From: Corynebacterium kalinowskii | GTDB taxonomy: Bacteria; Actinomycetota; Actinomycetes; Mycobacteriales; Mycobacteriaceae | Length of the DNA stretch: 64,000 nt | Assembly (NCBI RefSeq): GCF_009734385.1 | Contig: NZ_CP046452.1 | Location: forward strand, 744,001 to 808,000 | Reading direction: 5' to 3' | Shown: positions 1-64,000 of the stretch, piece after piece | Layout: each line of letters begins with the position of its first letter | How positions within the stretch are numbered: position 1 is the first letter of the stretch | Translations under genes and position numbers: made by a program | The notes under the pieces: model-generated | Seen by the model: only the letters and a program-made list of their open reading frames with translations | What the model was told of the DNA's origin: nothing | Database searches by the model: none

Positions 1-1
1 C

Positions 2-1480
2 GGTGCAGTATTCGCCGTCACGGAAAAGCGCGAACACACTGAACTAATGAGCCACCTGGTTTTGCAAGCAGATGGCAGCCCACAACTAGTCGGCTCACCA
101 TCACAGCTGCGCCGCGTGCTGGAAATCAACGCCTCAGCTATCGCGACCCTTAAGTTCGAAGGCCGCGGCATTAGTAACGAAGAAGTGGACGCCCGGATCA
201 ACAACGCCAAGGCAGACGAACTCGCCTCTCTGGTGTACACCTCTGGCACCACCGGTCGCCCGAAGGGCTGCTACCTTACCCACGCCAACTGGGTCTCTGA
301 AGTGCGCGGGCTGCTGGCCCACCCAATCGGCGGTATCGCGGTGCCTGGCACGCGAGTACTGACGTTCCTGCCGTTGGCGCACGTTTTGGCTCGTGCGGTG
401 TACTTGGCCTGCGTCGTCGGTGGCGCCACGCAATCCCACTGGTCGGATTTCCGCTCGCTGACTGTGGAACTGCAGCGTTCTCGTCCTAATTTGCTGCTCG
501 GCGTGCCACGCGTCTTTGAAAAGGTTCGCAATGCTGCGGCGGCGAACGCCGCAGACAAGAGTCCGGTGGCCGCAGCGGTTTTCTTGGAAGCCGAAAAGGT
601 TGCCATGGAGTATTCGCGTTCCCTGGATGCCGACGGACCTTCGCGTTCCCTGCGGCTCAAGCACAAGATGTTTGACAGGTTGGTGTACTCCAAGATTCGC
701 GAGGCCATGGGTGGAGAAGTCAAGTACTGCATCTCTGGCGGTTCGGCGATTAGCCATGACCTCCTCCACTTCTTCCGTGGTATCGGCGTGCCGATCTACG
801 AAGGCTATGGCCTGACCGAAACCAGTGCCGCAGCGGCCGTAGACTTCGAGCCGCAGCGCATCGGTACTGTTGGCCGCCCGGTCGGCGGCATGGCCGCACG
901 CATTAACGACGACGGTGAGATTCTGCTGAAGGGCAACATGCTCTGCAAGGGGTACTGGAATAACCCAGAAGCTACTGCAGATGCCATTCAGGACGGCTGG
1001 TTTAACACCGGCGACCTCGGCGAGATTACCGAAGATGGATACCTCATCATTTCGGGCCGCAAGAAGGACCTCATCGTCACCGCCGGTGGCAAGAATGTCT
1101 CTCCTGGCCCAATGGAAGACTTGCTGCGTTCCCACCCAATGATCAGCCAGGCGCTAGTTGTGGGTGACGGTAAACCGTTCATCGGCGCGTTGATCACTCT
1201 GGACGAGGATGCATTCCGGCGCTGGAAGCTCGTGCACAACCTGCCGGAAAAGGCCACGATCACGGAGCTTGCCTTGAACCCACAGCTGCGGGCCGATATT
1301 CAGGACGCGGTTAACCATGCCAATGACACCGTGTCTCACACGGAGGCTATCAAGAAGTTCTACATCCTCGACCGCGACCTGAGCGAGGAAGCGGACGAGC
1401 TGACGCCGACGATGAAGGTCAAGCGCAACGTGGTCACCCGGCGATTTGCCAAGGAAATCGCACACATTTATACGCGTTAA
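2..1480 (+). CDS. Long-chain fatty acid--CoA ligase (FadD15-like), 5' partial
   Basis: AMP-forming acyl-CoA synthetase that activates fatty acids to acyl-CoA via an acyl-adenylate. The frame is open to the left edge, so the N-terminus (roughly 100 or more residues of a family near 600) is missing and the ATG at 47 is internal. Visible motifs are the AMP-binding P-loop YTSGTTGRPKG, the YEGYGLTET adenylate motif, NTGDLG with the aspartate that binds the ribose, and the C-terminal lysine region TPTMKVKRNVV that carries the catalytic lysine. It stands alone upstream of a rightward gene run and ends 91 bp before the next start. The family is clear; chain-length preference and exact paralogue are inferred. 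Confidence 0.9.
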   Translation, partial: GAVFAVTEKREHTELMSHLVLQADGSPQLVGSPSQLRRVLEINASAIATLKFEGRGISNEEVDARINNAKADELASLVYTSGTTGRPKGCYLTHANWVSEVRGLLAHPIGGIAVPGTRVLTFLPLAHVLARAVYLACVVGGATQSHWSDFRSLTVELQRSRPNLLLGVPRVFEKVRNAAAANAADKSPVAAAVFLEAEKVAMEYSRSLDADGPSRSLRLKHKMFDRLVYSKIREAMGGEVKYCISGGSAISHDLLHFFRGIGVPIYEGYGLTETSAAAAVDFEPQRIGTVGRPVGGMAARINDDGEILLKGNMLCKGYWNNPEATADAIQDGWFNTGDLGEITEDGYLIISGRKKDLIVTAGGKNVSPGPMEDLLRSHPMISQALVVGDGKPFIGALITLDEDAFRRWKLVHNLPEKATITELALNPQLRADIQDAVNHANDTVSHTEAIKKFYILDRDLSEEADELTPTMKVKRNVVTRRFAKEIAHIYTR

Positions 1481-1571
1481 GCGAATCTTCGGCGGGGCAC
1501 ACCGTTTTTGCTCGCGAGAGTGTCTATCGTTGGCTTCGACATATTCACGATGATCAAAAGGAGCTTAGAAC

Positions 1572-2243
1572 GTGCACGTAGTTGACGCTAAGTTGCGCCA
1601 TCGTGAATTGACCCAGGAAGTCTACGATATCGGCGATGAGGTAGTCGAATACATCGAGCATCTCATGGAAGCAATCGCAGATTGGGACGTTGAACTCGTC
1701 GAAGACTGCTTTGCCGAATTCACGGAAATCGTTGAGGACGCTCGCAATGACTCTCGTCGCGTCGTTGCCGAACTCGCCGGCCTGCGCCAGGCCCTCACTT
1801 CGGGGCTGCGCTCCGGTACCGTGAGTGTTCGCGCGAAGCGCGAGTCCGATGCCCAGGCACCGGAAGCATTGTCTGTGTCCGAGCTCATCGCAGCTTTCCC
1901 GTTGGAAGCTCCGGCGCTCATTCGTGATATGACAACAGCGATGAACGCGCGCAGCCAGGCAGTCCTCGCCCGGCTTGAGCAGGTCAATGAGTGGATCCTG
2001 AACCAGACCGCCGTCGTCGCTGATGATCTCGATTCCCTCAGCCTGCCCGTGGTGTTCTCTCGCACCCAGCGCATCGTCGACACCACCATCGAGGCATGGC
2101 AGGATGCCGTCGCTGCGCAGCACCCGGAGTACACCCGCACCATGTGGGGGTCGAACCCACCGAAGTTCCTGCTCGAGCGCGCGCGTATCGACGCCATCGT
2201 CGCCAAAGTCGCAGCAAAGCGAGCTAAGGGTCGAGCTTCGTGA
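1572..2243 (+). CDS. Conserved hypothetical protein, helical, cytoplasmic
   Basis: Function not recognised. GTG start with a strong AAAAGGAG ribosome site 6-8 bp upstream; 223 residues. The first half is rich in Glu/Asp and reads as amphipathic helices (residues about 5-75). There is no signal peptide or membrane segment, and the C-terminus is basic ([12 protein letters not shown]). Its last codons overlap the start of hemW by four bases (GTGA), so the two genes are probably cotranslated. The position directly before hemW-hrcA-dnaJ suggests cotranscription with stress and housekeeping genes but does not reveal a role. Confidence 0.8.
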   Translation: MHVVDAKLRHRELTQEVYDIGDEVVEYIEHLMEAIADWDVELVEDCFAEFTEIVEDARNDSRRVVAELAGLRQALTSGLRSGTVSVRAKRESDAQAPEALSVSELIAAFPLEAPALIRDMTTAMNARSQAVLARLEQVNEWILNQTAVVADDLDSLSLPVVFSRTQRIVDTTIEAWQDAVAAQHPEYTRTMWGSNPPKFLLERARIDAIVAKVAAKRAKGRAS

Positions 2244-3343
2244 CCTTCGGGCTCTATCTGCATGTCCCGTTTTGCGCCTCTCGCTGCGGTTATTGCGACT
2301 TCAACACCTACACTCCCGGCGAACTCGGCATGGGGCCGGAGGCATACCAGGACGCCATTGAAGTAGAACTTGCCCTGGCCGCCGAGCACGGCAGGACAGT
2401 GGACAGCATTTTCGTCGGTGGCGGCACCCCGTCCATGCTGGGCAGTGCGGGACTCGCACGCCTGCTCAAAGCAGTCCGGGATAACTTCGAGCTCAGCCCA
2501 CATGCGGAAATCACCACCGAATCCAATCCCGAAAGCACGAGCGCACAGTTCTTTGCGGAACTAAAAGAGGCCGGGTTCACCCGCATTTCCTTAGGCATGC
2601 AGAGCGCAGCGCCACACGTGCTGCAGATCCTGGAGCGTAAGCACACCCCGGGGCGCGCTGTGGCGGCGGCACGGGAGGCTCGCGCTGCTGGCTTCGAGCA
2701 CGTGAACCTCGACATGATCTACGGCACCCCGACCGAAACCGACGATGACGTGCGCCGCACTGTGGAAGCCATTCTCTCGGCGGATGTCGACCACGTCTCT
2801 GCCTACTCGCTCATCGTGGAAGACGGCACCGCGATGGCTCGCAAAGTACGCAAGGGTGAGCTGCCCGCACCAGACGAAGACGTGCTCGCCGACCGCTATG
2901 CCATCATCGATGGCATGCTCGACGGATTCGACTGGTACGAGGTATCCAACTGGGCAAAGCCTGGCGGCGAATGCCAGCACAACCTGGGGTACTGGCGCGA
3001 CGGCGACTGGTGGGGCGCTGGCCCCGGGGCGCATTCCCACATCAGCGGCACCCGATTCTTCAACGTTAAGCACCCGCGGCGCTATAACGAACTCCTGAGC
3101 AAGGGCGAGCTGCCTATCCAGGAACGCGAAGTGCTTACCGAAGCGGACAAGCACACCGAGCGCGTCATGCTGGGACTCCGGCTCAAGGAGGGGATCCCGG
3201 CAGAGTGGGTGAACGCGCCGATGGCCGTCGAGAAGCACGTGCGCGCGGGTCTGCTCACCGCGGGGGAGCGGCTCGCGGTGACCGACAAGGGGCGCCTGCT
3301 TGCCGACGGCATCATCGCCGACCTCCTGGTTGAGGAAGGCTAA
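2240..3343 (+). CDS. hemW: Radical SAM protein HemW (heme chaperone, coproporphyrinogen oxidase-like)
   Basis: 367-residue radical SAM enzyme. The SAM/4Fe-4S motif [10 protein letters not shown] (CxxxCxYC, HemW type) sits at residues 12-21. Downstream are the GGGTPS glycine-rich SAM-binding motif and the family signature [20 protein letters not shown]. The length and the absence of a long N-terminal extension favour HemW over true HemN; these proteins are often annotated coproporphyrinogen III oxidase but characterised members act as heme chaperones. It starts at a GTG overlapping the previous gene and is followed after 10 bp by hrcA. This hemW-hrcA-dnaJ order is typical of actinobacteria. 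Confidence 0.9.
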
Positions 3344-3353
3344 ACTAGTCGGC

Positions 3354-4358
3354 ATGGCTCCCTCAACGAAAGCACGAAGGCAACAAGTTCTCAATGCCAT
3401 CGTTGCGGATTACATCGCATCTCAAGAGCCTGTCGGGTCTAAGGCCCTCGTCGAGCGGCATCGCCTGCAGGTCTCGTCGGCGACGATTCGTAACGACATG
3501 GCCGCCTTGGAATCCGAAGGGCTCATTGCGCAACAACACGCCAGCTCCGGGCGCATCCCGACGGAGAAGGGCTACCGGATGTTCGTGGACTCGATTCACG
3601 ACATCAAGCCGCTGTCGAGCCCCGAGCGTAAGGCGATTTTGAGCTTCCTGGAAGGTGGCGTGGACCTGGAAGACGTGCTGCGACGTTCCGTGCAGCTGTT
3701 GGCGCAGCTGACGCGCCAAGCTGCGGTGATCCAGCTGCCGAGCCTGCAGACCTCGAAGGTGAAACACTGCGAGGTCGTGGCTTTGTCTCCTACGCGGTTG
3801 CTGCTCGTGATGATCACGGACCTCGGCCGAGTCGAGCAACGCAATGTCGAGCTCATGCGCCCCATTGAGGACGTTTCCACGTTGCGTGCCCTGCTCAACA
3901 CCGCGCTGGCGGATAAGACAATGGCTGATGCGAGCGTGGCGCTGGCAGACCTCGTGGAGCACACCCCGGGCGAGCTGAAGGATGAGATGCTGCGCTGCGC
4001 CACGGTGCTGATCGAGACCCTAGTGGAGGCGCCGTCCGATCGCTTGATCCTCGCAGGTACCTCCAACTTGTCGCGGATTTCTCCACTTAGCACCTCCGTA
4101 TTGGAAGCGCTAGAGGAACAGGTAGTAGTTTTGAAACTGCTATCGCATGTGCAAGAAGGCGAAGTGAACGTCAGTATCGGTGCCGAGCACCAGGATCACG
4201 GGCTGCACTCCGCGTCGATTGTGTCCACCGGATACGGTGACGAGGATGCCACGTTCGGAGCCTTGGGTGTGGTGGGGCCGACCTATATGGACTACACCGG
4301 AACTATTTCGAAGGTGTCAGCCGTTGCACAGTATGTCAGCAGAGTGCTTAAGAGTTAA
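3354..4358 (+). CDS. hrcA: Heat-inducible transcription repressor HrcA
   Basis: 334-residue repressor of class I heat-shock genes, which in the family binds CIRCE operators and is stabilised by GroEL. The N-terminal winged helix is seen in [17 protein letters not shown] and the recognition helix in [14 protein letters not shown], followed by the HrcA signature [13 protein letters not shown] chose the ATG at 3354 because residues from there match the family start; the upstream extension is read from the hemW end. GAGGAAGG lies about 14 bp upstream. No CIRCE element was found next to it. It is followed by dnaJ after 17 bp, so the two are very likely one operon. Confidence 0.95.
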
Positions 4359-4375
4359 TGGAAAGGGTTTTGTGA

Positions 4376-5491
4376 ATGGCGCGCGACTATTACGGCATTC
4401 TTGGAGTCGAAAAAGGGGCAACTGACCAGGAAATCAAGAAGGCCTACCGTCGGCTCGCTCGCAAGTACCACCCGGATGTCAACGACACCGAAGAGGCTGC
4501 CGAGAAGTTCCGCGAGATTTCCCTTGCTAATGAAGTCCTGACCGACCCGGAGAAGCGCCGGATCGTGGACATGGGCGGCGACCCTATGGAAGGCCCAACT
4601 TCTGCTGGACCTGCCGGCGGCTTCGGCGACATCTTCGAGGCCTTCTTCGGAGGCGGCGGCCAGCGCGGACCACGTTCCCGCGTGCAGCCAGGCGCCGACG
4701 CACTCCTCCGCACCCGCATTTCTCTCGAAGAGGCCTACTTGGGCGCGAAGAAAGAAATCACGGTGGACACCGCCATCGTGTGCGACTCGTGTACCGGTAC
4801 CGGCAGCAAGTCCAAGGACAAGCCCGTCACCTGTGGCTACTGCCACGGTCAGGGCTCGGTCCAGGAAGTGCAGCGTTCCTTCCTCGGCAACGTCATGACC
4901 ACCCGCCCGTGCCACGTGTGCCACGGCACCGGTGAAGTTATCACCGATCCATGTGAAAAGTGCTCCGGCGACGGTCGCGTCAAGGCACGCAAGGACCTCA
5001 CGGTCAACATCCCTGCGGGTATTGCCGACGGCATGCGCATTCGCATGGCCGGTCGCGGCGAAGTTGGCCCAGGTGGCGGACCAGCAGGCGACCTGTACGT
5101 CGAGATCTCCGTCTCCCCGCACCCAATGTTCATTCGCGAAGGTGACAACCTGCACGTCACCGCCAAGGTGCCAATGCTCGACGCAGCCCTCGGCACCGAG
5201 CTGTCCCTCGACAGCCTCGACGGCAAGCCACTGACCATCACGGTGCCTGCGGGTTCCCAGCCAGGACAGCAACTGCGCGTCACCGGCGCTGGCATGCCGA
5301 TCCTGCGCGCCGAAGCTACCCACGGTGACCTCATCGCCCACGTGGACGTCCAGATCCCGACCAACCTGGATAGCCACACCCGCGAGACCCTGGAAAAGCT
5401 GCGCGATCACCGCAGTGATTCCTCCGAGATCCACAGCGAAGATGAGGACGACTCTGTCTTCGGCCGATTGAAGAACCGCTTCCGCCGATGA
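4376..5491 (+). CDS. dnaJ: Chaperone protein DnaJ (DnaJ2-type)
   Basis: 371-residue type I Hsp40 cochaperone that stimulates DnaK ATPase. J domain at residues 1-70 with the HPD motif (KYHPDVN), then a Gly/Phe-rich linker ([15 protein letters not shown]). Four zinc-binding CxxCxGxG repeats follow: [24 protein letters not shown] and CEKCSGDG. The C-terminal substrate-binding barrels include [17 protein letters not shown] start with GGAAAGGG 10 bp upstream. It lies directly behind hrcA, the usual place of the second actinobacterial dnaJ, and its stop overlaps the rsmE start by four bases. Confidence 0.96.
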
Positions 5492-6243
5492 GTCTGCCCA
5501 CCTTCGTCTACGATCTGGACACCGTCCTCGCAGGAGGTCGCCCCGAGCTGCCTGCGGATTCTGGTGTCCTTGACGGGGCCGAAGGTAAGCACGCCGCCAC
5601 CGTCAAGCGGATCGAGGTCGGGGAGCGCATGCTGCTTATCGACGGCCACGGCTCCGGAATCGAAGTGATCGCGACCGCGACCACCAAGAGTGCGGTGACC
5701 TTTGACGTCGATAAGCGCGTGTCTTTTCCGGCGCGCCCGGCGGTGACGATCGTGCAGGCGCTGCCAAAATCGGAGCGCTCCGAACTCGCGGTGGACCTCA
5801 TGACGCAAGGTGGCGTGGATGTGATCGTGCCGTGGCAGGCAGCGCGGTCGATCGCGAAGTGGGGCGCAAAGGCCGACAAGGCGGTGGCGAAGTGGCGGTC
5901 AATGGCAGTGTCAGCATCGAAGCAGTCCCGTCGCATGCACATTCCAGAAATCACTGGGTTGGCTGAAACCGGCGCGGTTATAGAGCGGATTGCGGAGCTG
6001 ACTGCTCGCGGCGGACTGGCCGTACTACTGCACGAAGAGTCCGCGGTACCCTTTACCTCGCTGGAGTTTGGCGACAACGAGGTGCTGTTCGTCGTGGGCC
6101 CCGAAGGCGGTCTAGCGCCGGACGAGGTAGTGAAATTCCAGGAAGCCGGAGCCGTGACCGCATTGCTCGGGCCGGAGGTGCTACGTACGGCGAGCGCCGG
6201 GCTCGTGACACTGGCTGCGCATGGCGCGCTGGCACGTTGGTAG
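5488..6243 (+). CDS. rsmE: 16S rRNA (uracil-1498-N3)-methyltransferase RsmE
   Basis: 251-residue SPOUT methyltransferase that methylates N3 of U1498 in 16S rRNA. An N-terminal PUA-like domain carries [26 protein letters not shown]. The SPOUT/SAM knot is shown by [40 protein letters not shown] and [15 protein letters not shown]. The start overlaps the dnaJ stop (ATGA), so translation is probably coupled. The phoH-like gene begins 3 bp after the stop. Confidence 0.93.
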
Positions 6244-6246
6244 AGT

Positions 6247-7272
6247 GTGACGCATTGGCAGTCCGCGAAGAAAAGGCATAATTTGGCGATCTACAAGCGC
6301 GAAGACATCATCACGCAAGGTTACGTGTTGGATGAAACCCACGCGAGCACGGTCCTAGGCATCGCCGATGACAACTTGCGAGTGCTGGAAAACCTCATCC
6401 CGGTGGACATTTTTGTTCGTGGGACCGAGATGACCCTTACCGGTCCAGATCACGAGGTTGCGCGGGTGAAGAAGGTGCTGGATGAATTGCAGGCCATCGC
6501 TCGGCGCGGTCATGTGATCAGCACCGATACCGTGAAAAACGCAGTTAGCATTGTCACCCAGGACGCGCCGAAGTCGGTGCGGGAGGTGTTGGCTGCCGAC
6601 ATTATCGCGCGCAAGGGCAAAGTCATTCGGCCTAAGACGCTGGGCCAAAAGCAGTATGTGGATGCGATTGATGAGAATACGATCGTGTTTGGGCTCGGTC
6701 CGGCCGGTTCGGGTAAGACCTATCTGGCCATGGCAAAGGCAGTGCAGGCGCTGCACGCCCGTCAAGTCAGCCGTATCATCCTGACTCGTCCTGCTGTGGA
6801 AGCAGGGGAGAAGCTTGGCTTCCTACCAGGCACTTTGAACGAAAAGATTGACCCTTATCTGCGTCCGCTGCATGATGCGCTGCGCGATATGGTGGAACCG
6901 GAGATGATCCCGAAGCTGATGGAGTCCGGGATCGTCGAGGTTGCGCCGCTGGCGTACATGCGTGGCCGCACCTTGAGCGATTCTTTTATCATTCTGGACG
7001 AGGCTCAGAACACGACACCGGCGCAGATGAAGATGTTTTTGACCCGTCTCGGCTTCGGATCGAAGATGGTGGTCACGGGCGATACCACGCAGGTGGACTT
7101 GCCGGGTGGCCAAAAGTCCGGCCTGCGCGTGGTGCGTGACATCCTTCGCGGGGTGGAGGATGTTCATTTCGCAGAACTTCGCAGCGAAGACGTAGTCCGG
7201 CACTCATTGGTTGGACGTATTGTGGACGCATACGATGATTACGAAGCACAGCGTGGAGAGGACTTCCTATGA
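6247..7272 (+). CDS. phoH: PhoH family protein (ATPase, PhoH2/YbeZ-like)
   Basis: 341-residue P-loop ATPase of the PhoH/YbeZ group, linked in other bacteria to YbeY and ribosome or RNA metabolism. The Walker A motif is [19 protein letters not shown] and Walker B is [24 protein letters not shown], followed by [13 protein letters not shown]. The start is a GTG three bases after the rsmE stop. The ybeY start overlaps the phoH stop by four bases; the phoH-ybeY-(CBS transporter)-era order is conserved widely and supports a shared role. The exact substrate is not known from sequence. Confidence 0.92.
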
Positions 7273-7814
7273 GCATCGAGGTTTTCAACGAATCGGGCTA
7301 CGACGGAGTCAACGAGGAAATGCTCATTGACGTCGCCTCCTACGCCCTGACTCGCATGGATGTGCATTCAGCTGCGGAGATGAGCATTCACATCGTCGAC
7401 TTGGACACGATCGCGGACCTGCATCTGCGCTGGCTGGACCTCGAAGGTCCGACCGACGTGATGAGCTTCCCCATGGACGAGCTCACCCCAGGCTCTGGTC
7501 GTCCCGATGCTGCTCCGATGGGGCCGGCCATGCTCGGAGACATCGTGCTCTGCCCAGAATTTGCCAAGGATCAGGCCGAGCGCGCGGGCCATGATTTGGG
7601 CCACGAGCTGTGCCTACTCACCGTCCATGGCTGCTTGCATCTGCTCGGATACGACCATGTCACCCCAGCAGAGGAGCAAGAGATGTTCTCTCTGCAAAAT
7701 GAGCTGCTGGCTGACTGGTATGAGGATGTCCAGAAGCGCGGCGTCACGTATCAGCCTAAGCCGAGCGGCCCAGGTGCCTTCCCAAGTGCTGCAGATCGGG
7801 AGCAATTGGGCTGA
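7269..7814 (+). CDS. ybeY: Endoribonuclease YbeY (rRNA maturation factor)
   Basis: 181-residue single-strand-specific metallo-endoribonuclease of 16S rRNA 3'-end maturation and 70S quality control. The zinc signature [11 protein letters not shown] (H3xH5xH) is intact at about residues 118-128, preceded by the [10 protein letters not shown] strand. The C-terminal tail of about 30 residues ([21 protein letters not shown]) is an extension beyond short bacterial forms. Start and stop overlap phoH (ATGA) and the next gene. Confidence 0.95.
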
Positions 7815-9109
7815 TGACGAGCGCGATACTGCTGCTCCTCGCGCTCGTTATCTCGGGCGCACTCACGACGGTTGAATCAGCCGTCTCTTCCATTTCGCGC
7901 GCGCGGGTGGAAGAACTGGTCAAAGAGGAACGACCGGGCGCGGAAGCCCTGCTCAAGGTTGTGACAAAGCGCGCCGAGCACATTAACCTGCTCGTGCTGC
8001 TCCGCACGCTTCTCGACGCCGTCGCCGCGGTCTTCACCGTGACACTGTGCATCGAGTTTTTCGATTCCCGGCCGTTGGCCATCACCGTGGCTGTAGTGGC
8101 GCTAACCTTGGTGACTTTCGCCGTCATCGGTGTGTTTTCGCGCACTGCTGGCCGTCAGAATCCGTATACGGTCTCGCTCAATTCGTCGATATTTCTAACC
8201 TCGATGTCCTACGTGTTGGGGCCAATCCCGAAGGTGCTCATTTGGTTGGGTAACCGACTTGCGCCTGGCTCTGGTTTCCGCGATGGCCCATACGCCACTG
8301 AAATCGAACTGCGAGAAATGGTGGACATCGCGCAGGAACATGGCGTGGTGGAAGTCGAAGAGCGCCGGATGATCCAAAATGTCTTCGACCTTGCGTCCAC
8401 CACCGCGCGTTCTGTCATGGTGCCGCGCCCGGAGATGATTTGGATCGAACGGGATAAGACCGCAGGTCAAGCTACTGCGCTGTGTGTACGCTCGGGCCAC
8501 TCTCGTATTCCTGTGATCGGCGAGAACGTTGATGACATCGTGGGCGTGGTGTACCTGAAAGATCTGGTGCAAAAGACCTACCATCTGCCCGATGGTGGCA
8601 AGTCCGTGCGAGTGGACGAGGTGATGCGGGGCGCTACTTTCGTGCCGGACTCTAAGTCACTGGATAGCCTGCTCCATGACATGCAGCTGCACCGCAATCA
8701 CATTGCCATGCTGGTTGACGAATACGGTGGCATCGCCGGCCTGGTGTCCATCGAGGACATTCTGGAAGAAATTGTCGGCGAGATTGCCGACGAATACGAC
8801 CACACCGAGGTCGCCCCGGTGGAGCGGCTTGGGGAGCACCAATTCCGGGTTGTGTCGCGACTTTCTCTGGATGACCTGGCTCAACTCATCGATGAAGAAC
8901 TCGACGTGGAGGTGGACTTTGAGGAGTTCTCCGAACAAGTTGACACTGTCGGTGGCCTCATTGCTTACGAACTCGGCCGAGTTCCCCTGCCGGGTGCCCA
9001 GGTAGAGGTCGCGGGACTGAAATTGACCACCGAGGGCAGCCGAGATCGTCGAGGTCGCATGCGCGTGACATCGGCGATTGTCGATGTGGTTGATACACTC
9101 GTTTCATGA
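7814..9109 (+). CDS. Hemolysin-like CNNM/CorC family transporter with CBS domains
   Basis: 431-residue membrane protein with the DUF21 (CNNM) transmembrane domain at about residues 1-135 (four hydrophobic stretches beginning LLLLALVISGALTTVESAVSS). A CBS pair follows (SVMVPRPEMIWI to IEDILEEIVGEI, residues about 195-325, with the signature MLVDEYGGIAGLVSIEDILEEIVGEI). A CorC_HlyC cytosolic domain closes the protein (VDTVGGLIAYELGRVPLPG). Related proteins act in Mg2+/Co2+ resistance or efflux; the hemolysin name is historical. The stop overlaps the era start by four bases, so it belongs to the ybeY-era operon. Confidence 0.93.
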   Translation: MTSAILLLLALVISGALTTVESAVSSISRARVEELVKEERPGAEALLKVVTKRAEHINLLVLLRTLLDAVAAVFTVTLCIEFFDSRPLAITVAVVALTLVTFAVIGVFSRTAGRQNPYTVSLNSSIFLTSMSYVLGPIPKVLIWLGNRLAPGSGFRDGPYATEIELREMVDIAQEHGVVEVEERRMIQNVFDLASTTARSVMVPRPEMIWIERDKTAGQATALCVRSGHSRIPVIGENVDDIVGVVYLKDLVQKTYHLPDGGKSVRVDEVMRGATFVPDSKSLDSLLHDMQLHRNHIAMLVDEYGGIAGLVSIEDILEEIVGEIADEYDHTEVAPVERLGEHQFRVVSRLSLDDLAQLIDEELDVEVDFEEFSEQVDTVGGLIAYELGRVPLPGAQVEVAGLKLTTEGSRDRRGRMRVTSAIVDVVDTLVS

Positions 9110-10026
9110 CAGAACTTGGATTTACCGAAGATGGCTTCCGCTCCGGCTTCGTTAGCTTCGTAGGCCGGCCGAACACCGGTAAATCGACCCTGACCAACGC
9201 GCTGGTAGGCGAGAAGATCGCCATCACTGCCAACCAACCGGAAACCACCCGCCATCCCATTCGCGGACTCGTACACCGAGACAATGCGCAGATCATTGTG
9301 GTGGACACACCGGGCCTGCACCGACCACGCACCTTGCTGGGTGAGCGTCTCAATGAAATGGTCAAGGAAACCTACTCCGACGTTGACCTGATTTGCTTGG
9401 TCATCCCCGCCGACGAGAAGATCGGCCCGGGTGATCGCTGGATCCTCGATGCCGTGCGCCAAGCTGCTCCCAAGACCACGGTCATGGGCGTAGTGACCAA
9501 GATTGACAAGGTCAAGCGTGATGAAGTCGGCGCTCAGCTCATGGCCTTGCATGAATTACTCGGTGGCGAGTGCGAGGTCGTGCCGGTCTCTGCCAAGGAG
9601 TCCGAGCAGATCGACGTGCTCGTCGACGTCATGGCCGCCCAACTCCCTGAGGGACCCAAGTACTATCCGGACGATCACATCACCGACGACGACACCGAAA
9701 AGCGGATGTCCGAACTCATCCGTGAAGCGGCGCTCTCCGGCCTCAAGGAGGAGCTGCCGCACTCCGTCGCAGTGGAGATTGACGAGATCCTGCCGAGCGA
9801 AGAACGTGAGGGCGTGCTGGATATCCATGCCGTCATTTATGTGGAACGCCCTGGACAGAAGACCATCCTCATGGGCAAAGACAATCGCCGCATGGGACGC
9901 ATCATCCACAACTCTCGCCAGGAAATCATGAAGCTAATCGGCCAGAAAGTGTTCCTCGACCTGCGCATCAAGGTGCTGAAGGATTGGCAGTCCGACCCGA
10001 AGGCCTTGGGGCGCCTCGGATTCTAG
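9106..10026 (+). CDS. era: GTPase Era
   Basis: 306-residue Ras-like GTPase that binds the 3' end of 16S rRNA in 30S assembly. G1 is GRPNTGKST, G3 is VVDTPGLH and G4 is VVTKIDK; the switch region reads ETTRHPIRG. The C-terminal KH domain contains the signature DNRRMGRIIHNSRQEIMKLIGQKV. The ATG at 9106 overlaps the CBS transporter stop. recO follows with no intergenic base. Confidence 0.97.
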   Translation: MTELGFTEDGFRSGFVSFVGRPNTGKSTLTNALVGEKIAITANQPETTRHPIRGLVHRDNAQIIVVDTPGLHRPRTLLGERLNEMVKETYSDVDLICLVIPADEKIGPGDRWILDAVRQAAPKTTVMGVVTKIDKVKRDEVGAQLMALHELLGGECEVVPVSAKESEQIDVLVDVMAAQLPEGPKYYPDDHITDDDTEKRMSELIREAALSGLKEELPHSVAVEIDEILPSEEREGVLDIHAVIYVERPGQKTILMGKDNRRMGRIIHNSRQEIMKLIGQKVFLDLRIKVLKDWQSDPKALGRLGF

Positions 10027-10764
10027 ATGCAGTCCTACCGTGAGCGCGCCCTCGTGGTGCGCACCTATGACTTCGGGGAAGCCGACCGAATCGTGGTGCT
10101 GCTCACGCCACGTGGGCTGGTCAGGGGCGTCGCAAAGGGCGTGCGGCGGGCGAAATCGCGCTTCGGATCCCGCGTGCAACCTTTCGTGCTCCTCGACGTG
10201 CAGCTGTACCCCGGCCGGAACCTGGATACTCTCACCGGCGCGGACACCGTGGAGTACTTTGGCTCCGGCATTATCGAAAGCTACGAGCATTACACCGCGG
10301 CCAGCGCAATTTTGGAGGCTGCCGAACAGCTCAGCTACCACGAAGGTGAACTGTTCGAGCTCACTGTGACTGCCTTGCGCCGGATACAAAACGCCTCGCA
10401 TCCCACTGCGGTGTTGGATGCCTTCTTGCTGCAGGCTATGGATATTGCCGGATGGGCACCCAGCCTGTTTGACTGTGCCCACTGCGGTGCGCCGGGCCCA
10501 CACTACGCGTTTCACCCAGGAGCTGGGGGAGCGTTGTGTGAAAATTGCCACCTGTCTGGCTGCGCCACACCCCCCACTGAGGCGTTGCGCCTGATGTGGT
10601 GGTTTATGCATGATGCTTGGGATGCTGTTGAGACGGCCTCCCACGACGCTGAGTTTTCTGACCTACTGGGGGCAGCTCATCAACTGACCCGTGCTCATCT
10701 TCAGTGGCACCTGGAGCGCAGCGTGAAGTCGCTAAACTTCGTGGACTCCGGCTGGAACCACTAA
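10027..10764 (+). CDS. recO: DNA repair protein RecO
   Basis: 245-residue recombination mediator of the RecFOR pathway, which loads RecA onto SSB-coated ssDNA. The N-terminal OB fold is visible in [24 protein letters not shown] helical domain follows, with a four-cysteine zinc site (CAHCG at about residue 155 and CENCH about 23 residues on). The start abuts the era stop, with uppS 10 bp downstream; the era-recO-uppS order is standard in actinobacteria. Confidence 0.95.
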
Positions 10765-10774
10765 GATAGATCAA

Positions 10775-11500
10775 GTGACTGCACCAAATATTCCGCACGA
10801 GTTTCGCCCCAACCACATCGCACTAGTGATGGATGGAAACGGCCGCTGGGCCGAACAGCGGGGGATGAAGCGTACCGAAGGCCATAAGCGCGGCGAGGCA
10901 GTTCTCATGGATGTCATTGACGCCTGCCTCGAGATGGAAATCCCATACCTGTCTGCCTATGCCTTCTCTACGGAGAACTGGCGCCGCAGCACTGATGAAG
11001 TCCGCTTCCTTATGGGCTTCAACCGCGATGTACTGCGCCGTCAGCGTGACACTCTGAACGAGAAGGGCGTGCGCGTACGTTGGGTGGGCCGCCGTCCCCG
11101 TCTATGGCGCGCGGTGATCAAGGAGCTCGAGGCCGCCGAGGAACTAACGAAGGACAACACTCGCATGACACTGGCCATGTGTGTGAACTACGGTGGTCGT
11201 GCTGAGATCGTCGACGCGACTCGAGAGATCGCACGCCGGGCAGCGGCAGGCCAGCTGCGTCCCGAAGACATTACCGAGAAGTCCTTCCCCAACTTCTTGG
11301 ACGAGCCAGATATGCCGGACGTGGACCTGTTTCTGCGCCCTTCCGGTGAGAAGCGCACCTCCAACTTCCTTATCTGGCAGTCGGCCTACGCCGAAATGGT
11401 GTACCAGGACAAGCTGTTTCCAGACTTCACCCCGCAGGATCTGTACGACGCAGTCCTCGAGTACGCCCAGCGCGATCGTCGCTTTGGAGGAGTGAAGTAG
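10775..11500 (+). CDS. uppS: Isoprenyl (decaprenyl/undecaprenyl) diphosphate synthase, cis-type
   Basis: 241-residue cis-prenyltransferase that makes the polyprenyl diphosphate carrier for peptidoglycan and arabinogalactan synthesis. The family signature [15 protein letters not shown] holds the Mg-binding Asp. [11 protein letters not shown] and the C-terminal [21 protein letters not shown] substrate motif are intact. GTG start at 10775. Product chain length cannot be read from sequence; in corynebacteria and mycobacteria decaprenyl is usual. It is followed after 1 bp by the ferritin-VIT gene. Confidence 0.94.
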
Positions 11501-11501
11501 C

Positions 11502-12566
11502 GTGCCTAATAAGCAGCAGATCAAGCGTTGGCAGCGCTACCTTGCCAACGAACGGGCTGAAGCTGCGGTGTACCGGCACATCGCCAAACGCAAGGAGGGC
11601 GAAGAGCGGGAGATCCTCCTATCTCTGGCCGAGGCGGAGTCCCGTCACCAAGATCATTGGCGTTCGCTGCTCGGTGAGCATGCCAATGAAAAGGCCCGCC
11701 CGGACTTTTCCACCGTGGCGCATGGCTTTCTTGCCCGGTACTTCGGTTCCGTATTCGCCCTTGCACTCATGCAGTCTGCGGAATCCCGCAGCCCGTATGC
11801 CACCGACGCCGATGCGACGAAGCAAATGGATGCCGACGAGCGCATCCACGCCGAAGTAGTCCGAGGTCTTGCCGAACGTGGTCGCGAGCAAATGTCGGGC
11901 AATTTTCGCGCCGCCGTCTTTGGCATGAATGACGGGCTGGTGTCCAATCTTGCACTGGTGCTGGGCATCGTCGGATCCGGCGTTTCCAACCACTTTGTAC
12001 TGCTCACCGGCGTGTCCGGTTTGCTCGCTGGTGCGCTGTCCATGGGTGCTGGTGAGTATGTTTCGGTGTCATCTCAGCGCGAGCTTCTCGACGCCTCCAA
12101 GCCGAATCCCGACGCTACCTCCGCGATCCCTGCCCTCGATGTCGACGCAAATGAATTGGCGCTGGTGTACCGCGCCCGGGGCATAGCAATTGACGAGGCA
12201 GAGAAACGGGCACAGTTGGTGATTCGCTCGATCCATCACCCATCGGCCTCCGCTGTGCTGGACACTACCCACGACAAGGGGGAAGTGGTGGGAAGTGGCA
12301 CGGCAGCCGCGATTTCTTCGTTCCTGTTCTTCGCCTCTGGCGCGCTGATTCCGATCATCCCGTTCTTGTTCGGGCTGTCCACTGCAGTTGCTGCCGTCAT
12401 CGCGTGCGTGCTCGTCGGACTGGCGCTCATGATCACAGGCGGCGTGGTCGGTGTGCTGTCTGGAGCCCCGCCATTCTTGCGCGCGTTGCGCCAAGTGGCC
12501 ATCGGACTCGGAGCCGCAGCCATTACCTATGGTCTTGGCTGGGTGTTTGGAGTTTCAGTAACTTAG
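11502..12566 (+). CDS. Membrane-bound ferritin-like/VIT family iron or manganese transporter (MbfA-like)
   Basis: 354-residue fusion. The N-terminal 140 residues are helical and ferritin/erythrin-like, with acidic and His ligand patterns (LANERAEAAVYRHI, EAESRHQDHW, ADERIHAEVV). The C-terminal half is a VIT1/CCC1-type membrane domain beginning GMNDGLVSNLALVLGIVGSG, with about five hydrophobic helices. The architecture matches MbfA-type proteins that export iron in other bacteria. GTG start with GGAGG about 8 bp upstream. The stop overlaps the convergent zur stop by four bases. Metal specificity is inferred; Mn is an alternative. Confidence 0.88.
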   Translation: MPNKQQIKRWQRYLANERAEAAVYRHIAKRKEGEEREILLSLAEAESRHQDHWRSLLGEHANEKARPDFSTVAHGFLARYFGSVFALALMQSAESRSPYATDADATKQMDADERIHAEVVRGLAERGREQMSGNFRAAVFGMNDGLVSNLALVLGIVGSGVSNHFVLLTGVSGLLAGALSMGAGEYVSVSSQRELLDASKPNPDATSAIPALDVDANELALVYRARGIAIDEAEKRAQLVIRSIHHPSASAVLDTTHDKGEVVGSGTAAAISSFLFFASGALIPIIPFLFGLSTAVAAVIACVLVGLALMITGGVVGVLSGAPPFLRALRQVAIGLGAAAITYGLGWVFGVSVT

Positions 12567-12982
12567 GCTGCGCAGTTTTTGCACAGACCGAAGATTTCGG
12601 CGGTGTGACCCACCAGCTGGAATCCGTGGTCTTTGGCAACCTTGTCGGCCCACGTTTCCACTTCGTTTCCGGCGATTTCTACCGTGGTGCCACATTTGGT
12701 GCACACCAGGTGGTGGTGATGGTGGTCGGATTCGCAGTGGCGGTACAGCGTTTCACCACCGGACATGTGGAGGACATCCACGGCGTCGATATCGGCAAGC
12801 GACTGAAGCGTGCGGTAAACGGTGGTGAGTCCCACCTTCGCTTCGCGTTCGGTGAGCGCCTGGTGGATTTCCTTGGCAGAAGAGAAGGTATCGATATCAC
12901 GAAGGACCTCGATGACCGCTGCGCGTTGGCGGGTGCTTCGTTGCCCAAGCTTGGGTATTGGTGAATCACTTCGAGGTGACAT
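12563..12982 (-). CDS. zur: Zinc uptake regulator Zur (Fur family)
   Basis: 139-residue Fur-family repressor. Winged helix: STRQRAAVIEVLRDIDTFSSAKEIHQAL and VGLTTVYRTLQSLADIDAVD. The metal-binding dimer domain has a histidine run (DHHHHHLVCTKCG) and a second Cys pair (CKNC) at the C-terminus. I chose the ATG at 12982 because GAAAGG lies upstream and the longer frame adds 33 residues unlike the family. It lies 61 bp behind an ArsR-type gene; this pairing with znr is known in C. glutamicum, where the two regulators control zinc uptake and export. Confidence 0.93.
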   Translation of the reverse strand: MSPRSDSPIPKLGQRSTRQRAAVIEVLRDIDTFSSAKEIHQALTEREAKVGLTTVYRTLQSLADIDAVDVLHMSGGETLYRHCESDHHHHHLVCTKCGTTVEIAGNEVETWADKVAKDHGFQLVGHTAEIFGLCKNCAA

Positions 12983-13043
12983 CGTGAACCGAGTGCCTTT
13001 CGGACCTAAACAATTGTGCCTATCAAAAATTAAGTTACCACGT

Positions 13044-13370
13044 CTACAACTTTTCGCTGTCAGATACGCGAACTCGCGCAAACGTAGCTTCCAAAATGGG
13101 GATAACGTCCATTTCAGTGAGGGAATAGTACATTTCCCGGCCTCGACGTTCGTTGCTGACGAGCCCCGCGCTGCGCAGCACTTTGAGATGCTGGCTGATC
13201 AGAGGTTGGCTGGAGCCTAGGTACTCAACTAACTCATGAACGCAACGAGGTTGTGGTTTGAGGAGGTAGAGGATTTTCATCCTCAATTGCGAGTCCAATG
13301 CGCGGATGATCTTTTCGGCTCCGGCGAAATCTCGATCAAGATCGAGGAGCGTCTCGACCTTCGTGTTCAC
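13044..13370 (-). CDS. znr: ArsR/SmtB family metalloregulator (Znr-like)
   Basis: 108-residue winged-helix repressor: LRMKILYLLKPQPRCVHELVEYLGSSQPLISQHLKVLRSAGLVSNERRGREMYYSLTE covers the wHTH, given here as the span at residues 29-86 with key motif SSQPLISQHLKVL. GTG start with AGGAAG upstream. It is the first gene of a znr-zur pair. An imperfect dyad (ATATGCA-N5-TGCCTTAT, 13403-13422) lies in its promoter region and could be an operator. Zinc as effector is inferred from the zur linkage and C. glutamicum knowledge; other metals are possible. Confidence 0.85.
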   Translation of the reverse strand: MNTKVETLLDLDRDFAGAEKIIRALDSQLRMKILYLLKPQPRCVHELVEYLGSSQPLISQHLKVLRSAGLVSNERRGREMYYSLTEMDVIPILEATFARVRVSDSEKL

Positions 13371-13648
13371 GGCGGTTCACTTCCTGACTATGCCCAGGTC
13401 AAATATGCAAAAAATGCCTTATGTATCCAGTTAAACCCACCTTGGAACTGCTGGTCAAGGCCTAGTTGAGGGACATTGGGCACACTTCGTTACACTTGAG
13501 GGCACAAGTCAAGCTCGGCAGCCAGTCGAGTCAAACCTTATTTTGTGTCGCAGCCCTGGGCGGCTCGGGTATTGCCAGTTCACTCCGGAATATGGCGAAC
13601 CGAGGGTCTGGCGGATGATCTGCGAACGATGATCACTCAAGGAGTGTC
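13371..13648. other. Divergent znr/glyS intergenic region
   Basis: A 278-bp stretch that must hold the znr-zur promoter (left part, AT-rich, with the imperfect dyad near 13403-13422) and the glyS promoter and leader (right part). I see no T-box specifier/antiterminator signature and no convincing rho-independent terminator in the glyS leader. Confidence 0.5.
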
Positions 13649-15028
13649 GTGGCTTCAGTAATCGATTCCGTAGTTAGCCTGGCAAAACGTCGTGGTTTGG
13701 TCTACCCATGTGGTGAGATTTACGGCGGTACCCGTTCTGCTTGGGACTACGGTCCGCTTGGCGTTGAGCTCAAGGAGAACATCAAGCGTCAGTGGTGGCG
13801 CACCTTTGTGCAAGGCCGCGATGACGTCGTGGGTCTGGATTCCTCCATCATTTTACCCCGCCAGGTCTGGGAAGCTTCCGGCCACGTTGAGACCTTCACC
13901 GACCCACTGGTTGAGTCACTTCACACCCATAAGAGGTACCGCGCTGATCACCTCATCGAAGCGTATGAAGCAAAGCACGGACACCCACCAGCAAATGGTC
14001 TGGCTGATATCAATGACCCAGAAACCGGCCAGCCAGGCAACTGGACCGAGCCAAAGATGTTCTCCGGTCTGATGAAGACCTACCTCGGTGCGGTAGACGA
14101 CAAGGAAGGCTTGGCCTACCTGCGTCCGGAGACTGCCCAGGGCATCTTCATCAACTTCAAGAACGTTGCCACCACCGCTCGCATGAAGCCACCATTCGGC
14201 ATCGGCCAGATGGGTAAGGCTTTCCGCAACGAGATCACCCCGGGTAACTTCATTTTCCGTACCCGCGAGTTCGAACAGATGGAGATCGAGTACTTCGTAC
14301 ACCCATCTGAGGTGGAAGCGAAGTTCGACGAATGGGTCGACGCGTGCTGGAACTGGTTCATCGACCTCGGCATCAATCCAGAGAACCTTCGTCAGTTCGA
14401 TGTTCCTTCCGATGATCGCGCGCACTACTCCGATCGCACCATCGACTTCGAATACCGCTTTGGTTTCGGTGGCAACGAGTGGGGCGAGCTCATGGGCGTC
14501 GCCAACCGCACGGATTACGACCTGTCCCAGCACACTGAGCACTCCGTGGACGACATGAAGTACTTCGACCAGGTCACTGGCGAGAAGTACCATCCGTATG
14601 TGATCGAGCCTTCCTTCGGCCTGACCCGTTCCCTCATGGCATTCCTCATCGATGCCTACACCGAGGATGAGGCTCCTAACGCCAAGGGTGGCGTCGATAA
14701 GCGCGTGGTTCTGAAGCTGGATCGTCGCTTGTCACCAATCAAGGTTGCGGTGCTGCCGCTGTCCAAGAAGGAAGAGCTGACGGGCCCTGCGCAGGAGATC
14801 GCGAAGGAGCTCCGCCAGCTGTGGAACATCGACTTCGACACCTCCGGTGCGATCGGTCGTCGTTACCGCCGTCAGGATGAGATCGGTACGCCGTTCTGTG
14901 TCACCGTCGACTTCGACACCCTCGAGGACCAGGCTGTCACCGTTCGCGAGCGCGACACCATGAGCCAGGAGCGCGTTCCCGTTTCCGAGCTGCAGGCTTA
15001 CCTCGCCGCACGCCTCGTGGGCTGCTAA
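13649..15028 (+). CDS. glyS: Glycine--tRNA ligase (homodimeric type)
   Basis: 459-residue class II aminoacyl-tRNA synthetase of the alpha2 type, which charges tRNA-Gly. Class II motif 2 is seen in [25 protein letters not shown] and motif 3 in [19 protein letters not shown]. The C-terminal anticodon-binding domain begins [20 protein letters not shown] start at 13649 with AAGGAG about 6 bp upstream. It is followed by two small unknown genes on the same strand. Confidence 0.97.
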
Positions 15029-15030
15029 TC

Positions 15031-15540
15031 ATGACTGAGATGCAGTGGGGCCAGCGCAAGAATGGTGTCATCTCCCTGTCCGAAGATGGTGAGAAGATCG
15101 TCGACTTCAAGATAAAAGACGACAGCTCAACCGCGCTTATCGACGGCCAAGAGTGGTCTTTCACCTTGAATGACACCGTCGCCTCCGCCAGCAATGGCGA
15201 GGTGACCTGGTCGGCTGAGGCTGAAAAGGGCTTCAAGAAGTCCAAGCGGTTCGTGGCACAGGTGGGTGAGCGCAGCATCGACTTCATCAATGAACAAAAG
15301 TCCGACTGGATCATTGATGAAAACGACGTGAAGCTCGGTCAGTTCACCGGTGCCAACAGTGGCGTTCGCCATGTAGCCGTGGAATTCGAGGATGATGCCA
15401 AGCTCAGCGAGGAGCAGAAAGTGTTCCTCGCGTGGCTGTCCCGCATCGCCCTTGAGCAGCGACTTGTCTCTTCCACCTGGATGTTGACGCTGATTCTGCT
15501 TATCCTGACACCGTTCATCATTTTCGTTTTCTTTAACTAG
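15031..15540 (+). CDS. Hypothetical protein with C-terminal membrane anchor
   Basis: Function not recognised. 169 residues; a beta-rich N-terminal two-thirds (KIVDFKIKDDSSTALIDGQE, WSFTLNDTV) and one C-terminal hydrophobic helix (TWMLTLILLILTPFIIFVFF), so probably a tail-anchored protein with its body in the cytoplasm. It starts 2 bp after glyS, so cotranscription is likely. It appears distantly related to the next gene: both contain a VFL-(A/S)-W segment near the C-terminus and similar short beta patterns. Confidence 0.75.
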   Translation: MTEMQWGQRKNGVISLSEDGEKIVDFKIKDDSSTALIDGQEWSFTLNDTVASASNGEVTWSAEAEKGFKKSKRFVAQVGERSIDFINEQKSDWIIDENDVKLGQFTGANSGVRHVAVEFEDDAKLSEEQKVFLAWLSRIALEQRLVSSTWMLTLILLILTPFIIFVFFN

Positions 15541-15551
15541 TCGGAGAACCG

Positions 15552-16001
15552 ATGTCGGACGTGCCTCCTCGCTGGACGTGGATCGGAAACGAGTTGTTTG
15601 ACTCGCCCGGTCGGCTGTTGGCGACGGTGCGCTCAGATGTCATTGATGTAGACGGGGATAGGCTCCTGATCGAGTGTTCGCCCGGGCCCTTGCATTTCCG
15701 GGCTCGGGCGACGTCCACTAATGGGGAAGTCTTCACGGTGAGCCAACGCGGCTTCACCGTCAGTACCCTGATCGCATCCTGCGGAAACGCGTCCTACATC
15801 CTGGAACGCACCTCAGTGTGGCGGAAGGAACGCTGTATCAGAGGGGCGTCGGGTCCGCTGGCGTACGTGCGCCCCATGATCAGCGGCAAAGTCGAAATGG
15901 TGGGCACCGATCTAGCAGATACACTGCCGGATATGCATGCTGTGTTTCTGAGCTGGGCCTGCGTCCTCGTCGATTCTCCGGTGCGCAGGCCACGGGTGTA
16001 G
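15552..16001 (+). CDS. Hypothetical protein, possible paralogue of the preceding gene
   Basis: Function not recognised. 149 residues, ATG start with CGGAGA about 7 bp upstream. It has beta-strand patterning (ELFDSPGRLLATVRSDVIDVDGDRL given as residues 14-38) and a C-terminal AVFLSWACVLVDSP segment that parallels VFLAWLSRIALEQR of the upstream protein. It lacks the hydrophobic tail of that protein. It is the last gene of the glyS run and converges on the TPM-domain gene, 4 bp apart. Confidence 0.7.
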   Translation: MSDVPPRWTWIGNELFDSPGRLLATVRSDVIDVDGDRLLIECSPGPLHFRARATSTNGEVFTVSQRGFTVSTLIASCGNASYILERTSVWRKERCIRGASGPLAYVRPMISGKVEMVGTDLADTLPDMHAVFLSWACVLVDSPVRRPRV

Positions 16002-16005
16002 CCGG

Positions 16006-18021
16006 CTAAAACTTGCCGCCGGAGACGCCGCCCCCTCCAAAGCCGCCGCCACCACCGAAACCGCCGCCACCACCAAAGCCACCGCCGCCGCCGAAGCCAC
16101 CGCCCCAGCCGCCGCCACCACTGAGCATTTCGTTAATCAACATGCCGGTGACGATGCCACCCATGTTGGATCCGCCACTGGATTGGTGCCTGCGGCGGTA
16201 ATCATCAACGTCGTTTTGCGCCGATTTTGAGGCGCGCTGCGCGGCAGTGAGGGACTTACGAGCAAACTCGATGCCCTCGCGAGTGCGGGAAGTGCGAATA
16301 TTTAGTGCCTGGGCTTGGAGGTTCTTGGCGTCGGCAAGCTGCGTGCGTGCCTGCGCGCCGACAACCTTTCCTCGGGTCGAAATCAAGTCCTCGGCGGCCT
16401 GGATTGCGCTGTTTGCTGAACGCAGCGTGTTGTCAAAGACTTGAAGGGTGCGCGCTTGATCAGCGGCGGAGGCGCGCACCTTGTCCAGTTGCTCGTCGAC
16501 GTGCGTGTCAGCTTCAACGAGGGCATTGTAGGCCCCGAGTGGGTCGGTGTTCGCAGCACTTTGGGAGCTTTGCAGCACCGACTGAGCCTCCGAAATCACC
16601 CGCCGCAACGCATCCCAATCGGCTTGCGTACCTTGGCTCGCTGCCTGACGCTCGAGCTGAGCTGCTTCAGCGATCTCCGCGTTAACCTCCTGCACCAGGG
16701 CAGGGAAGCGGTCCCGGGCCACAGCGATGTTCTCCTCGGCGTGCTCAATGCCGGAGAGGAGCTGGTCTGCCTTCTGGGTGGCGTTTTCCGCCCGTCGAAT
16801 GTCCTCGATGAGTCGGCCCTGTTCACCGGCAGGGAGATGGACTACAGCGCGTGCGGACTCCAAGGATTTCTCCGCCTCGCCGAGCGCAGCGGTAGCAAGT
16901 TCGACGTTGTCCGAAATACCGGCGATGACGGTGGAATCATAGCGACCTTTCAGTCCCTCGAGAATCTCCACCGAACGAGGAATTCGAGTACGCAGGTCAA
17001 TAGTCGTGCGGGTGAGCTCGTCTACCTTGGAATCGGCGTTGATCAGCAGGTTGCGCATTTCCGCAAAGTCGGCAGCTTCCTTGTCCAAAGCATCATCGGC
17101 CTGGCCACAAGAAGAAATGATGTCCACCAGCATGGCGCGTCGATCCGCCTCAGACTCCGGAATCGAATCATCCAGCTTCTGCTTCAGCCCAAATGCGCGC
17201 TGCAGCGTTGACGTGGAGTTATTCATTGCCTTGGTGAACGGGCGGGCGCGTTCCGCACCGAATTCGGAGATCGCCAGATCCAGTTCCTCGCGGCCACGGC
17301 GAATCGACTCGTCGGTGCTCACCAGTTCCTCACGGGCTCGTTCTTCCAATACCTCAGTGGGCAGGGAGTGCAGCGCGCCCACATTCTTCGGATCGATCGC
17401 GCGCGCGTCCTCCACCATGGCGGTATTGGTCTGCTTGCGTTTGCGCTTACTCAGCGCATACGCGCCGATGCCTAGGCCACCGAGAGCTGCAGCGCCACCG
17501 CCCAACCAGCCCATATCGCTGCTGTCCATGGCGCCGCCGCCACCGCTGGCTTTGGCATCAACGGCGTCGACAAGCGCCAAGGCAGCGCCGTTGTAGTCCT
17601 CATCCACCAACTTGTCGTAGGCGGCCTTGTCAATGCGCTGCTGATCAGAAGAACTAAAGCTGCCACCGTAGGAAATGCCGTAGTCTCTCGTCGATGGGGA
17701 GACACCAAAGACCACCACGTTGGGGCCCTCATTCTTCTTGAGCGCCTGGGTAGCCCACTGATCACCCGTCATACCGGCGAAGTCCTTCGCGAACACCACA
17801 TAGACCTTCTTCTGGGTGTCCTTCTGGACCTGCTTGATTTTGGCCTCCAACTCCGCCTCCTGCGCAGGCGTGATGATGTCGGCGGAATCCGTCACCGTCT
17901 TGGTGTAAGTCACGGGTGCCTGAGCGACGAACTGCTCGGCCGCAAACGCGGGGCCGGCGCAGCCCAATCCGAGACCGATGGTGCACAGGGACAAAGCGCT
18001 GAATTTACGAAGGCCGTTCAT
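16006..18021 (-). CDS. TPM-domain secreted/membrane protein with coiled coil and Gly-rich tail
   Basis: 671 residues from the ATG at 18021, which gives a clean signal peptide (basic MNGLRKF, hydrophobic core, cleavage near AFA-A). A TPM domain follows (TVTDSADIITPAQEAELEAKI, residues about 40-150), then one transmembrane helix (GGAAALGGLGIGAYAL) with a basic stop-transfer RKRKQ. A long helical, probably coiled-coil cytoplasmic region (about 220-620) ends in repeated GGGGGFGG units. TPM proteins are associated with envelope functions and photosystem repair in plants; the role here is unknown. Confidence 0.85.
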   Translation of the reverse strand: MNGLRKFSALSLCTIGLGLGCAGPAFAAEQFVAQAPVTYTKTVTDSADIITPAQEAELEAKIKQVQKDTQKKVYVVFAKDFAGMTGDQWATQALKKNEGPNVVVFGVSPSTRDYGISYGGSFSSSDQQRIDKAAYDKLVDEDYNGAALALVDAVDAKASGGGGAMDSSDMGWLGGGAAALGGLGIGAYALSKRKRKQTNTAMVEDARAIDPKNVGALHSLPTEVLEERAREELVSTDESIRRGREELDLAISEFGAERARPFTKAMNNSTSTLQRAFGLKQKLDDSIPESEADRRAMLVDIISSCGQADDALDKEAADFAEMRNLLINADSKVDELTRTTIDLRTRIPRSVEILEGLKGRYDSTVIAGISDNVELATAALGEAEKSLESARAVVHLPAGEQGRLIEDIRRAENATQKADQLLSGIEHAEENIAVARDRFPALVQEVNAEIAEAAQLERQAASQGTQADWDALRRVISEAQSVLQSSQSAANTDPLGAYNALVEADTHVDEQLDKVRASAADQARTLQVFDNTLRSANSAIQAAEDLISTRGKVVGAQARTQLADAKNLQAQALNIRTSRTREGIEFARKSLTAAQRASKSAQNDVDDYRRRHQSSGGSNMGGIVTGMLINEMLSGGGGWGGGFGGGGGFGGGGGFGGGGGFGGGGVSGGKF

Positions 18022-18092
18022 ACTGCATAAGGTTACCTGTCTCACGGCGAGGTGCGCACTGATTGTGCTGGAAAGCAGGCACAATCGAACCC

Positions 18093-19355
18093 GTGACTAC
18101 GCAGTATGAATACTCGGCGGCGGATGTCGAGCGGCGCTTTGTCGAGCCGAGTAAGGGCAGCTCCATGCCTGGCTCCGAGCCCGAACACCGCGGCGCGTTC
18201 TCCCGTGACCGCGCACGAGTGCTGCACTCCGCGGCGTTGCGACGCCTCGCCGATAAAACTCAGGTTGTTGGTCCTCGCGACGGCGATACCCCGCGCACCA
18301 GGCTGACGCATTCTTTGGAAGTCGCCCAGATTTCTCGTGGCATCGGCGGGGGACTCGGCCTCGATCAGGACCTGTGTGAACTCGCAGCGCTCTCGCACGA
18401 CATCGGCCATCCGCCCTATGGGCACAACGGGGAGGTCGCCCTCAATCAGTTGGCCGACCTGTGCGGCGGATTTGAAGGCAATGCCCAAACTCTGCGCATC
18501 CTCAGTCGTCTCGAACCGAAGATCATGTCGGGAACGGAAAGTCTGGGGCTCAACCTCACCCGCGCCTCCCTTGATGCCGCGTGTAAGTACCCGTGGACGC
18601 GCGAGCACAATCCCCGAAAGTATGGTGCTTACGAGGAAGACCGGGAGCTGCTGGACTGGCTGCGCGACGGCCACGACGACCTGCGTAAACCCATCGAAGC
18701 CCAGGTGATGGACTGGTCCGATGACATCGCCTATTCAGTGCACGATGTCGAAGACGGCATCGTCTCCGGTCGCATCGATTTGTCCGTCCTGTGGGATTTG
18801 GTCGAACTCGCCGCCCTGGCCGAAAAAGGTGCTCGCGCCTTTGGTGGAGAGCCCGAGGCGCTTATCGACGCCGCCGACCGACTACGCCAACTAGCCGTCG
18901 TTCGCGCTTCGTCGGAATACGATGCGTCACTGTCTGCCCTCGTCTCGTTGAAAGCGATGACATCCGAGCTGGTCGGCCGGTATGTGGGCATCACCGTGGC
19001 TTCGACGCGGGCTGGTAACGAAGTAATTGGTCGGCAGTACGGTGATCTGATTGTTCCGGAATCCGCGATCAACGAAGTCAAGCTGCTGAAGACCATCGCA
19101 GTCCTCTATGTCATGGACGATCCAGGGCACTTGGCGCGCCAAGACCGCCAGCGTGAACGCATCAATCGGGTGTATGACTATCTCTGCCTGGGCGCTCCCG
19201 GCACCCTAGATCCGCTGTTCCAATCGTGGTACGCCATGGCCGACTCTGATGCTGCCCGCCAACGCGTGATCATTGACCAGATCGCGTCCATGACGGAAAC
19301 TCGGCTGGAGAGAGTGGCGAAGAACTCGGCCGAGGTGTCGGTGTTCTTTTCGTAA
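18093..19355 (+). CDS. dgt: Deoxyguanosinetriphosphate triphosphohydrolase-like protein
   Basis: 420-residue HD-domain enzyme that hydrolyses dNTPs to deoxynucleoside and triphosphate. HD ligands: RLTHSLEVAQI (His) and LSHDIGHPPYGHNGE (HD); later VMDWSDDIAYSVHDVEDG carries the last Asp. The GTG at 18093 (VTTQYEYS) is preferred over the upstream codon at 18063, which would overlap the divergent TPM gene promoter. The C-terminus is complete. It sits just before the dnaG locus, as in other corynebacteria. Confidence 0.93.
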   Translation: MTTQYEYSAADVERRFVEPSKGSSMPGSEPEHRGAFSRDRARVLHSAALRRLADKTQVVGPRDGDTPRTRLTHSLEVAQISRGIGGGLGLDQDLCELAALSHDIGHPPYGHNGEVALNQLADLCGGFEGNAQTLRILSRLEPKIMSGTESLGLNLTRASLDAACKYPWTREHNPRKYGAYEEDRELLDWLRDGHDDLRKPIEAQVMDWSDDIAYSVHDVEDGIVSGRIDLSVLWDLVELAALAEKGARAFGGEPEALIDAADRLRQLAVVRASSEYDASLSALVSLKAMTSELVGRYVGITVASTRAGNEVIGRQYGDLIVPESAINEVKLLKTIAVLYVMDDPGHLARQDRQRERINRVYDYLCLGAPGTLDPLFQSWYAMADSDAARQRVIIDQIASMTETRLERVAKNSAEVSVFFS

Positions 19356-19358
19356 CTG

Positions 19359-19598
19359 TCAGCCCAGGGTAGAGATCTTCACGCCCTGGTCACGGCACAC
19401 ATTAGCGAGCGAGGTGTAGTCGCGAATCTGGAGTCGGCAGCCCCTGAGCACCAGGGCTTTCACTTGGACTTCTCGCAGGTAGTCGGCAAAACCGTCTAAA
19501 TTCCGTGGAGTCGGCTGGTGGTTTCCGGCGATCAGGGCATAGGCCTCGGGAAGGGTTGACGCGCGGCGGGCGTCGATAAGTAGCGTGCTATTCGGCAT
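19359..19598 (-). CDS. Barstar-family ribonuclease inhibitor
   Basis: 79-residue protein read from the ATG at 19598 (MPNSTLLIDARR). The pattern IDARRASTLPEAYALIAGN, then FADYLREVQVKALVLRGC, matches barstar folds (a strand, a helix, then the inhibitory helix). It begins inside the last 11 bp of the upstream RNase gene, so toxin and inhibitor are translationally linked. It has no signal peptide, fitting a cytoplasmic immunity protein. The stop is 4 bp from the convergent dgt stop. Confidence 0.82.
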   Translation of the reverse strand: MPNSTLLIDARRASTLPEAYALIAGNHQPTPRNLDGFADYLREVQVKALVLRGCRLQIRDYTSLANVCRDQGVKISTLG

Positions 19599-20073
19599 CG
19601 GGGATCTCGCAGAAACTCTCGTAGTGATTGTCGGTGTAGTACCAGACGTCGGGGTCGGTCTTGGAACCGCCGCCGACGATGATGCGTCGCTCACCGCGGT
19701 GGTTCAGGCCAGGGGTGTCCACGGTGTACTCGCGGTAGTAATTGCGGTCCTGTTTGGGCAGGCGGCCCTCGTAGTTACCGAAGCGCACGCCGTCGTTCTC
19801 CGGGTACTTCGGCTTCTGGCCAGCGAGAATGCCGTCAATGACCGGATCCACCTGATTCGGGAGCGTATCGACGGGGCACTGGCCGTCCTTCGGTTTGCTC
19901 TTCGCGGACGGCTTATTCTGGGCCGTCGGCTTCGCGGTAGCTGCAGTCGTCGGCTGGGGGTCCTTGGACTGGCCCGGGCCCAGGTCAAACCCGAAGAAGG
20001 CGGCGGCCAGTACGACAAGAACGCCACCCACTCCGGCGAGGGCTTTAGGTTGAGATGCCATAGGAACCATCAT
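19588..20073 (-). CDS. Exported guanyl-specific ribonuclease (barnase/RNase Sa family)
   Basis: About 161 residues. A short N-terminal hydrophobic segment (ALAGVGGVLVVLAAAFFGF) acts as a signal or anchor, then a Pro/Ala/Lys-rich linker, then a roughly 95-residue RNase domain. Catalytic residues of the RNase Sa/barnase family are present: Glu in YREYTVDTPG, Arg in NHRGERRIIVG and His in TDNHYESF. Start choice is uncertain (ATG at 20073, 20070 or 20061; none has a clear ribosome site). The gene is divergent from dnaG and overlaps its barstar partner. Likely role: secreted RNA degradation or inter-bacterial competition. Confidence 0.87.
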   Translation of the reverse strand: MMVPMASQPKALAGVGGVLVVLAAAFFGFDLGPGQSKDPQPTTAATAKPTAQNKPSAKSKPKDGQCPVDTLPNQVDPVIDGILAGQKPKYPENDGVRFGNYEGRLPKQDRNYYREYTVDTPGLNHRGERRIIVGGGSKTDPDVWYYTDNHYESFCEIPDAE

Positions 20074-20099
20074 GTCAGATAGCAACTAAGGTGTATGTC

Positions 20100-21977
20100 A
20101 TGGCCAAAGGCAGGATCCCCCAAAGCGACATCGAAGCGATTCGCGAACGAACCCTCATTGAGGAGATCGTCGGCGAATATGTGCAGCTCAAGCCTGCAGG
20201 TGCGGATTCGCTCAAGGGACTGTCACCGTTCAAGGACGAAAAGACTCCGTCTTTTCACGTCCGCCCCAACCGCGGATATTTCCACTGCTTCTCCTCTGGT
20301 GAGGGTGGCGACGTGTTCTCCTTCCTGATGAAGATGGAACACATTACATTCCCGGAAGCCGTCGAGATCTGCGCCGATAAAATCGGATACCGGATCAACT
20401 ACGAGGGCGGGGGATCAGGCCGTAGGGAAGAGCCCGGCACTCGGCAGCGACTCATCTTGGCTAACCGGCACGCGCATGAGTATTACCGCGCCCAGTTGGA
20501 AACCCCCGAGGCGGCACCAGCCCGCGACTTCCTCACCCAGCGGGGCTTTTCCGCCGAACATGCCCACCAGTTTGGTTGCGGTTACGCGCCGGCGGGCTGG
20601 GACACCATGACCAAGTACATGCTGCGCAAGGGCTTTACCTTTGAGGAACTCGAGGCAGCGGGGCTGTCCAAAATGGGCAAACGCGGGCCCATCGACCAGT
20701 TCCACCGCCGCCTGCTGTGGCCGATCAAAAACACTTCTGGCGACGTGATCGGTTTCGGTGCTCGCAAGCTTTTCGACGACGACAAGCTCGGCAAGTACAT
20801 GAACACGCGCGATACCTTGTTGTACAACAAGTCGAAAGTGCTGTTCGGCCTGGATCAGGCGAAGAAGCACATCGCTGCTGGGCACCAGGCCGTGGTCGTG
20901 GAAGGCTACACCGACGTGATGGCGATGCACGCCGCTGGCGTCACCACCGCCGTTGCTTCCTGTGGCACTGCCTTCGGCGAAGACCACCTGCAGATGCTTC
21001 GTCGTCTCATGCTCGATGACAGCTACTTCCGTGGCGAACTCATCTATACCTTCGACGGCGACGAAGCTGGGCAAAAGGCAGCCATGCGCGCCTTCGAAGG
21101 CGACCAGAAATTCACCGGACAGTCCTTCGTGGCCGTGGCCCCCGAGAGCATGGACCCATGCGATCTGCGGTTGGCCCGTGGTGACGCCGCTGTCCGGGAC
21201 CTGGTTGCTTCCCGGATTCCAATGTTCGAGTTCGTGATTCGCGCGCTGATCGCCGAGTACAACTTGGACACCGTGGAAGGTCGCTTGCAGGCTCTGCGCC
21301 GGGCGGTGCCGGTCATCGCCGATATTCGGGATGCCACCCTGCGCAACGAGTACGCACGTCAGCTCGCCGGCTGGATCGGTTGGGCGGACCCAGCCGAGAT
21401 CGTGCGCAAGGTTGCAGAAGAGACGCGTAAACCGAAGTCCGCGTCGCCATCGCGTGGCCGCGCCGCTGCCGAGCCAGTTGCGGACCCGCGGGCAGGCCTC
21501 CCGGATCCGAAGGAACCATCCCTATGGCCTGAACGGGAAACTCTCAAACTTGCGCTGCAGTATCCGATGCTCGCCGGTGACTACTTTGATGGTCTCGCCA
21601 CCGAGTGCTTCACCGCGGAGTCCTACCGCGCGGTACACGCAGCGATCCTGGCCACCGGCGGCGCTGCTGCCGGCACCAGTCAGGGCTTCGAATGGCTGCC
21701 CAACATCGCCGAACACCTCGATTTGCTGGGGCGATCGCTGCTGTCCGAGCTGGCGGTCGAGCAAATCAACTGCGAAGAAGAGGAACTGGAGAAATACACC
21801 GACAGCGTCTTGTCTCGGCTACAAGAAGTCCGCGTTGGCAACCAAATTGCCCGGCTGAAGGGCCAGCTCCAGCGCATGCGACCGTCTGATGATGAAGAGG
21901 CCTACAACGCGCTGTTCGCCGACTTGTTGGCGCTAGAGCAGGCTCGCCGGGAATTGCTAGCGCGGGCGTTTCGATAA
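20100..21977 (+). CDS. dnaG: DNA primase DnaG (zinc-binding domain degenerate)
   Basis: 625-residue replicative primase. The ATG at 20100 is preferred (AAGG 8 bp upstream; MAKGRIPQSDIEAIRERT matches the family). The Toprim catalytic core is intact: VVVEGYTDVMAMHAAG and IYTFDGDEAGQKAA. The C-terminal DnaB-interacting helical domain is present. Oddity: the N-terminal CHC2 zinc finger normally reads CPFH and CFGCG, but here reads GLSPFKDEKTPSF and FHCFSSGEGGD, so at most one of four ligands remains. Chromosomal location and length leave little doubt that this is the essential primase. Confidence 0.95.
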   Translation: MAKGRIPQSDIEAIRERTLIEEIVGEYVQLKPAGADSLKGLSPFKDEKTPSFHVRPNRGYFHCFSSGEGGDVFSFLMKMEHITFPEAVEICADKIGYRINYEGGGSGRREEPGTRQRLILANRHAHEYYRAQLETPEAAPARDFLTQRGFSAEHAHQFGCGYAPAGWDTMTKYMLRKGFTFEELEAAGLSKMGKRGPIDQFHRRLLWPIKNTSGDVIGFGARKLFDDDKLGKYMNTRDTLLYNKSKVLFGLDQAKKHIAAGHQAVVVEGYTDVMAMHAAGVTTAVASCGTAFGEDHLQMLRRLMLDDSYFRGELIYTFDGDEAGQKAAMRAFEGDQKFTGQSFVAVAPESMDPCDLRLARGDAAVRDLVASRIPMFEFVIRALIAEYNLDTVEGRLQALRRAVPVIADIRDATLRNEYARQLAGWIGWADPAEIVRKVAEETRKPKSASPSRGRAAAEPVADPRAGLPDPKEPSLWPERETLKLALQYPMLAGDYFDGLATECFTAESYRAVHAAILATGGAAAGTSQGFEWLPNIAEHLDLLGRSLLSELAVEQINCEEEELEKYTDSVLSRLQEVRVGNQIARLKGQLQRMRPSDDEEAYNALFADLLALEQARRELLARAFR

Positions 21978-22220
21978 TTAGTCGTGATCCGGCTCAAGGA
22001 CGTTGCTGCCGTCCTCGCGACGCAGGTTCTTAACTTCCTTCATGCGTGGCTCGGGATCGAGCTTGTTAGCGAGCGCCCGTCGGGTGGCGGTCATAGCTGC
22101 CTGTGAGGCGGGGGAGTTCACTGCGAACTCATACCCCTTCTTGATCTGTTCAAAGCGGCGACGCCCTGCCTTGGTTCCGAGGACGTAGCCGGCTGCTGCA
22201 CCAACAATCAACTGGATCAT
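21978..22220 (-). CDS. Small YtxH-like membrane-associated protein
   Basis: 80 residues from the ATG at 22220 (MIQLIVGAAAGYVLGTKAGRRRFEQI). A single N-terminal glycine-rich hydrophobic helix is followed by a basic stretch and a soluble charged tail ending LEPDHD. This is the layout of YtxH-domain proteins. Its stop codon abuts the dnaG stop (convergent). Function unknown. Confidence 0.75.
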   Translation of the reverse strand: MIQLIVGAAAGYVLGTKAGRRRFEQIKKGYEFAVNSPASQAAMTATRRALANKLDPEPRMKEVKNLRREDGSNVLEPDHD

Positions 22221-22287
22221 GTGTGTTTCGAGCACCTTCGGTTATCGCGGACTGGTGGTTACCTACTGTACCTGGGTGACTTGATCT

Positions 22288-23118
22288 ATGGTGAGATGCA
22301 TGGTTTCGGTAGGAGTGTTCGGCGCGTTCATAGCTGGTGTGTTTTCGCTACTCAGTCCATGTTCCGCATTGTTGCTACCGGCGTTCTTTGCCTATGCGTT
22401 CAGCTCCAAGCGGCAGCTCGTTGCGCGCACCCTTGCCTTCTTCCTCGGACTGAGCGCGGTGATGGTTCCGTTGGGAATCGGAGTCGGCTGGTTCGGACAG
22501 CTGTTGATGTCCCACCGCTCGACCCTCATCCTGGTCGGTGGCCTGGCGATGGTGTTGTTCGGTCTGATTTCCTTCTTTGGCCGTGGCTTCAACATTCCAC
22601 TCCTGTCACGCCTGAATAATCGAGTACGTGGCACTTCGTGGCTAGCGGTGTTCGCGCTCGGCGCCGTCTACGGATTCGCGGGATTCTGCGCTGGACCGCT
22701 TCTCGGCGCTGTACTCACCACGGCAATGCTCTCCACCAGTTCTCTTTACGGCGGCCTGATCATGGCAATGTATGCGTTGGGCATGACGGTGCCGCTGTTT
22801 TTCCTCGCCTGGGCGTGGGATTCGCGCCAGCTTGGCGACGCCCGTTGGCTCCGCGGCCGCGACGTGAAGTTCTTGGGGCTGACGTTGAATACGATCTCCA
22901 TGGCCTCTGGAGTCTTTTTCATCCTCATTGGCTTGCTGTTCATCAAGACGGAGGGGCTGACAGGTATGCCAGCGCTGATGTCCGTCGATAAGCAGTTGGA
23001 GGCGCAGCAGTGGGCGCACGGACTCATGGCTGGCAACGAGCTTCCGCTGCTCTTGGGGGCATTGGTCATCGCTCTGGTGGTGGCAGTATGGAAGTATGTC
23101 CGAAGCACGAGAGATTGA
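22288..23118 (+). CDS. CcdA/DsbD-type cytochrome c biogenesis membrane protein
   Basis: 276-residue polytopic membrane protein with about six to seven hydrophobic segments. The CcdA-type motif FSLLSPCSALLLPAFFAYAF near the N-terminus has the conserved cysteine; a second cysteine lies in YGFAGFCAGPLLGAVL, so the electron-carrying pair is plausible. Family members pass reducing equivalents across the membrane to thioredoxin-like partners. The start at 22288 has GGGTGA upstream; the internal ATG at 22300 is an alternative. It overlaps the CPBP gene by 23 bp. Confidence 0.85.
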   Translation: MVRCMVSVGVFGAFIAGVFSLLSPCSALLLPAFFAYAFSSKRQLVARTLAFFLGLSAVMVPLGIGVGWFGQLLMSHRSTLILVGGLAMVLFGLISFFGRGFNIPLLSRLNNRVRGTSWLAVFALGAVYGFAGFCAGPLLGAVLTTAMLSTSSLYGGLIMAMYALGMTVPLFFLAWAWDSRQLGDARWLRGRDVKFLGLTLNTISMASGVFFILIGLLFIKTEGLTGMPALMSVDKQLEAQQWAHGLMAGNELPLLLGALVIALVVAVWKYVRSTRD

Positions 23119-23752
23119 GCCAGCGAAAAGCTTGTTAATCCTTGTCAGTGCTTGCGCTGGCTTGTGCTACATGGCGGGGCAAACACTCGACGGCCTGGGA
23201 TTGCCGGTGGTACCTGGGCCACTGCTATACCTGATGGCGGTAGTAGCGCTTGCCGCGATTGTTCGAAACTCAGTCTCGCGGCTTCGCTCGGGTGGTTGGA
23301 AACTATGGGGGTTCATCCTGCTTGGACTCTTCGTGTCTTTCGCATTCGAGGTGCTGTGGTTTCAAGTAACGAATAGCGTCGGGGCAGCGACCAATTCCAA
23401 CACTGAGTCTATTCGCGGTCAGCTTCTGGACCATCCTTTCGCAATGGGTTTTGCCGTCGTCGTAATTGGCCCAGTAGTTGAGGAAATGCTCTACCGCTTC
23501 GGTATATTCCGGCTGCTCTCCGGTATTCATGTGGCGGTGGGGCACGTGGGTACCGCGCTCTGCTTCGCTTTCCAACACGTGGGAGTGGGATGGCTTGTTC
23601 ACGGCGATCCCTCGCAGCTGTGGCATGCACCCGGGTTTGTTGTCTACAGCCTGGTTATGACCATGCTGTATCGGCGTACTGGCACAATTCTTGCTCCGAT
23701 ACTCGTCCACATGGCAAGTAACGCGATCGGTGTGGGATTCATGCTGGCGTGA
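23096..23752 (+). CDS. CPBP family intramembrane glutamic endopeptidase
   Basis: 218-residue multi-spanning protein of the CAAX protease/bacteriocin-processing (CPBP, Abi) family. Motif 1 EEMLYRFGIFRLL, motif 2 FAFQHVGVGW (FxxxH) and motif 3 near HMASNAIGVG carry the catalytic Glu and His residues. Substrate unknown. Its start lies inside the CcdA-like gene end, so the two are cotranscribed. Downstream 170 bp carry no gene before the tRNA-Asn terminator. Confidence 0.88.
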   Translation: MSEAREIEPAKSLLILVSACAGLCYMAGQTLDGLGLPVVPGPLLYLMAVVALAAIVRNSVSRLRSGGWKLWGFILLGLFVSFAFEVLWFQVTNSVGAATNSNTESIRGQLLDHPFAMGFAVVVIGPVVEEMLYRFGIFRLLSGIHVAVGHVGTALCFAFQHVGVGWLVHGDPSQLWHAPGFVVYSLVMTMLYRRTGTILAPILVHMASNAIGVGFMLA

Positions 23753-23890
23753 GAGCCCCTATGCCGTGATGGAGTGCGGGTGTAGAGCTCTAGTCGACGC
23801 GCGGTTACGCAAACAGGGCAAACCAATTCTTTCTTCACCCGCAATGCGTGCCATAAACGTGGCATTTCGGACCATCACACGGTGGGGAAA

Positions 23891-23920
23891 ACGAAAAAAC
23901 CCGCTGCATGCAGCGGGTTT
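23891..23920 (-). terminator. Rho-independent terminator of tRNA-Asn
   Basis: A perfect 24-bp palindrome (AAACCCGCTGCATGCAGCGG and onward, 23897-23920). On the minus strand it is followed by a run of Ts, directly downstream of the tRNA-Asn gene. Confidence 0.85.
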
Positions 23921-23925
23921 AATTG

Positions 23926-23998
23926 CTCCTCCAACTGGGCTCGAACCAGTGACCCTGCGATTAACAGTCGCATGCTCTGCCAACTGAGCTATGGAGGA
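23926..23998 (-). tRNA. tRNA-Asn (anticodon GTT)
   Basis: 73-nt cloverleaf on the minus strand: acceptor TCCTCCA paired with TGGAGGA, D arm AGCTCAGTTGGCAGAGC, anticodon loop CTGTTAA (GTT), T loop GGTTCGAGCC. The discriminator is G and no CCA is encoded. Confidence 0.95.
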
Positions 23999-24139
23999 AT
24001 ATGTTGTTCTGGGCGGTGCCCTCGCAACGAGAACTAACTATATAGGCGGGCCTTGATTGAAATCAAATCGGCAGGTAAACGGATATTTTGGGGTCGATTT
24101 TTCTGCCACAAACCCGGGTGGATATACTCATGTGAGCTG

Positions 24140-24213
24140 GGGGCTATAGCTCAGTCGGTTAGAGCCGTGGACTCATAATCCATTGGTCGCGGGTTCGAGC
24201 CCCGCTGGCCCCA
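24140..24213 (+). tRNA. tRNA with CAT anticodon (probably tRNA-Ile2)
   Basis: 74-nt cloverleaf: acceptor GGGGCTA paired with TGGCCCC, discriminator A, anticodon loop CTCATAA (CAT), T arm GCGGGTTCGAGCCCCGC. The TTGGTCG variable/T-arm entry resembles tRNA-Ile2 (lysidine-modified CAT, reads AUA) more than elongator tRNA-Met, but identity is inferred. The 3' end of this gene is the attachment site of the element that follows; the gene remains whole after insertion. Confidence 0.9.
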
Positions 24214-24214
24214 C
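24199..24214 (+). repeat. attL core (tRNA 3' end)
   Basis: GCCCCGCTGGCCCCAC, spanning the tRNA T-stem 3' strand, acceptor strand and discriminator plus one base. An identical copy is at 40580-40595. Confidence 0.9.
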
Positions 24215-24220
24215 AGTCAC

Positions 24221-24254
24221 CCTTACTCACCACCCCCGGTGAGTAGGGGTTTTC
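24221..24254 (+). terminator. Terminator downstream of tRNA, supplied by the element
   Basis: TACTCACC pairs with GGTGAGTA around a C-rich loop, followed by GGGGTTTTCTTC. It lies 7 bp after the attL core and gives the tRNA a new terminator in place of the displaced host one at 40603-40634. Confidence 0.7.
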
Positions 24255-24330
24255 TTCTTTCTACCAGCGAAAACACTAACATGAGCATTGGACGGTATTG
24301 CCCGAAAATTCCCAAAAATAGCGTGCGTTA

Positions 24331-24356
24331 TTGCGTTGTAATTGCGTAGCGCAATT
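24331..24356. repeat. Left arm-type repeat plus palindrome upstream of integrase
   Basis: TTGCGTTGTAATTGCGTA at 24331-24348 recurs exactly at 40503-40520, near the other end of the element. It overlaps a perfect 7-3-7 palindrome (AATTGCG-TAG-CGCAATT, 24340-24356) that runs into the integrase ribosome site. Probably an arm-type integrase or excisionase site that may also regulate int. Confidence 0.65.
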
Positions 24357-24369
24357 AGGAGATTGCAAC

Positions 24370-25560
24370 ATGGCTAGGAAGAAGGCTCGCACCCGTAGAT
24401 CATGGGGACGCATCCGCGAAGCAAGCGGGCGGTTCCTCGCGAGCTACCAGCATGACGGGATCGTGTACAAAGCCCCGAACACTTTCGGAGCCATCATTGA
24501 TGCCGAAGGCTGGCTCTCAGATGTCCGTCGAAAGATCGACAACGGAACTTGGGTAGATCCCGAAGCCGAAGCCAGGGAGAAAGAAAACTCGAAGGTGACG
24601 GTTCGGCAACTCTGCGAAGAATGGCTGAGTGAAGCCGACCTGAAAGAGTCCACTAAACAGAGTCACGCCCGAAAGCTACAAGCGCGGGTGCTGTGCGATT
24701 CGTTCCCAGGCTTTGACTCTCTCGCTAATGTGCCCGTGGTTGAAGTCGATAAAGACAGAATCCGCGATTGGTGGTCTCAGGTTCAATCGGTGCCCGCATG
24801 GAAGAGCCAGAAGAACACGAATGTGCAGGCGTACAAGCGACTGTCTACCGCGTTCCGCTTTGCCGTCGAAACGAAGAAGTACATCTCGGAAAGCCCGGTA
24901 AAGATTCCCGGCGCTACGAAGTTGCCGAAGCCAGATCTACGCAAGCGCAAGAGGATTAGCGACGCGCAAGCAAAACTGTTGGCAGCCAACATCTCCCCAC
25001 GATTGAAGATTGGGGTTCAACTCATGCTCTGGGCTGGACTCCGATTAGGAGAGCTTTTGGAACTACGCCGAAGCGATATCGAAGGGCTAAACGGGCGGGG
25101 GGCGGTTGTCGTCAACATCTCTCGCAATGCGCAGCGGGTGAAAGACGAAGCGACTAAGAAACAGGTGATGATTACGATTGATACGCCGAAGACCGACGCG
25201 GGTAACAGGTCGGTTACGCTACCGCCGAAGATCGCTAAGGAATTGCGCGCGCACGCAAAGCAGTACATGGGCCCGGAAGAAGATGCGCTAGTAATCACCA
25301 CTGAGACCGGAAAACAGATGATGGACACGACGTTCAGAAGCCGTTTTGCAACCGCGAAAGAAGCAGCGGGTAGGCCTGAGATCACGCCCCACGATTGCAG
25401 GCGCTTCTATGGCACGATGCTTGTTAAGAAGGCCGGTATTCCTTTTGAAGACGCTAGGCAGCTCATGGGTCATGAGACCGTGGAGCAGTTGATGGAGTAT
25501 GTACGCGCGGAAGAGGAATACGAAGTGCAGGCAGCTAAGGCATTGGACAAACTCATATGA
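24370..25560 (+). CDS. int: Tyrosine site-specific recombinase (integrase)
   Basis: 396 residues from the ATG at 24370, with TAGGAG 10-15 bp upstream; a longer frame from 24331 lacks family similarity. It has an N-terminal arm-binding-like region (KARTRRSWGRIRE, ASYQHDGIVYKAPNTF), a SAM-like core-binding domain (about 75-180) and a catalytic domain. Catalytic residues: Arg225 in GLRLGELLELRRSDI, His341-x-x-Arg344 in HDCRRF, His368 in MGHETV and nucleophile Tyr377 nine residues later. All are present, so the enzyme should be active. It lies directly inside attL pointing into the element. Confidence 0.95.
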   Translation: MARKKARTRRSWGRIREASGRFLASYQHDGIVYKAPNTFGAIIDAEGWLSDVRRKIDNGTWVDPEAEAREKENSKVTVRQLCEEWLSEADLKESTKQSHARKLQARVLCDSFPGFDSLANVPVVEVDKDRIRDWWSQVQSVPAWKSQKNTNVQAYKRLSTAFRFAVETKKYISESPVKIPGATKLPKPDLRKRKRISDAQAKLLAANISPRLKIGVQLMLWAGLRLGELLELRRSDIEGLNGRGAVVVNISRNAQRVKDEATKKQVMITIDTPKTDAGNRSVTLPPKIAKELRAHAKQYMGPEEDALVITTETGKQMMDTTFRSRFATAKEAAGRPEITPHDCRRFYGTMLVKKAGIPFEDARQLMGHETVEQLMEYVRAEEEYEVQAAKALDKLI

Positions 25561-25925
25561 CCCTGGATAAGAAGCAACTCCGAAAGATCGCCCGAACAAC
25601 GTACCGTTGCAAGCGTGGGTGTGTTGTCGGTTTTGTGGTGATCCTCGAAGTGGAAGGCGCGCCCGGCGACAATATCCCGGCTCTAGCCTTCCATGACGGG
25701 CACGCCTGGCAGCTAGAGAGTGACCCGACAGTTCCGGTAGCTGTCTCGTGTGGGCACATTAAGGGGCTGTTGCGATGGACTGACAGCGACCCTAAAAACG
25801 TCAACCTGAGCCAAGAAGACGTGAGATCTGTCTACCCTGGCAGCCAGGCCATGCAACACGCGGGAGCGATGGCCGTTGAACCGATTCCACAGGACGCGCT
25901 AGACAAACTTTTCGGCAAGCCTTGA
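25557..25925 (+). CDS. Hypothetical element protein, possible zinc ribbon
   Basis: Function not recognised. 122 residues; the ATG overlaps the integrase stop by four bases (ATGA), so it is cotranslated with int. Cys pairs CKRGC (residues about 18-22) and SCGH (about 65-68) could bind zinc, and a basic N-terminus (KKQLRKIARTTYRCKR) could touch nucleic acid. Coupling to the integrase suggests a part in recombination or its control, but that is inference only. Confidence 0.7.
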   Translation: MTLDKKQLRKIARTTYRCKRGCVVGFVVILEVEGAPGDNIPALAFHDGHAWQLESDPTVPVAVSCGHIKGLLRWTDSDPKNVNLSQEDVRSVYPGSQAMQHAGAMAVEPIPQDALDKLFGKP

Positions 25926-25950
25926 CATTCTGTACAGCTCTGTCTATCTT
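25922..25950 (+). promoter_or_regulatory. Sigma70-like promoter for the xis-like gene
   Basis: TTGACA (25922-25927), a 17-bp spacer and TATCTT (25945-25950), about 80 bp upstream of the small HTH gene at 26033. The -35 box overlaps the stop codon of the preceding gene. Confidence 0.6.
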
Positions 25951-26032
25951 GAGGGCATAACCCAATAGATTCCCGGTCAAACGAGACCAAAATATTTAAG
26001 CCAGTAGGACGGCTCACTTGAAGGAGTGAACT

Positions 26033-26245
26033 ATGTCCACTGGCTTTTCTCATGCCGACAATGAACCGTATGTGACCCTGCAACATGCATCCAAACATTT
26101 TGCCGTCTCAGATAAATTGCTACGGCGGATGATTGCCCAAAAACAGATCCCCGCATACCGAATTGGTGGCCGTTGTCGTGGCCCAATTCGTCTCAAGATC
26201 TCAGAAATTGAGTCCGCCATGTACCCGATGGGTGCAGCCATGTAA
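26033..26245 (+). CDS. Excisionase/AlpA-like small HTH protein
   Basis: 70 residues with a MerR-like winged helix-turn-helix of the excisionase type: YVTLQHASKHFAVSDKLLRRMIAQKQIPAYRIGG followed by the wing RCRGPIRLKISEIE (residues about 13-60). GAAGGAG lies 7 bp upstream of the ATG. It has its own promoter and is followed by a strong terminator, so it is a single-gene unit, which suits a recombination directionality factor or AlpA-type activator of excision. Confidence 0.82.
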   Translation: MSTGFSHADNEPYVTLQHASKHFAVSDKLLRRMIAQKQIPAYRIGGRCRGPIRLKISEIESAMYPMGAAM

Positions 26246-26270
26246 TGCCATCGCGCGAAAACCGCCCCAT

Positions 26271-26320
26271 AATCGACGCCAATGAACGTTATTAAAACGT
26301 TATCTTTGGCGTCGATTTTC
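26271..26320 (+). terminator. Strong rho-independent terminator
   Basis: 12-bp arms AATCGACGCCAA (26271-26282) and TTGGCGTCGATT (26306-26317), followed by TTTC. The loop holds AACGTTAT twice. It ends the xis-like unit. Confidence 0.75.
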
Positions 26321-26441
26321 TCATTTCTTGCACGTTCCCGAACTGGGAAAACTTAGGCCATACATTACTAATCAATGCCTGTCAATAGGGGGTATGGTAC
26401 GATACACCTGGAAGTAATCCACATCACATAGGAGGTAAGAA

Positions 26442-26921
26442 GTGACCAGTACAACAGTCAATAAAATGTTGACATGTAAACAAGTATCGGACCTGCTCAA
26501 CGTCACGGAGCAGACGCTGTATTCGTGGCGAAAAGATGGCAAAGGCCCAGCTCACGTCAAGTTGGAGGGTCAAGTGCGTTACAGACTCTCTGCTGTGCAG
26601 GCGTTCATGAACGGAACCGAAGAAGTAATTTCCAATTTCGGAACATATTTCGTGCCCTTGAACGACGGCAGTGGAGATGTGCAGTTTGTCGCGGGGCCCA
26701 AGGTTCAGGCTATCCGCGCGGAGCTGGGGGAGGATCGCTCCAAGCTCTGGAATGACGCTATCGACATGCACGGATTCGCGGAGATCTCGCTCGGCGGTGA
26801 AGACCCGGAAGAGGTTATTAAGACGTATCGCGACTTTGAGCGGTTGCGAGAAAAGGGCTGGGAGATCTTTCCGCAGCACGACCAGTATGAGACGTACACG
26901 CTAATTAGGGAGATGAAGTAG
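26442..26921 (+). CDS. HTH DNA-binding protein with C-terminal unknown domain
   Basis: 159 residues, GTG start with a perfect AGGAGGT 8 bp upstream. An N-terminal excisionase-type HTH (MLTCKQVSDLLNVTEQTLYSWRKDGKGPAHVKLEGQ, residues about 9-44; recognition helix TEQTLYSWRKD) with wing RYRLSAVQAF. The rest (about 60-159) is acidic and not recognised. It is probably a transcriptional regulator of the early operon. The next gene starts 3 bp downstream. Confidence 0.78.
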   Translation: MTSTTVNKMLTCKQVSDLLNVTEQTLYSWRKDGKGPAHVKLEGQVRYRLSAVQAFMNGTEEVISNFGTYFVPLNDGSGDVQFVAGPKVQAIRAELGEDRSKLWNDAIDMHGFAEISLGGEDPEEVIKTYRDFERLREKGWEIFPQHDQYETYTLIREMK

Positions 26922-26924
26922 AAC

Positions 26925-27764
26925 ATGCGCTACACCAAAACACAGATCGAAAATATGATCCTCGACGCGATGAAGAGCCAAGAGGTCAAGGCCCTAGCGG
27001 AGCAGCATTTCACGGTTGACATGGAAGCTCAACAGGTCCGCGTGGATTTCGACGCTATCAAGGCAGCAGCAGCCAAGGCGGAGCCGGAAATTACCCAATT
27101 TCCGCTGCATGTCGCATCCAAGGTCCGCGACTATGCAAGAGAGCTGGGACTCAAGATCACCTACCGCCAGCTCGATAATGGCAGCACGCAAATTGTCCAA
27201 GGTGTCTATAACATGCCGGATCGCTGGACGGCAAAGCCAGAGCCACAGCAGGCCACCGTTTACGCCCAGGCTATGAATGCTCTGAGTGCCCAGGACGTTG
27301 TGCCGTCTCAGCTGTTCGATAACCATGACATGCAGGGCTCCGCAATGCGGGTAACGATCCGCCCGGATGCATCGCAGGCTGACAGATATGAGCTACAGCG
27401 ACAGATGAAGATCCTCGCTAAGGCGGGCTTTCGTGTCGAAGATGTAACAAGCGGTCTTGTTGATCGCAGCGCCTACGGTAGTCGGCTAGTCGCATTCGAT
27501 GTGCAGGCCCCCAAGCCAGCAGCAAAGCCAGCAGCGACTCCGCTGGATGCCCTGAAGCGGATTCTGCCTAACGCTCGCTATCTCGACCAGGCCCAGGTGC
27601 AGCCCAACGGAGAGCTTAAGTTTGAGCTGGGCCCTGGGATGCATGAGGTTGCAGCCAGCGAGCGTTATCTCCGCTCCCAGGGCTGGGGTTATGGGACCGG
27701 CTCTGTACTTGGCGGTACGTCGTGGGTGACGGTCACTCCGCCAGCGGATGCCGTGCAGAGATAG
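26925..27764 (+). CDS. Hypothetical element protein
   Basis: Function not recognised. 279 residues with three visible parts: an N-terminal helical segment (TQIENMILDAMKSQEVKALA), a middle region with alternating strands and helices (residues about 60-195), and a C-terminal region after a Pro/Ala linker (APKPAAKPAATPLDALKR). There is no signal peptide or membrane helix. It is cotranscribed with the HTH gene upstream (3-bp gap) and followed by a 353-bp regulatory stretch. Confidence 0.7.
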   Translation: MRYTKTQIENMILDAMKSQEVKALAEQHFTVDMEAQQVRVDFDAIKAAAAKAEPEITQFPLHVASKVRDYARELGLKITYRQLDNGSTQIVQGVYNMPDRWTAKPEPQQATVYAQAMNALSAQDVVPSQLFDNHDMQGSAMRVTIRPDASQADRYELQRQMKILAKAGFRVEDVTSGLVDRSAYGSRLVAFDVQAPKPAAKPAATPLDALKRILPNARYLDQAQVQPNGELKFELGPGMHEVAASERYLRSQGWGYGTGSVLGGTSWVTVTPPADAVQR

Positions 27765-28117
27765 CTCATTTGCAGCGTTGAATTTTCTTGTTGGCCCATG
27801 AGGTCAACCCCGGCGCGATAACTGCTCGACGGAGTAGCTGGGCACGAAAAACCGGCCATGAGGGTGTTCTGGTCTTTTGTCAGAAAAGTCTTATGGCCGG
27901 ATCGTGAATTGTCATGCACGTCATCACTTCAGGTGTGAAGCATTTGAACGTTCAAATGAATACTGGCAGTTTGCTTAGCGTATAGACCGCTTGGTCTGTC
28001 AGTATTGCCCATTTTACCAGCAACAATGCGCCACTGCAAGAAAAACCCTTGACGTGGGGTAGTAAAGTGGTAGAGTAGGTGTCATCAATTCCTATAAGAT
28101 AAGAAAGGGGTAAGAGA
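27765..28117. promoter_or_regulatory. Regulatory region: hairpin, 18-bp palindrome, promoter
   Basis: No gene. It holds a hairpin with arms CCGGCCAT (27852-27859) and ATGGCCGG (27893-27900), the perfect 18-bp palindrome CATTTGAACGTTCAAATG (27941-27958), and a dyad AGACC-GCTT-GGTCT (27984-27997). A promoter-like TTGACG-N16-TAGAGT (28049-28076) follows, upstream of the HTH gene at 28118. The palindrome is a good operator candidate for one of the element's HTH proteins. Confidence 0.6.
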
Positions 28118-28312
28118 ATGAACAGCTTGGTTCGACCGCTGAACGTGGCCCAGTTTGCCGATTATGTACAGGTAAAACCTAAGACCGTTTATAAGTGGAT
28201 TTCACAAAACCGTTGCCCGCAGATCACCCGCATTGGTCGGGAAATTCGTTTCCAGCCTGAGCACATTCAGCAGTGGCTCGACGCTCAGAGTGAAGAGCAG
28301 GTGAGCGCCTGA
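28118..28312 (+). CDS. Excisionase-type HTH DNA-binding protein
   Basis: 64 residues consisting almost only of a MerR/excisionase HTH: LNVAQFADYVQVKPKTVYKWISQNRCPQITRIGREIRFQPEHIQQWLDAQ (residues about 8-57; recognition helix KPKTVYKWIS). AAAGGGG is 8 bp upstream of the ATG. It heads the operon that includes the small ORF and the primase, so it may control replication of the element. It is the third HTH of this family in the element. Confidence 0.82.
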   Translation: MNSLVRPLNVAQFADYVQVKPKTVYKWISQNRCPQITRIGREIRFQPEHIQQWLDAQSEEQVSA

Positions 28313-28452
28313 TGCCGGTTTTCGATAAGAGCTCGTTTGAAAAATACTTGCTCGAGCAGGACCGCCCACAAGACGAGTTTCCCAACGGGTCGTTAGCAAA
28401 GTACTTGTTCGATCTGGACGACGCTATCTGTGAGCGGCAGCAGGTGTCTTGA
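28312..28452 (+). CDS. Small 46-residue protein with internal duplication
   Basis: Start overlaps the HTH stop (TGATG), giving tight translational coupling. The 46 residues hold two related segments, SSFEKYLLEQD and GSLAKYLFDLD, suggesting an internal repeat, and the protein is strongly acidic. No family recognised. Coupling and repeat support a real gene; function unknown. Confidence 0.6.
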   Translation: MPVFDKSSFEKYLLEQDRPQDEFPNGSLAKYLFDLDDAICERQQVS

Positions 28453-28471
28453 CAGATGGCCAGAGCAAGCG

Positions 28472-28496
28472 AAAACCCCCGGCACGATCCGGGGGC
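28472..28496. terminator. GC-rich hairpin before primase
   Basis: CCCCCGG-CACGAT-CCGGGGG (28476-28495). A T run follows only on the minus strand, so on the plus strand it may act as an attenuator or RNA-processing hairpin rather than a full terminator. Confidence 0.5.
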
Positions 28497-28540
28497 CTCA
28501 CAAAACGAAGGGGTCAATCAAGCAACACAATCACAGAAAG

Positions 28541-28555
28541 AAGGTTCTATAACCT
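28541..28555 (+). promoter_or_regulatory. Short hairpin overlapping primase ribosome site
   Basis: AGGTT-CTAT-AACCT (28542-28555) ends directly at the primase ATG and includes part of its AAGAAGG ribosome site; it could hide the site or bind a repressor. Confidence 0.35.
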
Positions 28556-31219
28556 ATGAGCTCTACTTTAGCACAGAATGAGACCGATGTCACTACCCAT
28601 CTTAAGAATGGTCTAGCACTGTTTCCACTACCAGCAGGCCGAAAGTACCCGCCCGTGAAGAATGCGACCGGCAACATCCCTGACCTGACCCTCGAGCAGA
28701 TCAAGGAGTTTTGGGAGGACGCGCCCGCTGGCAGCAATACCGGCGTGAGAGTGCAACAGATTCCCGAAACTGAGCAAGAGATACTGATCCTCGACATCGA
28801 CCAGTACGACGGCAAGCAAGGCTATGAGAGCTTCAAGCGGGTGTGTGGGGAGCTAAAACTCGACGCTGACCAAGTACTCAACTCGACCATTCGTGTCTCT
28901 CGCAGAGACTCCGATAATCCTTCCGGTCACTACTACTTCACCGTGACAGCAGGACAGAAATTCCAGCGTTCCTGTGGCGCTGACGTTGACGTTATCCAGA
29001 AGGGTCACAGATATGGGATCGCGCCCGGCTCCGTCGTGGATGGCAAGGAATACAAGTGCTACAAAGGCACCAGCGACGAAGAGACCACCTTCTCACTGGA
29101 TAAGGCGCAGGCTCTGCCTTCCGCCCTGTTTGATTACCTGGTCGCTGGTATTGCCAGTGACCCTGAGCTTCAATCTGGTGAGTCATACGGCACCAGCAAG
29201 GCGATGCAGTGGCTGACGGCTTCCGCCCCTGAATTTGACGGAGATCTCGGAGACATCTTCACCTCGGAGCTAACCGGCGACGAACCGAAGAAATTCTCCT
29301 CGGAGATCTGGGAGAGCAATAATAGCCATGACGCTATGGTGGCAGTGACTCGTTGGGCTATTCGTCTCGCAGTGTTTGAAGGTGAGTCAGGCCTAAATAA
29401 GGCTCTCGAGATCTTACGTAGTGAGTTCTTCAACCGTCCTAAGTCGCACAATGCCACGGAAGGCGAATTTCAGCGTGCCATCACTGGAGAGGTGAATAAG
29501 GTTCGCTCAGAGATTGAGAAGGGGCGGAAGACGTATCTTGAGAAGACAGCGTTGCTTAAGGGGCTCGACGCCTCGACCCTTTCCGGAGCAGAGGTCGTCT
29601 ACGTGGCCTCCGAGACTTCGATCGCAGCAGTTGGAGATATCGTTCAGTTCACGCGCGGCATGGATCTTCAAGCAGCGCAGTTACTCGCTCTGACAAAACC
29701 AGAATTGGTCATCCGCATTATCCGGAAACCTGATGGGAAAAAAGACGAAGCCATTTACGACCCAGTGGCGGGTGTGGTGGTAGGCGAAGGTGATCTCGTA
29801 AACTTATATAACGATGTCGTGCCCGAACTCGTCGGCAAATGGGCTGCGACTCTCCCGGTGCCCGATATTGACGATGAGGATGCTGCCAAATACTACGAGG
29901 CTGCGATGAAGAAGGCACACATGCTGCAGTCCTATATGGGTAACGCGACCAACATCACGAGGCTGGCGAAAATGGCATTGGCTGCGATTCCGAGAAAGAT
30001 GGACTTTTCGGAGTTTAACGCTGAGCCAGGTGTTCGTGCGTTGCGTGGTAATACGCATGTTTTAGAGATGGCCGATGGTGTTTTCCGCGTCCGGCGTCGG
30101 ACTAGCAAAGATTTCCTCACTAATCAGTTGGGCTTCTCCTTTGAGCAACTTACTGAAGGCGTGAAGCAACTGAATCAAGGTGTCGAAAGCGACTTTGATC
30201 ACCTCATAGAGGTAGTTATTCCGAATCCTGAGTATCGTCAGTGGTTGCAAATGGCGATGGGGTATGCGCTGTATAAAGACAATCCCAAGCGCGTGCTGTT
30301 GGTGTGGTGGGGTGCAAAGGGCAGAGGTAAGGGCACTCTGGCGAACGCTTTCCTCAATTGGCTGGGTGATTATGGCGCCACAGGCTCGCTAGAGGCGATT
30401 TCTTCTCGCGAAGTGACCAACACTGAAAAGGTGCAGGTGATCCGCTCGACCATTGGGTTCATTTCTGAGTTGAGCTCGCGAACAGTGGGTGACGCCTCCG
30501 CATTGAAGGAGATTGCTGGCAACGATCCGGTGACTAGTGCGGACAAGTATATGCAGGCGGAAACCCACCATGGGACCACGCTGGTGATGCAGACCAATCA
30601 CGCGCCAACAATCACAGGAGCGGATGAGGCTTTGCGAGATCGACTGTTGGTGATCCCGTTTGAGGCTGATGATGTGGATGTCGCACACGAAATGCAGAAG
30701 ATTAGTCGCAGATGGCATGGCCAGTCATGGATGGTGCAGCCTGTCAATATCGCGGCTATGTTGAGGTGGCTGCGTAAAGGCTACCTCGATTCTCAAAAGG
30801 TTCAGTTTAGAGAGTCGGAGTACCCGAGGGGCATTGTCAGCAAGATCGACGAGTTCATGGCGACATCTAATCCGTTGCGTTCTGCGTTAACCGAGGAGTA
30901 TGTCTTTACTTCAAACCGGGATGATGTTGTTCCTACGACGTTAGTGAGGGACGCGCTGCGTACTTTGAACCAGGATCTGAAGGGGATTTCGCTTAGCGAG
31001 ATTGAAGAGGCAGTCAAAGATCTCGGCGGAGGCAAACGTCGTCCAATCATTGAGGGGAAGAAAGTAAGCGCGTACTGGGGTCTTCGTTCGCGCGAGGCTG
31101 ATGAGCAGATCTACGACGAAATGTTTCCTGGCTTTACTCGCGCCGAATGGAAAAAATATCTGGATGAGGTCGCCTTGACGGAGGCAGATTTTGAGTACTT
31201 ATCGGGAGCGGACATCTAG
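28556..31219 (+). CDS. Bifunctional primase-polymerase / SF3 helicase (D5/P4-family replication protein)
   Basis: 887-residue replication initiator of phage-satellite and plasmid type. The N-terminal prim-pol (AEP) domain has DID at 80-82 (LDIDQYDG), SGHYYF at 123-128 and GHRYGIAPGS at 150-159. A central region precedes the D5_N/SF3 helicase, where Walker A is GAKGRGKGT at 586-594; the segment GFISELS takes the Walker B position without the usual acidic pair, and NHAPTITGADEALRDRLLVIPF is the SF3 sensor region. The C-terminus is winged-helix-like. It is expected to prime and unwind at the element's own origin. Start: ATG with AAGAAGG upstream. The complete frame suggests a working enzyme. Confidence 0.92.
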   Translation: MSSTLAQNETDVTTHLKNGLALFPLPAGRKYPPVKNATGNIPDLTLEQIKEFWEDAPAGSNTGVRVQQIPETEQEILILDIDQYDGKQGYESFKRVCGELKLDADQVLNSTIRVSRRDSDNPSGHYYFTVTAGQKFQRSCGADVDVIQKGHRYGIAPGSVVDGKEYKCYKGTSDEETTFSLDKAQALPSALFDYLVAGIASDPELQSGESYGTSKAMQWLTASAPEFDGDLGDIFTSELTGDEPKKFSSEIWESNNSHDAMVAVTRWAIRLAVFEGESGLNKALEILRSEFFNRPKSHNATEGEFQRAITGEVNKVRSEIEKGRKTYLEKTALLKGLDASTLSGAEVVYVASETSIAAVGDIVQFTRGMDLQAAQLLALTKPELVIRIIRKPDGKKDEAIYDPVAGVVVGEGDLVNLYNDVVPELVGKWAATLPVPDIDDEDAAKYYEAAMKKAHMLQSYMGNATNITRLAKMALAAIPRKMDFSEFNAEPGVRALRGNTHVLEMADGVFRVRRRTSKDFLTNQLGFSFEQLTEGVKQLNQGVESDFDHLIEVVIPNPEYRQWLQMAMGYALYKDNPKRVLLVWWGAKGRGKGTLANAFLNWLGDYGATGSLEAISSREVTNTEKVQVIRSTIGFISELSSRTVGDASALKEIAGNDPVTSADKYMQAETHHGTTLVMQTNHAPTITGADEALRDRLLVIPFEADDVDVAHEMQKISRRWHGQSWMVQPVNIAAMLRWLRKGYLDSQKVQFRESEYPRGIVSKIDEFMATSNPLRSALTEEYVFTSNRDDVVPTTLVRDALRTLNQDLKGISLSEIEEAVKDLGGGKRRPIIEGKKVSAYWGLRSREADEQIYDEMFPGFTRAEWKKYLDEVALTEADFEYLSGADI

Positions 31220-31516
31220 GGACACTTAAGGGGTGTCCACTCAAAAATCCATTGGAACAGGGATTATCCAACTCTCGGTAGCGGGTGCGGACAATTGCTA
31301 AGTGTCCACCCCTTGCCCCTCCTGAGCTGGGAAAATCATTCAATGGACAAGCAAGACAACCTTTTTCTCGAAAAGTCTTGGAGAAAGGGGATTAGAGGTT
31401 CCCTTCCATGGGAGAGTTTGGAGGAAAGAGTGTTTCTCTAAATTGCTGTCCTTCTTGTCTATTGGCGCATAAGTGCAGCTCAAGTTGGGTGTGAGGTGGA
31501 CAATTAGTGGGTGTCT
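31220..31516. repeat. Three GGACA-N9-TGTC(C/T) dyads between convergent genes
   Basis: Within the 356-bp stretch between the primase stop and the convergent DUF3883 gene lie GGACA-N9-TGTCC at 31220-31238 and 31289-31307, and GGACA-N9-TGTCT at 31498-31516. A half site is at 31210-31214 and further singles (GGACA at 31345, TGTCC at 31447 and 31523) are scattered. The fixed 9-bp spacing suggests binding sites of a dimeric protein. No gene is evident here. Confidence 0.6.
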
Positions 31517-31575
31517 ATCTGCTGTCCGCTTCATGTCCTCCTCGGCAGGAGAAAGGCAGTTATGTCCAACTCGCC

Positions 31576-32607
31576 TTACGATGGCTCGTTGATGTCAACT
31601 TCGACTGCGCTATTCCACGGGATTGTGTAGTCGAACGTGGTGGCTTCGAGATCCTCGTCCCGTGGCGTCCAGTTACTGAAGAGGTTGCACACCCCGCCCG
31701 ACGCGACGATATCTGCGTCGGATCGTTCGATTGAGATTGCCGTGACAATGAACAGATCCTGACGATTCCCCCGTGCACTCTTGATTTCGTTGCGCGTGAC
31801 GATGATTTTGCCGGGCGAGGTTGCTCGCTTGCCCTTCACTTCAACGAGGAGGGGTGAGTCGTTGTCCCTTGTGCATTCAAGGTCGAACGGTTTGCCCTCC
31901 TCACGAACAGTCCATCCTTGAGACTCGTAATACTGGCGGGCGAGTAGGACTGCTCGAAGTTCAATTGCCCGGCGCACCTTTGGGTCTGATTCACGTCCAG
32001 CTGAGGTTTCGATGTCATCCTCGTTCGCATCCTCATCTTCTGGCGGGAAAAGGGCATCGATATCTGGTGTGTCTTTCTGATGTCCGATCAAGTGCTCCCA
32101 GCTCTCTGTGCCAACAACGGAGGCGATGTGATTAGCTTCCGCATCAGAGAGGTTGACGAGCGTTGGAAGGGAACTATTGCGGGAAACCTTGACAGCGTTG
32201 ACATACTCGCTGGAGAAGTCTGCATTCATAAGCTGACCACCGTCGGCAATTAATTCAAACGGTAGCTGAGTAACGTAGTTGATGGAATTCTGGCTTACCT
32301 CATCAGGCCACAATGGTGCCTTCGATTGGCGAGGATCCGATGTCACTCGGCACATCAAGAACTTTTGGAAACCAGCTGTGACATGAGCGCTGTCATCTTG
32401 TCGTGGACTCGTCGATCCTGCCGGATTGAAATACCCTAACCCGACAAGGAGGATGTCTTTTTCGCGGACATCATTCTTGGGATTCGTGTATGGCACTCGG
32501 GATCCCCAGGTTGAATTCTTGAGCGCGAACTCAACATCTTTGAGCTTACGTCGGTCTTCGGATGAGTTCTTCGCTGAAGGTGCGTTGATGATGAACAAGC
32601 GAGGCAT
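31576..32607 (-). CDS. Putative type IV restriction nuclease: EVE-like plus DUF3883 domain
   Basis: 343 residues from the ATG at 32607, with GGGAG upstream. The N-terminal half (WGSRVPYTNPKNDVREKDILLVGLGYFN, then FLMCRVTSDPR and LWPDEV; residues about 30-125) has the layout of an EVE/PUA-like modified-base reader, though I rank this as tentative. An acidic linker (PPEDEDANEDDIE) follows. The C-terminal DUF3883 domain has a PD-(D/E)xK-like core GKPFDLECT...LLVEVKGKR and a preceding helix VLLARQYYESQGW. Transcribed away from the type III-like genes. Probable role: cutting foreign DNA with modified bases. Confidence 0.75.
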   Translation of the reverse strand: MPRLFIINAPSAKNSSEDRRKLKDVEFALKNSTWGSRVPYTNPKNDVREKDILLVGLGYFNPAGSTSPRQDDSAHVTAGFQKFLMCRVTSDPRQSKAPLWPDEVSQNSINYVTQLPFELIADGGQLMNADFSSEYVNAVKVSRNSSLPTLVNLSDAEANHIASVVGTESWEHLIGHQKDTPDIDALFPPEDEDANEDDIETSAGRESDPKVRRAIELRAVLLARQYYESQGWTVREEGKPFDLECTRDNDSPLLVEVKGKRATSPGKIIVTRNEIKSARGNRQDLFIVTAISIERSDADIVASGGVCNLFSNWTPRDEDLEATTFDYTIPWNSAVEVDINEPS

Positions 32608-32995
32608 GGTGGGTGCTCCCAAAGTATCGGTTCTTTTCTATGGCTTAACGCAACTTAAGAGTATCTGAAAATCTTCGATCAGTCGGTGTGAGCAACCATC
32701 CAGACCTGGGTGGGGTATTCAGATTTCTGGGGTATCCGAAGTTTCATATCGCTGATGACAGTGGTGGCTAGAGGGCCTCCTCATCTATGCACTACTAGTC
32801 GAATTCTTTTGTGGCGGTATCCCAGATGGTGCGGAATTGCGCACCTGAGTGGCGATGTGCAGGTCAATCGACTGGGTAACCTGAGACGCGCCTTCGCTGA
32901 ATCGTCAAATGCTCGGCAAACTCATCAGAAGGTTGTTGCAGCGCTGAGCTGATCCCGGCGATGCGGTGCCTGTTCCAAAGTCTGGATAACGCATA
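32608..32995. promoter_or_regulatory. Divergent promoter region of the restriction block
   Basis: 388 bp between the minus-strand DUF3883 gene and the plus-strand methyltransferase. It must contain promoters for both. I see no strong palindrome, no small controller-protein gene and no gene in either direction that I can support. Confidence 0.5.
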
Positions 32996-35197
32996 ATGGA
33001 TGAAACGCTAATAAATCACAGACGGAGCAAGTATTTGTCCAGGCTAAACGAGGTAATCGCCCAGATTTCGACAATGCACCCGCAGCTGGGGCAAGACCTC
33101 AAGAAGGAAATCGCACATCTCGCGGACCGGCGCAATTTCGGCCTCGTTTTCGAACGTCATCAGCCAGAGTCGGTTGAGCTGCCTTCGCTAAAAGTGCGGG
33201 TCGGTTCCAAAGTGCACATTCTCTCCCCGCGTGGAAGTGTTACTCCTTTAGCAGACAAGAGGCTGTGGCAAGTAGTTTCGATTGACTCCGGAGTTGCCGA
33301 ACTTGGAGAGGTCTTGCCGAACGGTCGCGACTGGAGTACAGAACTGCTCGGCCGAGAGCCAGAAACCCGCAGTGAAGCTATCGACGATCTCGTCGCGGTA
33401 GCGGAATTTCGTGACCCGATTTTCCCTGGGCTTGTAGAAACTGGTCGTGTGGAAAATGGAAGTGTTTCGGACCCATATCATGCGGTTATTAACGCTGAGA
33501 ATTTCCACGCATTGCAGATGCTCACGTTTTCACATCGTCATGCCATTGACGCGGTCTATATTGATCCTCCGTATAATACCGGCGCGAAAGATTGGAAATA
33601 TAACAACGATTACGTGGAAGCCGAAGACCAGTACAGGCATTCAAAATGGCTATCTATGATGGAAAAACGTCTGCTTTTGGCAAAAGAACTGTTAAATCCG
33701 GAAGATTCTGTTTTGATTTGTTCAATAGACGAAAAAGAATTCTTGAGACTTGGTCTATTGCTAGAACAGCTTTTCTCCGGAGCTCGCATTCAAATGGTGT
33801 CGACAGTAATTAACCCAGCTGGGGCGGGTCGAGCCGCTGACTTCTCTAGAACTGATGAATATCTTTATTTTGTGCAACTCGGGAATTCAAAGTTGCTGCC
33901 CATGGAGCGAGAAGTCGAGAATGTTCCTGTGGTATGGGATACCCTACGGCGCTCAAGCTTAGCTGGTGCTCGCGGTAAGAAAGGCAAGGGTGCATGCGGG
34001 CCAAACCAGTTTTATCCAATCTATGTAAACGACGATTCGGGCAATATCGCCTGTATCGGAGAGCCACTTCCTGAGGATATGGATATTTCTAACGCACCTC
34101 AGGTCGAAGGGTGCACAGCAGTGTTTCCAATTCGTCCAGATGGCACTGAAATGAACTGGGGGATTACACCTGACGTAGCGCGAGTGAGACTGGCCGAAGG
34201 ACACCTTCGAGCTGGAAAGCGAAAACCAAAGGAACCTCAACGATATGTCATCTCTTATCTCACTGGAGGAATTGTTCGAGATCTCGCAATCGGAAAAGCT
34301 ATCATCTCGGGTCGAGCCGAGAATGGGAGCGTTATAGCTTATTACCCGACTGGAAAAGACAAAATGCCCACGACTCATTGGAATTTTAAGAGTCATGATG
34401 CTCAACGATATGGAACTGAAATTGTGAAAGAGACTCTGCCAAGGCGGTCTTTTCCATATCCCAAGTCACTATATGCCGTCGAGGACGCGCTTCGCTTTTT
34501 TATCAAGAGCAAACCCAATGCAACTGTGCTTGACTTCTTTTCTGGCTCAGGGACGACCGCGCATGCAGTAATGCGACTAAATAAACAAGATGGGGGCCGT
34601 CGAAGGACCATCATGATTACAAACAATGAGGTCAGTGCAGATGAACAAGAGAAGTTGCGAGCGCTTGGCTATCGACCAGGAGATCCTGAATGGGAAGAAT
34701 GCGGAATTTGCGACTATGTCACTAAACCTCGCGTTACAGCGGCGATCACTGGACGCACTCCGGACGGTGATCCAATTAAGGGTGACTACAAGTTCACGGA
34801 CGAGTTTCCTATGAGCGAAGGTTTTGAGGCTAACGCGGTGTATTACACCATGACATATGAGCAGCCGACGATGGTGCACTACGGTGAAGCTTTCGAGAGA
34901 ATCGCACCCTTATTGTGGCTGAAGTCAGGGCAAACCGGCCCTGTCATTAGCCAGGTTTCGGATGCTGGGTGGGCAATAGCTGACACCTACGGCATCGTGT
35001 TCGACACCGATACGGCTAAACAATTGATTGACGCACTTGCGGGTACTCCGGTGGCAAAACTGGTGTACATCGTCACCGATGACACGCAAGCTTTCGAGCG
35101 CATCAGCCGTGACCTACCATCCGGTGTGCAGTCCGTGCGACTGTACGAGTCATATTTGTCCAACTTCGAGATCAACACTGCGGGGGCGATCCAGTAA
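32996..35197 (+). CDS. Type III-like adenine-specific DNA methyltransferase (Mod)
   Basis: 733-residue beta-class N6-adenine methyltransferase. Catalytic DPPY at 190-193 (VYIDPPYNTG) precedes the SAM motif DFFSGSGTT at 513-521; the roughly 320 residues between include the target-recognition region. It is longer than typical Mod (about 640), with a C-terminal extension (YYTMTYEQPTMVHYGEAFER, to LYESYLSNFEI) containing a possible Rossmann-like segment. Codons from about 33560 to 34640 are AT-richer than neighbours, as expected for a swapped recognition domain. The stop overlaps the next start (TAATG), so it is coexpressed with the nuclease. Confidence 0.9.
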   Translation: MDETLINHRRSKYLSRLNEVIAQISTMHPQLGQDLKKEIAHLADRRNFGLVFERHQPESVELPSLKVRVGSKVHILSPRGSVTPLADKRLWQVVSIDSGVAELGEVLPNGRDWSTELLGREPETRSEAIDDLVAVAEFRDPIFPGLVETGRVENGSVSDPYHAVINAENFHALQMLTFSHRHAIDAVYIDPPYNTGAKDWKYNNDYVEAEDQYRHSKWLSMMEKRLLLAKELLNPEDSVLICSIDEKEFLRLGLLLEQLFSGARIQMVSTVINPAGAGRAADFSRTDEYLYFVQLGNSKLLPMEREVENVPVVWDTLRRSSLAGARGKKGKGACGPNQFYPIYVNDDSGNIACIGEPLPEDMDISNAPQVEGCTAVFPIRPDGTEMNWGITPDVARVRLAEGHLRAGKRKPKEPQRYVISYLTGGIVRDLAIGKAIISGRAENGSVIAYYPTGKDKMPTTHWNFKSHDAQRYGTEIVKETLPRRSFPYPKSLYAVEDALRFFIKSKPNATVLDFFSGSGTTAHAVMRLNKQDGGRRRTIMITNNEVSADEQEKLRALGYRPGDPEWEECGICDYVTKPRVTAAITGRTPDGDPIKGDYKFTDEFPMSEGFEANAVYYTMTYEQPTMVHYGEAFERIAPLLWLKSGQTGPVISQVSDAGWAIADTYGIVFDTDTAKQLIDALAGTPVAKLVYIVTDDTQAFERISRDLPSGVQSVRLYESYLSNFEINTAGAIQ

Positions 35198-37863
35198 TGC
35201 GCTACATCCTGAAGGACTACCAAGCAGACGCCTCCACAAAGCTCGTTAAGCACTTGAGTGATTTTGCAGATAACTATCGGAGGAACGGCACTGTCGGCGC
35301 TGTAGGACTTGCAGCTATCACGGGTGCTGGTAAAACGGTCATCGCAGCCAGCGTGATCGAAGCAATCCTAAAAGGTACCGGCGATGAGCCAGCCGACCCT
35401 TCCGCAGTGTTCCTCTGGGTTTCCGACTCGGAGGATCTGAACGAGCAGTCTCGATGGCGCATTATGCAAGCCTCTAGCGAACTTGATGCACTCACGGAGA
35501 ACATCACCACCAGCTTTAGAGAACCAAAGCTGCGACGCGGTAGAGTGTATTTCCTTAATGTCCAGAAACTCGGTAAGAATTCGACTCTTGCCCGGCAACG
35601 CTACCGTGTGGCTGATCCGCAACAGCAGATGCTCGGTTCGATGCCCGCACCGGATTCCGGCGAGGTGGATTTGTGGCGGGTGATCGGAAACACGATCGAT
35701 GACCCGGATACGACCGTGTATTTGATTATTGATGAGGCTCACCGTGGCATGAGTAGTACGAAGAAGGCTTCGGAGGAACGTTCGACTATCGTGCAAACCC
35801 TCATGAAGGGTGCGCCTGCTACCGCGTTGGCGGAGGCAACTCCCGCGATGCCGATTGTTTTGGGTATCTCTGCAACTATCAAGCGATTTAACGACGTTAT
35901 TGCACAGTCTCCGGGGCGAGTGGCTGTCTCGGTGGAGGTGGATCCGTACAAGGTGCAGGCATCGGGTCTTGTCAAGGACACCATTACGTTGCATATCCCG
36001 ACTGAAGACGGTGTTTACGAAGAAATCTTGCTGCGCTCGGGTACGAAGTCGCTGATGCAGTTTGATCATGCTTGGGGTGGCTATGTGGCGTCCCAACCGG
36101 ATGAAAAGCCGGTTGACCCGTTGATGGTGGTGCAGGTGCCCAACAAGGTTACTGATCTGCAGATTGAGCAGTATATGAGCATTATTATGGATACCTGGCC
36201 TGCGCTGGGGGTGGGTGCATTTGCTCATGTGTTGGGTGACAAGAGGTCGATTCCTGCCTTGGGCGTGCTCGTTGACTATGTGGAGCCGGAGCGTATCCAA
36301 GACACCCGCGAGATCCGTGTTGTTTTTGCTAAGGAAGCGATTTCCACGGGTTGGGATTGTCCACGTGCTGAAGTGATGGTCTCGTTTAGGCCAGCTAAGG
36401 ATTTGGTGCACATCACGCAGTTGTTGGGTCGTATGCTGCGCACGCCCTTGGCTCGGAGCATTGACGGCAATGATTTTTTGAATTCGACGTTGTGTATCTT
36501 GCCGTACTTCGACCGGTCAAACGCGGTGGCGGTGGCGAACAAGGTTGCTTATGGTGGAACCTCGTTTGATGAATCCGATCCCACAACAGAGAAACTGCGA
36601 AGGGTGCTCATTAACCCCGTTGATCTCCATCCCATCGAAGGTGAAGTGGCCGATCGGGTGTGGGAGTGTTTTGAGTCCTTGCCGACTGATGCGGTGCCGA
36701 AGGGCACCTCGAATCCGATTCGTCTCCTCCAAGAGCTGGCATATGAGTTAGGCGTCGATGGCATTGTGGAAGATCCGAAAAAGACAGCCTTCAAGTCGCT
36801 CTGCCTAGCTTTGGATTATCAGTACGCGGATAACGAAGATCTCGTCAAGGACGTGGAGCACGATATTTGGAACTTGGAGGCTGAGTATCTGCAATTCCGA
36901 CTAGGCATCGCGAACGAAAACTCGAAAACGAAGGTTCGCTCAGCAGAGCATGGCGAGGAGGTCACATATCGCGCCGATGCGAACGTCGTTCGGGAGGCAG
37001 CAAAGAAGGCTGGTCGGACATTTAGCCCTGAGTTAGTCACTAAGTACGTCAGCTATCGAAAACAGCAGGATGCCAGTGGTCGTGATCTAGTGGAGGTATT
37101 CCAGGAAGCGCAGGTGCGTATCGCGGCTCTTGCTCGAGTAGAGAAAACTCGGGATGCGGTATTGGGTAAGGCTACGGAGATTATTCATCAGTGGCAGGAA
37201 CAGTTCCGGGTGGAAATGAAGATTCTCCCGGAGACTCGACTTGCCAAGTATGAGGAGATTTTCGAAAAGACTGATGTGCCAACGCGAATGGTGCTGCGCA
37301 AGCCTGCCAATGCTCAGGCTGAAACTATGATGTCGCAGGTTGATTCTTTCGGCAAAACGGTCGGGGAGCCAGTTGCAATTCCGCTGTTTGAGGGGCATGT
37401 GCTCGTCGATGAGCGCAATTTGTATCCAGCAATTCTGAACGACTTGGAAAACACCGTGGTTGAAACTGAAATGGCTCGGCAGGAGAGCGTAGCGTGGCTG
37501 CGGAACCGTTCATCAGGTGCTGGATCGTTTACGATCGGTTACCGTAATGCGGTTGGCGATTGGTCGAGTTTGCATCCGGATTTCCTATTCTTTTCTGAGG
37601 TGGGCGGTGCAGTCCGGGCGAGCATCGTGGATCCGCATAGTCACCACTTGGCTGATGCGCTGCCGAAGCTGCACGGATTGGTCAGATTCTATGAGATTGA
37701 CCCGGGAGCGTGGTGGCGTGTCGAAGCATTAACGGATCTGGGGCAGGGGGATATCCGAGGAATCGACTTAACCAAACAAACGGTGAGGGACGCAATTCGT
37801 AATGCGCAATCAGCGGAGGAACTCTATCGAGACGAAGGACTATCCTTTAAGTACGCGACTTAG
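35197..37863 (+). CDS. Type III-like restriction subunit: DEAD/DEAH helicase with C-terminal nuclease (Res)
   Basis: 888 residues. SF2 helicase core: Walker A TGAGKT at 42-47, DEAH at 179-182 (LIIDEAHRG), SAT in VLGISATIKRF and motif VI QLLGRMLRTP near 408, with the Res signature AISTGWDCPRAEVMVSFR before it. Near the C-terminus HPDFLFF (Pro794-Asp795) is followed 16 residues later by IVDPH, a D-x-H variant where type III enzymes carry (E/D)xK. With the overlapping Mod gene it forms a two-gene restriction-modification unit. Its target site cannot be read from sequence. Confidence 0.9.
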   Translation: MRYILKDYQADASTKLVKHLSDFADNYRRNGTVGAVGLAAITGAGKTVIAASVIEAILKGTGDEPADPSAVFLWVSDSEDLNEQSRWRIMQASSELDALTENITTSFREPKLRRGRVYFLNVQKLGKNSTLARQRYRVADPQQQMLGSMPAPDSGEVDLWRVIGNTIDDPDTTVYLIIDEAHRGMSSTKKASEERSTIVQTLMKGAPATALAEATPAMPIVLGISATIKRFNDVIAQSPGRVAVSVEVDPYKVQASGLVKDTITLHIPTEDGVYEEILLRSGTKSLMQFDHAWGGYVASQPDEKPVDPLMVVQVPNKVTDLQIEQYMSIIMDTWPALGVGAFAHVLGDKRSIPALGVLVDYVEPERIQDTREIRVVFAKEAISTGWDCPRAEVMVSFRPAKDLVHITQLLGRMLRTPLARSIDGNDFLNSTLCILPYFDRSNAVAVANKVAYGGTSFDESDPTTEKLRRVLINPVDLHPIEGEVADRVWECFESLPTDAVPKGTSNPIRLLQELAYELGVDGIVEDPKKTAFKSLCLALDYQYADNEDLVKDVEHDIWNLEAEYLQFRLGIANENSKTKVRSAEHGEEVTYRADANVVREAAKKAGRTFSPELVTKYVSYRKQQDASGRDLVEVFQEAQVRIAALARVEKTRDAVLGKATEIIHQWQEQFRVEMKILPETRLAKYEEIFEKTDVPTRMVLRKPANAQAETMMSQVDSFGKTVGEPVAIPLFEGHVLVDERNLYPAILNDLENTVVETEMARQESVAWLRNRSSGAGSFTIGYRNAVGDWSSLHPDFLFFSEVGGAVRASIVDPHSHHLADALPKLHGLVRFYEIDPGAWWRVEALTDLGQGDIRGIDLTKQTVRDAIRNAQSAEELYRDEGLSFKYAT

Positions 37864-37941
37864 CGTGGAAACTCAACCTAGTATTCGGTGCTTATTCCAA
37901 TAGCTAAATGAAAGCTAAACACCGTTATTTAAGGAGCCAAT

Positions 37942-38248
37942 ATGGCATTTTTTTAGTGACCCGTTCTATATGATGCAGCTCAGTGACGGTACGGTTTACC
38001 CTCTCGGAACCCGCACGAGATTTGATTTGGATCACAAGATCTTGGAGCCTATGCAGGAAGCCAAAGCAGAAGGCAAGCTGTTCAAGCTTCGTTTCATGAG
38101 CCATGGTTTCTTCAGCGATACTGAATGGGTGAATCCCGATCATGTGGTGAGAGTGTGGAGTATCAATGAAAGAAACTTTGAAGTGCCTCAGTTGGAGGCG
38201 AAGTACCCAGACTGGTTGATCTCAAAGATACCTCCGAAGGAGAAGTAA
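37942..38248 (+). pseudogene. Small hypothetical gene with frameshift in a T7 run
   Basis: An ideal AAGGAG sits 6 bp before the ATG at 37942, but this frame stops at once (ATGGCA, T7, AG). With one T fewer it continues as MAFFSDPFYMMQLSDG and runs to 38248, about 102 residues. The downstream part (LGTRTRFDLDHKILEPMQEA, FKLRFMSHGFFSDTEW) is not recognised. The homopolymer may reflect a null allele, slippage-based control or a sequencing error. The internal ATGs at 37970 and 37973 lack a good ribosome site. Confidence 0.6.
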
Positions 38249-38251
38249 CTC

Positions 38252-38721
38252 TACGACCTGAGAACTATCCACGTGGACTCCCCGCCTACTACCCATGCAG
38301 CACGAATCAGGTGTGGCATTGCAGTGCCCGCCCACGACAAGGAGACCGGCCAGTGGGTGCTCTCGCAGGCGAAGAACAACCTGGGTAAGTTCATGCCCGC
38401 GTATAACTTCGATCTCGTAGAAAACGGTTCACCGCCGATGATGGCAACACCGGCACGGCTATGGTGTTCGCCCTTGGCTCCCGCTCGGAGTTCACCGCCG
38501 ATGAGATCCAGCAGCGCAATAAGTTCCATTCCAGCGGGGAGAAGGAGACGGCTAAGGGTTGGCTGAGGGACTATCTCAAGGAACACGACGCAACGCTCAA
38601 GAAGGAGATCCTAAAGGTCTCTAACGGCAAATTCTCTGAGAGCGCAATAGAGAAAGCATCGCGGGATCTTGATCTTGAGAAATCTTACGACAACCGTAAG
38701 GTGATGTGGTCACTTCCGTAA
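38252..38721 (+). pseudogene. Relic of a RepA-like AAA ATPase (C-terminal remnant, frameshifted)
   Basis: No start codon fits the whole stretch. One frame reads LYDLRTIHVDSPPTTHAARI and on to NNLGKFMPAYNFDLVEN; near 38430 the frame shifts by one base and continues as DDGNTGTAMVFALGSRSEF to a C-terminal winged-helix-like end (WLRDYLKEHDATLKKEIL, WSLP). This resembles the C-terminal end of prophage and plasmid AAA-family replication ATPases. The ATPase core itself is gone. Its last codons are part of the first iteron of the adjacent origin-like array. Family assignment is moderate. Confidence 0.6.
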
Positions 38722-38977
38722 TCGACATCCGTAACTCTGGGGAGTGTCTTACGGAGTTACGGAAGTGGGGGTAAATATATATATATATCTACCTGGGGTT
38801 ATACCACTTCCGTAATATTACGGATGTGCGGATGTGGAAGGGTTGACTTCCGTAAGTCAGCGGTGTTGACTTCCGTAATAGTTACGGATGTGGATTTACC
38901 CCCTTTTACCTGGGGTTATGTCCTTAAAAGTGGCCACTTCCGTAATTCCGTAAGTGTCTTACGGATGTTACGGAATT
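38711..38977. repeat. Iteron array with AT-rich core: putative replication origin
   Basis: About eleven copies of TTCCGTAA/ATCCGTAA in both orientations: forward at 38712, 38725, 38806, 38846, 38869, 38936 and 38946; reverse (TTACGGA) at 38757, 38818, 38882, 38959 and 38968, plus a partial at 38748. A TA-run lies at 38774-38788. ACCTGGGGTTAT occurs at 38791 and 38908, and GGGGGTAAAT (38767) is mirrored by ATTTACCCCC (38894). No ORF crosses it. Dense bidirectional repeats beside an AT-rich unwinding tract and a replication-gene relic fit an origin. Which protein binds is unknown. Confidence 0.75.
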
Positions 38978-39029
38978 ATCCAACAAACTGCTTTAGTGTG
39001 GGTTTAGGTTTAAGTGAGATAATGAAGAA

Positions 39030-39617
39030 GTGATAACTCTCGCTCAAGCAGCAACCACGGTGACGCAGACCGTCACGGAGACCCTAACCGTGACGCAGAC
39101 TCCGAGTCCGGTTTTCGTTCCTGTTCAGCAACCAGCGGTTGAGCAGGGGACTAACTGGTCGCTATGGATCTCTATCTTTGCTCTGTTGGTCGCCGGTCTG
39201 TCGTTGCTCTGGAATATCATTTCGTGGCGCAACAGCGGGGCAAGGCTAAAGGTTAGACTTAGTGCCGGATTTATTTCAGATCGAAATGACTCGGTCGATG
39301 CTGTTGGGGTAATAATCGAAAATGCGGGACGGCTCACAACTACGATCAATGTATTAAAGTTTCCTTATCGACAAGCTGGGATTAAGAAGTTCATTCACTT
39401 TGATTCCAGTTCATTTATGTATGGTTGTGAGCTTCCGCAATCACTGGCACCTGGTGAACGAGTGACCTACTTGCTGAAAGATGAAGTGCTAATTGAAACT
39501 TTGAAACGCTGCAATGTCAACGCGCGTCAACTCTCACTCGTGGTTTCAACTGGACATGCGGACTTTAATGTGCAGATACCTGAAAAGGTGCTTGCCTATA
39601 TTGACGGACTCAGGTAG
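39030..39617 (+). CDS. Hypothetical protein with one transmembrane helix
   Basis: Function not recognised. 195 residues, GTG start. An N-terminal Thr-rich repeat (TVTQTVTETLTVTQT) is encoded by a repeated GTGACGCAGAC; a single membrane helix follows (LWISIFALLVAGLSLLWNIISW, residues about 44-65), then a soluble beta-rich C-terminal domain (LKVRLSAGF, GVIIENAGRLTTTINVLKF). It is likely anchored with the C-terminal domain in the cytoplasm. Single genes of this layout are common in accessory regions next to defence systems, but no family can be named. Confidence 0.7.
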   Translation: MITLAQAATTVTQTVTETLTVTQTPSPVFVPVQQPAVEQGTNWSLWISIFALLVAGLSLLWNIISWRNSGARLKVRLSAGFISDRNDSVDAVGVIIENAGRLTTTINVLKFPYRQAGIKKFIHFDSSSFMYGCELPQSLAPGERVTYLLKDEVLIETLKRCNVNARQLSLVVSTGHADFNVQIPEKVLAYIDGLR

Positions 39618-39859
39618 CTCCGTGCATGACCCCCGGTCTCTGGCACCCCTGGGGGGGACACCTACCCACCCCCACGCGCGCAGTCCTTCGGTGCTGCACT
39701 TTTTCGCGTGCGACAGTTGAGGAAAACGGGCTTAAGTATAGTTAATCGAACATTAACCCGGTTAACCAACGCTTAATTTACGTCATGCATGCCCCAGGGC
39801 ACTGGCCGAAAATCGTGCCACTGGGGCAATGTGCAAATGTTTGGTCGGAGCTCGAAATA
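39618..39859. other. Gene-free stretch with hairpin
   Basis: No gene seen. It contains a long hairpin with arms GCCCCAGGGCAC (39791-39802) and GTGCCACTGGGGC (39815-39827), without a T run on either side, and a palindrome-rich AT segment with TTAACC-CGG-TTAACC near 39756-39770. Confidence 0.5.
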
Positions 39860-40108
39860 CTACTTAATCTTCCAGGTGTTGCCACAGCCCTGACAGAGAC
39901 ACATCTTCTGGGTCTTAATCTTTTCCTTCTGGGTACCCTGAGACTTTTTCCAGACCAGGTTTGATGTCCCGAAAGTCATTAATGCCGTTGTTCCACGCAT
40001 CATATTATTGAAGTTTCCACCAAGGCCGGTGCCGTGGCGAGCGGTGCGTCCGCCCGTTTGGACAAGTTCGATATTGACGTTTTCACTTCCACACTTTGGG
40101 CAAATCAT
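39860..40108 (-). CDS. Small zinc-ribbon protein
   Basis: 82 residues from the ATG at 40108 (MICPKCGSENVNIELVQTGG), with GGGGAG 5-10 bp upstream; the longer frame from 40138 adds ten unlikely residues. Two Cys pairs, CPKCGS at the N-terminus and CQGCGNTW at the C-terminus, form a split zinc ribbon around a Gly/Thr-rich middle (RHGTGLGGNFNNMMRGTTAL). Similar small proteins occur in actinobacterial genomes and phages; role unknown. It is the last gene before attR. Confidence 0.75.
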   Translation of the reverse strand: MICPKCGSENVNIELVQTGGRTARHGTGLGGNFNNMMRGTTALMTFGTSNLVWKKSQGTQKEKIKTQKMCLCQGCGNTWKIK

Positions 40109-40579
40109 TTTGCTCCCCTTTCGTTGTTGATCCATCACGAGGTTACCTAATTGTTACATCCGAAGAACTAGAAAACTAATCAATTCGCTACAAAGTGATG
40201 TCTATTACCACTTTGGAAAGATGGAAAAGAAGCTATCGTGATCCTGTATGTACGACGCGCGTAGGTCAGCGCATCGGCTAAGCGCCTAACAGCTCGGAGG
40301 GGTCTAGTAGGTTGCCTGAGGATCTTCAACGCCTTAGAAAGGCTCGGTTTTCACGGTTTTGCCTAAAAACAGGCTCTGAGCTGGGCAAACATTGCCGGCG
40401 AATTGTAAAACCGCAGGTCAACGCATGTTTTCAGATTGTGCGGTAAAATGGTGGCATAGTTCGCCCTCGCAGTCACCGACGCGGGGGCATTTTGGTATGT
40501 TTTTGCGTTGTAATTGCGTATCAAATGTGAAGACAGTAACAAAAACGCTACTACCAGCATCGGAGTTAATTTCTATGGG
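40109..40579. other. Right-end non-coding region of the element
   Basis: About 470 bp without a supported gene. It holds the right arm-type repeat and leads into attR. Some short GC-rich patches (40250-40330) could be structured RNA, but I cannot show it. Confidence 0.45.
40503..40520 (+). repeat. Right arm-type repeat
   Basis: TTGCGTTGTAATTGCGTA, identical to 24331-24348 and in the same orientation; 59 bp inside attR, whereas the left copy is 116 bp inside attL. Confidence 0.65.
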
Positions 40580-40595
40580 GCCCCGCTGGCCCCAC
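40580..40595 (+). repeat. attR core
   Basis: GCCCCGCTGGCCCCAC, an exact copy of the tRNA 3' end at 24199-24214, with no tRNA body in front. It marks the right boundary of the element. Confidence 0.88.
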
Positions 40596-40602
40596 GCGGC
40601 GG

Positions 40603-40634
40603 AAAAGTCCAGGTAGGAATGCCTGGACTTTTTC
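40603..40634 (+). terminator. Original host terminator of the tRNA gene, now displaced
   Basis: AAAGTCCAGG pairs with CCTGGACTTT around an 8-nt loop, followed by TTTTC. It sits 8 bp after attR, where the tRNA terminator would be in the empty site. Confidence 0.8.
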
Positions 40635-40686
40635 TTTACCCATCAATAATAGACTAAGTGGTATATTGAGAGATTTGTCAAACAGT

Positions 40687-40745
40687 GTAGACCTGCGTAT
40701 TCTTCAATTCCGTTCAATAAACAGAATATAGACAGATAGGTCTAC
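40687..40745 (+). promoter_or_regulatory. Possible operator pair before the symporter gene
   Basis: GTAGACCT (40687-40694) is mirrored by AGGTCTAC (40738-40745), and the right arm is part of a local dyad TAGAC-N6-GTCTA (40729-40744) that ends two bases before the ATG. It would cover the ribosome site, suggesting control by a repressor. Confidence 0.4.
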
Positions 40746-40746
40746 A

Positions 40747-42027
40747 ATGGCTAAAAATCGCTGGACAAGTTTTGGGGCACAGATCGGTTACGGCCTGGTC
40801 ATCGGCTTGGGGCTGGGGTTCGTTGCGCGTGGCATGAGCGAAGGCAATTGGCTCACTACAGCTCTCACTGAGGTCGGTAGTGCTTATGTCAGCCTGCTGA
40901 AGGTCCTTATTCCGCCCCTCATCGTTACCGCTGTAGTAACTTCGATCGCCAACCTGCGTCAGGTGACCAATGCGGCGCGCTTGGCGTGGCGCACCATCCT
41001 GTGGTTTGCGATCACCGCGTTCGCTTCCGTTGTAGCGGGTATCGGCGTCGGCCTACTGGTGAACCCAGGTCAGGGTTCTACGGTGGACGCCTCCGCAGCT
41101 AAGGCTCCGAGCACTGTGGGCTCTTGGTGGGCGTTCGTGCAAGGTTTGGTCCCGAACAACATCATGGGTTTGGGGGTTACGGTGAAGGAGAGTGGCGCTG
41201 CGAGCGTCAACTTCAACGTGCTGCAGCTGCTGCTGATCTCCATTGTATTCGGCATCGCTGCTATTCAGGTGGGGAAGAAGGCAGAACCTGCGTTGGAACT
41301 AGCCGCAAGCGTGCTGGAGATCGTGCAGAAGGTGCTGTGGTGGATCATTCGCCTGGCACCGATTGGTACCGCAGCGCTGATCGGCAAGGCAGTGGCGGTT
41401 TACGGTTGGGATGCGATCGGATCTCTAGGCAAGTTCGTCTTCGCCATCTACTTGGGTCTCGTGCTGGTCATCGGCGTGATCTACCCGGTTATTCTCAAGG
41501 CACACGGCATAAATATCGTTCAGTTCTTCCGCAAGGTTTGGCCTGTGACCTCGCTTGGCTTCGTTACTCGCTCATCGATGGGTGTCATGCCGGTCACGCA
41601 ACGCGTCACTGAACAGGCCCTCGGCGTCCCACGCGCTTATGCTTCCTTTGCCGTGCCACTCGGCGCCACGACAAAGATGGATGGTTGCGCCTCGATCTAC
41701 CCGGCGATCGCTGCGATCTTTGTGTCCCAGTTCTACGGGATCCCGCTGCACGCCACGGACTATCTCCTCATCGCTTTCGTATCGGTGATTGGCTCTGCTG
41801 CTACTGCCGGTACTACGGGTGCCACGGTGATGCTCACGTTGACGCTGTCGACCTTGGGTCTGCCACTGGAGGGTGTTGGCCTGCTGCTCGCAGTGGATCC
41901 GATCATTGACATGGGACGCACGGCAGTCAACGTCACTGGTCAGGCGCTGGTGCCTCTGATCGTATCCAAGCGTGAGGGCATCTGGGAGCGGGCAGTGTTC
42001 GAGGATTCGGCAGCGACAGCTCGCTAA
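40747..42027 (+). CDS. Dicarboxylate/amino acid:cation symporter (DAACS family)
   Basis: 426-residue secondary transporter of the GltP/DctA family, importing C4-dicarboxylates or acidic amino acids with H+ or Na+. It has about eight hydrophobic segments with the re-entrant loop motifs SSMGVMPVTQ (serine-rich HP1) and the signature PLGATTKMDGCASIYPAIAAIF, then GTTGATVMLTLTLSTLGLPLEG (HP2) and DPIIDMGRTAVNVTGQAL with the substrate-binding Asp/Asn. It is the first host gene right of the element. The substrate cannot be fixed from sequence. Confidence 0.92.
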   Translation: MAKNRWTSFGAQIGYGLVIGLGLGFVARGMSEGNWLTTALTEVGSAYVSLLKVLIPPLIVTAVVTSIANLRQVTNAARLAWRTILWFAITAFASVVAGIGVGLLVNPGQGSTVDASAAKAPSTVGSWWAFVQGLVPNNIMGLGVTVKESGAASVNFNVLQLLLISIVFGIAAIQVGKKAEPALELAASVLEIVQKVLWWIIRLAPIGTAALIGKAVAVYGWDAIGSLGKFVFAIYLGLVLVIGVIYPVILKAHGINIVQFFRKVWPVTSLGFVTRSSMGVMPVTQRVTEQALGVPRAYASFAVPLGATTKMDGCASIYPAIAAIFVSQFYGIPLHATDYLLIAFVSVIGSAATAGTTGATVMLTLTLSTLGLPLEGVGLLLAVDPIIDMGRTAVNVTGQALVPLIVSKREGIWERAVFEDSAATAR

Positions 42028-42045
42028 CCCTCTAAGCTGGAAACC

Positions 42046-42843
42046 ATGAGTTTTCTTTCGGATTTGGAACAGTGGCCGGTAGACAACGTTTCTGCCGGCC
42101 TTGTTGGCGTGTCCAACGAGACTTTCGGTGACATTGATCGTGTGTACGAGCTCGCCAGCGTCACCAAGCTGCTCAGCGCCTATGGCTTCCTGGTCGCGCT
42201 GGAAGAAGGCGTCTTTGAGCTCGACACCCCCATGGGGCCTGCCACCGTGGAACACCTCCTGGCCCATGCATCGGGCGTTGGGTTTGCGACCCGCGAGTCC
42301 GAGCGCGCCCCGGAGGATCGGCGAATCTACTCTTCATCGGGATTTGAAATCCTTGCCGATGGCGTCGAAAAGCTCGCAGGCATCCCATTTCCTGACTACC
42401 TGCGCGAGGCAGTGTTTGAACCGCTCGGCATGGACGCGACGGAGTTTCACGAGTGGGCGGGCCACGGCGCGCGCTCTACGGTGCGAGACCTGCAGAAATT
42501 CGCAGCCGAGCTCCTCGAACCGCGCCTCATTAGCGCCACGACGCTTCACGACGCCTGCAGTGTTCATTACCCGGACCTAGCGGGCATCGTGCCGGGCTAT
42601 GGCCGACAGGTACCTTGCCCGTGGGGACTCGGTTTTGAAATCAAGGGGAAGAAATCTCCACACTGGACTGGGCCTTCGATGCCGGAGGACCTAGTCGGAC
42701 ACTTCGGTCAAGCAGGAACTTTCCTGTGGGCACACCCTGTGACCGGCCAAGCATGTGTGGTGCTGACCAACCGTCTGTTCGGTGATTGGGCCAAGCCGTT
42801 GTGGTCGGAGTTTAACGAAAAGCTCTGGTTAACCCTGAACTAA
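42046..42843 (+). CDS. Serine beta-lactamase-like hydrolase (class C/PBP-like)
   Basis: 265-residue member of the beta-lactamase family. The catalytic SxxK is SVTK in YELASVTKLLSAYGFL (Ser about residue 41); YSSSGFEIL supplies the YxS/N tyrosine; HFGQAGTFLWAHPVTG lies where the KTG-type motif is expected. There is no signal peptide, so it is cytoplasmic and more likely an esterase or peptidase than an antibiotic-resistance enzyme. It follows the symporter after 18 bp, so they may be cotranscribed. Confidence 0.85.
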   Translation: MSFLSDLEQWPVDNVSAGLVGVSNETFGDIDRVYELASVTKLLSAYGFLVALEEGVFELDTPMGPATVEHLLAHASGVGFATRESERAPEDRRIYSSSGFEILADGVEKLAGIPFPDYLREAVFEPLGMDATEFHEWAGHGARSTVRDLQKFAAELLEPRLISATTLHDACSVHYPDLAGIVPGYGRQVPCPWGLGFEIKGKKSPHWTGPSMPEDLVGHFGQAGTFLWAHPVTGQACVVLTNRLFGDWAKPLWSEFNEKLWLTLN

Positions 42844-42997
42844 AGCTTCAATAAATGGGGGAGTCAACCCTAGCTTGAGGGTTGCCGGTGTGAAGTGTGG
42901 TGCGCAACAATGCGGGTGTTGCTTCAAGTTGTTGCGCGAGTCCGTTGGGGAAGACGTTCTCGTCTTAACGCACAAACACTTTCTTGAAGGACACCAC

Positions 42998-43318
42998 GTG
43001 ACTACGTTTATTAACCTCGCACCCGTTGCTTGCACTGCGGTGCTTCGTATCGACGACCTCCCACGCCGGCTCCGGCCAGTGGTGGAGGAGCTTATGTACG
43101 CGTACATTCCAAGCGCTTCCGAGTTGGAAATCCCGGGCATCGACCCGCTCGAGGCCACCTGGTTTACCCGCTGGGAACGCAGCGCAGATGTAGCTGGCGC
43201 CGTGAGCACTCGACAAGTGATTACGGGACTGGACAGCGAACTTGCTGACTTCGGCGCCGCCCTCGACAAGCTCCGCGCCACAACGGGATTTAGCGCCGAG
43301 CTCAGGCTCGTGGATTAG
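42998..43318 (+). CDS. Conserved hypothetical protein
   Basis: Function not recognised. 106 residues from the GTG at 42998 (VTTFINLAPVACTAVLRIDDLP), with GAAGGA 7 bp upstream; the longer frame from 42875 begins with an unlikely Cys-rich stretch. There is no membrane helix. Its stop overlaps the convergent acyl carrier protein stop by four bases. Confidence 0.7.
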   Translation: MTTFINLAPVACTAVLRIDDLPRRLRPVVEELMYAYIPSASELEIPGIDPLEATWFTRWERSADVAGAVSTRQVITGLDSELADFGAALDKLRATTGFSAELRLVD

Positions 43319-43563
43319 TCGGTCTTGTTGGCGTCGATGAAAGCCACCACGTCGGCGACAGTACGGAACTTTGCAGCGTCAGCATCGCTGATATGCACAC
43401 CGAACGCATCCTCGGCGCGCACTGAAATCTCTACAATGGAAAGCGAATCCACGGCCAGGTCGGACACGATGTCCGACTCGAGGGTAATGTCCTCAGCATC
43501 GTAGCCAGTGCTCTCGACGATGATATCGCGAAGCATGGCAAATGTACTCTGAGACTCAGTCAT
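43315..43563 (-). CDS. acpP: Acyl carrier protein
   Basis: 82 residues from the ATG at 43563 (MTESQSTFAMLRDI). The phosphopantetheine attachment serine lies in DLAVDSLSIVEISVRAEDAFGVHIS (the DSL motif), followed by typical ACP helix III (FRTVADVVAFIDA). It is a free-standing ACP, as for AcpM-like carriers used by fatty-acid or mycolic-acid systems. It is divergent from the alpha/beta hydrolase gene next to it, which could be a thioesterase-like partner (inference). Confidence 0.92.
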   Translation of the reverse strand: MTESQSTFAMLRDIIVESTGYDAEDITLESDIVSDLAVDSLSIVEISVRAEDAFGVHISDADAAKFRTVADVVAFIDANKTD

Positions 43564-43627
43564 GTGAGAACTCCTCATCCGGACGAAATGTTGACCATTC
43601 AAGAATACCCATAGAGAGTAGATATCC

Positions 43628-44578
43628 TTGGCTGTGCCCCAATTCGTCGTTCGCTTTCTGCAAGGACTTACCCCCAGCAGCTCCGATACGCCAGGTCTGG
43701 CAGGGCTGTGTCAGAGCGGGCAGGTGGCGTCGACAAGCGTGCCCGTAGCAACCTACGTCGCGGGGCCGGATGACGCGCCCATTACCGTGGTCTTCGTCCA
43801 CGGCTTCACCCTGGCCGCCGAATGCTATTTCCTCCAAGTGCAACACCTGGTGGACAACCATCCCAACGTGCGCAGCGTGCTGCTCGACCTGCGCGGACAC
43901 GGGCAGACCGGGGAAGTCACGCCCGAGGAATGCACCATCGAAGGCTCCGCCGACGACGTCCTCGCCGTCATTGATCAGCTAGTTCCGACCGGAGAAATCC
44001 TCTTGGTTGGCCATTCCCTCGGCGGACATGTCGTGCTCAATACCATTCGGCGCTGCTCCGAATCCGTGTTTCAACGCATCCGCGGCGTCATTCTGATTGC
44101 CACGTCCATCGACTCGCTCTCCGCCCAAGGAGCGCCACGACTGCTCACCACCAAGCTGGCAGACAAGGTCTACGACGCCATGGAAGGCACCCCCGAGGTG
44201 GTGACAAAGTTCCGCGACGACGTTGCCGACTTCCTCGCTCCGGCGCTCGCCGCAATGGTATTCAAGCGGATTAGCACGCCGTACAACCTGGTGAAATTCC
44301 ATGCAGACATGATCCACAACACTCCGCTGTCCACGTTTGTCGGCTACTTCGACGACCTCGAAACACATTCCGAAGTCGCTGCCGCGGAACGCCTGGCACA
44401 GCTACCCGGTTTCGTGTTGGTGGGCAACGACGACCACGTCACCCCGCTTTCACAAAGCGAGCGGATTCTTGAGCTCTGGCCCCGCGCCGAGCTGCGGCAC
44501 ACCAACAAGTGTGGCCACATGATCATCCTCGAAGCGCCTGAGCTGGTGAACGAGGCTCTAGATGAATTGCTGGCATGA
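43628..44578 (+). CDS. Alpha/beta hydrolase
   Basis: 316 residues; TTG start at 43628 or GTG at 43634. Alpha/beta fold landmarks: oxyanion VVFVHGFTLAAECYF, nucleophile elbow LLVGHSLGGHVVLN (GHSLG), acid in LVGNDDHVTPLS and catalytic His in TNKCGHMIILEAPE. All triad positions are present. Substrate unknown; fatty-acid or ester hydrolysis is possible given the ACP neighbour. It is followed by a bidirectional terminator. Confidence 0.88.
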   Translation: MAVPQFVVRFLQGLTPSSSDTPGLAGLCQSGQVASTSVPVATYVAGPDDAPITVVFVHGFTLAAECYFLQVQHLVDNHPNVRSVLLDLRGHGQTGEVTPEECTIEGSADDVLAVIDQLVPTGEILLVGHSLGGHVVLNTIRRCSESVFQRIRGVILIATSIDSLSAQGAPRLLTTKLADKVYDAMEGTPEVVTKFRDDVADFLAPALAAMVFKRISTPYNLVKFHADMIHNTPLSTFVGYFDDLETHSEVAAAERLAQLPGFVLVGNDDHVTPLSQSERILELWPRAELRHTNKCGHMIILEAPELVNEALDELLA

Positions 44579-44583
44579 AAAAC

Positions 44584-44630
44584 GCCCCTTATTGGCACGT
44601 CTACGCTAGGTAAACGTCCCAATAAGGGGC
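44584..44630. terminator. Bidirectional terminator between hydrolase and aceE
   Basis: 12-bp arms GCCCCTTATTGG (44584-44595) and CCAATAAGGGGC (44619-44630), with a further inner ACGT pairing in the loop, between the convergent gene ends. Confidence 0.75.
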
Positions 44631-44645
44631 CTTAATCGAAGTTTC

Positions 44646-47393
44646 TTACACTGAGGTTGGATCCGTCAGGTTGAACTTCTTGGCAGCTTCAGCAGCGACC
44701 GACATGTCGATCTTGCCCTCGCGTGCCAGGCCTGCCAGCACAGCGACAACGACGGACTCAGCGTCGATGTTGAAGTAGCGGCGGGCAGCTGCGCGAGTGT
44801 CGGAGAATCCGAAACCGTCGGCACCAAGCACGGTGTAGTCACCTGGTACCCACTTGCGGATCTGCTCTGGCAGGGCAGTGGCGAAGTCGGTGACGGCCAC
44901 GAATGGACCGGACACGCCGTCCAGCTGCTTGGTGACGAATGCAGGCTCCACAGGGGCCGCAGGATCACGCAGCTGCTCTAGATCACGGGCCTGGCCCTCG
45001 CGAGCCAGCTCGTTCCAGGAGGTGACAGAGAAGATGTTGGCCTTGACACCGAAGTCGTCGCGAAGCATCTCAGCTGCGCGCAGTGCCTGCTGCATGCCTA
45101 TACCGGAGGCGAGGATGTTGGCCTCGTGGCCCGAACTTTCGCCAGCGGCGTACTTGTAGATGCCCTTGTGCAGGCCTTCGACATCCAGATTCTCTGGCTC
45201 TGCAGGCTGGGAGACTGGCTCGTTGTAGATGGTGAGGTAGTAGATCACGTTCTCGCCTCGGCCAGGACCGTACATGCGGTCAATACCTTCGCGAATCAGG
45301 TGAGCGATTTCGTACGCGAACGCTGGGTCGTAGGTCACAACGGCTGGGTTCGTGCTAGCCAGTACAGGGGAGTGTCCATCCATGTGCTGCAGACCTTCAC
45401 CTGTGAGGGTGGTGCGGCCTGCGGTGGCACCGAGGAGGAAACCGCGGGCCATTTGGTCGCCGGCTGCCCAAATGGAGTCGCCGGTGCGCTGGAAACCGAA
45501 CATTGAGTAGAAGATGTACAGCGGAATCATGGCGTGGCCGTGCGTGGCATAGGAGGTACCAGCTGCCATGAACGATGCCATCGAACCAGCTTCGTTGATG
45601 CCCTCGTGCAGGATGTGACCGTCCACTGCCTCGCGGTAGGAAAGCATGAGGTCATGGTCCACAGGCGTGTAGTTCTGGCCGTGTGGGTTGTAGATCTTCA
45701 GCGTTGGGAACCAGGAGTCCATGCCGAAGGTACGCGCCTCATCCGGGATGATTGGAACCAGACGCTCAGCCAGGTTCTTGTCCCGCATGAGTTCCTTGAA
45801 GGTACGCACGACAGCCATGGTGGTGGCAACCTGTTGCTTGCCGGAGCCCTTGCGCAGGGACTTAAGTTCGTCGATCGACGGTGCCTGAACAGGTTCGTAG
45901 GTGTCGCGACGCTCTGGTACGAAGCCACCGAGCTCCTTGCGACGCTCAATCAAGTACTTGATCTCCGGCGCGTCTGCACCTGGGTGGAAGTATGGCGGAA
46001 GGTAAGGATCCTTCTCCAATTCTTCGTCAGTGATTGGGATCTGCTGCTTGTCGCGGAACTGCTTGAGATCATCCAGCGTCAGCTTCTTCATCTGGTGGGT
46101 CGCGTTGCGTCCCTCAAAGTTGTGGCCGAGACCGTAACCCTTAATGGTGTGAGCCAGGATCACGGTTGGGCGATCAGTTTCTTCCATGGCGCGCTTGTAC
46201 GCTGCGTAGACCTTGCGGTAATCGTGGCCACCGCGAGGCAGGTTCCAGATCTCCTCGTCGGTCATGTCCTCAACCAGCTTGGCGGTACGAGGATCGCGAC
46301 CGAAGAAGTGCTCGCGTACGTAGGCGCCGTCGTTGGCCTTGAAGGTCTGGTAGTCGCCGTCTGGGGTGTTGTTCATGATTTCAACCAGGGCGCCGTCCTG
46401 ATCCTTTTCCAGCAGGGCATCCCACTCGCGGCCCCAGACAACCTTGATGACGGACCAGCCGGCACCGCGGAAGAAGGACTCGAGCTCTTGGATGATCTGG
46501 GTGTTGCCACGAACCGGGCCGTCGAGACGCTGCAGGTTGCAGTTGATGACGAAGGTCAGGTTATTGAGGCCGTTCAGGGCGGCCATCTGGATCAGGCCAC
46601 GGGACTCTGGCTCGTCCATTTCGCCGTCGCCAAGGAACGCCCAAACATGCTGCTGGGAGGTGTCCTTGATGCCGCGGTTGTGGAGGTAGCGGTTGAAGCG
46701 TGCCTGGTAGATGGCATCCATTGGGCCAAGGCCCATGGACACGGTTGGGAACTCCCAGAACTCCGGCATGCCGTGTGGGTGTGGGTAGGACGGGATGCCG
46801 CCCTGAGGGCGGGACACTTCTTGGCGGAAGCCGTCAAGGTCGTCCTCAGTCAAGCGACCTTCGAGGAATGCGCGAGCGTACATGCCTGGCGAAGCGTGAC
46901 CCTGGAAGAAGACTTGATCGCCGCCACCTGGGTGGTCCTTGCCGCGGAAGAAGTGGTTGAAGCCTACTTCGTACAGTGGGGCAGCACCTGCGTAGGTGGA
47001 AATGTGGCCACCGACGCCAATGCCAGGGCGCTGAGCGCGGTGCACCATGATGGCAGCGTTCCAGCGCATCCAGCGGCGGTAGCGCTTTTCGACGGACTCG
47101 TCGCCTGGAAACTCTGGCTCTTGCGACGTCGGAATGGTGTTGACGTAGTCGGTGGAAGTCAGGGAAGGCAATTCCACACGCTTGGCGGTGGCGCGTTCCA
47201 GCAGGCGCAGCATGAGGTAGCGGGCGCGCTCTGGGTTGGACTCTTCCAGGAGCCCATCGAGTGAGTCCATCCACTCCTGCGTCTCTTCAGGGTCAGAGTC
47301 GTTCAGGTAGGACGCCACACCGTCACGGATGAGTGCGAAGTTGGTGTCGTCTGGTGAATGTCCACCGAATTTTGATTCAGCTGCGTCAGCCAT
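44646..47393 (-). CDS. aceE: Pyruvate dehydrogenase E1 component (homodimeric)
   Basis: 915-residue thiamine-diphosphate enzyme that decarboxylates pyruvate and acetylates the E2 lipoyl group. Family landmarks: [20 protein letters not shown] near residue 130, the ThDP motif [14 protein letters not shown] (GDGx... to ...NN with [19 protein letters not shown]), and [20 protein letters not shown]. The C-terminal halves of the transketolase fold are intact. It is encoded alone, as in actinobacteria, where E2/E3 lie elsewhere. A RamB-like site is in its upstream region. Confidence 0.97.
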
Positions 47394-47720
47394 GGCATTC
47401 CTTACGTTTTGTTTGCTTCATTCTGCATCGACTTTTCCCGCGGGAGACGGGGGCCGGTCTGTGTTCCAGGATACGGGTTTAGGGGTATGGACGTGAATAA
47501 CTGCAAGGTTTGGGCAGGTAACGGCGGGTTAATTTACAAACTTTGCAATAGTTATGGGCGCATTTCACATCATTTTTGGTTGTGTTGGGTTGTGTGTGGT
47601 TGCCTTAAAATTCCCCGTTTGGTCTGTGCTTTTGCTACGGAGCTGGTATTTTCGACCATTGACATCAGTTTATGTACCGGAGCAATTGCATTCGGGCATT
47701 GTTACAGGAGGAAAATTACA
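47394..47720. promoter_or_regulatory. Divergent aceE/DUF3052 promoter region with RamB-like site
   Basis: 327 bp. AAACTTTGCAA (47538-47548) resembles the binding motif of RamB, a repressor known to act on aceE in C. glutamicum. The right end contains the AGGAGG ribosome site of the DUF3052 gene. No further gene is evident. Confidence 0.5.
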
Positions 47721-48146
47721 GTGGCACACGTTCCGGGCGCGACCAAGCAAGGCGCCCAGGATTATGCTCAAGTGTTGGGCATCGAAGCAGGTCAAGTAGT
47801 TCAAGAACTCGGCTGGGATGATGATTGTGACCCAGCCATCAGCGAGGCAGTAGAAGACTGCATTGGTGAAGAGCTGCTTGATGAGGACACTGACGAAATC
47901 TGCGACGTTGTGCTGCTGTGGTGGCGAGAAGATGACGGTGACCTGGTCGACGGGCTCGTCGACGCCATTCGTCCGCTCTCCGATAACGGTCGTATTTGGC
48001 TGCTCACCCCAGGCGCTGGCCAGTCAGGCCACCTCGTGGCCGGCGAGATCGCCGAATCGGCGAAGCTTGCTGGTCTGATCCAGACCACGGCGACCCGTGT
48101 TGGCAGCTGGCAGGGCTCCTGCTTGGTCCAGCCAGGCAAGAAGTAA
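47721..48146 (+). CDS. DUF3052 family protein
   Basis: 141 residues from the GTG at 47721, with a strong AGGAGG 9-14 bp upstream; the longer frame from 47409 is rejected. Sequence runs GATKQGAQDYAQVLGIEAGQ, then an acidic stretch (DPAISEAVEDCIGEELLDED) and VLLWWREDDGDLVDGLVDAI, DNGRIWLLTPGAGQ. DUF3052 proteins next to aceE are conserved in corynebacteria and mycobacteria; biochemical role unknown. Divergent from aceE. Confidence 0.88.
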   Translation: MAHVPGATKQGAQDYAQVLGIEAGQVVQELGWDDDCDPAISEAVEDCIGEELLDEDTDEICDVVLLWWREDDGDLVDGLVDAIRPLSDNGRIWLLTPGAGQSGHLVAGEIAESAKLAGLIQTTATRVGSWQGSCLVQPGKK

Positions 48147-48223
48147 AACTGTCCGTTAGCTGGCGATTTTGAAGAATATCTTCATCATGATAATCTTCTT
48201 CGAGTCGCACAGCGACGAAACAT

Positions 48224-48296
48224 GCGCCTTTAGCTCAGCTGGAAGAGCAGCTGGTTTACACCCAGCAGGTCGGCGGTTCGAGCCCGTCAGGGCGCA
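48224..48296 (+). tRNA. tRNA-Val (anticodon TAC)
   Basis: 73-nt cloverleaf: acceptor GCGCCTT paired with AGGGCGC, discriminator A, anticodon stem GCTGG/CCAGC with loop TTTACAC (TAC), T arm GGCGG-TTCGAGC-CCGTC. No CCA is encoded. Confidence 0.94.
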
Positions 48297-48302
48297 CAGA
48301 TG

Positions 48303-48337
48303 AAATGCTCCGGATCAGTGGATCCGGAGCATTTTTC
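48303..48337 (+). terminator. Terminator of tRNA-Val
   Basis: AATGCTCCGGATC pairs with GATCCGGAGCATT over a short loop, followed by TTTTTC. Confidence 0.88.
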
Positions 48338-48355
48338 TTTGCGCATTCGCGATAC

Positions 48356-49225
48356 TTAGGTCTGCATGTACACCGCAGAGACCTTTGAAAAGTCCCGGAC
48401 GGCGAGGTCCTTCTTCCTGATGAGGAAGTACACCTCTCCTTCGCCATCCTCCACATTGGCGTAGCACAAGAGGTTTACCCAATCTTCTGGCGTGGCATGG
48501 TCGATATAGCCTCGTGGATCTGACTGACACGGCACCGGAACGCCCAAGATTTGGTGGTGGCGCCATTCGGGCTCCACGAAGGCGCCGTCTTCTTCGCAGA
48601 ACTGATCAAATTCTTCTTCGAACTCTGACAACGGATGTTCGCCGGCATCCATTTGTTCAAATAGGGGCTCGGTCTCAGGACACATAGATCCGCGCTGCGG
48701 CAACGTTACGCCAGCGAAGAGGGCGCTCGGCTTGGCAGGATAGGTCAAGTGATCCGCTCGCTCGGCCAGTTCCTTGGGGACATTAGCTGGAGCTAGTTCG
48801 GAGGTGTCGTGTTGATCCCACACCACGCGTACTGCTTCCGGACCTTCGAGGTAGGCACCTGCCAGGTGGTCAAAAAAGAACAATAGTCGGCCGGTCTCAG
48901 GCAATTGATCGGCGATGCGGCCCAGCCGGTGCGCCTCTGCGAGATCAATTTGGGCGAGGAACCACAGTGGAGAAGGTCCTTCAGGGAGTTCCTCAGGAGA
49001 AAGGTCGTAAGGGGCAAGCTTCGGGTGTTTCGACAGGTCAGCTCGTGGCCATTCGAAATGTGGTGGGACATCGGGAGCTCCGTCAATCCGCGTGCCACCG
49101 ATTCGATCGTCCGTAACAGGCCGAATTCCGATTGCCGGGATGAGTTGGGCCATCGCGTGGTCGATCGCATGTGGCGGAAAGTAGTCTGCTGCGCAACTGC
49201 GTGCTTGAGATTCATTTTCAAACAT
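48356..49225 (-). CDS. YwqG/DUF1963 family protein
   Basis: 289-residue cytoplasmic protein of the DUF1963 family: ATG start, GGTRIDGAPDVPPHFEWPRA near residue 43, WFLAQIDLAEAHRL, GRLLFFFDHL, and a C-terminal HHQILGVPVPCQSDP with LLCYANVEDGEGEVYFLIRK. These four blocks (P.W, L.FLaQi, G.L.fF.d, HqllG.p) are the DUF1963 hallmarks. Function in the family is not established. Divergent from cobD, 30 bp apart. Confidence 0.85.
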   Translation of the reverse strand: MFENESQARSCAADYFPPHAIDHAMAQLIPAIGIRPVTDDRIGGTRIDGAPDVPPHFEWPRADLSKHPKLAPYDLSPEELPEGPSPLWFLAQIDLAEAHRLGRIADQLPETGRLLFFFDHLAGAYLEGPEAVRVVWDQHDTSELAPANVPKELAERADHLTYPAKPSALFAGVTLPQRGSMCPETEPLFEQMDAGEHPLSEFEEEFDQFCEEDGAFVEPEWRHHQILGVPVPCQSDPRGYIDHATPEDWVNLLCYANVEDGEGEVYFLIRKKDLAVRDFSKVSAVYMQT

Positions 49226-49255
49226 GACTCCAAGTTAGCGACATAGGATAGATGC

Positions 49256-50200
49256 GTGCAGAACCTCGCAATACTGGCCGGTCTCGCCCTCGACAGGGTT
49301 GTGGGAGACCCGCAACGCCATCATCCGGTGGCCTACTTCGGATCTTTCGTGAGCCAGGCAGAAAGCAAGCTTTATCGCGATTCCAAGGCAGCTGGTGCAT
49401 GTCTCGTCGCCCTCACGGTGACGCCGGTGGTGGCAGCCACCTACCTGGCGTATCGGAAAGCTCCCACCCTCACCACCGCAGTCACCCTGTGGATCGCCCT
49501 GGGCGGGCGCACACTGGAGAAGACAGGGATCAACCTGGCCAACGACTTGGACAGCGGTAACACCGATGCTGCGAGGGCCTGGATCCCGTGGTTGTGCTCC
49601 CGCGATCCACAGCAGTTGGATGAAGCCGGAATGGCCCGTGCCGCTGTCGAATCCATTGCGGAAAATACCTCCGACGCCGCGATTGCTCCCATCGTGTGGG
49701 CTGCTCTAGGTGGGGCACCAGCTGTGGCGTTCCATCGCTGCGTAAACACGCTGGATGCCATGGTGGGGTACCAGAGCGAGCGGTACCGGAACTTTGGGTG
49801 GGCGGCGGCCAAATTGGATGACGTGCTGGCATACCTGCCCGCGCGCCTGACGGCAGCGACCCATGTGGCGGTCGCGGCGTCGCGAAGCCGTGGTGGGCAG
49901 GCCATAACCGCGTGGAAACGTGACGCCCCGAAGCACCCGAGCCCGAACGCTGGGCCGGTGGAAGCCACGGCGGCCGGGGCGCTGGGCGTCCAGCTCGGCG
50001 GGGAGACCCATTACAGCTACGGGGTGGAACACCGACCGACCCTCGGCGCAGGGCCACAGCCGACCGTCCAGACGATCAGGGAAGCGGTGCTGCTCGCACA
50101 GCTCACCCAAGGGCTAGTAGCGCTCTTCGTCGTCGCGCTGCCACTTCACCTGGTGCGCCGACCCATAGCGACTGCGCTGCGGCGCCTCATCCGTCGCTAG
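49256..50200 (+). CDS. cobD: Adenosylcobinamide-phosphate synthase CobD (CbiB)
   Basis: 314-residue membrane enzyme that attaches aminopropanol or its phosphate to adenosylcobyric acid. Signatures: ALDRVVGDPQRHHPVAYFG at the N-terminus, ESIAENTSDAAIAPIVWAALGG (residues about 127-148), NTLDAMVGYQSERYRNFGWAAAKLDD and GPVEATAAGALGVQLGG. GTG start with weak ribosome site. The last 87 bp overlap the convergent SURF1 gene. A cobC-like aminotransferase lies 2 kb downstream on the same strand. Confidence 0.93.
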   Translation: MQNLAILAGLALDRVVGDPQRHHPVAYFGSFVSQAESKLYRDSKAAGACLVALTVTPVVAATYLAYRKAPTLTTAVTLWIALGGRTLEKTGINLANDLDSGNTDAARAWIPWLCSRDPQQLDEAGMARAAVESIAENTSDAAIAPIVWAALGGAPAVAFHRCVNTLDAMVGYQSERYRNFGWAAAKLDDVLAYLPARLTAATHVAVAASRSRGGQAITAWKRDAPKHPSPNAGPVEATAAGALGVQLGGETHYSYGVEHRPTLGAGPQPTVQTIREAVLLAQLTQGLVALFVVALPLHLVRRPIATALRRLIRR

Positions 50201-50959
50201 CTCGGCCTGCTCGGCAGCTTCTCGACGCCGCTCCCGCAGCTCCGCATACACGAAATAGGCCAGTCCGACAGGAACAAGGATGCCGAATGCATACCACTGG
50301 ATGCCATAGGACAGGTGCGGGCCGTTATCTAGCTGGGGGAGCGGGAAGGCAGTGAGAACCCCGGGCTGATCAGATGCGAGCTGAACGTAGTCCTTAGCCA
50401 ACGGCTGACCAGTGAGTTTGCTGATCTCCTCGGTGTCGATGCCGGTGACCATCTCTCGGCCGGATTCAGAGGAAGGCGCGATGTGCGGGGTGGCTTCGTC
50501 CACGCGGGCGTAGCCGACGATCGTGACCTCGCCGGTAGGGGCGGCTGGGAAATCAGCCGGCAGTTTGCCGTTGTCAGGTCGGTCCCAGCCTCGGTTGACC
50601 AGCACTACTTCGCCAGTATCCAGTTGGAAAGGCGTCAGTGCGTGGTAGGCCGGGCCGGATTCCACGGGACGCACGCGCATGACCACTTCAGAGTCCGGGA
50701 GATAGTGGCCGCTCATGCGCACTCGCAGGTACTCGTTGTCGGGTGTGAGCTCACCACCAGGTCCAAAGACCTGGCCGAACGGGGCTGGTTCGCTGTCGAA
50801 GTGCTTCGCGATCAGCTCATTGCGGTGGCTGACGGTGGTGTTCTTATTGAGCTGCCACGGCGCCAACACGCTAATCGCCAGATAGGTGAAGACAATGATG
50901 ATGACGAACGTGAAAATCCAGCCTGGTTGCAGGAAGGTTTTCCACACTTTGGGTTTCAT
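50114..50959 (-). CDS. SURF1 family cytochrome oxidase assembly protein
   Basis: 281 residues with two membrane helices, one N-terminal (WIFTFVIIIVFTYLAISVLAPWQL) and one near residue 220 (WYAFGILVPVGLAYFVYAEL), and a large extracytoplasmic loop between. The blocks VVMRVRPVESGPAYHALTPF and LVNRGWDR are the SURF1 signature. It is involved in aa3-oxidase assembly in bacteria. ATG start; the C-terminal 29 codons overlap the cobD end on the opposite strand. Confidence 0.9.
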   Translation of the reverse strand: MKPKVWKTFLQPGWIFTFVIIIVFTYLAISVLAPWQLNKNTTVSHRNELIAKHFDSEPAPFGQVFGPGGELTPDNEYLRVRMSGHYLPDSEVVMRVRPVESGPAYHALTPFQLDTGEVVLVNRGWDRPDNGKLPADFPAAPTGEVTIVGYARVDEATPHIAPSSESGREMVTGIDTEEISKLTGQPLAKDYVQLASDQPGVLTAFPLPQLDNGPHLSYGIQWYAFGILVPVGLAYFVYAELRERRREAAEQAELATDEAPQRSRYGSAHQVKWQRDDEERY

Positions 50960-50975
50960 AGTTACCCAAGTCTAG

Positions 50976-51506
50976 TCAGCGGGCAGATGCGCTCGCGAGC
51001 ATGGTCTTGACCCAAGCCAGCATGCCTGGCACAGCGGCCTCGATCTGCGTGCGGGTGGTGGCGAAATCTTCTGGATCGCCGTAGTAAGGGTCCTCCACGT
51101 CCGCCTCTTCCGGGGAAGCAGGATCGAAAGAACGCAGCAAGCGAATTCGCTCGGGGAAAACTCCGCGCGCGGTGAGATCAGAGACGTGGCCGTTATCGAG
51201 GGCGACGAACAGATCTGCCGAGCGGTGGTTATCGCTGAGCTGTGCTGCGCGGTGCATCGAGCCGTCATGGCCGGCGTTACGCAGCTCAGCCACGGCGCGA
51301 CGGTCGGCGCCCTGGCCGATGTGCCAGCCACCAATGCCGCAGGATCGAACGCGAACGTACTTGGTCAGCCCCGCATCCTCGATGGCGTCGCGGAAGATCA
51401 CCTCAGCCATAGGGGAGCGACAAATGTTGCCTGTGCAAACAAAGACGACGTACAGGCTTTCGGTGCGTTCGGTGTCGAAGGAGTTAATGGCTGTGCGACC
51501 ACTCAT
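50976..51506 (-). CDS. ptpA: Low-molecular-weight protein-tyrosine phosphatase
   Basis: 176 residues from the ATG at 51506; two TTG codons precede it. The P-loop CTGNICRSPMAE (CX5RS) lies near residue 27 and the general acid Asp in VEDPYYGDPEDF (DP motif). It belongs to the LMW-PTP/PtpA group and could equally be an arsenate reductase-like member, but the DPYY segment favours tyrosine phosphatase. It overlaps the upstream HAD gene by 23 bp, so they are cotranscribed with SURF1 downstream. Confidence 0.9.
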   Translation of the reverse strand: MSGRTAINSFDTERTESLYVVFVCTGNICRSPMAEVIFRDAIEDAGLTKYVRVRSCGIGGWHIGQGADRRAVAELRNAGHDGSMHRAAQLSDNHRSADLFVALDNGHVSDLTARGVFPERIRLLRSFDPASPEEADVEDPYYGDPEDFATTRTQIEAAVPGMLAWVKTMLASASAR

Positions 51507-52137
51507 CAACAATGCTCTCTAACTGGGCTGGGGAGGCCGCCTCAAAAGCGGCCTGAGTACGTTCAGATTCAGTTCCGTATCCCCAGGCAACGGCCACTGT
51601 TCCGATTCCGAATTCTCGTGCGCCGTCGATGTCGTGGATACGGTCACCGACCATGAGGATAGCCTGTTCCTGCCCGCGAAGCTGCATTGAGTCCAACACG
51701 TGCGCAATAACTGCGGCCTTCGACTTGCGTTCCCCGTCCTCTTGCGCTGCGCCCATGAAGTCAAAGAAATCCCAAAAGCCGTGGTGCCGCAGGGCTTGTT
51801 CCGCAAAATACTCGCCCTTGGATGTGGCGGTGCACAGTCGGTAGCCGTGATCCTTAGCCCAGGAAAGAAACTCGTGCATGCCGGCAAATGGTGAGCTCAT
51901 CTTCCAGCCAGTGTGGCCGTAGTGGTCCAGGTAGTGCGCCAGGGTCATGTAGGCGAGACCCGGCTCCATACCTAGCGACAACAGAGTATCGATCATCGGC
52001 GGGCCCGCGATCTGGGAGATGCGCTCCTCCGAAGGAATCGGCCAGTCGGCCTGCTCAAGGGCGTAGATGAAGCTCGCGCGGATGCCAGGGAAGGAATCGA
52101 CGAGGGTGCCGTCGACGTCAATGAGGAGTGTATTCAC
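51484..52137 (-). CDS. HAD-superfamily phosphatase (phosphoglycolate phosphatase-like)
   Basis: 217 residues from the GTG at 52137; alternatives at 52143 and TTG 52158. HAD motif I LLIDVDGTLVDSFPGI, motif II in LCTATSKGEY (T/S), the conserved Lys in ERKSKAAVIAHVLD, and motif IV VGDRIHDIDGAREFGI with VAWGYG. Cap type C1 fits phosphoglycolate phosphatase/PpaX-like enzymes; real substrate unknown. First gene of a HAD-ptpA-SURF1 transcription unit, divergent from the cobC-like gene. Confidence 0.87.
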   Translation of the reverse strand: MNTLLIDVDGTLVDSFPGIRASFIYALEQADWPIPSEERISQIAGPPMIDTLLSLGMEPGLAYMTLAHYLDHYGHTGWKMSSPFAGMHEFLSWAKDHGYRLCTATSKGEYFAEQALRHHGFWDFFDFMGAAQEDGERKSKAAVIAHVLDSMQLRGQEQAILMVGDRIHDIDGAREFGIGTVAVAWGYGTESERTQAAFEAASPAQLESIVDEWSHSH

Positions 52138-52171
52138 GCACACCAGTCTGGCAGACAATAGAGTGGAGCGG

Positions 52172-53185
52172 GTGAGTGCCTTTGATCCCTACCGATTCCA
52201 CGGCGATGAAGAAGCCATCGGTGCCAAGGTTGATTTCGCCGTCAACGTGCGCGGCAGCAAACCGCCTGAATGGCTCCAGCGCGTGCTTATCGACGCCATC
52301 GGTGACCTCGCCGAGTACCCATCAGCCACCGATGAAAAGCTAGCCCGGAAAGCTATCGCCGATCTGCACCAGGTGCCCGAAGACTCGGTGTTGCTGGTTG
52401 CCGGCGCATCGGAGGGGTTTGCCCTGCTGCCCAAGCTGCGCCCGGCCAGCGTCGACATCATCCACCCGGGTTTTACCGAACCCAACGTCGTGTTCGAAGA
52501 GTCCGGGATTCCGGTGCACAATCGGATTTTGCCGTCACCGTTCGAGCTGGACTTGCTCGTTGATCGTGGCACTGCGGACATGGTGGTCATCGGGAACCCG
52601 ACTAACCCCACCGGCGTGGTTCACGCCAAAGAAGACCTGCTGGAACTCGGAGCTGGCCGGATCCTCGTGGTGGACGAAGCGTTCTTGGATGTCTCCGACG
52701 AGTCGGAAACCCTCACCCAGCTCGCCGCCCAGCAAGAAGACATCATCGTGCTCCGCAGCTTTACCAAGACGTGGGCCATCGCGGGGCTGCGCTGCGGTTA
52801 TGTGATTGCGCATCCCACGGTCGTCGCCAAGCTTGCTCAAGGGCGTCCGCACTGGCCGCTGGGCACCTTGCAGTTGCGGGCACTGGCTGCGATCGCGATG
52901 AGTGCCGCCGATGAGGTGGAAAAAGAGCGGGGCATCATCGCAGCCGAACGGGTCACCATGACCGAGGCGCTGGGGCGCGCCGGGTTCGAGATTGCGTCCG
53001 CAACCCAGGCGCCGTATGTGCTGGTCAGGCCCCCGGGAGACGATCCGGAGGGGTTGCGGCAGCGACTGAAGGAAGCCGGCATCGCGATCCGACGATGCGA
53101 TACTTTCCCTGGACTAGATTCGAGTTATTGGCGATTGGCGGTGCGCCCCGCCAATCAGGTGGCAAAACTGCTGAAGGAGCTTTAA
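52172..53185 (+). CDS. cobC: PLP-dependent aminotransferase, CobC/HisC-like (threonine-phosphate decarboxylase candidate)
   Basis: 337 residues from the GTG at 52172 (VSAFDPYRFHGD); the long upstream frame is rejected because it runs through the divergent HAD gene. Fold type I landmarks: VIGNPTNPTGV, VVDEAFLDVSD (PLP-binding Asp) and Schiff-base Lys in SFTKTWAIAGLRCGYVI, then YWRLAVR. Sequence fits the CobC/HisC class. Placement near cobD and the RNase HI-CobC fusion supports a cobalamin role, but a HisC-like role is possible. Confidence 0.86.
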   Translation: MSAFDPYRFHGDEEAIGAKVDFAVNVRGSKPPEWLQRVLIDAIGDLAEYPSATDEKLARKAIADLHQVPEDSVLLVAGASEGFALLPKLRPASVDIIHPGFTEPNVVFEESGIPVHNRILPSPFELDLLVDRGTADMVVIGNPTNPTGVVHAKEDLLELGAGRILVVDEAFLDVSDESETLTQLAAQQEDIIVLRSFTKTWAIAGLRCGYVIAHPTVVAKLAQGRPHWPLGTLQLRALAAIAMSAADEVEKERGIIAAERVTMTEALGRAGFEIASATQAPYVLVRPPGDDPEGLRQRLKEAGIAIRRCDTFPGLDSSYWRLAVRPANQVAKLLKEL

Positions 53186-54313
53186 GTGACCACAGTTGGC
53201 GATATTCGCGCCGTGTTGGACCAGGCCTACCCGCCGCACCTAGCGGAATCTTGGGACAAGGTAGGGCTGATCTGCGGCTCTCCAGAGGCAACCGTGACAA
53301 AGGTGGCTTTCGCGCTGGACTGCACCCAGGCCGTGGCTGAGCGGGCGGTGGAGATGGGCGTGCAGATGCTCGTCGTGCACCATCCACTGCTGCTCAAAGG
53401 CGTGACCTCAGTGGCCGCCGATACCCCGAAGGGCAAGGTAATCCACACCTTGCTCACTGGGGGAGTAGCGCTGTTCGCGGCGCACACGAACGCCGATTCT
53501 GCGCGACCAGGTGTCAACGATCGATTGGCTGAGTTGGTCGGGATCACCCCGGGTCGACCAATTCTGCCGAAGGCTGCCACCGGCACCGACAAGTGGGGAG
53601 TGATGGTGCCGACTGCCGATGTGGAAGCCGTAAAGGCTGCGATCTTCGCTGCGGGAGCGGGTGCCATCGGCGACTACAGCGAGTGCGCTTTCTCCTTCAG
53701 CGGCGAAGGACAATTCCGGCCTGACAACAATGCAAACCCAACTATCGGCAGCGTGGGCGAGCTGGAAAAAGTAGCAGAAACGCGGGTCGAGTTCGTCGCG
53801 CCGGTGACCGCGCGCAGGGAGATTCATGCAGCGCTGCTCGACTCACACCCATATGAAGAACCGGCGTTCGACTGTGTCACCATGGAGTCCTTTCCTGACC
53901 TTTCCACGGCCTGCGGCCTGGGGCGGGTCGGTGAGCTGCCTGAGCCAATCACCTTGCGTGAGTTCACCCAGCAGGTAGCCAACGCGCTGCCTGTCACGGA
54001 GTGGGGAGTGCGCGCCGCTGGGGACCCAGACCAAATGGTGCAGAAGGTGGCCGTATCCTCTGGCTCCGGCGACAGCTTCCTTGATGCCGTCACCTCGCTG
54101 GGCGTTGATGTGTACGTCACCTCTGACCTGCGTCATCACCCCGTGGACGAGTATCTGCGCGCCGGGGGACCCGCCGTGATCGACACTGCACACTGGGCCA
54201 GCGAATTCCCGTGGTGTGCGCAAGCAGCCGAGATCGTGGCGACGACCGGCGTGGCCACTGAAATAATCGACATCCGTACCGACCCGTGGACCCTGTCCGC
54301 ACACGCCCAGTAG
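53186..54313 (+). CDS. NIF3 family protein (YbgI/GTP cyclohydrolase I type 2 homologue)
   Basis: 375 residues; GTG start directly after cobC. N-terminal metal-site motifs: SWDKVGLICG, VVHHPLLLKGVTS and AAHTNADSARPGVND; C-terminal SDLRHHPVDEY and DTAHWASEFPW. The middle insertion (about 130-240) with YSECAFSFSGEGQFRP and SHPYEEPAFD is the PII-like domain of long NIF3 proteins. Metal hydrolase function inferred; the family's real substrate is not settled. Operon with the coiled-coil zinc ribbon gene 8 bp downstream. Confidence 0.9.
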   Translation: MTTVGDIRAVLDQAYPPHLAESWDKVGLICGSPEATVTKVAFALDCTQAVAERAVEMGVQMLVVHHPLLLKGVTSVAADTPKGKVIHTLLTGGVALFAAHTNADSARPGVNDRLAELVGITPGRPILPKAATGTDKWGVMVPTADVEAVKAAIFAAGAGAIGDYSECAFSFSGEGQFRPDNNANPTIGSVGELEKVAETRVEFVAPVTARREIHAALLDSHPYEEPAFDCVTMESFPDLSTACGLGRVGELPEPITLREFTQQVANALPVTEWGVRAAGDPDQMVQKVAVSSGSGDSFLDAVTSLGVDVYVTSDLRHHPVDEYLRAGGPAVIDTAHWASEFPWCAQAAEIVATTGVATEIIDIRTDPWTLSAHAQ

Positions 54314-54321
54314 GAGAGAAC

Positions 54322-55029
54322 ATGAAGATCACTCAAGCAGAACAAAAGCTCCTCCTGGAGCTCGCCGACCTCGAGCGCACCCTGGACCTGGGCCTTACCT
54401 CTGGATCTGCGGAACGCACCGAGCTGGAGAAGCTGGAGAAGGAACGCGACCGGCAACGCGAAGTCGCCGCGTCCGCGCAGCTCAACGTTGCCGACGTTGA
54501 GCTGGACATTCGCCGCATCCAGGACGATATGGGCAAACTCAAGCGCCGCTTCGATGCCGACAAAGCGGGCCTCGGTGCCGCCACGGATGTCGATCAGCGC
54601 CGCGACCTCGAACACGACCTTGCCAACACGTCCCGCCGCATGTCCGACCTGCAGCAGGAGCTCAAAGAGGCCCACGACGAGATCGCCGCTATGCGCGCAA
54701 ATGTGGATCGCCAAGGCGCGCTTCTCGACGACCTCGAGCGCAAAGTCGAATCTGCCGCACGCGCGGCAACCGCTGCCGAGGACGCGCATTCCGCGCAGGA
54801 CGCCTCCACACGTGTCACCGAGCTGCGCGGGCACCTGTCTAACGAGATCCTGGCCGAGTACGACGATCAGCGCGGCATCTTCGGCGTCGGGGCGGCCGGC
54901 TTCCGGGGACGTTCCTGCGGTGGCTGCCACATTGTGCTCCCACCTGCTGCGCTGTCCGAAATCCGTGGGACCGCTGCCGACGAGATGCCACGCTGCCCTG
55001 ACTGCGGCACGTTCCTGGTGCGCCTATGA
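54322..55029 (+). CDS. Coiled-coil protein with C4-type zinc ribbon
   Basis: 235 residues from the ATG at 54322, with AGGAGAG 6-12 bp upstream. Residues about 1-170 form a long coiled coil (LLLELADLERTLDLGL, SAQLNVADVELDIRRIQDDM, DLEHDLANTSRRMSDLQQEL). The C-terminal zinc ribbon has CGGCHIVLPP and RCPDCGTFLV. This CT398-like/YbgI-neighbour family is conserved between NIF3 and RNase HI genes in actinobacteria; function unknown, nucleic-acid binding suggested. Confidence 0.9.
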   Translation: MKITQAEQKLLLELADLERTLDLGLTSGSAERTELEKLEKERDRQREVAASAQLNVADVELDIRRIQDDMGKLKRRFDADKAGLGAATDVDQRRDLEHDLANTSRRMSDLQQELKEAHDEIAAMRANVDRQGALLDDLERKVESAARAATAAEDAHSAQDASTRVTELRGHLSNEILAEYDDQRGIFGVGAAGFRGRSCGGCHIVLPPAALSEIRGTAADEMPRCPDCGTFLVRL

Positions 55030-56132
55030 AGCTGATCATTGAAGCCGACGGCGGGTCCAGAGGAAACCCTGGCATCGCTGGCTCCGGCACAGTTGTGTAC
55101 TCCGCCTCGCGCGAAATCCTGCGGGAAATCGCCTACGTGGTGGGTAAAGCCTCCAACAACGTAGCCGAGTACCACGGGTTGCTGCGCGGGTTGGAAGCAG
55201 CCGCTGAGCTGGGAGCTACCGAAGTAGCGGTCTACCTGGACTCCAAGCTCGTGGTCGAGCAAATGTCAGGGCGCTGGAAAATCAAGCACCCCGACATGAA
55301 GGAGCTGGCACTTCAGGCGCAGCAGATCGCCCGCGGATTTGATTCGATCAGTTACACCTGGATCCCGCGCGAGAAGAACAAAAAAGCCGACGCTCTGTCC
55401 AACGTGGCGATGGATGCCTGCGCGGCGGGCAACCCAGTCGGAATATTGGCATCGGAATCGGAGCCCAAGGCGGAGCCTGTTTCGGAGCCCGTTGCAGAGT
55501 CAAAGCCGGACCCGAAGTGGAACGGGGCAGTAAGCCGGCCACTGCGCTTGCTGCTGCTTCGACATGGGGAGACGGCGATGAGCGTCGCGAAGCAATACAG
55601 CGGTTCCTCTGACCCAGCCTTGACCCCGCGCGGTGAAGAAATGTCCCAGCAGGTGGCTGCGCGCATTGCCTCACGTGGTGGTATCGACGCGATCGTGTGC
55701 TCGCCGCTTGGTCGCGCGCGCCAGACGGCCCAGTTCTGCGCTGATGCGCTGGGGTTGGACGTGCAAGTCATGGATGAATTGGTTGAGCTGGATTTTGGTG
55801 ACTGGGAAGGTAAAACCTTCGCGGAGGTCATCGCGCAGGATGCTGAGCTGCACCAGAAATGGCTGGCAGACACGTCCATCGCTGCGCCAGGCGGAGAATC
55901 AGTCCAGGCGGTCAACCGAAGGGTGAAACGCGCACTAGACAAGCTGCGCGAACAGTACCCCCAAGGAAACGTGCTGGTAGTCAGCCATGTCACCCCGATC
56001 AAACTCCTGCTGCGGGCCGCGCTCGATGCCCCGACATCGATTGTCAACAAGATTCACTTGGACCTGGCATCCCTTTCGATCGCGGAGTTTTACGCCGACG
56101 GTCCGACCACAGTGAAGTTGATCAACGGGTAG
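55026..56132 (+). CDS. rnhA: Bifunctional RNase HI / CobC-type acid phosphatase
   Basis: 368-residue fusion. N-terminal RNase HI (residues 1-135): IEADGGSRGNPGIAG with first Asp, NVAEYHGLLRGLEA with Glu, VYLDSKLVVEQM with Asp, and IPREKNKKADALSN. A Pro/Glu/Lys linker rich in SEP repeats (about 140-165) follows. The C-terminal histidine phosphatase has LLLRHGETAMS, ELDFGDWEGK and VVSHVTPIKLLLRA. The known M. tuberculosis homologue (Rv2228c) has both activities, the second as alpha-ribazole phosphatase. Start overlaps the zinc ribbon gene stop. Confidence 0.95.
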   Translation: MKLIIEADGGSRGNPGIAGSGTVVYSASREILREIAYVVGKASNNVAEYHGLLRGLEAAAELGATEVAVYLDSKLVVEQMSGRWKIKHPDMKELALQAQQIARGFDSISYTWIPREKNKKADALSNVAMDACAAGNPVGILASESEPKAEPVSEPVAESKPDPKWNGAVSRPLRLLLLRHGETAMSVAKQYSGSSDPALTPRGEEMSQQVAARIASRGGIDAIVCSPLGRARQTAQFCADALGLDVQVMDELVELDFGDWEGKTFAEVIAQDAELHQKWLADTSIAAPGGESVQAVNRRVKRALDKLREQYPQGNVLVVSHVTPIKLLLRAALDAPTSIVNKIHLDLASLSIAEFYADGPTTVKLING

Positions 56133-56211
56133 CATTCCGGCGCTAAATTCAGCGCCCAGGTTCTTCGGTAGGGTGGTGGTGCCTTAGCCACGACACAATC
56201 GGAGACTTTTC

Positions 56212-57318
56212 ATGACTCAGACCGTTTCAGCAATCATCGCCCGCACCAAGGGAGCCCCGGTAGAAAAGGTATCCATCGTGATTCCGGAACCGGGGCCGCA
56301 CGATGTGGTGGTGAAGATCCAGGCCTGCGGAGTCTGCCACACCGACCTCGCCTACCGAGACGGCGATATCGAGGATGCCTTCCCGTTCCTGCTCGGCCAT
56401 GAGGCCGCTGGCATCGTTGAGACTGTCGGAGAGTCCGTCACCCATGTCGCCGAGGGCGACTTTGTGGTGCTCAACTGGCGCGCCGTGTGTGGTGAGTGTC
56501 GCGCCTGCCGAAAGGGCGAGCCGAAGTACTGTTTCGCCACCCACAACGCCTCCCAGAAAATGACACTGGAGGATGGTACTGAACTTAAGCCGGCGCTCGG
56601 CATTGGTGCTTTCGCAGAAAAGACCCTGGTACACGAGGGACAGTGCACCAAGGTCAATCCGGAGGAGGATCCCGCGGTGGCCGGACTGCTCGGCTGTGGC
56701 GTCATGGCAGGACTCGGCGCTGCAGTGAATACCGGAGAAGTCGGCCGGGGTGATTCCGTAGCGGTGTTCGGTGTCGGTGGCGTCGGCATGGCGGCCATCG
56801 CAGGCGCCAAGCTCGCGGGCGCGACGACCATCATCGCTGTGGACCTTTCCGATGACAAGCTCGAGCTGGCTCGCCAATTCGGTGCCACCCACACCATCAA
56901 TTCCTCTGGCGCCACTGGCACTGGCGATTCCGATTCCACCGTCGCCCAGATCCGGGAGTACACCGGCGGTTTCGGCGTGGACGTGGCCATCGATGCTGTC
57001 GGCCGCCCGGAGACGTGGACGCAAGCGTTCTACGCCCGTGACCTCGCCGGAACCGTGGTGCTGGTTGGTGTGCCGAACCCAACCTCGCGTATCGACGTCC
57101 CAGCCATCGATGTCTTTGGTCGCGGCGGCGCCCTGAAGTCCTCCTGGTACGGTGACTGCCTCCCTGAGCGAGACTTCCCGATGTACGTTGACCTGCACTT
57201 GCAGGGTCAATTCCCACTGGGTGATTTCGTCTCCGAGCGCATCGGATTGGACGAGGTCGAAGCTGCCTTTGACACAATGAAGACCGGCAAGGTCCTCCGA
57301 TCAGTGGTAGTGCTGTAG
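56212..57318 (+). CDS. S-(hydroxymethyl)mycothiol dehydrogenase-like zinc alcohol dehydrogenase
   Basis: 368-residue class III-type MDR dehydrogenase. Catalytic zinc ligands: [19 protein letters not shown]; structural zinc [18 protein letters not shown]-binding [18 protein letters not shown] followed by AVDLS (acidic, NAD preference). The length and CXXCRXC arrangement match mycothiol-dependent formaldehyde dehydrogenase (MscR) of actinobacteria. It is followed after 2 bp by a metallo-beta-lactamase fold gene, the usual partner in this locus. Ligand assignment is by family; specific thiol is inferred. Confidence 0.9.
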
Positions 57319-57320
57319 CT

Positions 57321-57947
57321 ATGACTCTTCGCATTGATCACGTAGTAACCAACGGAATTTTCGCGCTCGACGGTGGCGAGTGGGAAGTAGACAACAACAT
57401 TTGGATCGTCGGCGACGATTCCGAGTGCTATGTCATCGACGCAGCTCACAATGCCGCGCCGATCATTGAAGCAGTGGGCGGCCGCAAGGTGAAGGGCATC
57501 CTCTGCACCCACGCCCACAACGATCACATCACCGTGGCTCCCGAACTCTCCGAAAAGCTGGACGCACCGATCTTCGTCCACCCAGGCGATCAGATGTTGT
57601 GGGAGGAGACCCACGGTTCGCTGGCCCACGAGAACCTGGAAAACCTGCAAACATTCCAGATTGCCGGCACTGACATCCAGGTGCTGAACACCCCGGGACA
57701 CAGCCCAGGCTCCTGCTGCCTGTACGTGCCAGAAGCTGGCGAGTTGTTCTCGGGCGACACCCTCTTCCAGGGCGGACCCGGAGCGACGGGACGCTCATAC
57801 AGCTCCTTCGACACGATCATCGATTCTCTCCAGAAATCTATCCTGACATTGCCTGCGGAGGCGATCGTGCGCACCGGACACGGCGACCACACCACCATCG
57901 GTTCTGAGGCACCACACCTGGAAGAGTGGATCAAGCGCGGCCACTAG
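57321..57947 (+). CDS. Metallo-beta-lactamase fold hydrolase (glyoxalase II-like)
   Basis: 208 residues. MBL signature CTHAHNDHITVA (HxHxDH form), then NTPGHSPGSCCLY (H), LFSGDTLFQGGPGATGRS (D) and TGHGDHTTIGSE (H), a complete binuclear zinc site. ATG start, close behind the dehydrogenase, with which it is conserved in actinobacteria; it probably hydrolyses a mycothiol thioester such as S-formylmycothiol (inference). Confidence 0.9.
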   Translation: MTLRIDHVVTNGIFALDGGEWEVDNNIWIVGDDSECYVIDAAHNAAPIIEAVGGRKVKGILCTHAHNDHITVAPELSEKLDAPIFVHPGDQMLWEETHGSLAHENLENLQTFQIAGTDIQVLNTPGHSPGSCCLYVPEAGELFSGDTLFQGGPGATGRSYSSFDTIIDSLQKSILTLPAEAIVRTGHGDHTTIGSEAPHLEEWIKRGH

Positions 57948-58038
57948 TTACACGGCCGGAAACGGCCCCGCAGGCGGATGTAGAGCTCAGACAAAGTCCG
58001 TTTCGGGAGCCGAATTCCGCAGTGTATACTGGGAAGAC

Positions 58039-58440
<402 letters not shown>

Positions 58441-58467
58441 CCCACATCTTCCCTACAATGGGAAAAC

Positions 58468-59871
58468 ATGAAACTCTACGCCGCCGCCCTCAACTTCCGG
58501 CCGATCGCCGAAGAATACTCCGTGCCCACGGATTTCACCGCCCAGGTGCACGAGGAGGCAGCCAACGCGCAGGATCGATTTGCGGAGGGCAGAGTTGATC
58601 GCCGAGACATCGAATTCGTCACCATCGATCCCGTAGGTTCGATGGATCTGGACCAAGCAGTGTGCATCACCAAGATCGATGGTGGCTACCGCGTCTTTTA
58701 CGCGATCGCGGATGTTGCAGCTTTCGTCGCGCCGGGTTCCGCCCTAGAAGCCGAATCCTTCAAACGCGGCCAAACGATCTACCTTCCCGACGAGCCCGCA
58801 CGCCTGCACCCCGAGGAGATCTCGGAAGGACGCGCCAGCTTGCTTCCCGACGTCGATCGCCCCGCAGTCCTGTGGACCTTCGACCTCGATGCCAACGGCG
58901 AAGTGACGGATTCGTCCGTAGAACGCGTCGTCGTGCGCAGTCGGGCCCGCCTCGACTATGACGGCGTGCAGGCTGACCTGGAGGCGGGCAGGTTGCACCC
59001 ATCGGTGAGCTTGCTTCCGGACGTCGGCAAGCTGCGTCAGGCGAGCGCACTGAGGCGCAGCGCGGTGAACCTGCGCCTGCCGAGCCAGCGGGTTGACCGA
59101 CGCGATGATGGTCGTTATGAGCTGGAACTCGAGCCTCGCCTGGACGTTATGGAGTGGAACTCGGAGATTTCTTTACTCACGGGCATGGTCGCGGGGCAGA
59201 TGATGGCTGCGGCGGGTATTGGTGTGCTGCGCACCCTGGGGCCGGCGATGCCTAAAGCTCTCAAGGAATTTGCGATAGAGGCGCAGGCGCTGGGCTTCAA
59301 CTTTAAACCCGGTCGTCAACCAGTGGGTGAGTTTATCGCGAGCCTAGATGTCACCACGCTGCCCGGCATGGCGGTGATGCGGGAAGCTCAAAAGCTGCTC
59401 CGCGGAGCTGACTACGACGTCCTTGCCGGTGCTCCTTCGAAAGACGACGTTCACGCGGGAGTCGGCGGTTTCTATGCGCACGTCACCGCACCCCTGCGAC
59501 GCCTAGTGGACCGATTCGCCACCGAAACCTGCCTCGCCATCGCAGCGGGCACGCCTGTGCCGGAATGGGCGAGCTCCCGGTTCGACGACATCGCGGAATC
59601 CATGCGACGCACCACTGCGCTTGCCAGCAATGTCGATCGTGCATGCCTGCGGCTCACCGAGGCAACAGTGCTTACCCCTTATGTCGGCGACACTTTTCCA
59701 GCGATCGTGCTCGCGTCCATGCCGGAGCAGAATAAGTCCCGCATCTTCATCAGTGAGCCACCGATGCTGTGCGGTTGTGCTGGCAGCCCGGAGGAAGCCA
59801 TCGAGGTCACGGTGCGTCTGGAAGATGCTGACATTGAAAAGCGGACCGTAACCTTTACCTGGCCCGCCTAG
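58468..59871 (+). CDS. RNB-domain exoribonuclease (RNase II/R-like catalytic core)
   Basis: 467 residues, much shorter than RNase II or R. The RNB core is intact: VTIDPVGSMDLDQAVCI with the Mg-binding aspartates, LPDEPARLHPEEISEGRASL and FYAHVTAPLRRLVDRFATE. No N-terminal cold-shock or C-terminal S1 domain is visible. It is directly downstream of rnpB, suggesting RNA turnover. Stop overlaps the convergent galactokinase-like gene by four bases. Confidence 0.9.
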   Translation: MKLYAAALNFRPIAEEYSVPTDFTAQVHEEAANAQDRFAEGRVDRRDIEFVTIDPVGSMDLDQAVCITKIDGGYRVFYAIADVAAFVAPGSALEAESFKRGQTIYLPDEPARLHPEEISEGRASLLPDVDRPAVLWTFDLDANGEVTDSSVERVVVRSRARLDYDGVQADLEAGRLHPSVSLLPDVGKLRQASALRRSAVNLRLPSQRVDRRDDGRYELELEPRLDVMEWNSEISLLTGMVAGQMMAAAGIGVLRTLGPAMPKALKEFAIEAQALGFNFKPGRQPVGEFIASLDVTTLPGMAVMREAQKLLRGADYDVLAGAPSKDDVHAGVGGFYAHVTAPLRRLVDRFATETCLAIAAGTPVPEWASSRFDDIAESMRRTTALASNVDRACLRLTEATVLTPYVGDTFPAIVLASMPEQNKSRIFISEPPMLCGCAGSPEEAIEVTVRLEDADIEKRTVTFTWPA

Positions 59872-61115
59872 CAGCCGCGCAGGGGGACCACGGTGAAGCC
59901 GTCGGCCGCCAAATCGGAGATCAGATTAGTAGACTTCTTGGCCTCAGCGTGCACGATGACCGCGCCGGCCAGGCGGGCCGCTGCGCTGCGTACTGCCAAA
60001 GCGCCCCGCGCAAGACACAGGTTCGCCAGCGCAGTTTCCTTTTCCGGCACCACCTGATACAAGGATTCTAGATCTCGCTGTGAATCCCCGACCAGCGACA
60101 ACGCTTCCTTTGCCTTGCGGGCGCGCAGCACCATTGATGCTTTAGTTGCGCGTTCCGTCTCCCGCTCGAAGAAGGAAAGCCAGCGGTGGGCCTCTTCAAG
60201 ACCGGGGTAGTCGTCCGCCTCATTCGCCTTGTGCATCGCCGTCAGCCACTGCGTCACGCGCTGCGTAGCATCAGGAAGTCGGCGCAGGTAGTCCACACCG
60301 AATGCAGCCGCAGCCTCGTCGACGAACCGCTTGCGCTCGGCGATATCGGTTACCGGCTCGTCGTGGGGTAGTGCTACGAGGAAGCTGGCGTAGTCGGTGG
60401 CGTCGCGAAGCATAGGCGCGTGGGTGACAGAACCGTCAGCATAATCCACGATGTTGAAGGCATCCTCAGACCCGCGCAGCGCCGCGGTGTAGCGCGCCCG
60501 GAACGACGGCACCGCGGAAAAGAGTTGCGCAGAGCTGGCGCAGATTTCGGCGAGTCGCGCTTTGAGAGGAGCGTCAAGTTTGTGTTCGGAGCTTTCGGCA
60601 AGGATCGACGCGAAGGCAACCTCGGCGGCCACTTCATCACCCAAACCGACCCGCGCTGGAATCTCCGATACAACGGTGATGTTGAAGCCCTTGGTATCAC
60701 GACTCAAGTACTGACGATTCACCATCGACCAGACGACACCTGCGAGGCGAACTCCAGGGCCACCGAGCGTCAGTGACGGTGAGGCATCAGAGCCGCCGTG
60801 CTGCAATTGCGCGGCGCACTGGGACACCTCATAGAGGGTGACGCTGTCGGTGAACGATTGAACGTCACCGTCGACATCCAGCTCGTGCGTGGTCACCATG
60901 ATGGTGTCATCTTCGCGCGGGCTCGCGGCCACCGCGACGTGTAGTGGGGCCGTCGCGTTGATAACTAAGCCACCGACGTGATCGGTGTGCTCGCCCAAGA
61001 AATTCCACGTAGCAGGGGAAACAGCAGTCCTCGGCACGGTGGAATCGTAAGACTGCTGATGTAACTCGGCGACGCGATCAATTAATTGGGCATCAGGGTG
61101 TAGCCACACCGGCAT
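59868..61115 (-). CDS. Galactokinase-like GHMP-superfamily protein, degenerate
   Basis: 415 residues from the ATG at 61115 (MPVWLHPDAQLIDRV), AAGGAG about 12 bp upstream. The N-terminal galactokinase signature is recognisable (NFLGEHTDHVGGLV instead of G-x-N-LIGEHTDYxxG). The ATP loop that should read P-x-GAGLSSSAA reads PARVGLGDEVAAEV, and the last GHMP block near the C-terminus is weak. It may therefore be a non-catalytic or diverged sugar kinase. Convergent with the RNB gene; divergent from the SPOR-like small gene. The function is unknown. Confidence 0.78.
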   Translation of the reverse strand: MPVWLHPDAQLIDRVAELHQQSYDSTVPRTAVSPATWNFLGEHTDHVGGLVINATAPLHVAVAASPREDDTIMVTTHELDVDGDVQSFTDSVTLYEVSQCAAQLQHGGSDASPSLTLGGPGVRLAGVVWSMVNRQYLSRDTKGFNITVVSEIPARVGLGDEVAAEVAFASILAESSEHKLDAPLKARLAEICASSAQLFSAVPSFRARYTAALRGSEDAFNIVDYADGSVTHAPMLRDATDYASFLVALPHDEPVTDIAERKRFVDEAAAAFGVDYLRRLPDATQRVTQWLTAMHKANEADDYPGLEEAHRWLSFFERETERATKASMVLRARKAKEALSLVGDSQRDLESLYQVVPEKETALANLCLARGALAVRSAAARLAGAVIVHAEAKKSTNLISDLAADGFTVVPLRGC

Positions 61116-61242
61116 GAAAATCAAGACTCCTTGAGCGGGTTCTATAACAGTCGCATCTACTTTACCCACCCAGCCTTTTTCAGCGCCGTTTTGGTGGAAA
61201 AGTTCCAGTAGCGTGGAGGTACCCACACTAAAGGAGGAAACC

Positions 61243-61455
61243 ATGGATAAGGAAGATCTGAAGTGGTACTACAATCCCACTACCGGCGAGGTCACTCAAG
61301 GGCCTGAAGGTGGCTGGGACGAGCGAATGGGCCCATATGACAGTCGCGAAGAGGCCGCATCGGCACTGGCTGTGGCTGCTGAGCGCACCAAGGCCGCTGA
61401 CAATTATGACGAGAAGGACGACGACTGGGGCGTAAAGCCAGCCTGGGATAAGTAG
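61243..61455 (+). CDS. Small SPOR-like protein
   Basis: 70 residues from the ATG at 61243, with AAAGGAGG 6-13 bp upstream. KWYYNPTTGEVTQGPEGGWDERMGPYDSREEAASAL is the core (residues 5-40) with the GPY-(D/S)REEA pattern of SPOR domains, which bind denuded peptidoglycan glycans or septal regions when exported. No signal peptide is present, so that role is doubtful here. Divergent from the galactokinase-like gene. Confidence 0.8.
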   Translation: MDKEDLKWYYNPTTGEVTQGPEGGWDERMGPYDSREEAASALAVAAERTKAADNYDEKDDDWGVKPAWDK

Positions 61456-61485
61456 CGCCGTTGGGGCGGGCTTAATCTAAAACCG

Positions 61486-61583
61486 GCTATGTGAAACCGG
61501 CTATTCGGGGCAAAACAAGGGAGATTTGCCTAGATTCGGGCTAGTCTGAGAGATTTTGCCCCGAATAGCCGGTTTCACATAGC
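61486..61583. repeat. Perfect 30-bp inverted repeat between convergent genes
   Basis: The arm at 61486-61515 (beginning GCTATGTGAAACCGGCTATT) is repeated exactly in reverse complement at 61554-61583, with a 38-bp spacer. ACCGGCTAT is also repeated directly at the left edge (61482-61490 and 61496-61504). There is no T run after either arm, so it is not a standard terminator. Confidence 0.85.
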
Positions 61584-61625
61584 TGGAAATGGCCTAGCCA
61601 CCAGTTTGGCAACCGACGCTAAGGA

Positions 61626-63281
61626 CTAATTGTCCTTAGCGTCACTTGCCTTTTGAGATTTGGCTGCCACACGCGCGGCTTCCTTCTTCATTGACTTCGA
61701 GAGCTTCTTGTATGCCTCTTCGATGTCCTTGGCAGCTTCGTTGTACCCGCGGAGCGCTTCCATGCCAATCTCACGTTCACGCTGGTAAAGAACGCCGTAG
61801 GCGAAAGTGTCTTCACCATGCTTGCGGGCGGATTCCGCCAGCGCGAGCAGCTCGTCGCGAGAGGTGACGGAGTCCTGGAAGTCGCCAAGCACCGACTGCA
61901 TGGTCTTGCAGGCTGCGTACAGGTCCTTCGTCTTAAGTCCTGTGGCGCGGCCGACAGCATCAGCGGAGTAGCGCAGCTTCTTGGCCGCCTTGCGCATGTT
62001 GTGGAAGTTCTCCTCACGCTCGCGCAATGGGGTTTCAGTCTCTTCCCACTCGGTGACGGCAACGTTATGGCGCTTCATCAGCTTCTTGTACGCGCTGACT
62101 AGGTGCTCGAAGAGTGCAGCCTCTTCCTCGTGCTTTACGTCCGCCACAGATGCCGATTCGGTTTCCGATGGGGCAAGTGGCGGGTTCACAATCAGATTCT
62201 CTAGGCCCTCGAGTAGATCGAAGTAGCGCTTAGAGTTCAACACCTTCAGGATCGTCCGGTGCGCGCGCTCGTACTTACGCTGCATGTCGTGGGCGAGGTG
62301 CTCGCCAGAAGCATCATCGATGATGTTGTCATCATCAAGCCCAATCAGCATCTGGAACCGCTCCGCCACCACTTCGGCGTCGCGGGCAATACCCAAGGTT
62401 GCGGCGAGCAGCTTAAGCTCTTCCTCCAGGTTGAGGTACTCCTCGCCCGTGAGGATGCCCTCAAACGTCTGCATGAGGCTGCGCAGCTCGCGGGTGGCCA
62501 CACGCATCTGGTGCACGGAGTCCCACTCATCGCGGCGGACTTGGGGATCAACCTCCAGGAGGCGGTCGCGGTTCACCCGCAAGGCATTAACGACGGCAAA
62601 TGCTGCCGTCTCCTCATCCAGCTCCGCCATCGCAGGTGGCAGGGGTGCGTAGTTGATCGAGTTGCCCAGGGCAGCGACCAGCTTGGATGGGCTCGCGGAT
62701 GGGACGGCACCGACGGCCTCAAAGACCGCGCGAGCGGATTCGAGCAGCTCAGGGGCTTGCTCAAACTCCTGTCCAGCCGGGGTGAGTTCCAACTCCCATT
62801 CGCGCCACTCCTGCTTGATACCGGCAGGCAGCAAAGACCAAGAAGTGACGTGGTCGTCGCAGAACTCGGCGTAAATGGTGCCTTGGTCGTCGGCAAGCGC
62901 GTGCTCGTGGCGCTCGTTGTCTACCTGGGCGATGACCTGGAGTGGCAGGTCGCGGATGATGGCGCGTACCGGATCGAGGATTTCTTGCGGTGCGTCGTCG
63001 GAAAGCGGGGCGCCGATTTCGATGCGGCCCTTGTCGGACGGCAGCTTGATGTGCCATCCTTCGTCCTTGCCACCAGTGCGGCGGCGCAGGGTGATCTTGG
63101 CGCGGGTCAGGCGCAGGTCGGCGGTGTCGTAGTAGCGGGCCGACAGCGAGTGCACCACGGTGGATGCGACGGTGTCGATGCCAACGATGGAGCTAAGTTC
63201 CGGCACTTCAGTGGTCGGAGAGGTGGCGAACTTGAGTTCGACCTCCAGTGCTCGGGTTAGCGGGGTAGTGGACTTACTCAT
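61626..63281 (-). CDS. CYTH and CHAD domain protein
   Basis: 551 residues. N-terminal CYTH domain (about 10-200) with EVELKFATSP (ExExK), YYDTADLRLTRAKITLRRRTGG, WHIKLPSDKGRIE and EFCDDHV, forming a triphosphate tunnel. The C-terminal CHAD domain (about 230-530) has basic helices: VHQMRVATRELRSLMQTF, FHNMRKAAKKLRYSADAVGR and LGDFQDSVTSRDELLAL. CHAD binds polyphosphate and CYTH hydrolyses triphosphates, so a polyphosphate-linked role is likely. Divergent from glnA2. Confidence 0.93.
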   Translation of the reverse strand: MSKSTTPLTRALEVELKFATSPTTEVPELSSIVGIDTVASTVVHSLSARYYDTADLRLTRAKITLRRRTGGKDEGWHIKLPSDKGRIEIGAPLSDDAPQEILDPVRAIIRDLPLQVIAQVDNERHEHALADDQGTIYAEFCDDHVTSWSLLPAGIKQEWREWELELTPAGQEFEQAPELLESARAVFEAVGAVPSASPSKLVAALGNSINYAPLPPAMAELDEETAAFAVVNALRVNRDRLLEVDPQVRRDEWDSVHQMRVATRELRSLMQTFEGILTGEEYLNLEEELKLLAATLGIARDAEVVAERFQMLIGLDDDNIIDDASGEHLAHDMQRKYERAHRTILKVLNSKRYFDLLEGLENLIVNPPLAPSETESASVADVKHEEEAALFEHLVSAYKKLMKRHNVAVTEWEETETPLREREENFHNMRKAAKKLRYSADAVGRATGLKTKDLYAACKTMQSVLGDFQDSVTSRDELLALAESARKHGEDTFAYGVLYQREREIGMEALRGYNEAAKDIEEAYKKLSKSMKKEAARVAAKSQKASDAKDN

Positions 63282-63419
63282 TATTACCTACCTTTCACGG
63301 CGCGAACTTCAGAAAAAACGCGCAGGTTATGTCACCAACCAGAGTATCGGACAACCCGGACAGGTGGTAATACCCAATGCCCCTGCGGTAGGGGCCGGAA
63401 GAAAAGTACTGTTGTACAT

Positions 63420-64000
63420 ATGAATAGCCAACAGGAATTCGTGCTCCGGGCACTGGAAGAGCGCGACATCAGGTACATCCGACTGTGGTTCACAGATATT
63501 CTCGGATACCTCAAATCGGTGGCCGTGGTTCCGGCCGAGATCGAGTCAGCGTTTGAAGAGGGGATTGGCTTCGATGGATCCGCCATCGAGGGGTTCTCGC
63601 GCGTCTCGGAAGCCGACACTGTGGCTCGCCCTGACCCCTCCACTTTCCAGGTGCTGCCGTTCGAGCACGATGACTCGGAGCCGCATTCGGCCCGCATGTT
63701 CTGCGATATCACTATGCCGGGTGGCGAGCCGAGCTGGGCAGATCCCCGTCAGGTGCTGCGCCGCCAGCTGGATGCTGCGGCCAAAGAGGGCTTCACCTGC
63801 AACATTCACCCAGAAATTGAGTTCTACCTGACCAAAAACTTGCCTACCGATGGCTCGGCCCCACAGCCGACAGATGTGGGCGGTTACTTCGACCAAGCCA
63901 TGCACGACGAGGCACCGCACTTCCGCCGCGATGCCATCGCAGCGCTGGAAGCCATGGGCATTTCTGTGGAGTTCTCCCACCATGAAATCGGCCCGGGCCA
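63420..64000 (+). CDS. glnA2: Glutamine synthetase (GlnA2-type), 3' partial
   Basis: The first about 193 residues are in the window; the gene runs off the right edge. ATG start at 63420 (MNSQQEFVLRALEERDIRYI), with weak AGAAAAG upstream. The GS N-terminal beta-grasp and RLWFTDILGYLKSVAVVPAEIE, IGFDGSAIEGFSRVSEADTVARPDPSTF, CNIHPEIEFYLTKN, and the segment with SHHEIGPGQ at the edge match type I GS. The N-terminus fits GlnA2 rather than GlnA1. The adjacent promoter region (63282-63419) is shared with the CYTH-CHAD gene. Confidence 0.93.
   Translation, partial: MNSQQEFVLRALEERDIRYIRLWFTDILGYLKSVAVVPAEIESAFEEGIGFDGSAIEGFSRVSEADTVARPDPSTFQVLPFEHDDSEPHSARMFCDITMPGGEPSWADPRQVLRRQLDAAAKEGFTCNIHPEIEFYLTKNLPTDGSAPQPTDVGGYFDQAMHDEAPHFRRDAIAALEAMGISVEFSHHEIGPG

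Follow-up and report, generated by a model that had tools for sequence, protein, structure and literature searches.

Near the right end of an integrated element in the window (the whole 64-kb stretch of DNA analysed) lies an array of short WTCCGTAA repeats, which we regard with good confidence as the iteron origin of an AAA_25 ATPase that is now a remnant, and most likely as an orphaned second origin. That the array is of the origin type is strongly supported by the arrays of related genes, and it is probably an origin that was either abandoned or borrowed. An earlier note had described it as the likely replication origin of the element; the origin-type array stands, whereas its service by the primase, and with it the words 'of the element', is not supported, as the Prim-Pol has its own adjacent array. 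The reading links a short repeat array to its most likely reading domain, with both moving as one cassette, and would explain why one element holds two origin-type arrays. With array and domain paired in this way, the recognition of origins becomes open to direct tests in the small mobile elements of actinobacteria, a large share of which are supposed, in the relevant part of one survey, to be phage satellites (PMC10023795).

The element is about 16.4 kb long, has a GC content of 52% (60% in its flanks) and extends from a tRNA-Met gene (24140-24214) to an exact 16-bp copy of the end of this tRNA. Its boundaries, main genes and first replication module are:

24199-24214, forward strand: left att core, the 3' end of tRNA-Met (exact match to the right core)
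24331-25560, forward strand: tyrosine integrase of the element (domain scan)
28556-31219, forward strand: intact Prim-Pol/primase-helicase frame, 887 aa (domain scan)
31210-31567, no strand: second array, GGACA/TGTCC x 11, directly 3' of Prim-Pol (repeat counts, shuffles)
32996-37863, forward strand: type III restriction-modification genes mod and res (domain scan)
40580-40595, forward strand: right att core, 16 bp exact (match to the tRNA-Met end, GC contrast)

The mod/res pair sits between the two replication modules, and the further content includes HTH proteins and a NOV_C-domain protein. The second module, at the right, consists of:

38273-38435, forward strand: possible upstream ATPase piece in another frame, weak (E 0.003 and 0.0009, probability 23%)
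38461-38721, forward strand: AAA_25 replication ATPase relic, C-terminal winged-helix end, 86 aa (identity to relatives, hhalign, profile search, winged-helix model)
38711-38977, no strand: iteron array, 13 TCCGTAA units (consensus ACWTCCGTAA) in both orientations (pattern counts, shuffles)
38767-38776, forward strand: GGGGGTAAAT arm, with its partner ATTTACCCCC at 38894-38903 (sequence inspection)
38772-38788, no strand: AT-only tract, candidate unwinding element (20-mer of 5% GC)
38790-38802, forward strand: accessory motif TACCTGGGGTTAT, copy 1 (repeat search)
38907-38919, forward strand: accessory motif TACCTGGGGTTAT, copy 2 (repeat search)

WTCCGTAA occurs at 12 exact sites in the window, seven forward and five reverse, which span 262 bp (38714-38975); an exact pattern count found none in the rest of the window, and 84 sites, including these 12, in the whole single-contig genome of 2.51 Mb, of which the window covers 744001-808000. 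One additional CTCCGTAA unit brings the TCCGTAA total to 13, a number that no 7-mer attained in any of 300 dinucleotide shuffles (maximum 4). The longer unit is exact in 10 of the 13 iterons, with AATTCCGTAA in two and AACTCCGTAA in one. The AT-only run covers 17 bp, begins together with a 20-mer of 5% GC and splits the iterons into four on its left and nine on its right, and the partner of the GGGGGTAAAT arm is a mirror copy. The stop codon of the relic frame (38719-38721) falls inside the first iteron, and no credible gene was found within the array. DnaA boxes at zero or one mismatch to the consensus were absent from the array and not enriched in the window. The earlier description of about a dozen units in both orientations, with two further repeats, a mirrored block and an AT tract, in a gene-free stretch 7.5 kb from the primase (measured from the Prim-Pol stop, 31219) and directly behind a replication-ATPase relic, is therefore borne out in each part.

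The relic is 34, 35 and 31% identical to the ends of open frames of 727, 630 and 713 aa, respectively, and matches the family at E 1.2e-7 with hhalign and E 2.2e-7 in a profile search. Its C-terminal winged helix is homologous to that of the AAA_25 family; the ATPase domain is missing, so that the C-terminal end alone remains, and the upstream half is recognisable weakly only. An exact 15-bp direct repeat, GTTCACCGCCGATGA, is located within the relic near its frame change, at 38427-38441 and 38490-38504. The array is taken to have lost its initiator because the ATPase is a C-terminal remnant and no intact relative was found in the source genome. In 151 genus genomes the relic piece matched only itself, three of 250 family genomes were matched (source genome not counted), and no match was obtained in phages or viral contigs.

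The database search for the iteron that the earlier note had suggested places the three-unit pattern in one of 242 genus genomes and one of 401 family genomes (a draw that overlaps the genus set), in both cases the source genome. The two-unit pattern gave a single site in three of 150 genus genomes other than the source, and a blastn search of 38600-38990 against phages and plasmids returned no match. Viral contigs contained 6 and 49 stretches matching the array patterns, 10 of which have at least five TCCGTAA per 400 bp (own-genome loci not counted); among genome contigs, the three-unit pattern matched two stretches, in one Clostridia and one Yonathbacteria MAG. Viral contig L012 carries 14 TCCGTAA units in tandem and in a single orientation (470-830), and L053 carries TTACGGA repeats (1902-2144) directly 3' of a D5_N/DUF5906 helicase gene, a similar repeat paired with another initiator type. 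The inspection of neighbouring genes covered L002, L053 and L007, the last with a less dense pattern; in L007, no replication gene was seen by eye. Among the matches listed in open-access papers, none concerned repeat arrays of the AAA_25 ATPase family. A segment with TCGAACATTAACC..GTTAA is, by eye, common to two elements, at window positions 39625-39790 and in locus L071 behind its array; a search of the remaining 241 genus genomes for its 20-bp pattern gave no match.

The evidence for the nature of the array comes from relatives of the broken ATPase. In a survey anchored on the winged helix, at least four copies of one repeat were found between -30 and +270 bp relative to it in 39 of 54 non-redundant relatives versus 5 of 406 control windows, with zone and metric set after inspection of the repeat positions in 22 genus loci; 15 of the 54 have no array by this measure. 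At least five copies were present in the same zone in 28 of the 54 and in none of the 406 controls. The sample derives from 85 loci, 63 of which matched at E 1e-2, reduced to 54 after dropping L082 and collapsing at 85% identity; a recognisable winged helix of the AAA_25-family type is absent from 22 of the 85, including L002. The densest repeats are intragenic in 14 of the 22 genus loci, lying 336-520 bp before the stop and immediately 3' of the winged helix. Near the gene end, at least five copies of one 7-mer were counted in 34 of 74 usable loci versus 3 of 280 control stretches, a sample that includes redundant loci but not the duplicates L132, L152, L153 and L154 or the loci L128, L174 and L187, whose gene runs off the contig. 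An earlier survey with its zone fixed at the stop codon had placed 2 of 30 AAA_25 loci (L091 and L092) above every shuffle; 17 of the 30 were judged RadA/DnaB-like by score, and several of the remaining loci were missed because their array lies inside the reading frame. Since the units are mostly in both orientations and lineage-specific, peptide repeats alone are an insufficient explanation. The array of the window lies in the same zone, -30 to +270 bp from the winged-helix end, and is assigned to the relic because members of the relic's ATPase family have arrays of their own at this position.

A second motif, GACCTGC, is enriched at arrays of differing iterons (in 15 of 39, compared with 25 of 294 control windows), and GACCTGCG with one mismatch allowed gives a smaller gap (28 of 54 versus 143 of 405); one copy of GACCTGC also occurs in the Prim-Pol-type array of L071. 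The TACCTGGGGTTAT motif of the window showed no excess at up to three mismatches (4 of 61 loci versus 11 of 240 controls); at up to four, 31 of the 61 loci and 70 of the 240 controls had a match. Among 188 loci, ACCTGGKGTTAT was confined to own-genome loci and L070/L080 (one place).

The position of the arrays bears on two other readings. The units might be operators for a regulator that controls transcription of 39030-39617 or of adjacent genes, which would fit an array upstream of the ORF starting at 39030, in an element that encodes small HTH proteins. But a set of 13 units that spans 262 bp and includes an AT tract is larger than the usual operator, and in relatives the arrays lie where the winged helix of the ATPase ends, in many cases within the frame, which makes this reading very unlikely. 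Iteron-like clusters also function as centromeres, and the array might accordingly be the partition site of a former plasmid; however, no ParA/ParB-type domain was found among the 10 ORFs scanned, and the array position in relatives is tied to a replication ATPase, so that we consider a centromere the least probable of the readings.

Within the family, the repeats appear to belong to the winged helix. Grouped by winged-helix identity, the same repeat is shared by 1 of 246 pairs below 30%, 12 of 455 at 30-45%, 28 of 100 at 45-60%, 7 of 12 at 60-75% and 7 of 7 above, whereas the same bands of ATPase identity give a less regular rise (0 of 85, 11 of 462, 30 of 212, 1 of 36 and 13 of 25); these are pairs among 41 array-bearing loci and are not independent. 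Where the ATPases are at least 75% identical (25 pairs), repeats are shared in all 12 pairs whose winged helices are at least 60% identical, in 1 of 5 at 45-60% and in none of 8 below 45%. By these counts, it is the winged helix, and not the ATPase, that repeat identity tracks. Two genes of one genome, L117 and L130, have a DNA identity of 88-100% up to the winged helix, 33-51% over winged helix and array, and 92-100% downstream, a pattern that looks like a natural cassette swap. Comparison of the loci shows that winged helix and array are exchanged together as a single specificity cassette, and the C-terminal winged helix of the ATPase is probably the reader of the repeats.

The Prim-Pol, the sole intact replication protein found in the element, has a different array of its own, and the element therefore carries two. 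None of 300 shuffles reached the 5- or 6-mer counts of this second array, and its 7-mer count, reached by 45 of 300, is not significant. With the repeat of the own-genome Prim-Pol relative as a prior motif, 3 of the window's 19 exact GTGTCYA sites and 7 of its 67 TGTCYA cores lie in the second array, counts unmatched by any other 370-bp stretch of the window. This relative and the Prim-Pol of the window share 46% identity over 827 residues (the first ~350 highly similar and the remainder diverged, a division made by eye), and the relative has an array and AT tract 3' of its stop; a relative in another genome (G003, 29% identity) has AGGTCGTG eight times behind its stop, and both arrays exceed all 100 shuffles. 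No Prim-Pol relatives were found in viral contigs. A protein search in which the best 8000 candidates were scored listed the paralogue and one distant partial match; it missed the G003 relative, and its short list is thus no proof of rarity.

A second related element lies at L076 (own genome, 1352000-1371000), where positions 9086-17383 hold an integrase, HTH genes, a Prim-Pol paralogue and an array with an AT tract, together with a terminase-small-subunit-like gene (Pfam Terminase_7, E 3.6e-12) whose product is a minor tail protein in PHROGs; this element looks like a phage satellite. Between the Prim-Pol of the window and that of L076 (10184-12916), the primase halves are highly similar and the helicase halves very different, which suggests that helicase and origin have been exchanged together.

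Could the WTCCGTAA array nevertheless be the working origin of the element, with the Prim-Pol acting on it over a distance of 7.5 kb? In favour are the intact Prim-Pol frame, the good preservation of the array, the weak 7-mer signal behind the Prim-Pol and the TTACGGA array that follows the D5-type helicase gene of L053. Against this, the array directly 3' of the Prim-Pol is a different one with significant 5- and 6-mer counts, two Prim-Pol relatives likewise have their own arrays, and WTCCGTAA is absent from 31210-31567; we therefore hold such use to be unlikely.

For the preferred reading, an orphaned origin of the relic ATPase, we propose the following model. The family winged helix most likely reads short lineage-specific repeats just 3' of the winged-helix codons, often within the gene; repeat binding would lead to loading of the ATPase, melting of the AT tract and the start of replication. 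In the element, the DNA half of the cassette is well kept and the initiator lost, a different intact Prim-Pol with an adjacent array is present, and the orphaned array would be silent unless the cell receives an initiator with matching specificity. We infer orphaned status, as opposed to drive in trans, although the array may be driven in trans, since it is well kept despite its broken initiator. Retention of the array (maybe with the 86-aa remnant as a small protein) for action on other replicons, by titration of, or when driven by, an initiator that matches it in specificity and is brought in by a satellite or phage, seems improbable to us; if true, incompatibility or helper-driven replication would operate beside a restriction system.

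Several known systems resemble this arrangement in part. In the pri-rep-ori replicon of PICIs/SaPIs, as far as the source describes it, the origin lies directly 3' of the initiator, with two iteron sets around an AT-rich region (PMC6092414). The array of the window likewise lies 3' of an initiator relic, with four and nine units around its AT-only tract; integrase and xis-like genes, and the terminase-small-subunit-like gene of the sister element, add to the likeness. In contrast to the PICI systems described there, the initiator is here an AAA_25 ATPase that carries a winged helix at its C-terminus, arrays are often intragenic, the intact cognate rep gene is absent and a second primase system is intact. 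As the initiator is broken and any induction and packaging by a helper phage is hypothetical, we do not file it as a PICI. The AICEs of Actinobacteria are, in the part of the source concerned with replication, integrated elements with a Prim-Pol/RepPP replication gene (PMC3218068). The present element shares integration and a Prim-Pol replication gene with those AICEs but has no TraB/FtsK-type transfer protein among its 10 ORFs scanned. AICEs integrate at tRNA genes.

In the PLE RepA_N/ori modules of Vibrio cholerae, according to the relevant section of the source, the DNA-binding domain varies in step with the origin, and the two are exchanged jointly (PMC8263062). Winged helix and array covary as PLE RepA and its origin do in that account, which differs in pairing RepA_N with three ~30-bp iterons, compared with a winged helix and ~10-bp iterons here. 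In lambdoid phages, the excerpted description places iterons and an AT-rich region within the gene of the initiator, the O protein (PMC7466680). Many AAA_25 relatives have intragenic arrays of the kind described there, whereas in the window the array starts at the relic's stop codon. Lambda O is a protein different from the AAA_25 winged-helix ATPase. AAA_25 ATPases that combine a winged helix with an adjacent array form a family defined in the present analysis, and by analogy with the systems above the array of this family in the window would work like a PICI or lambdoid iteron origin.
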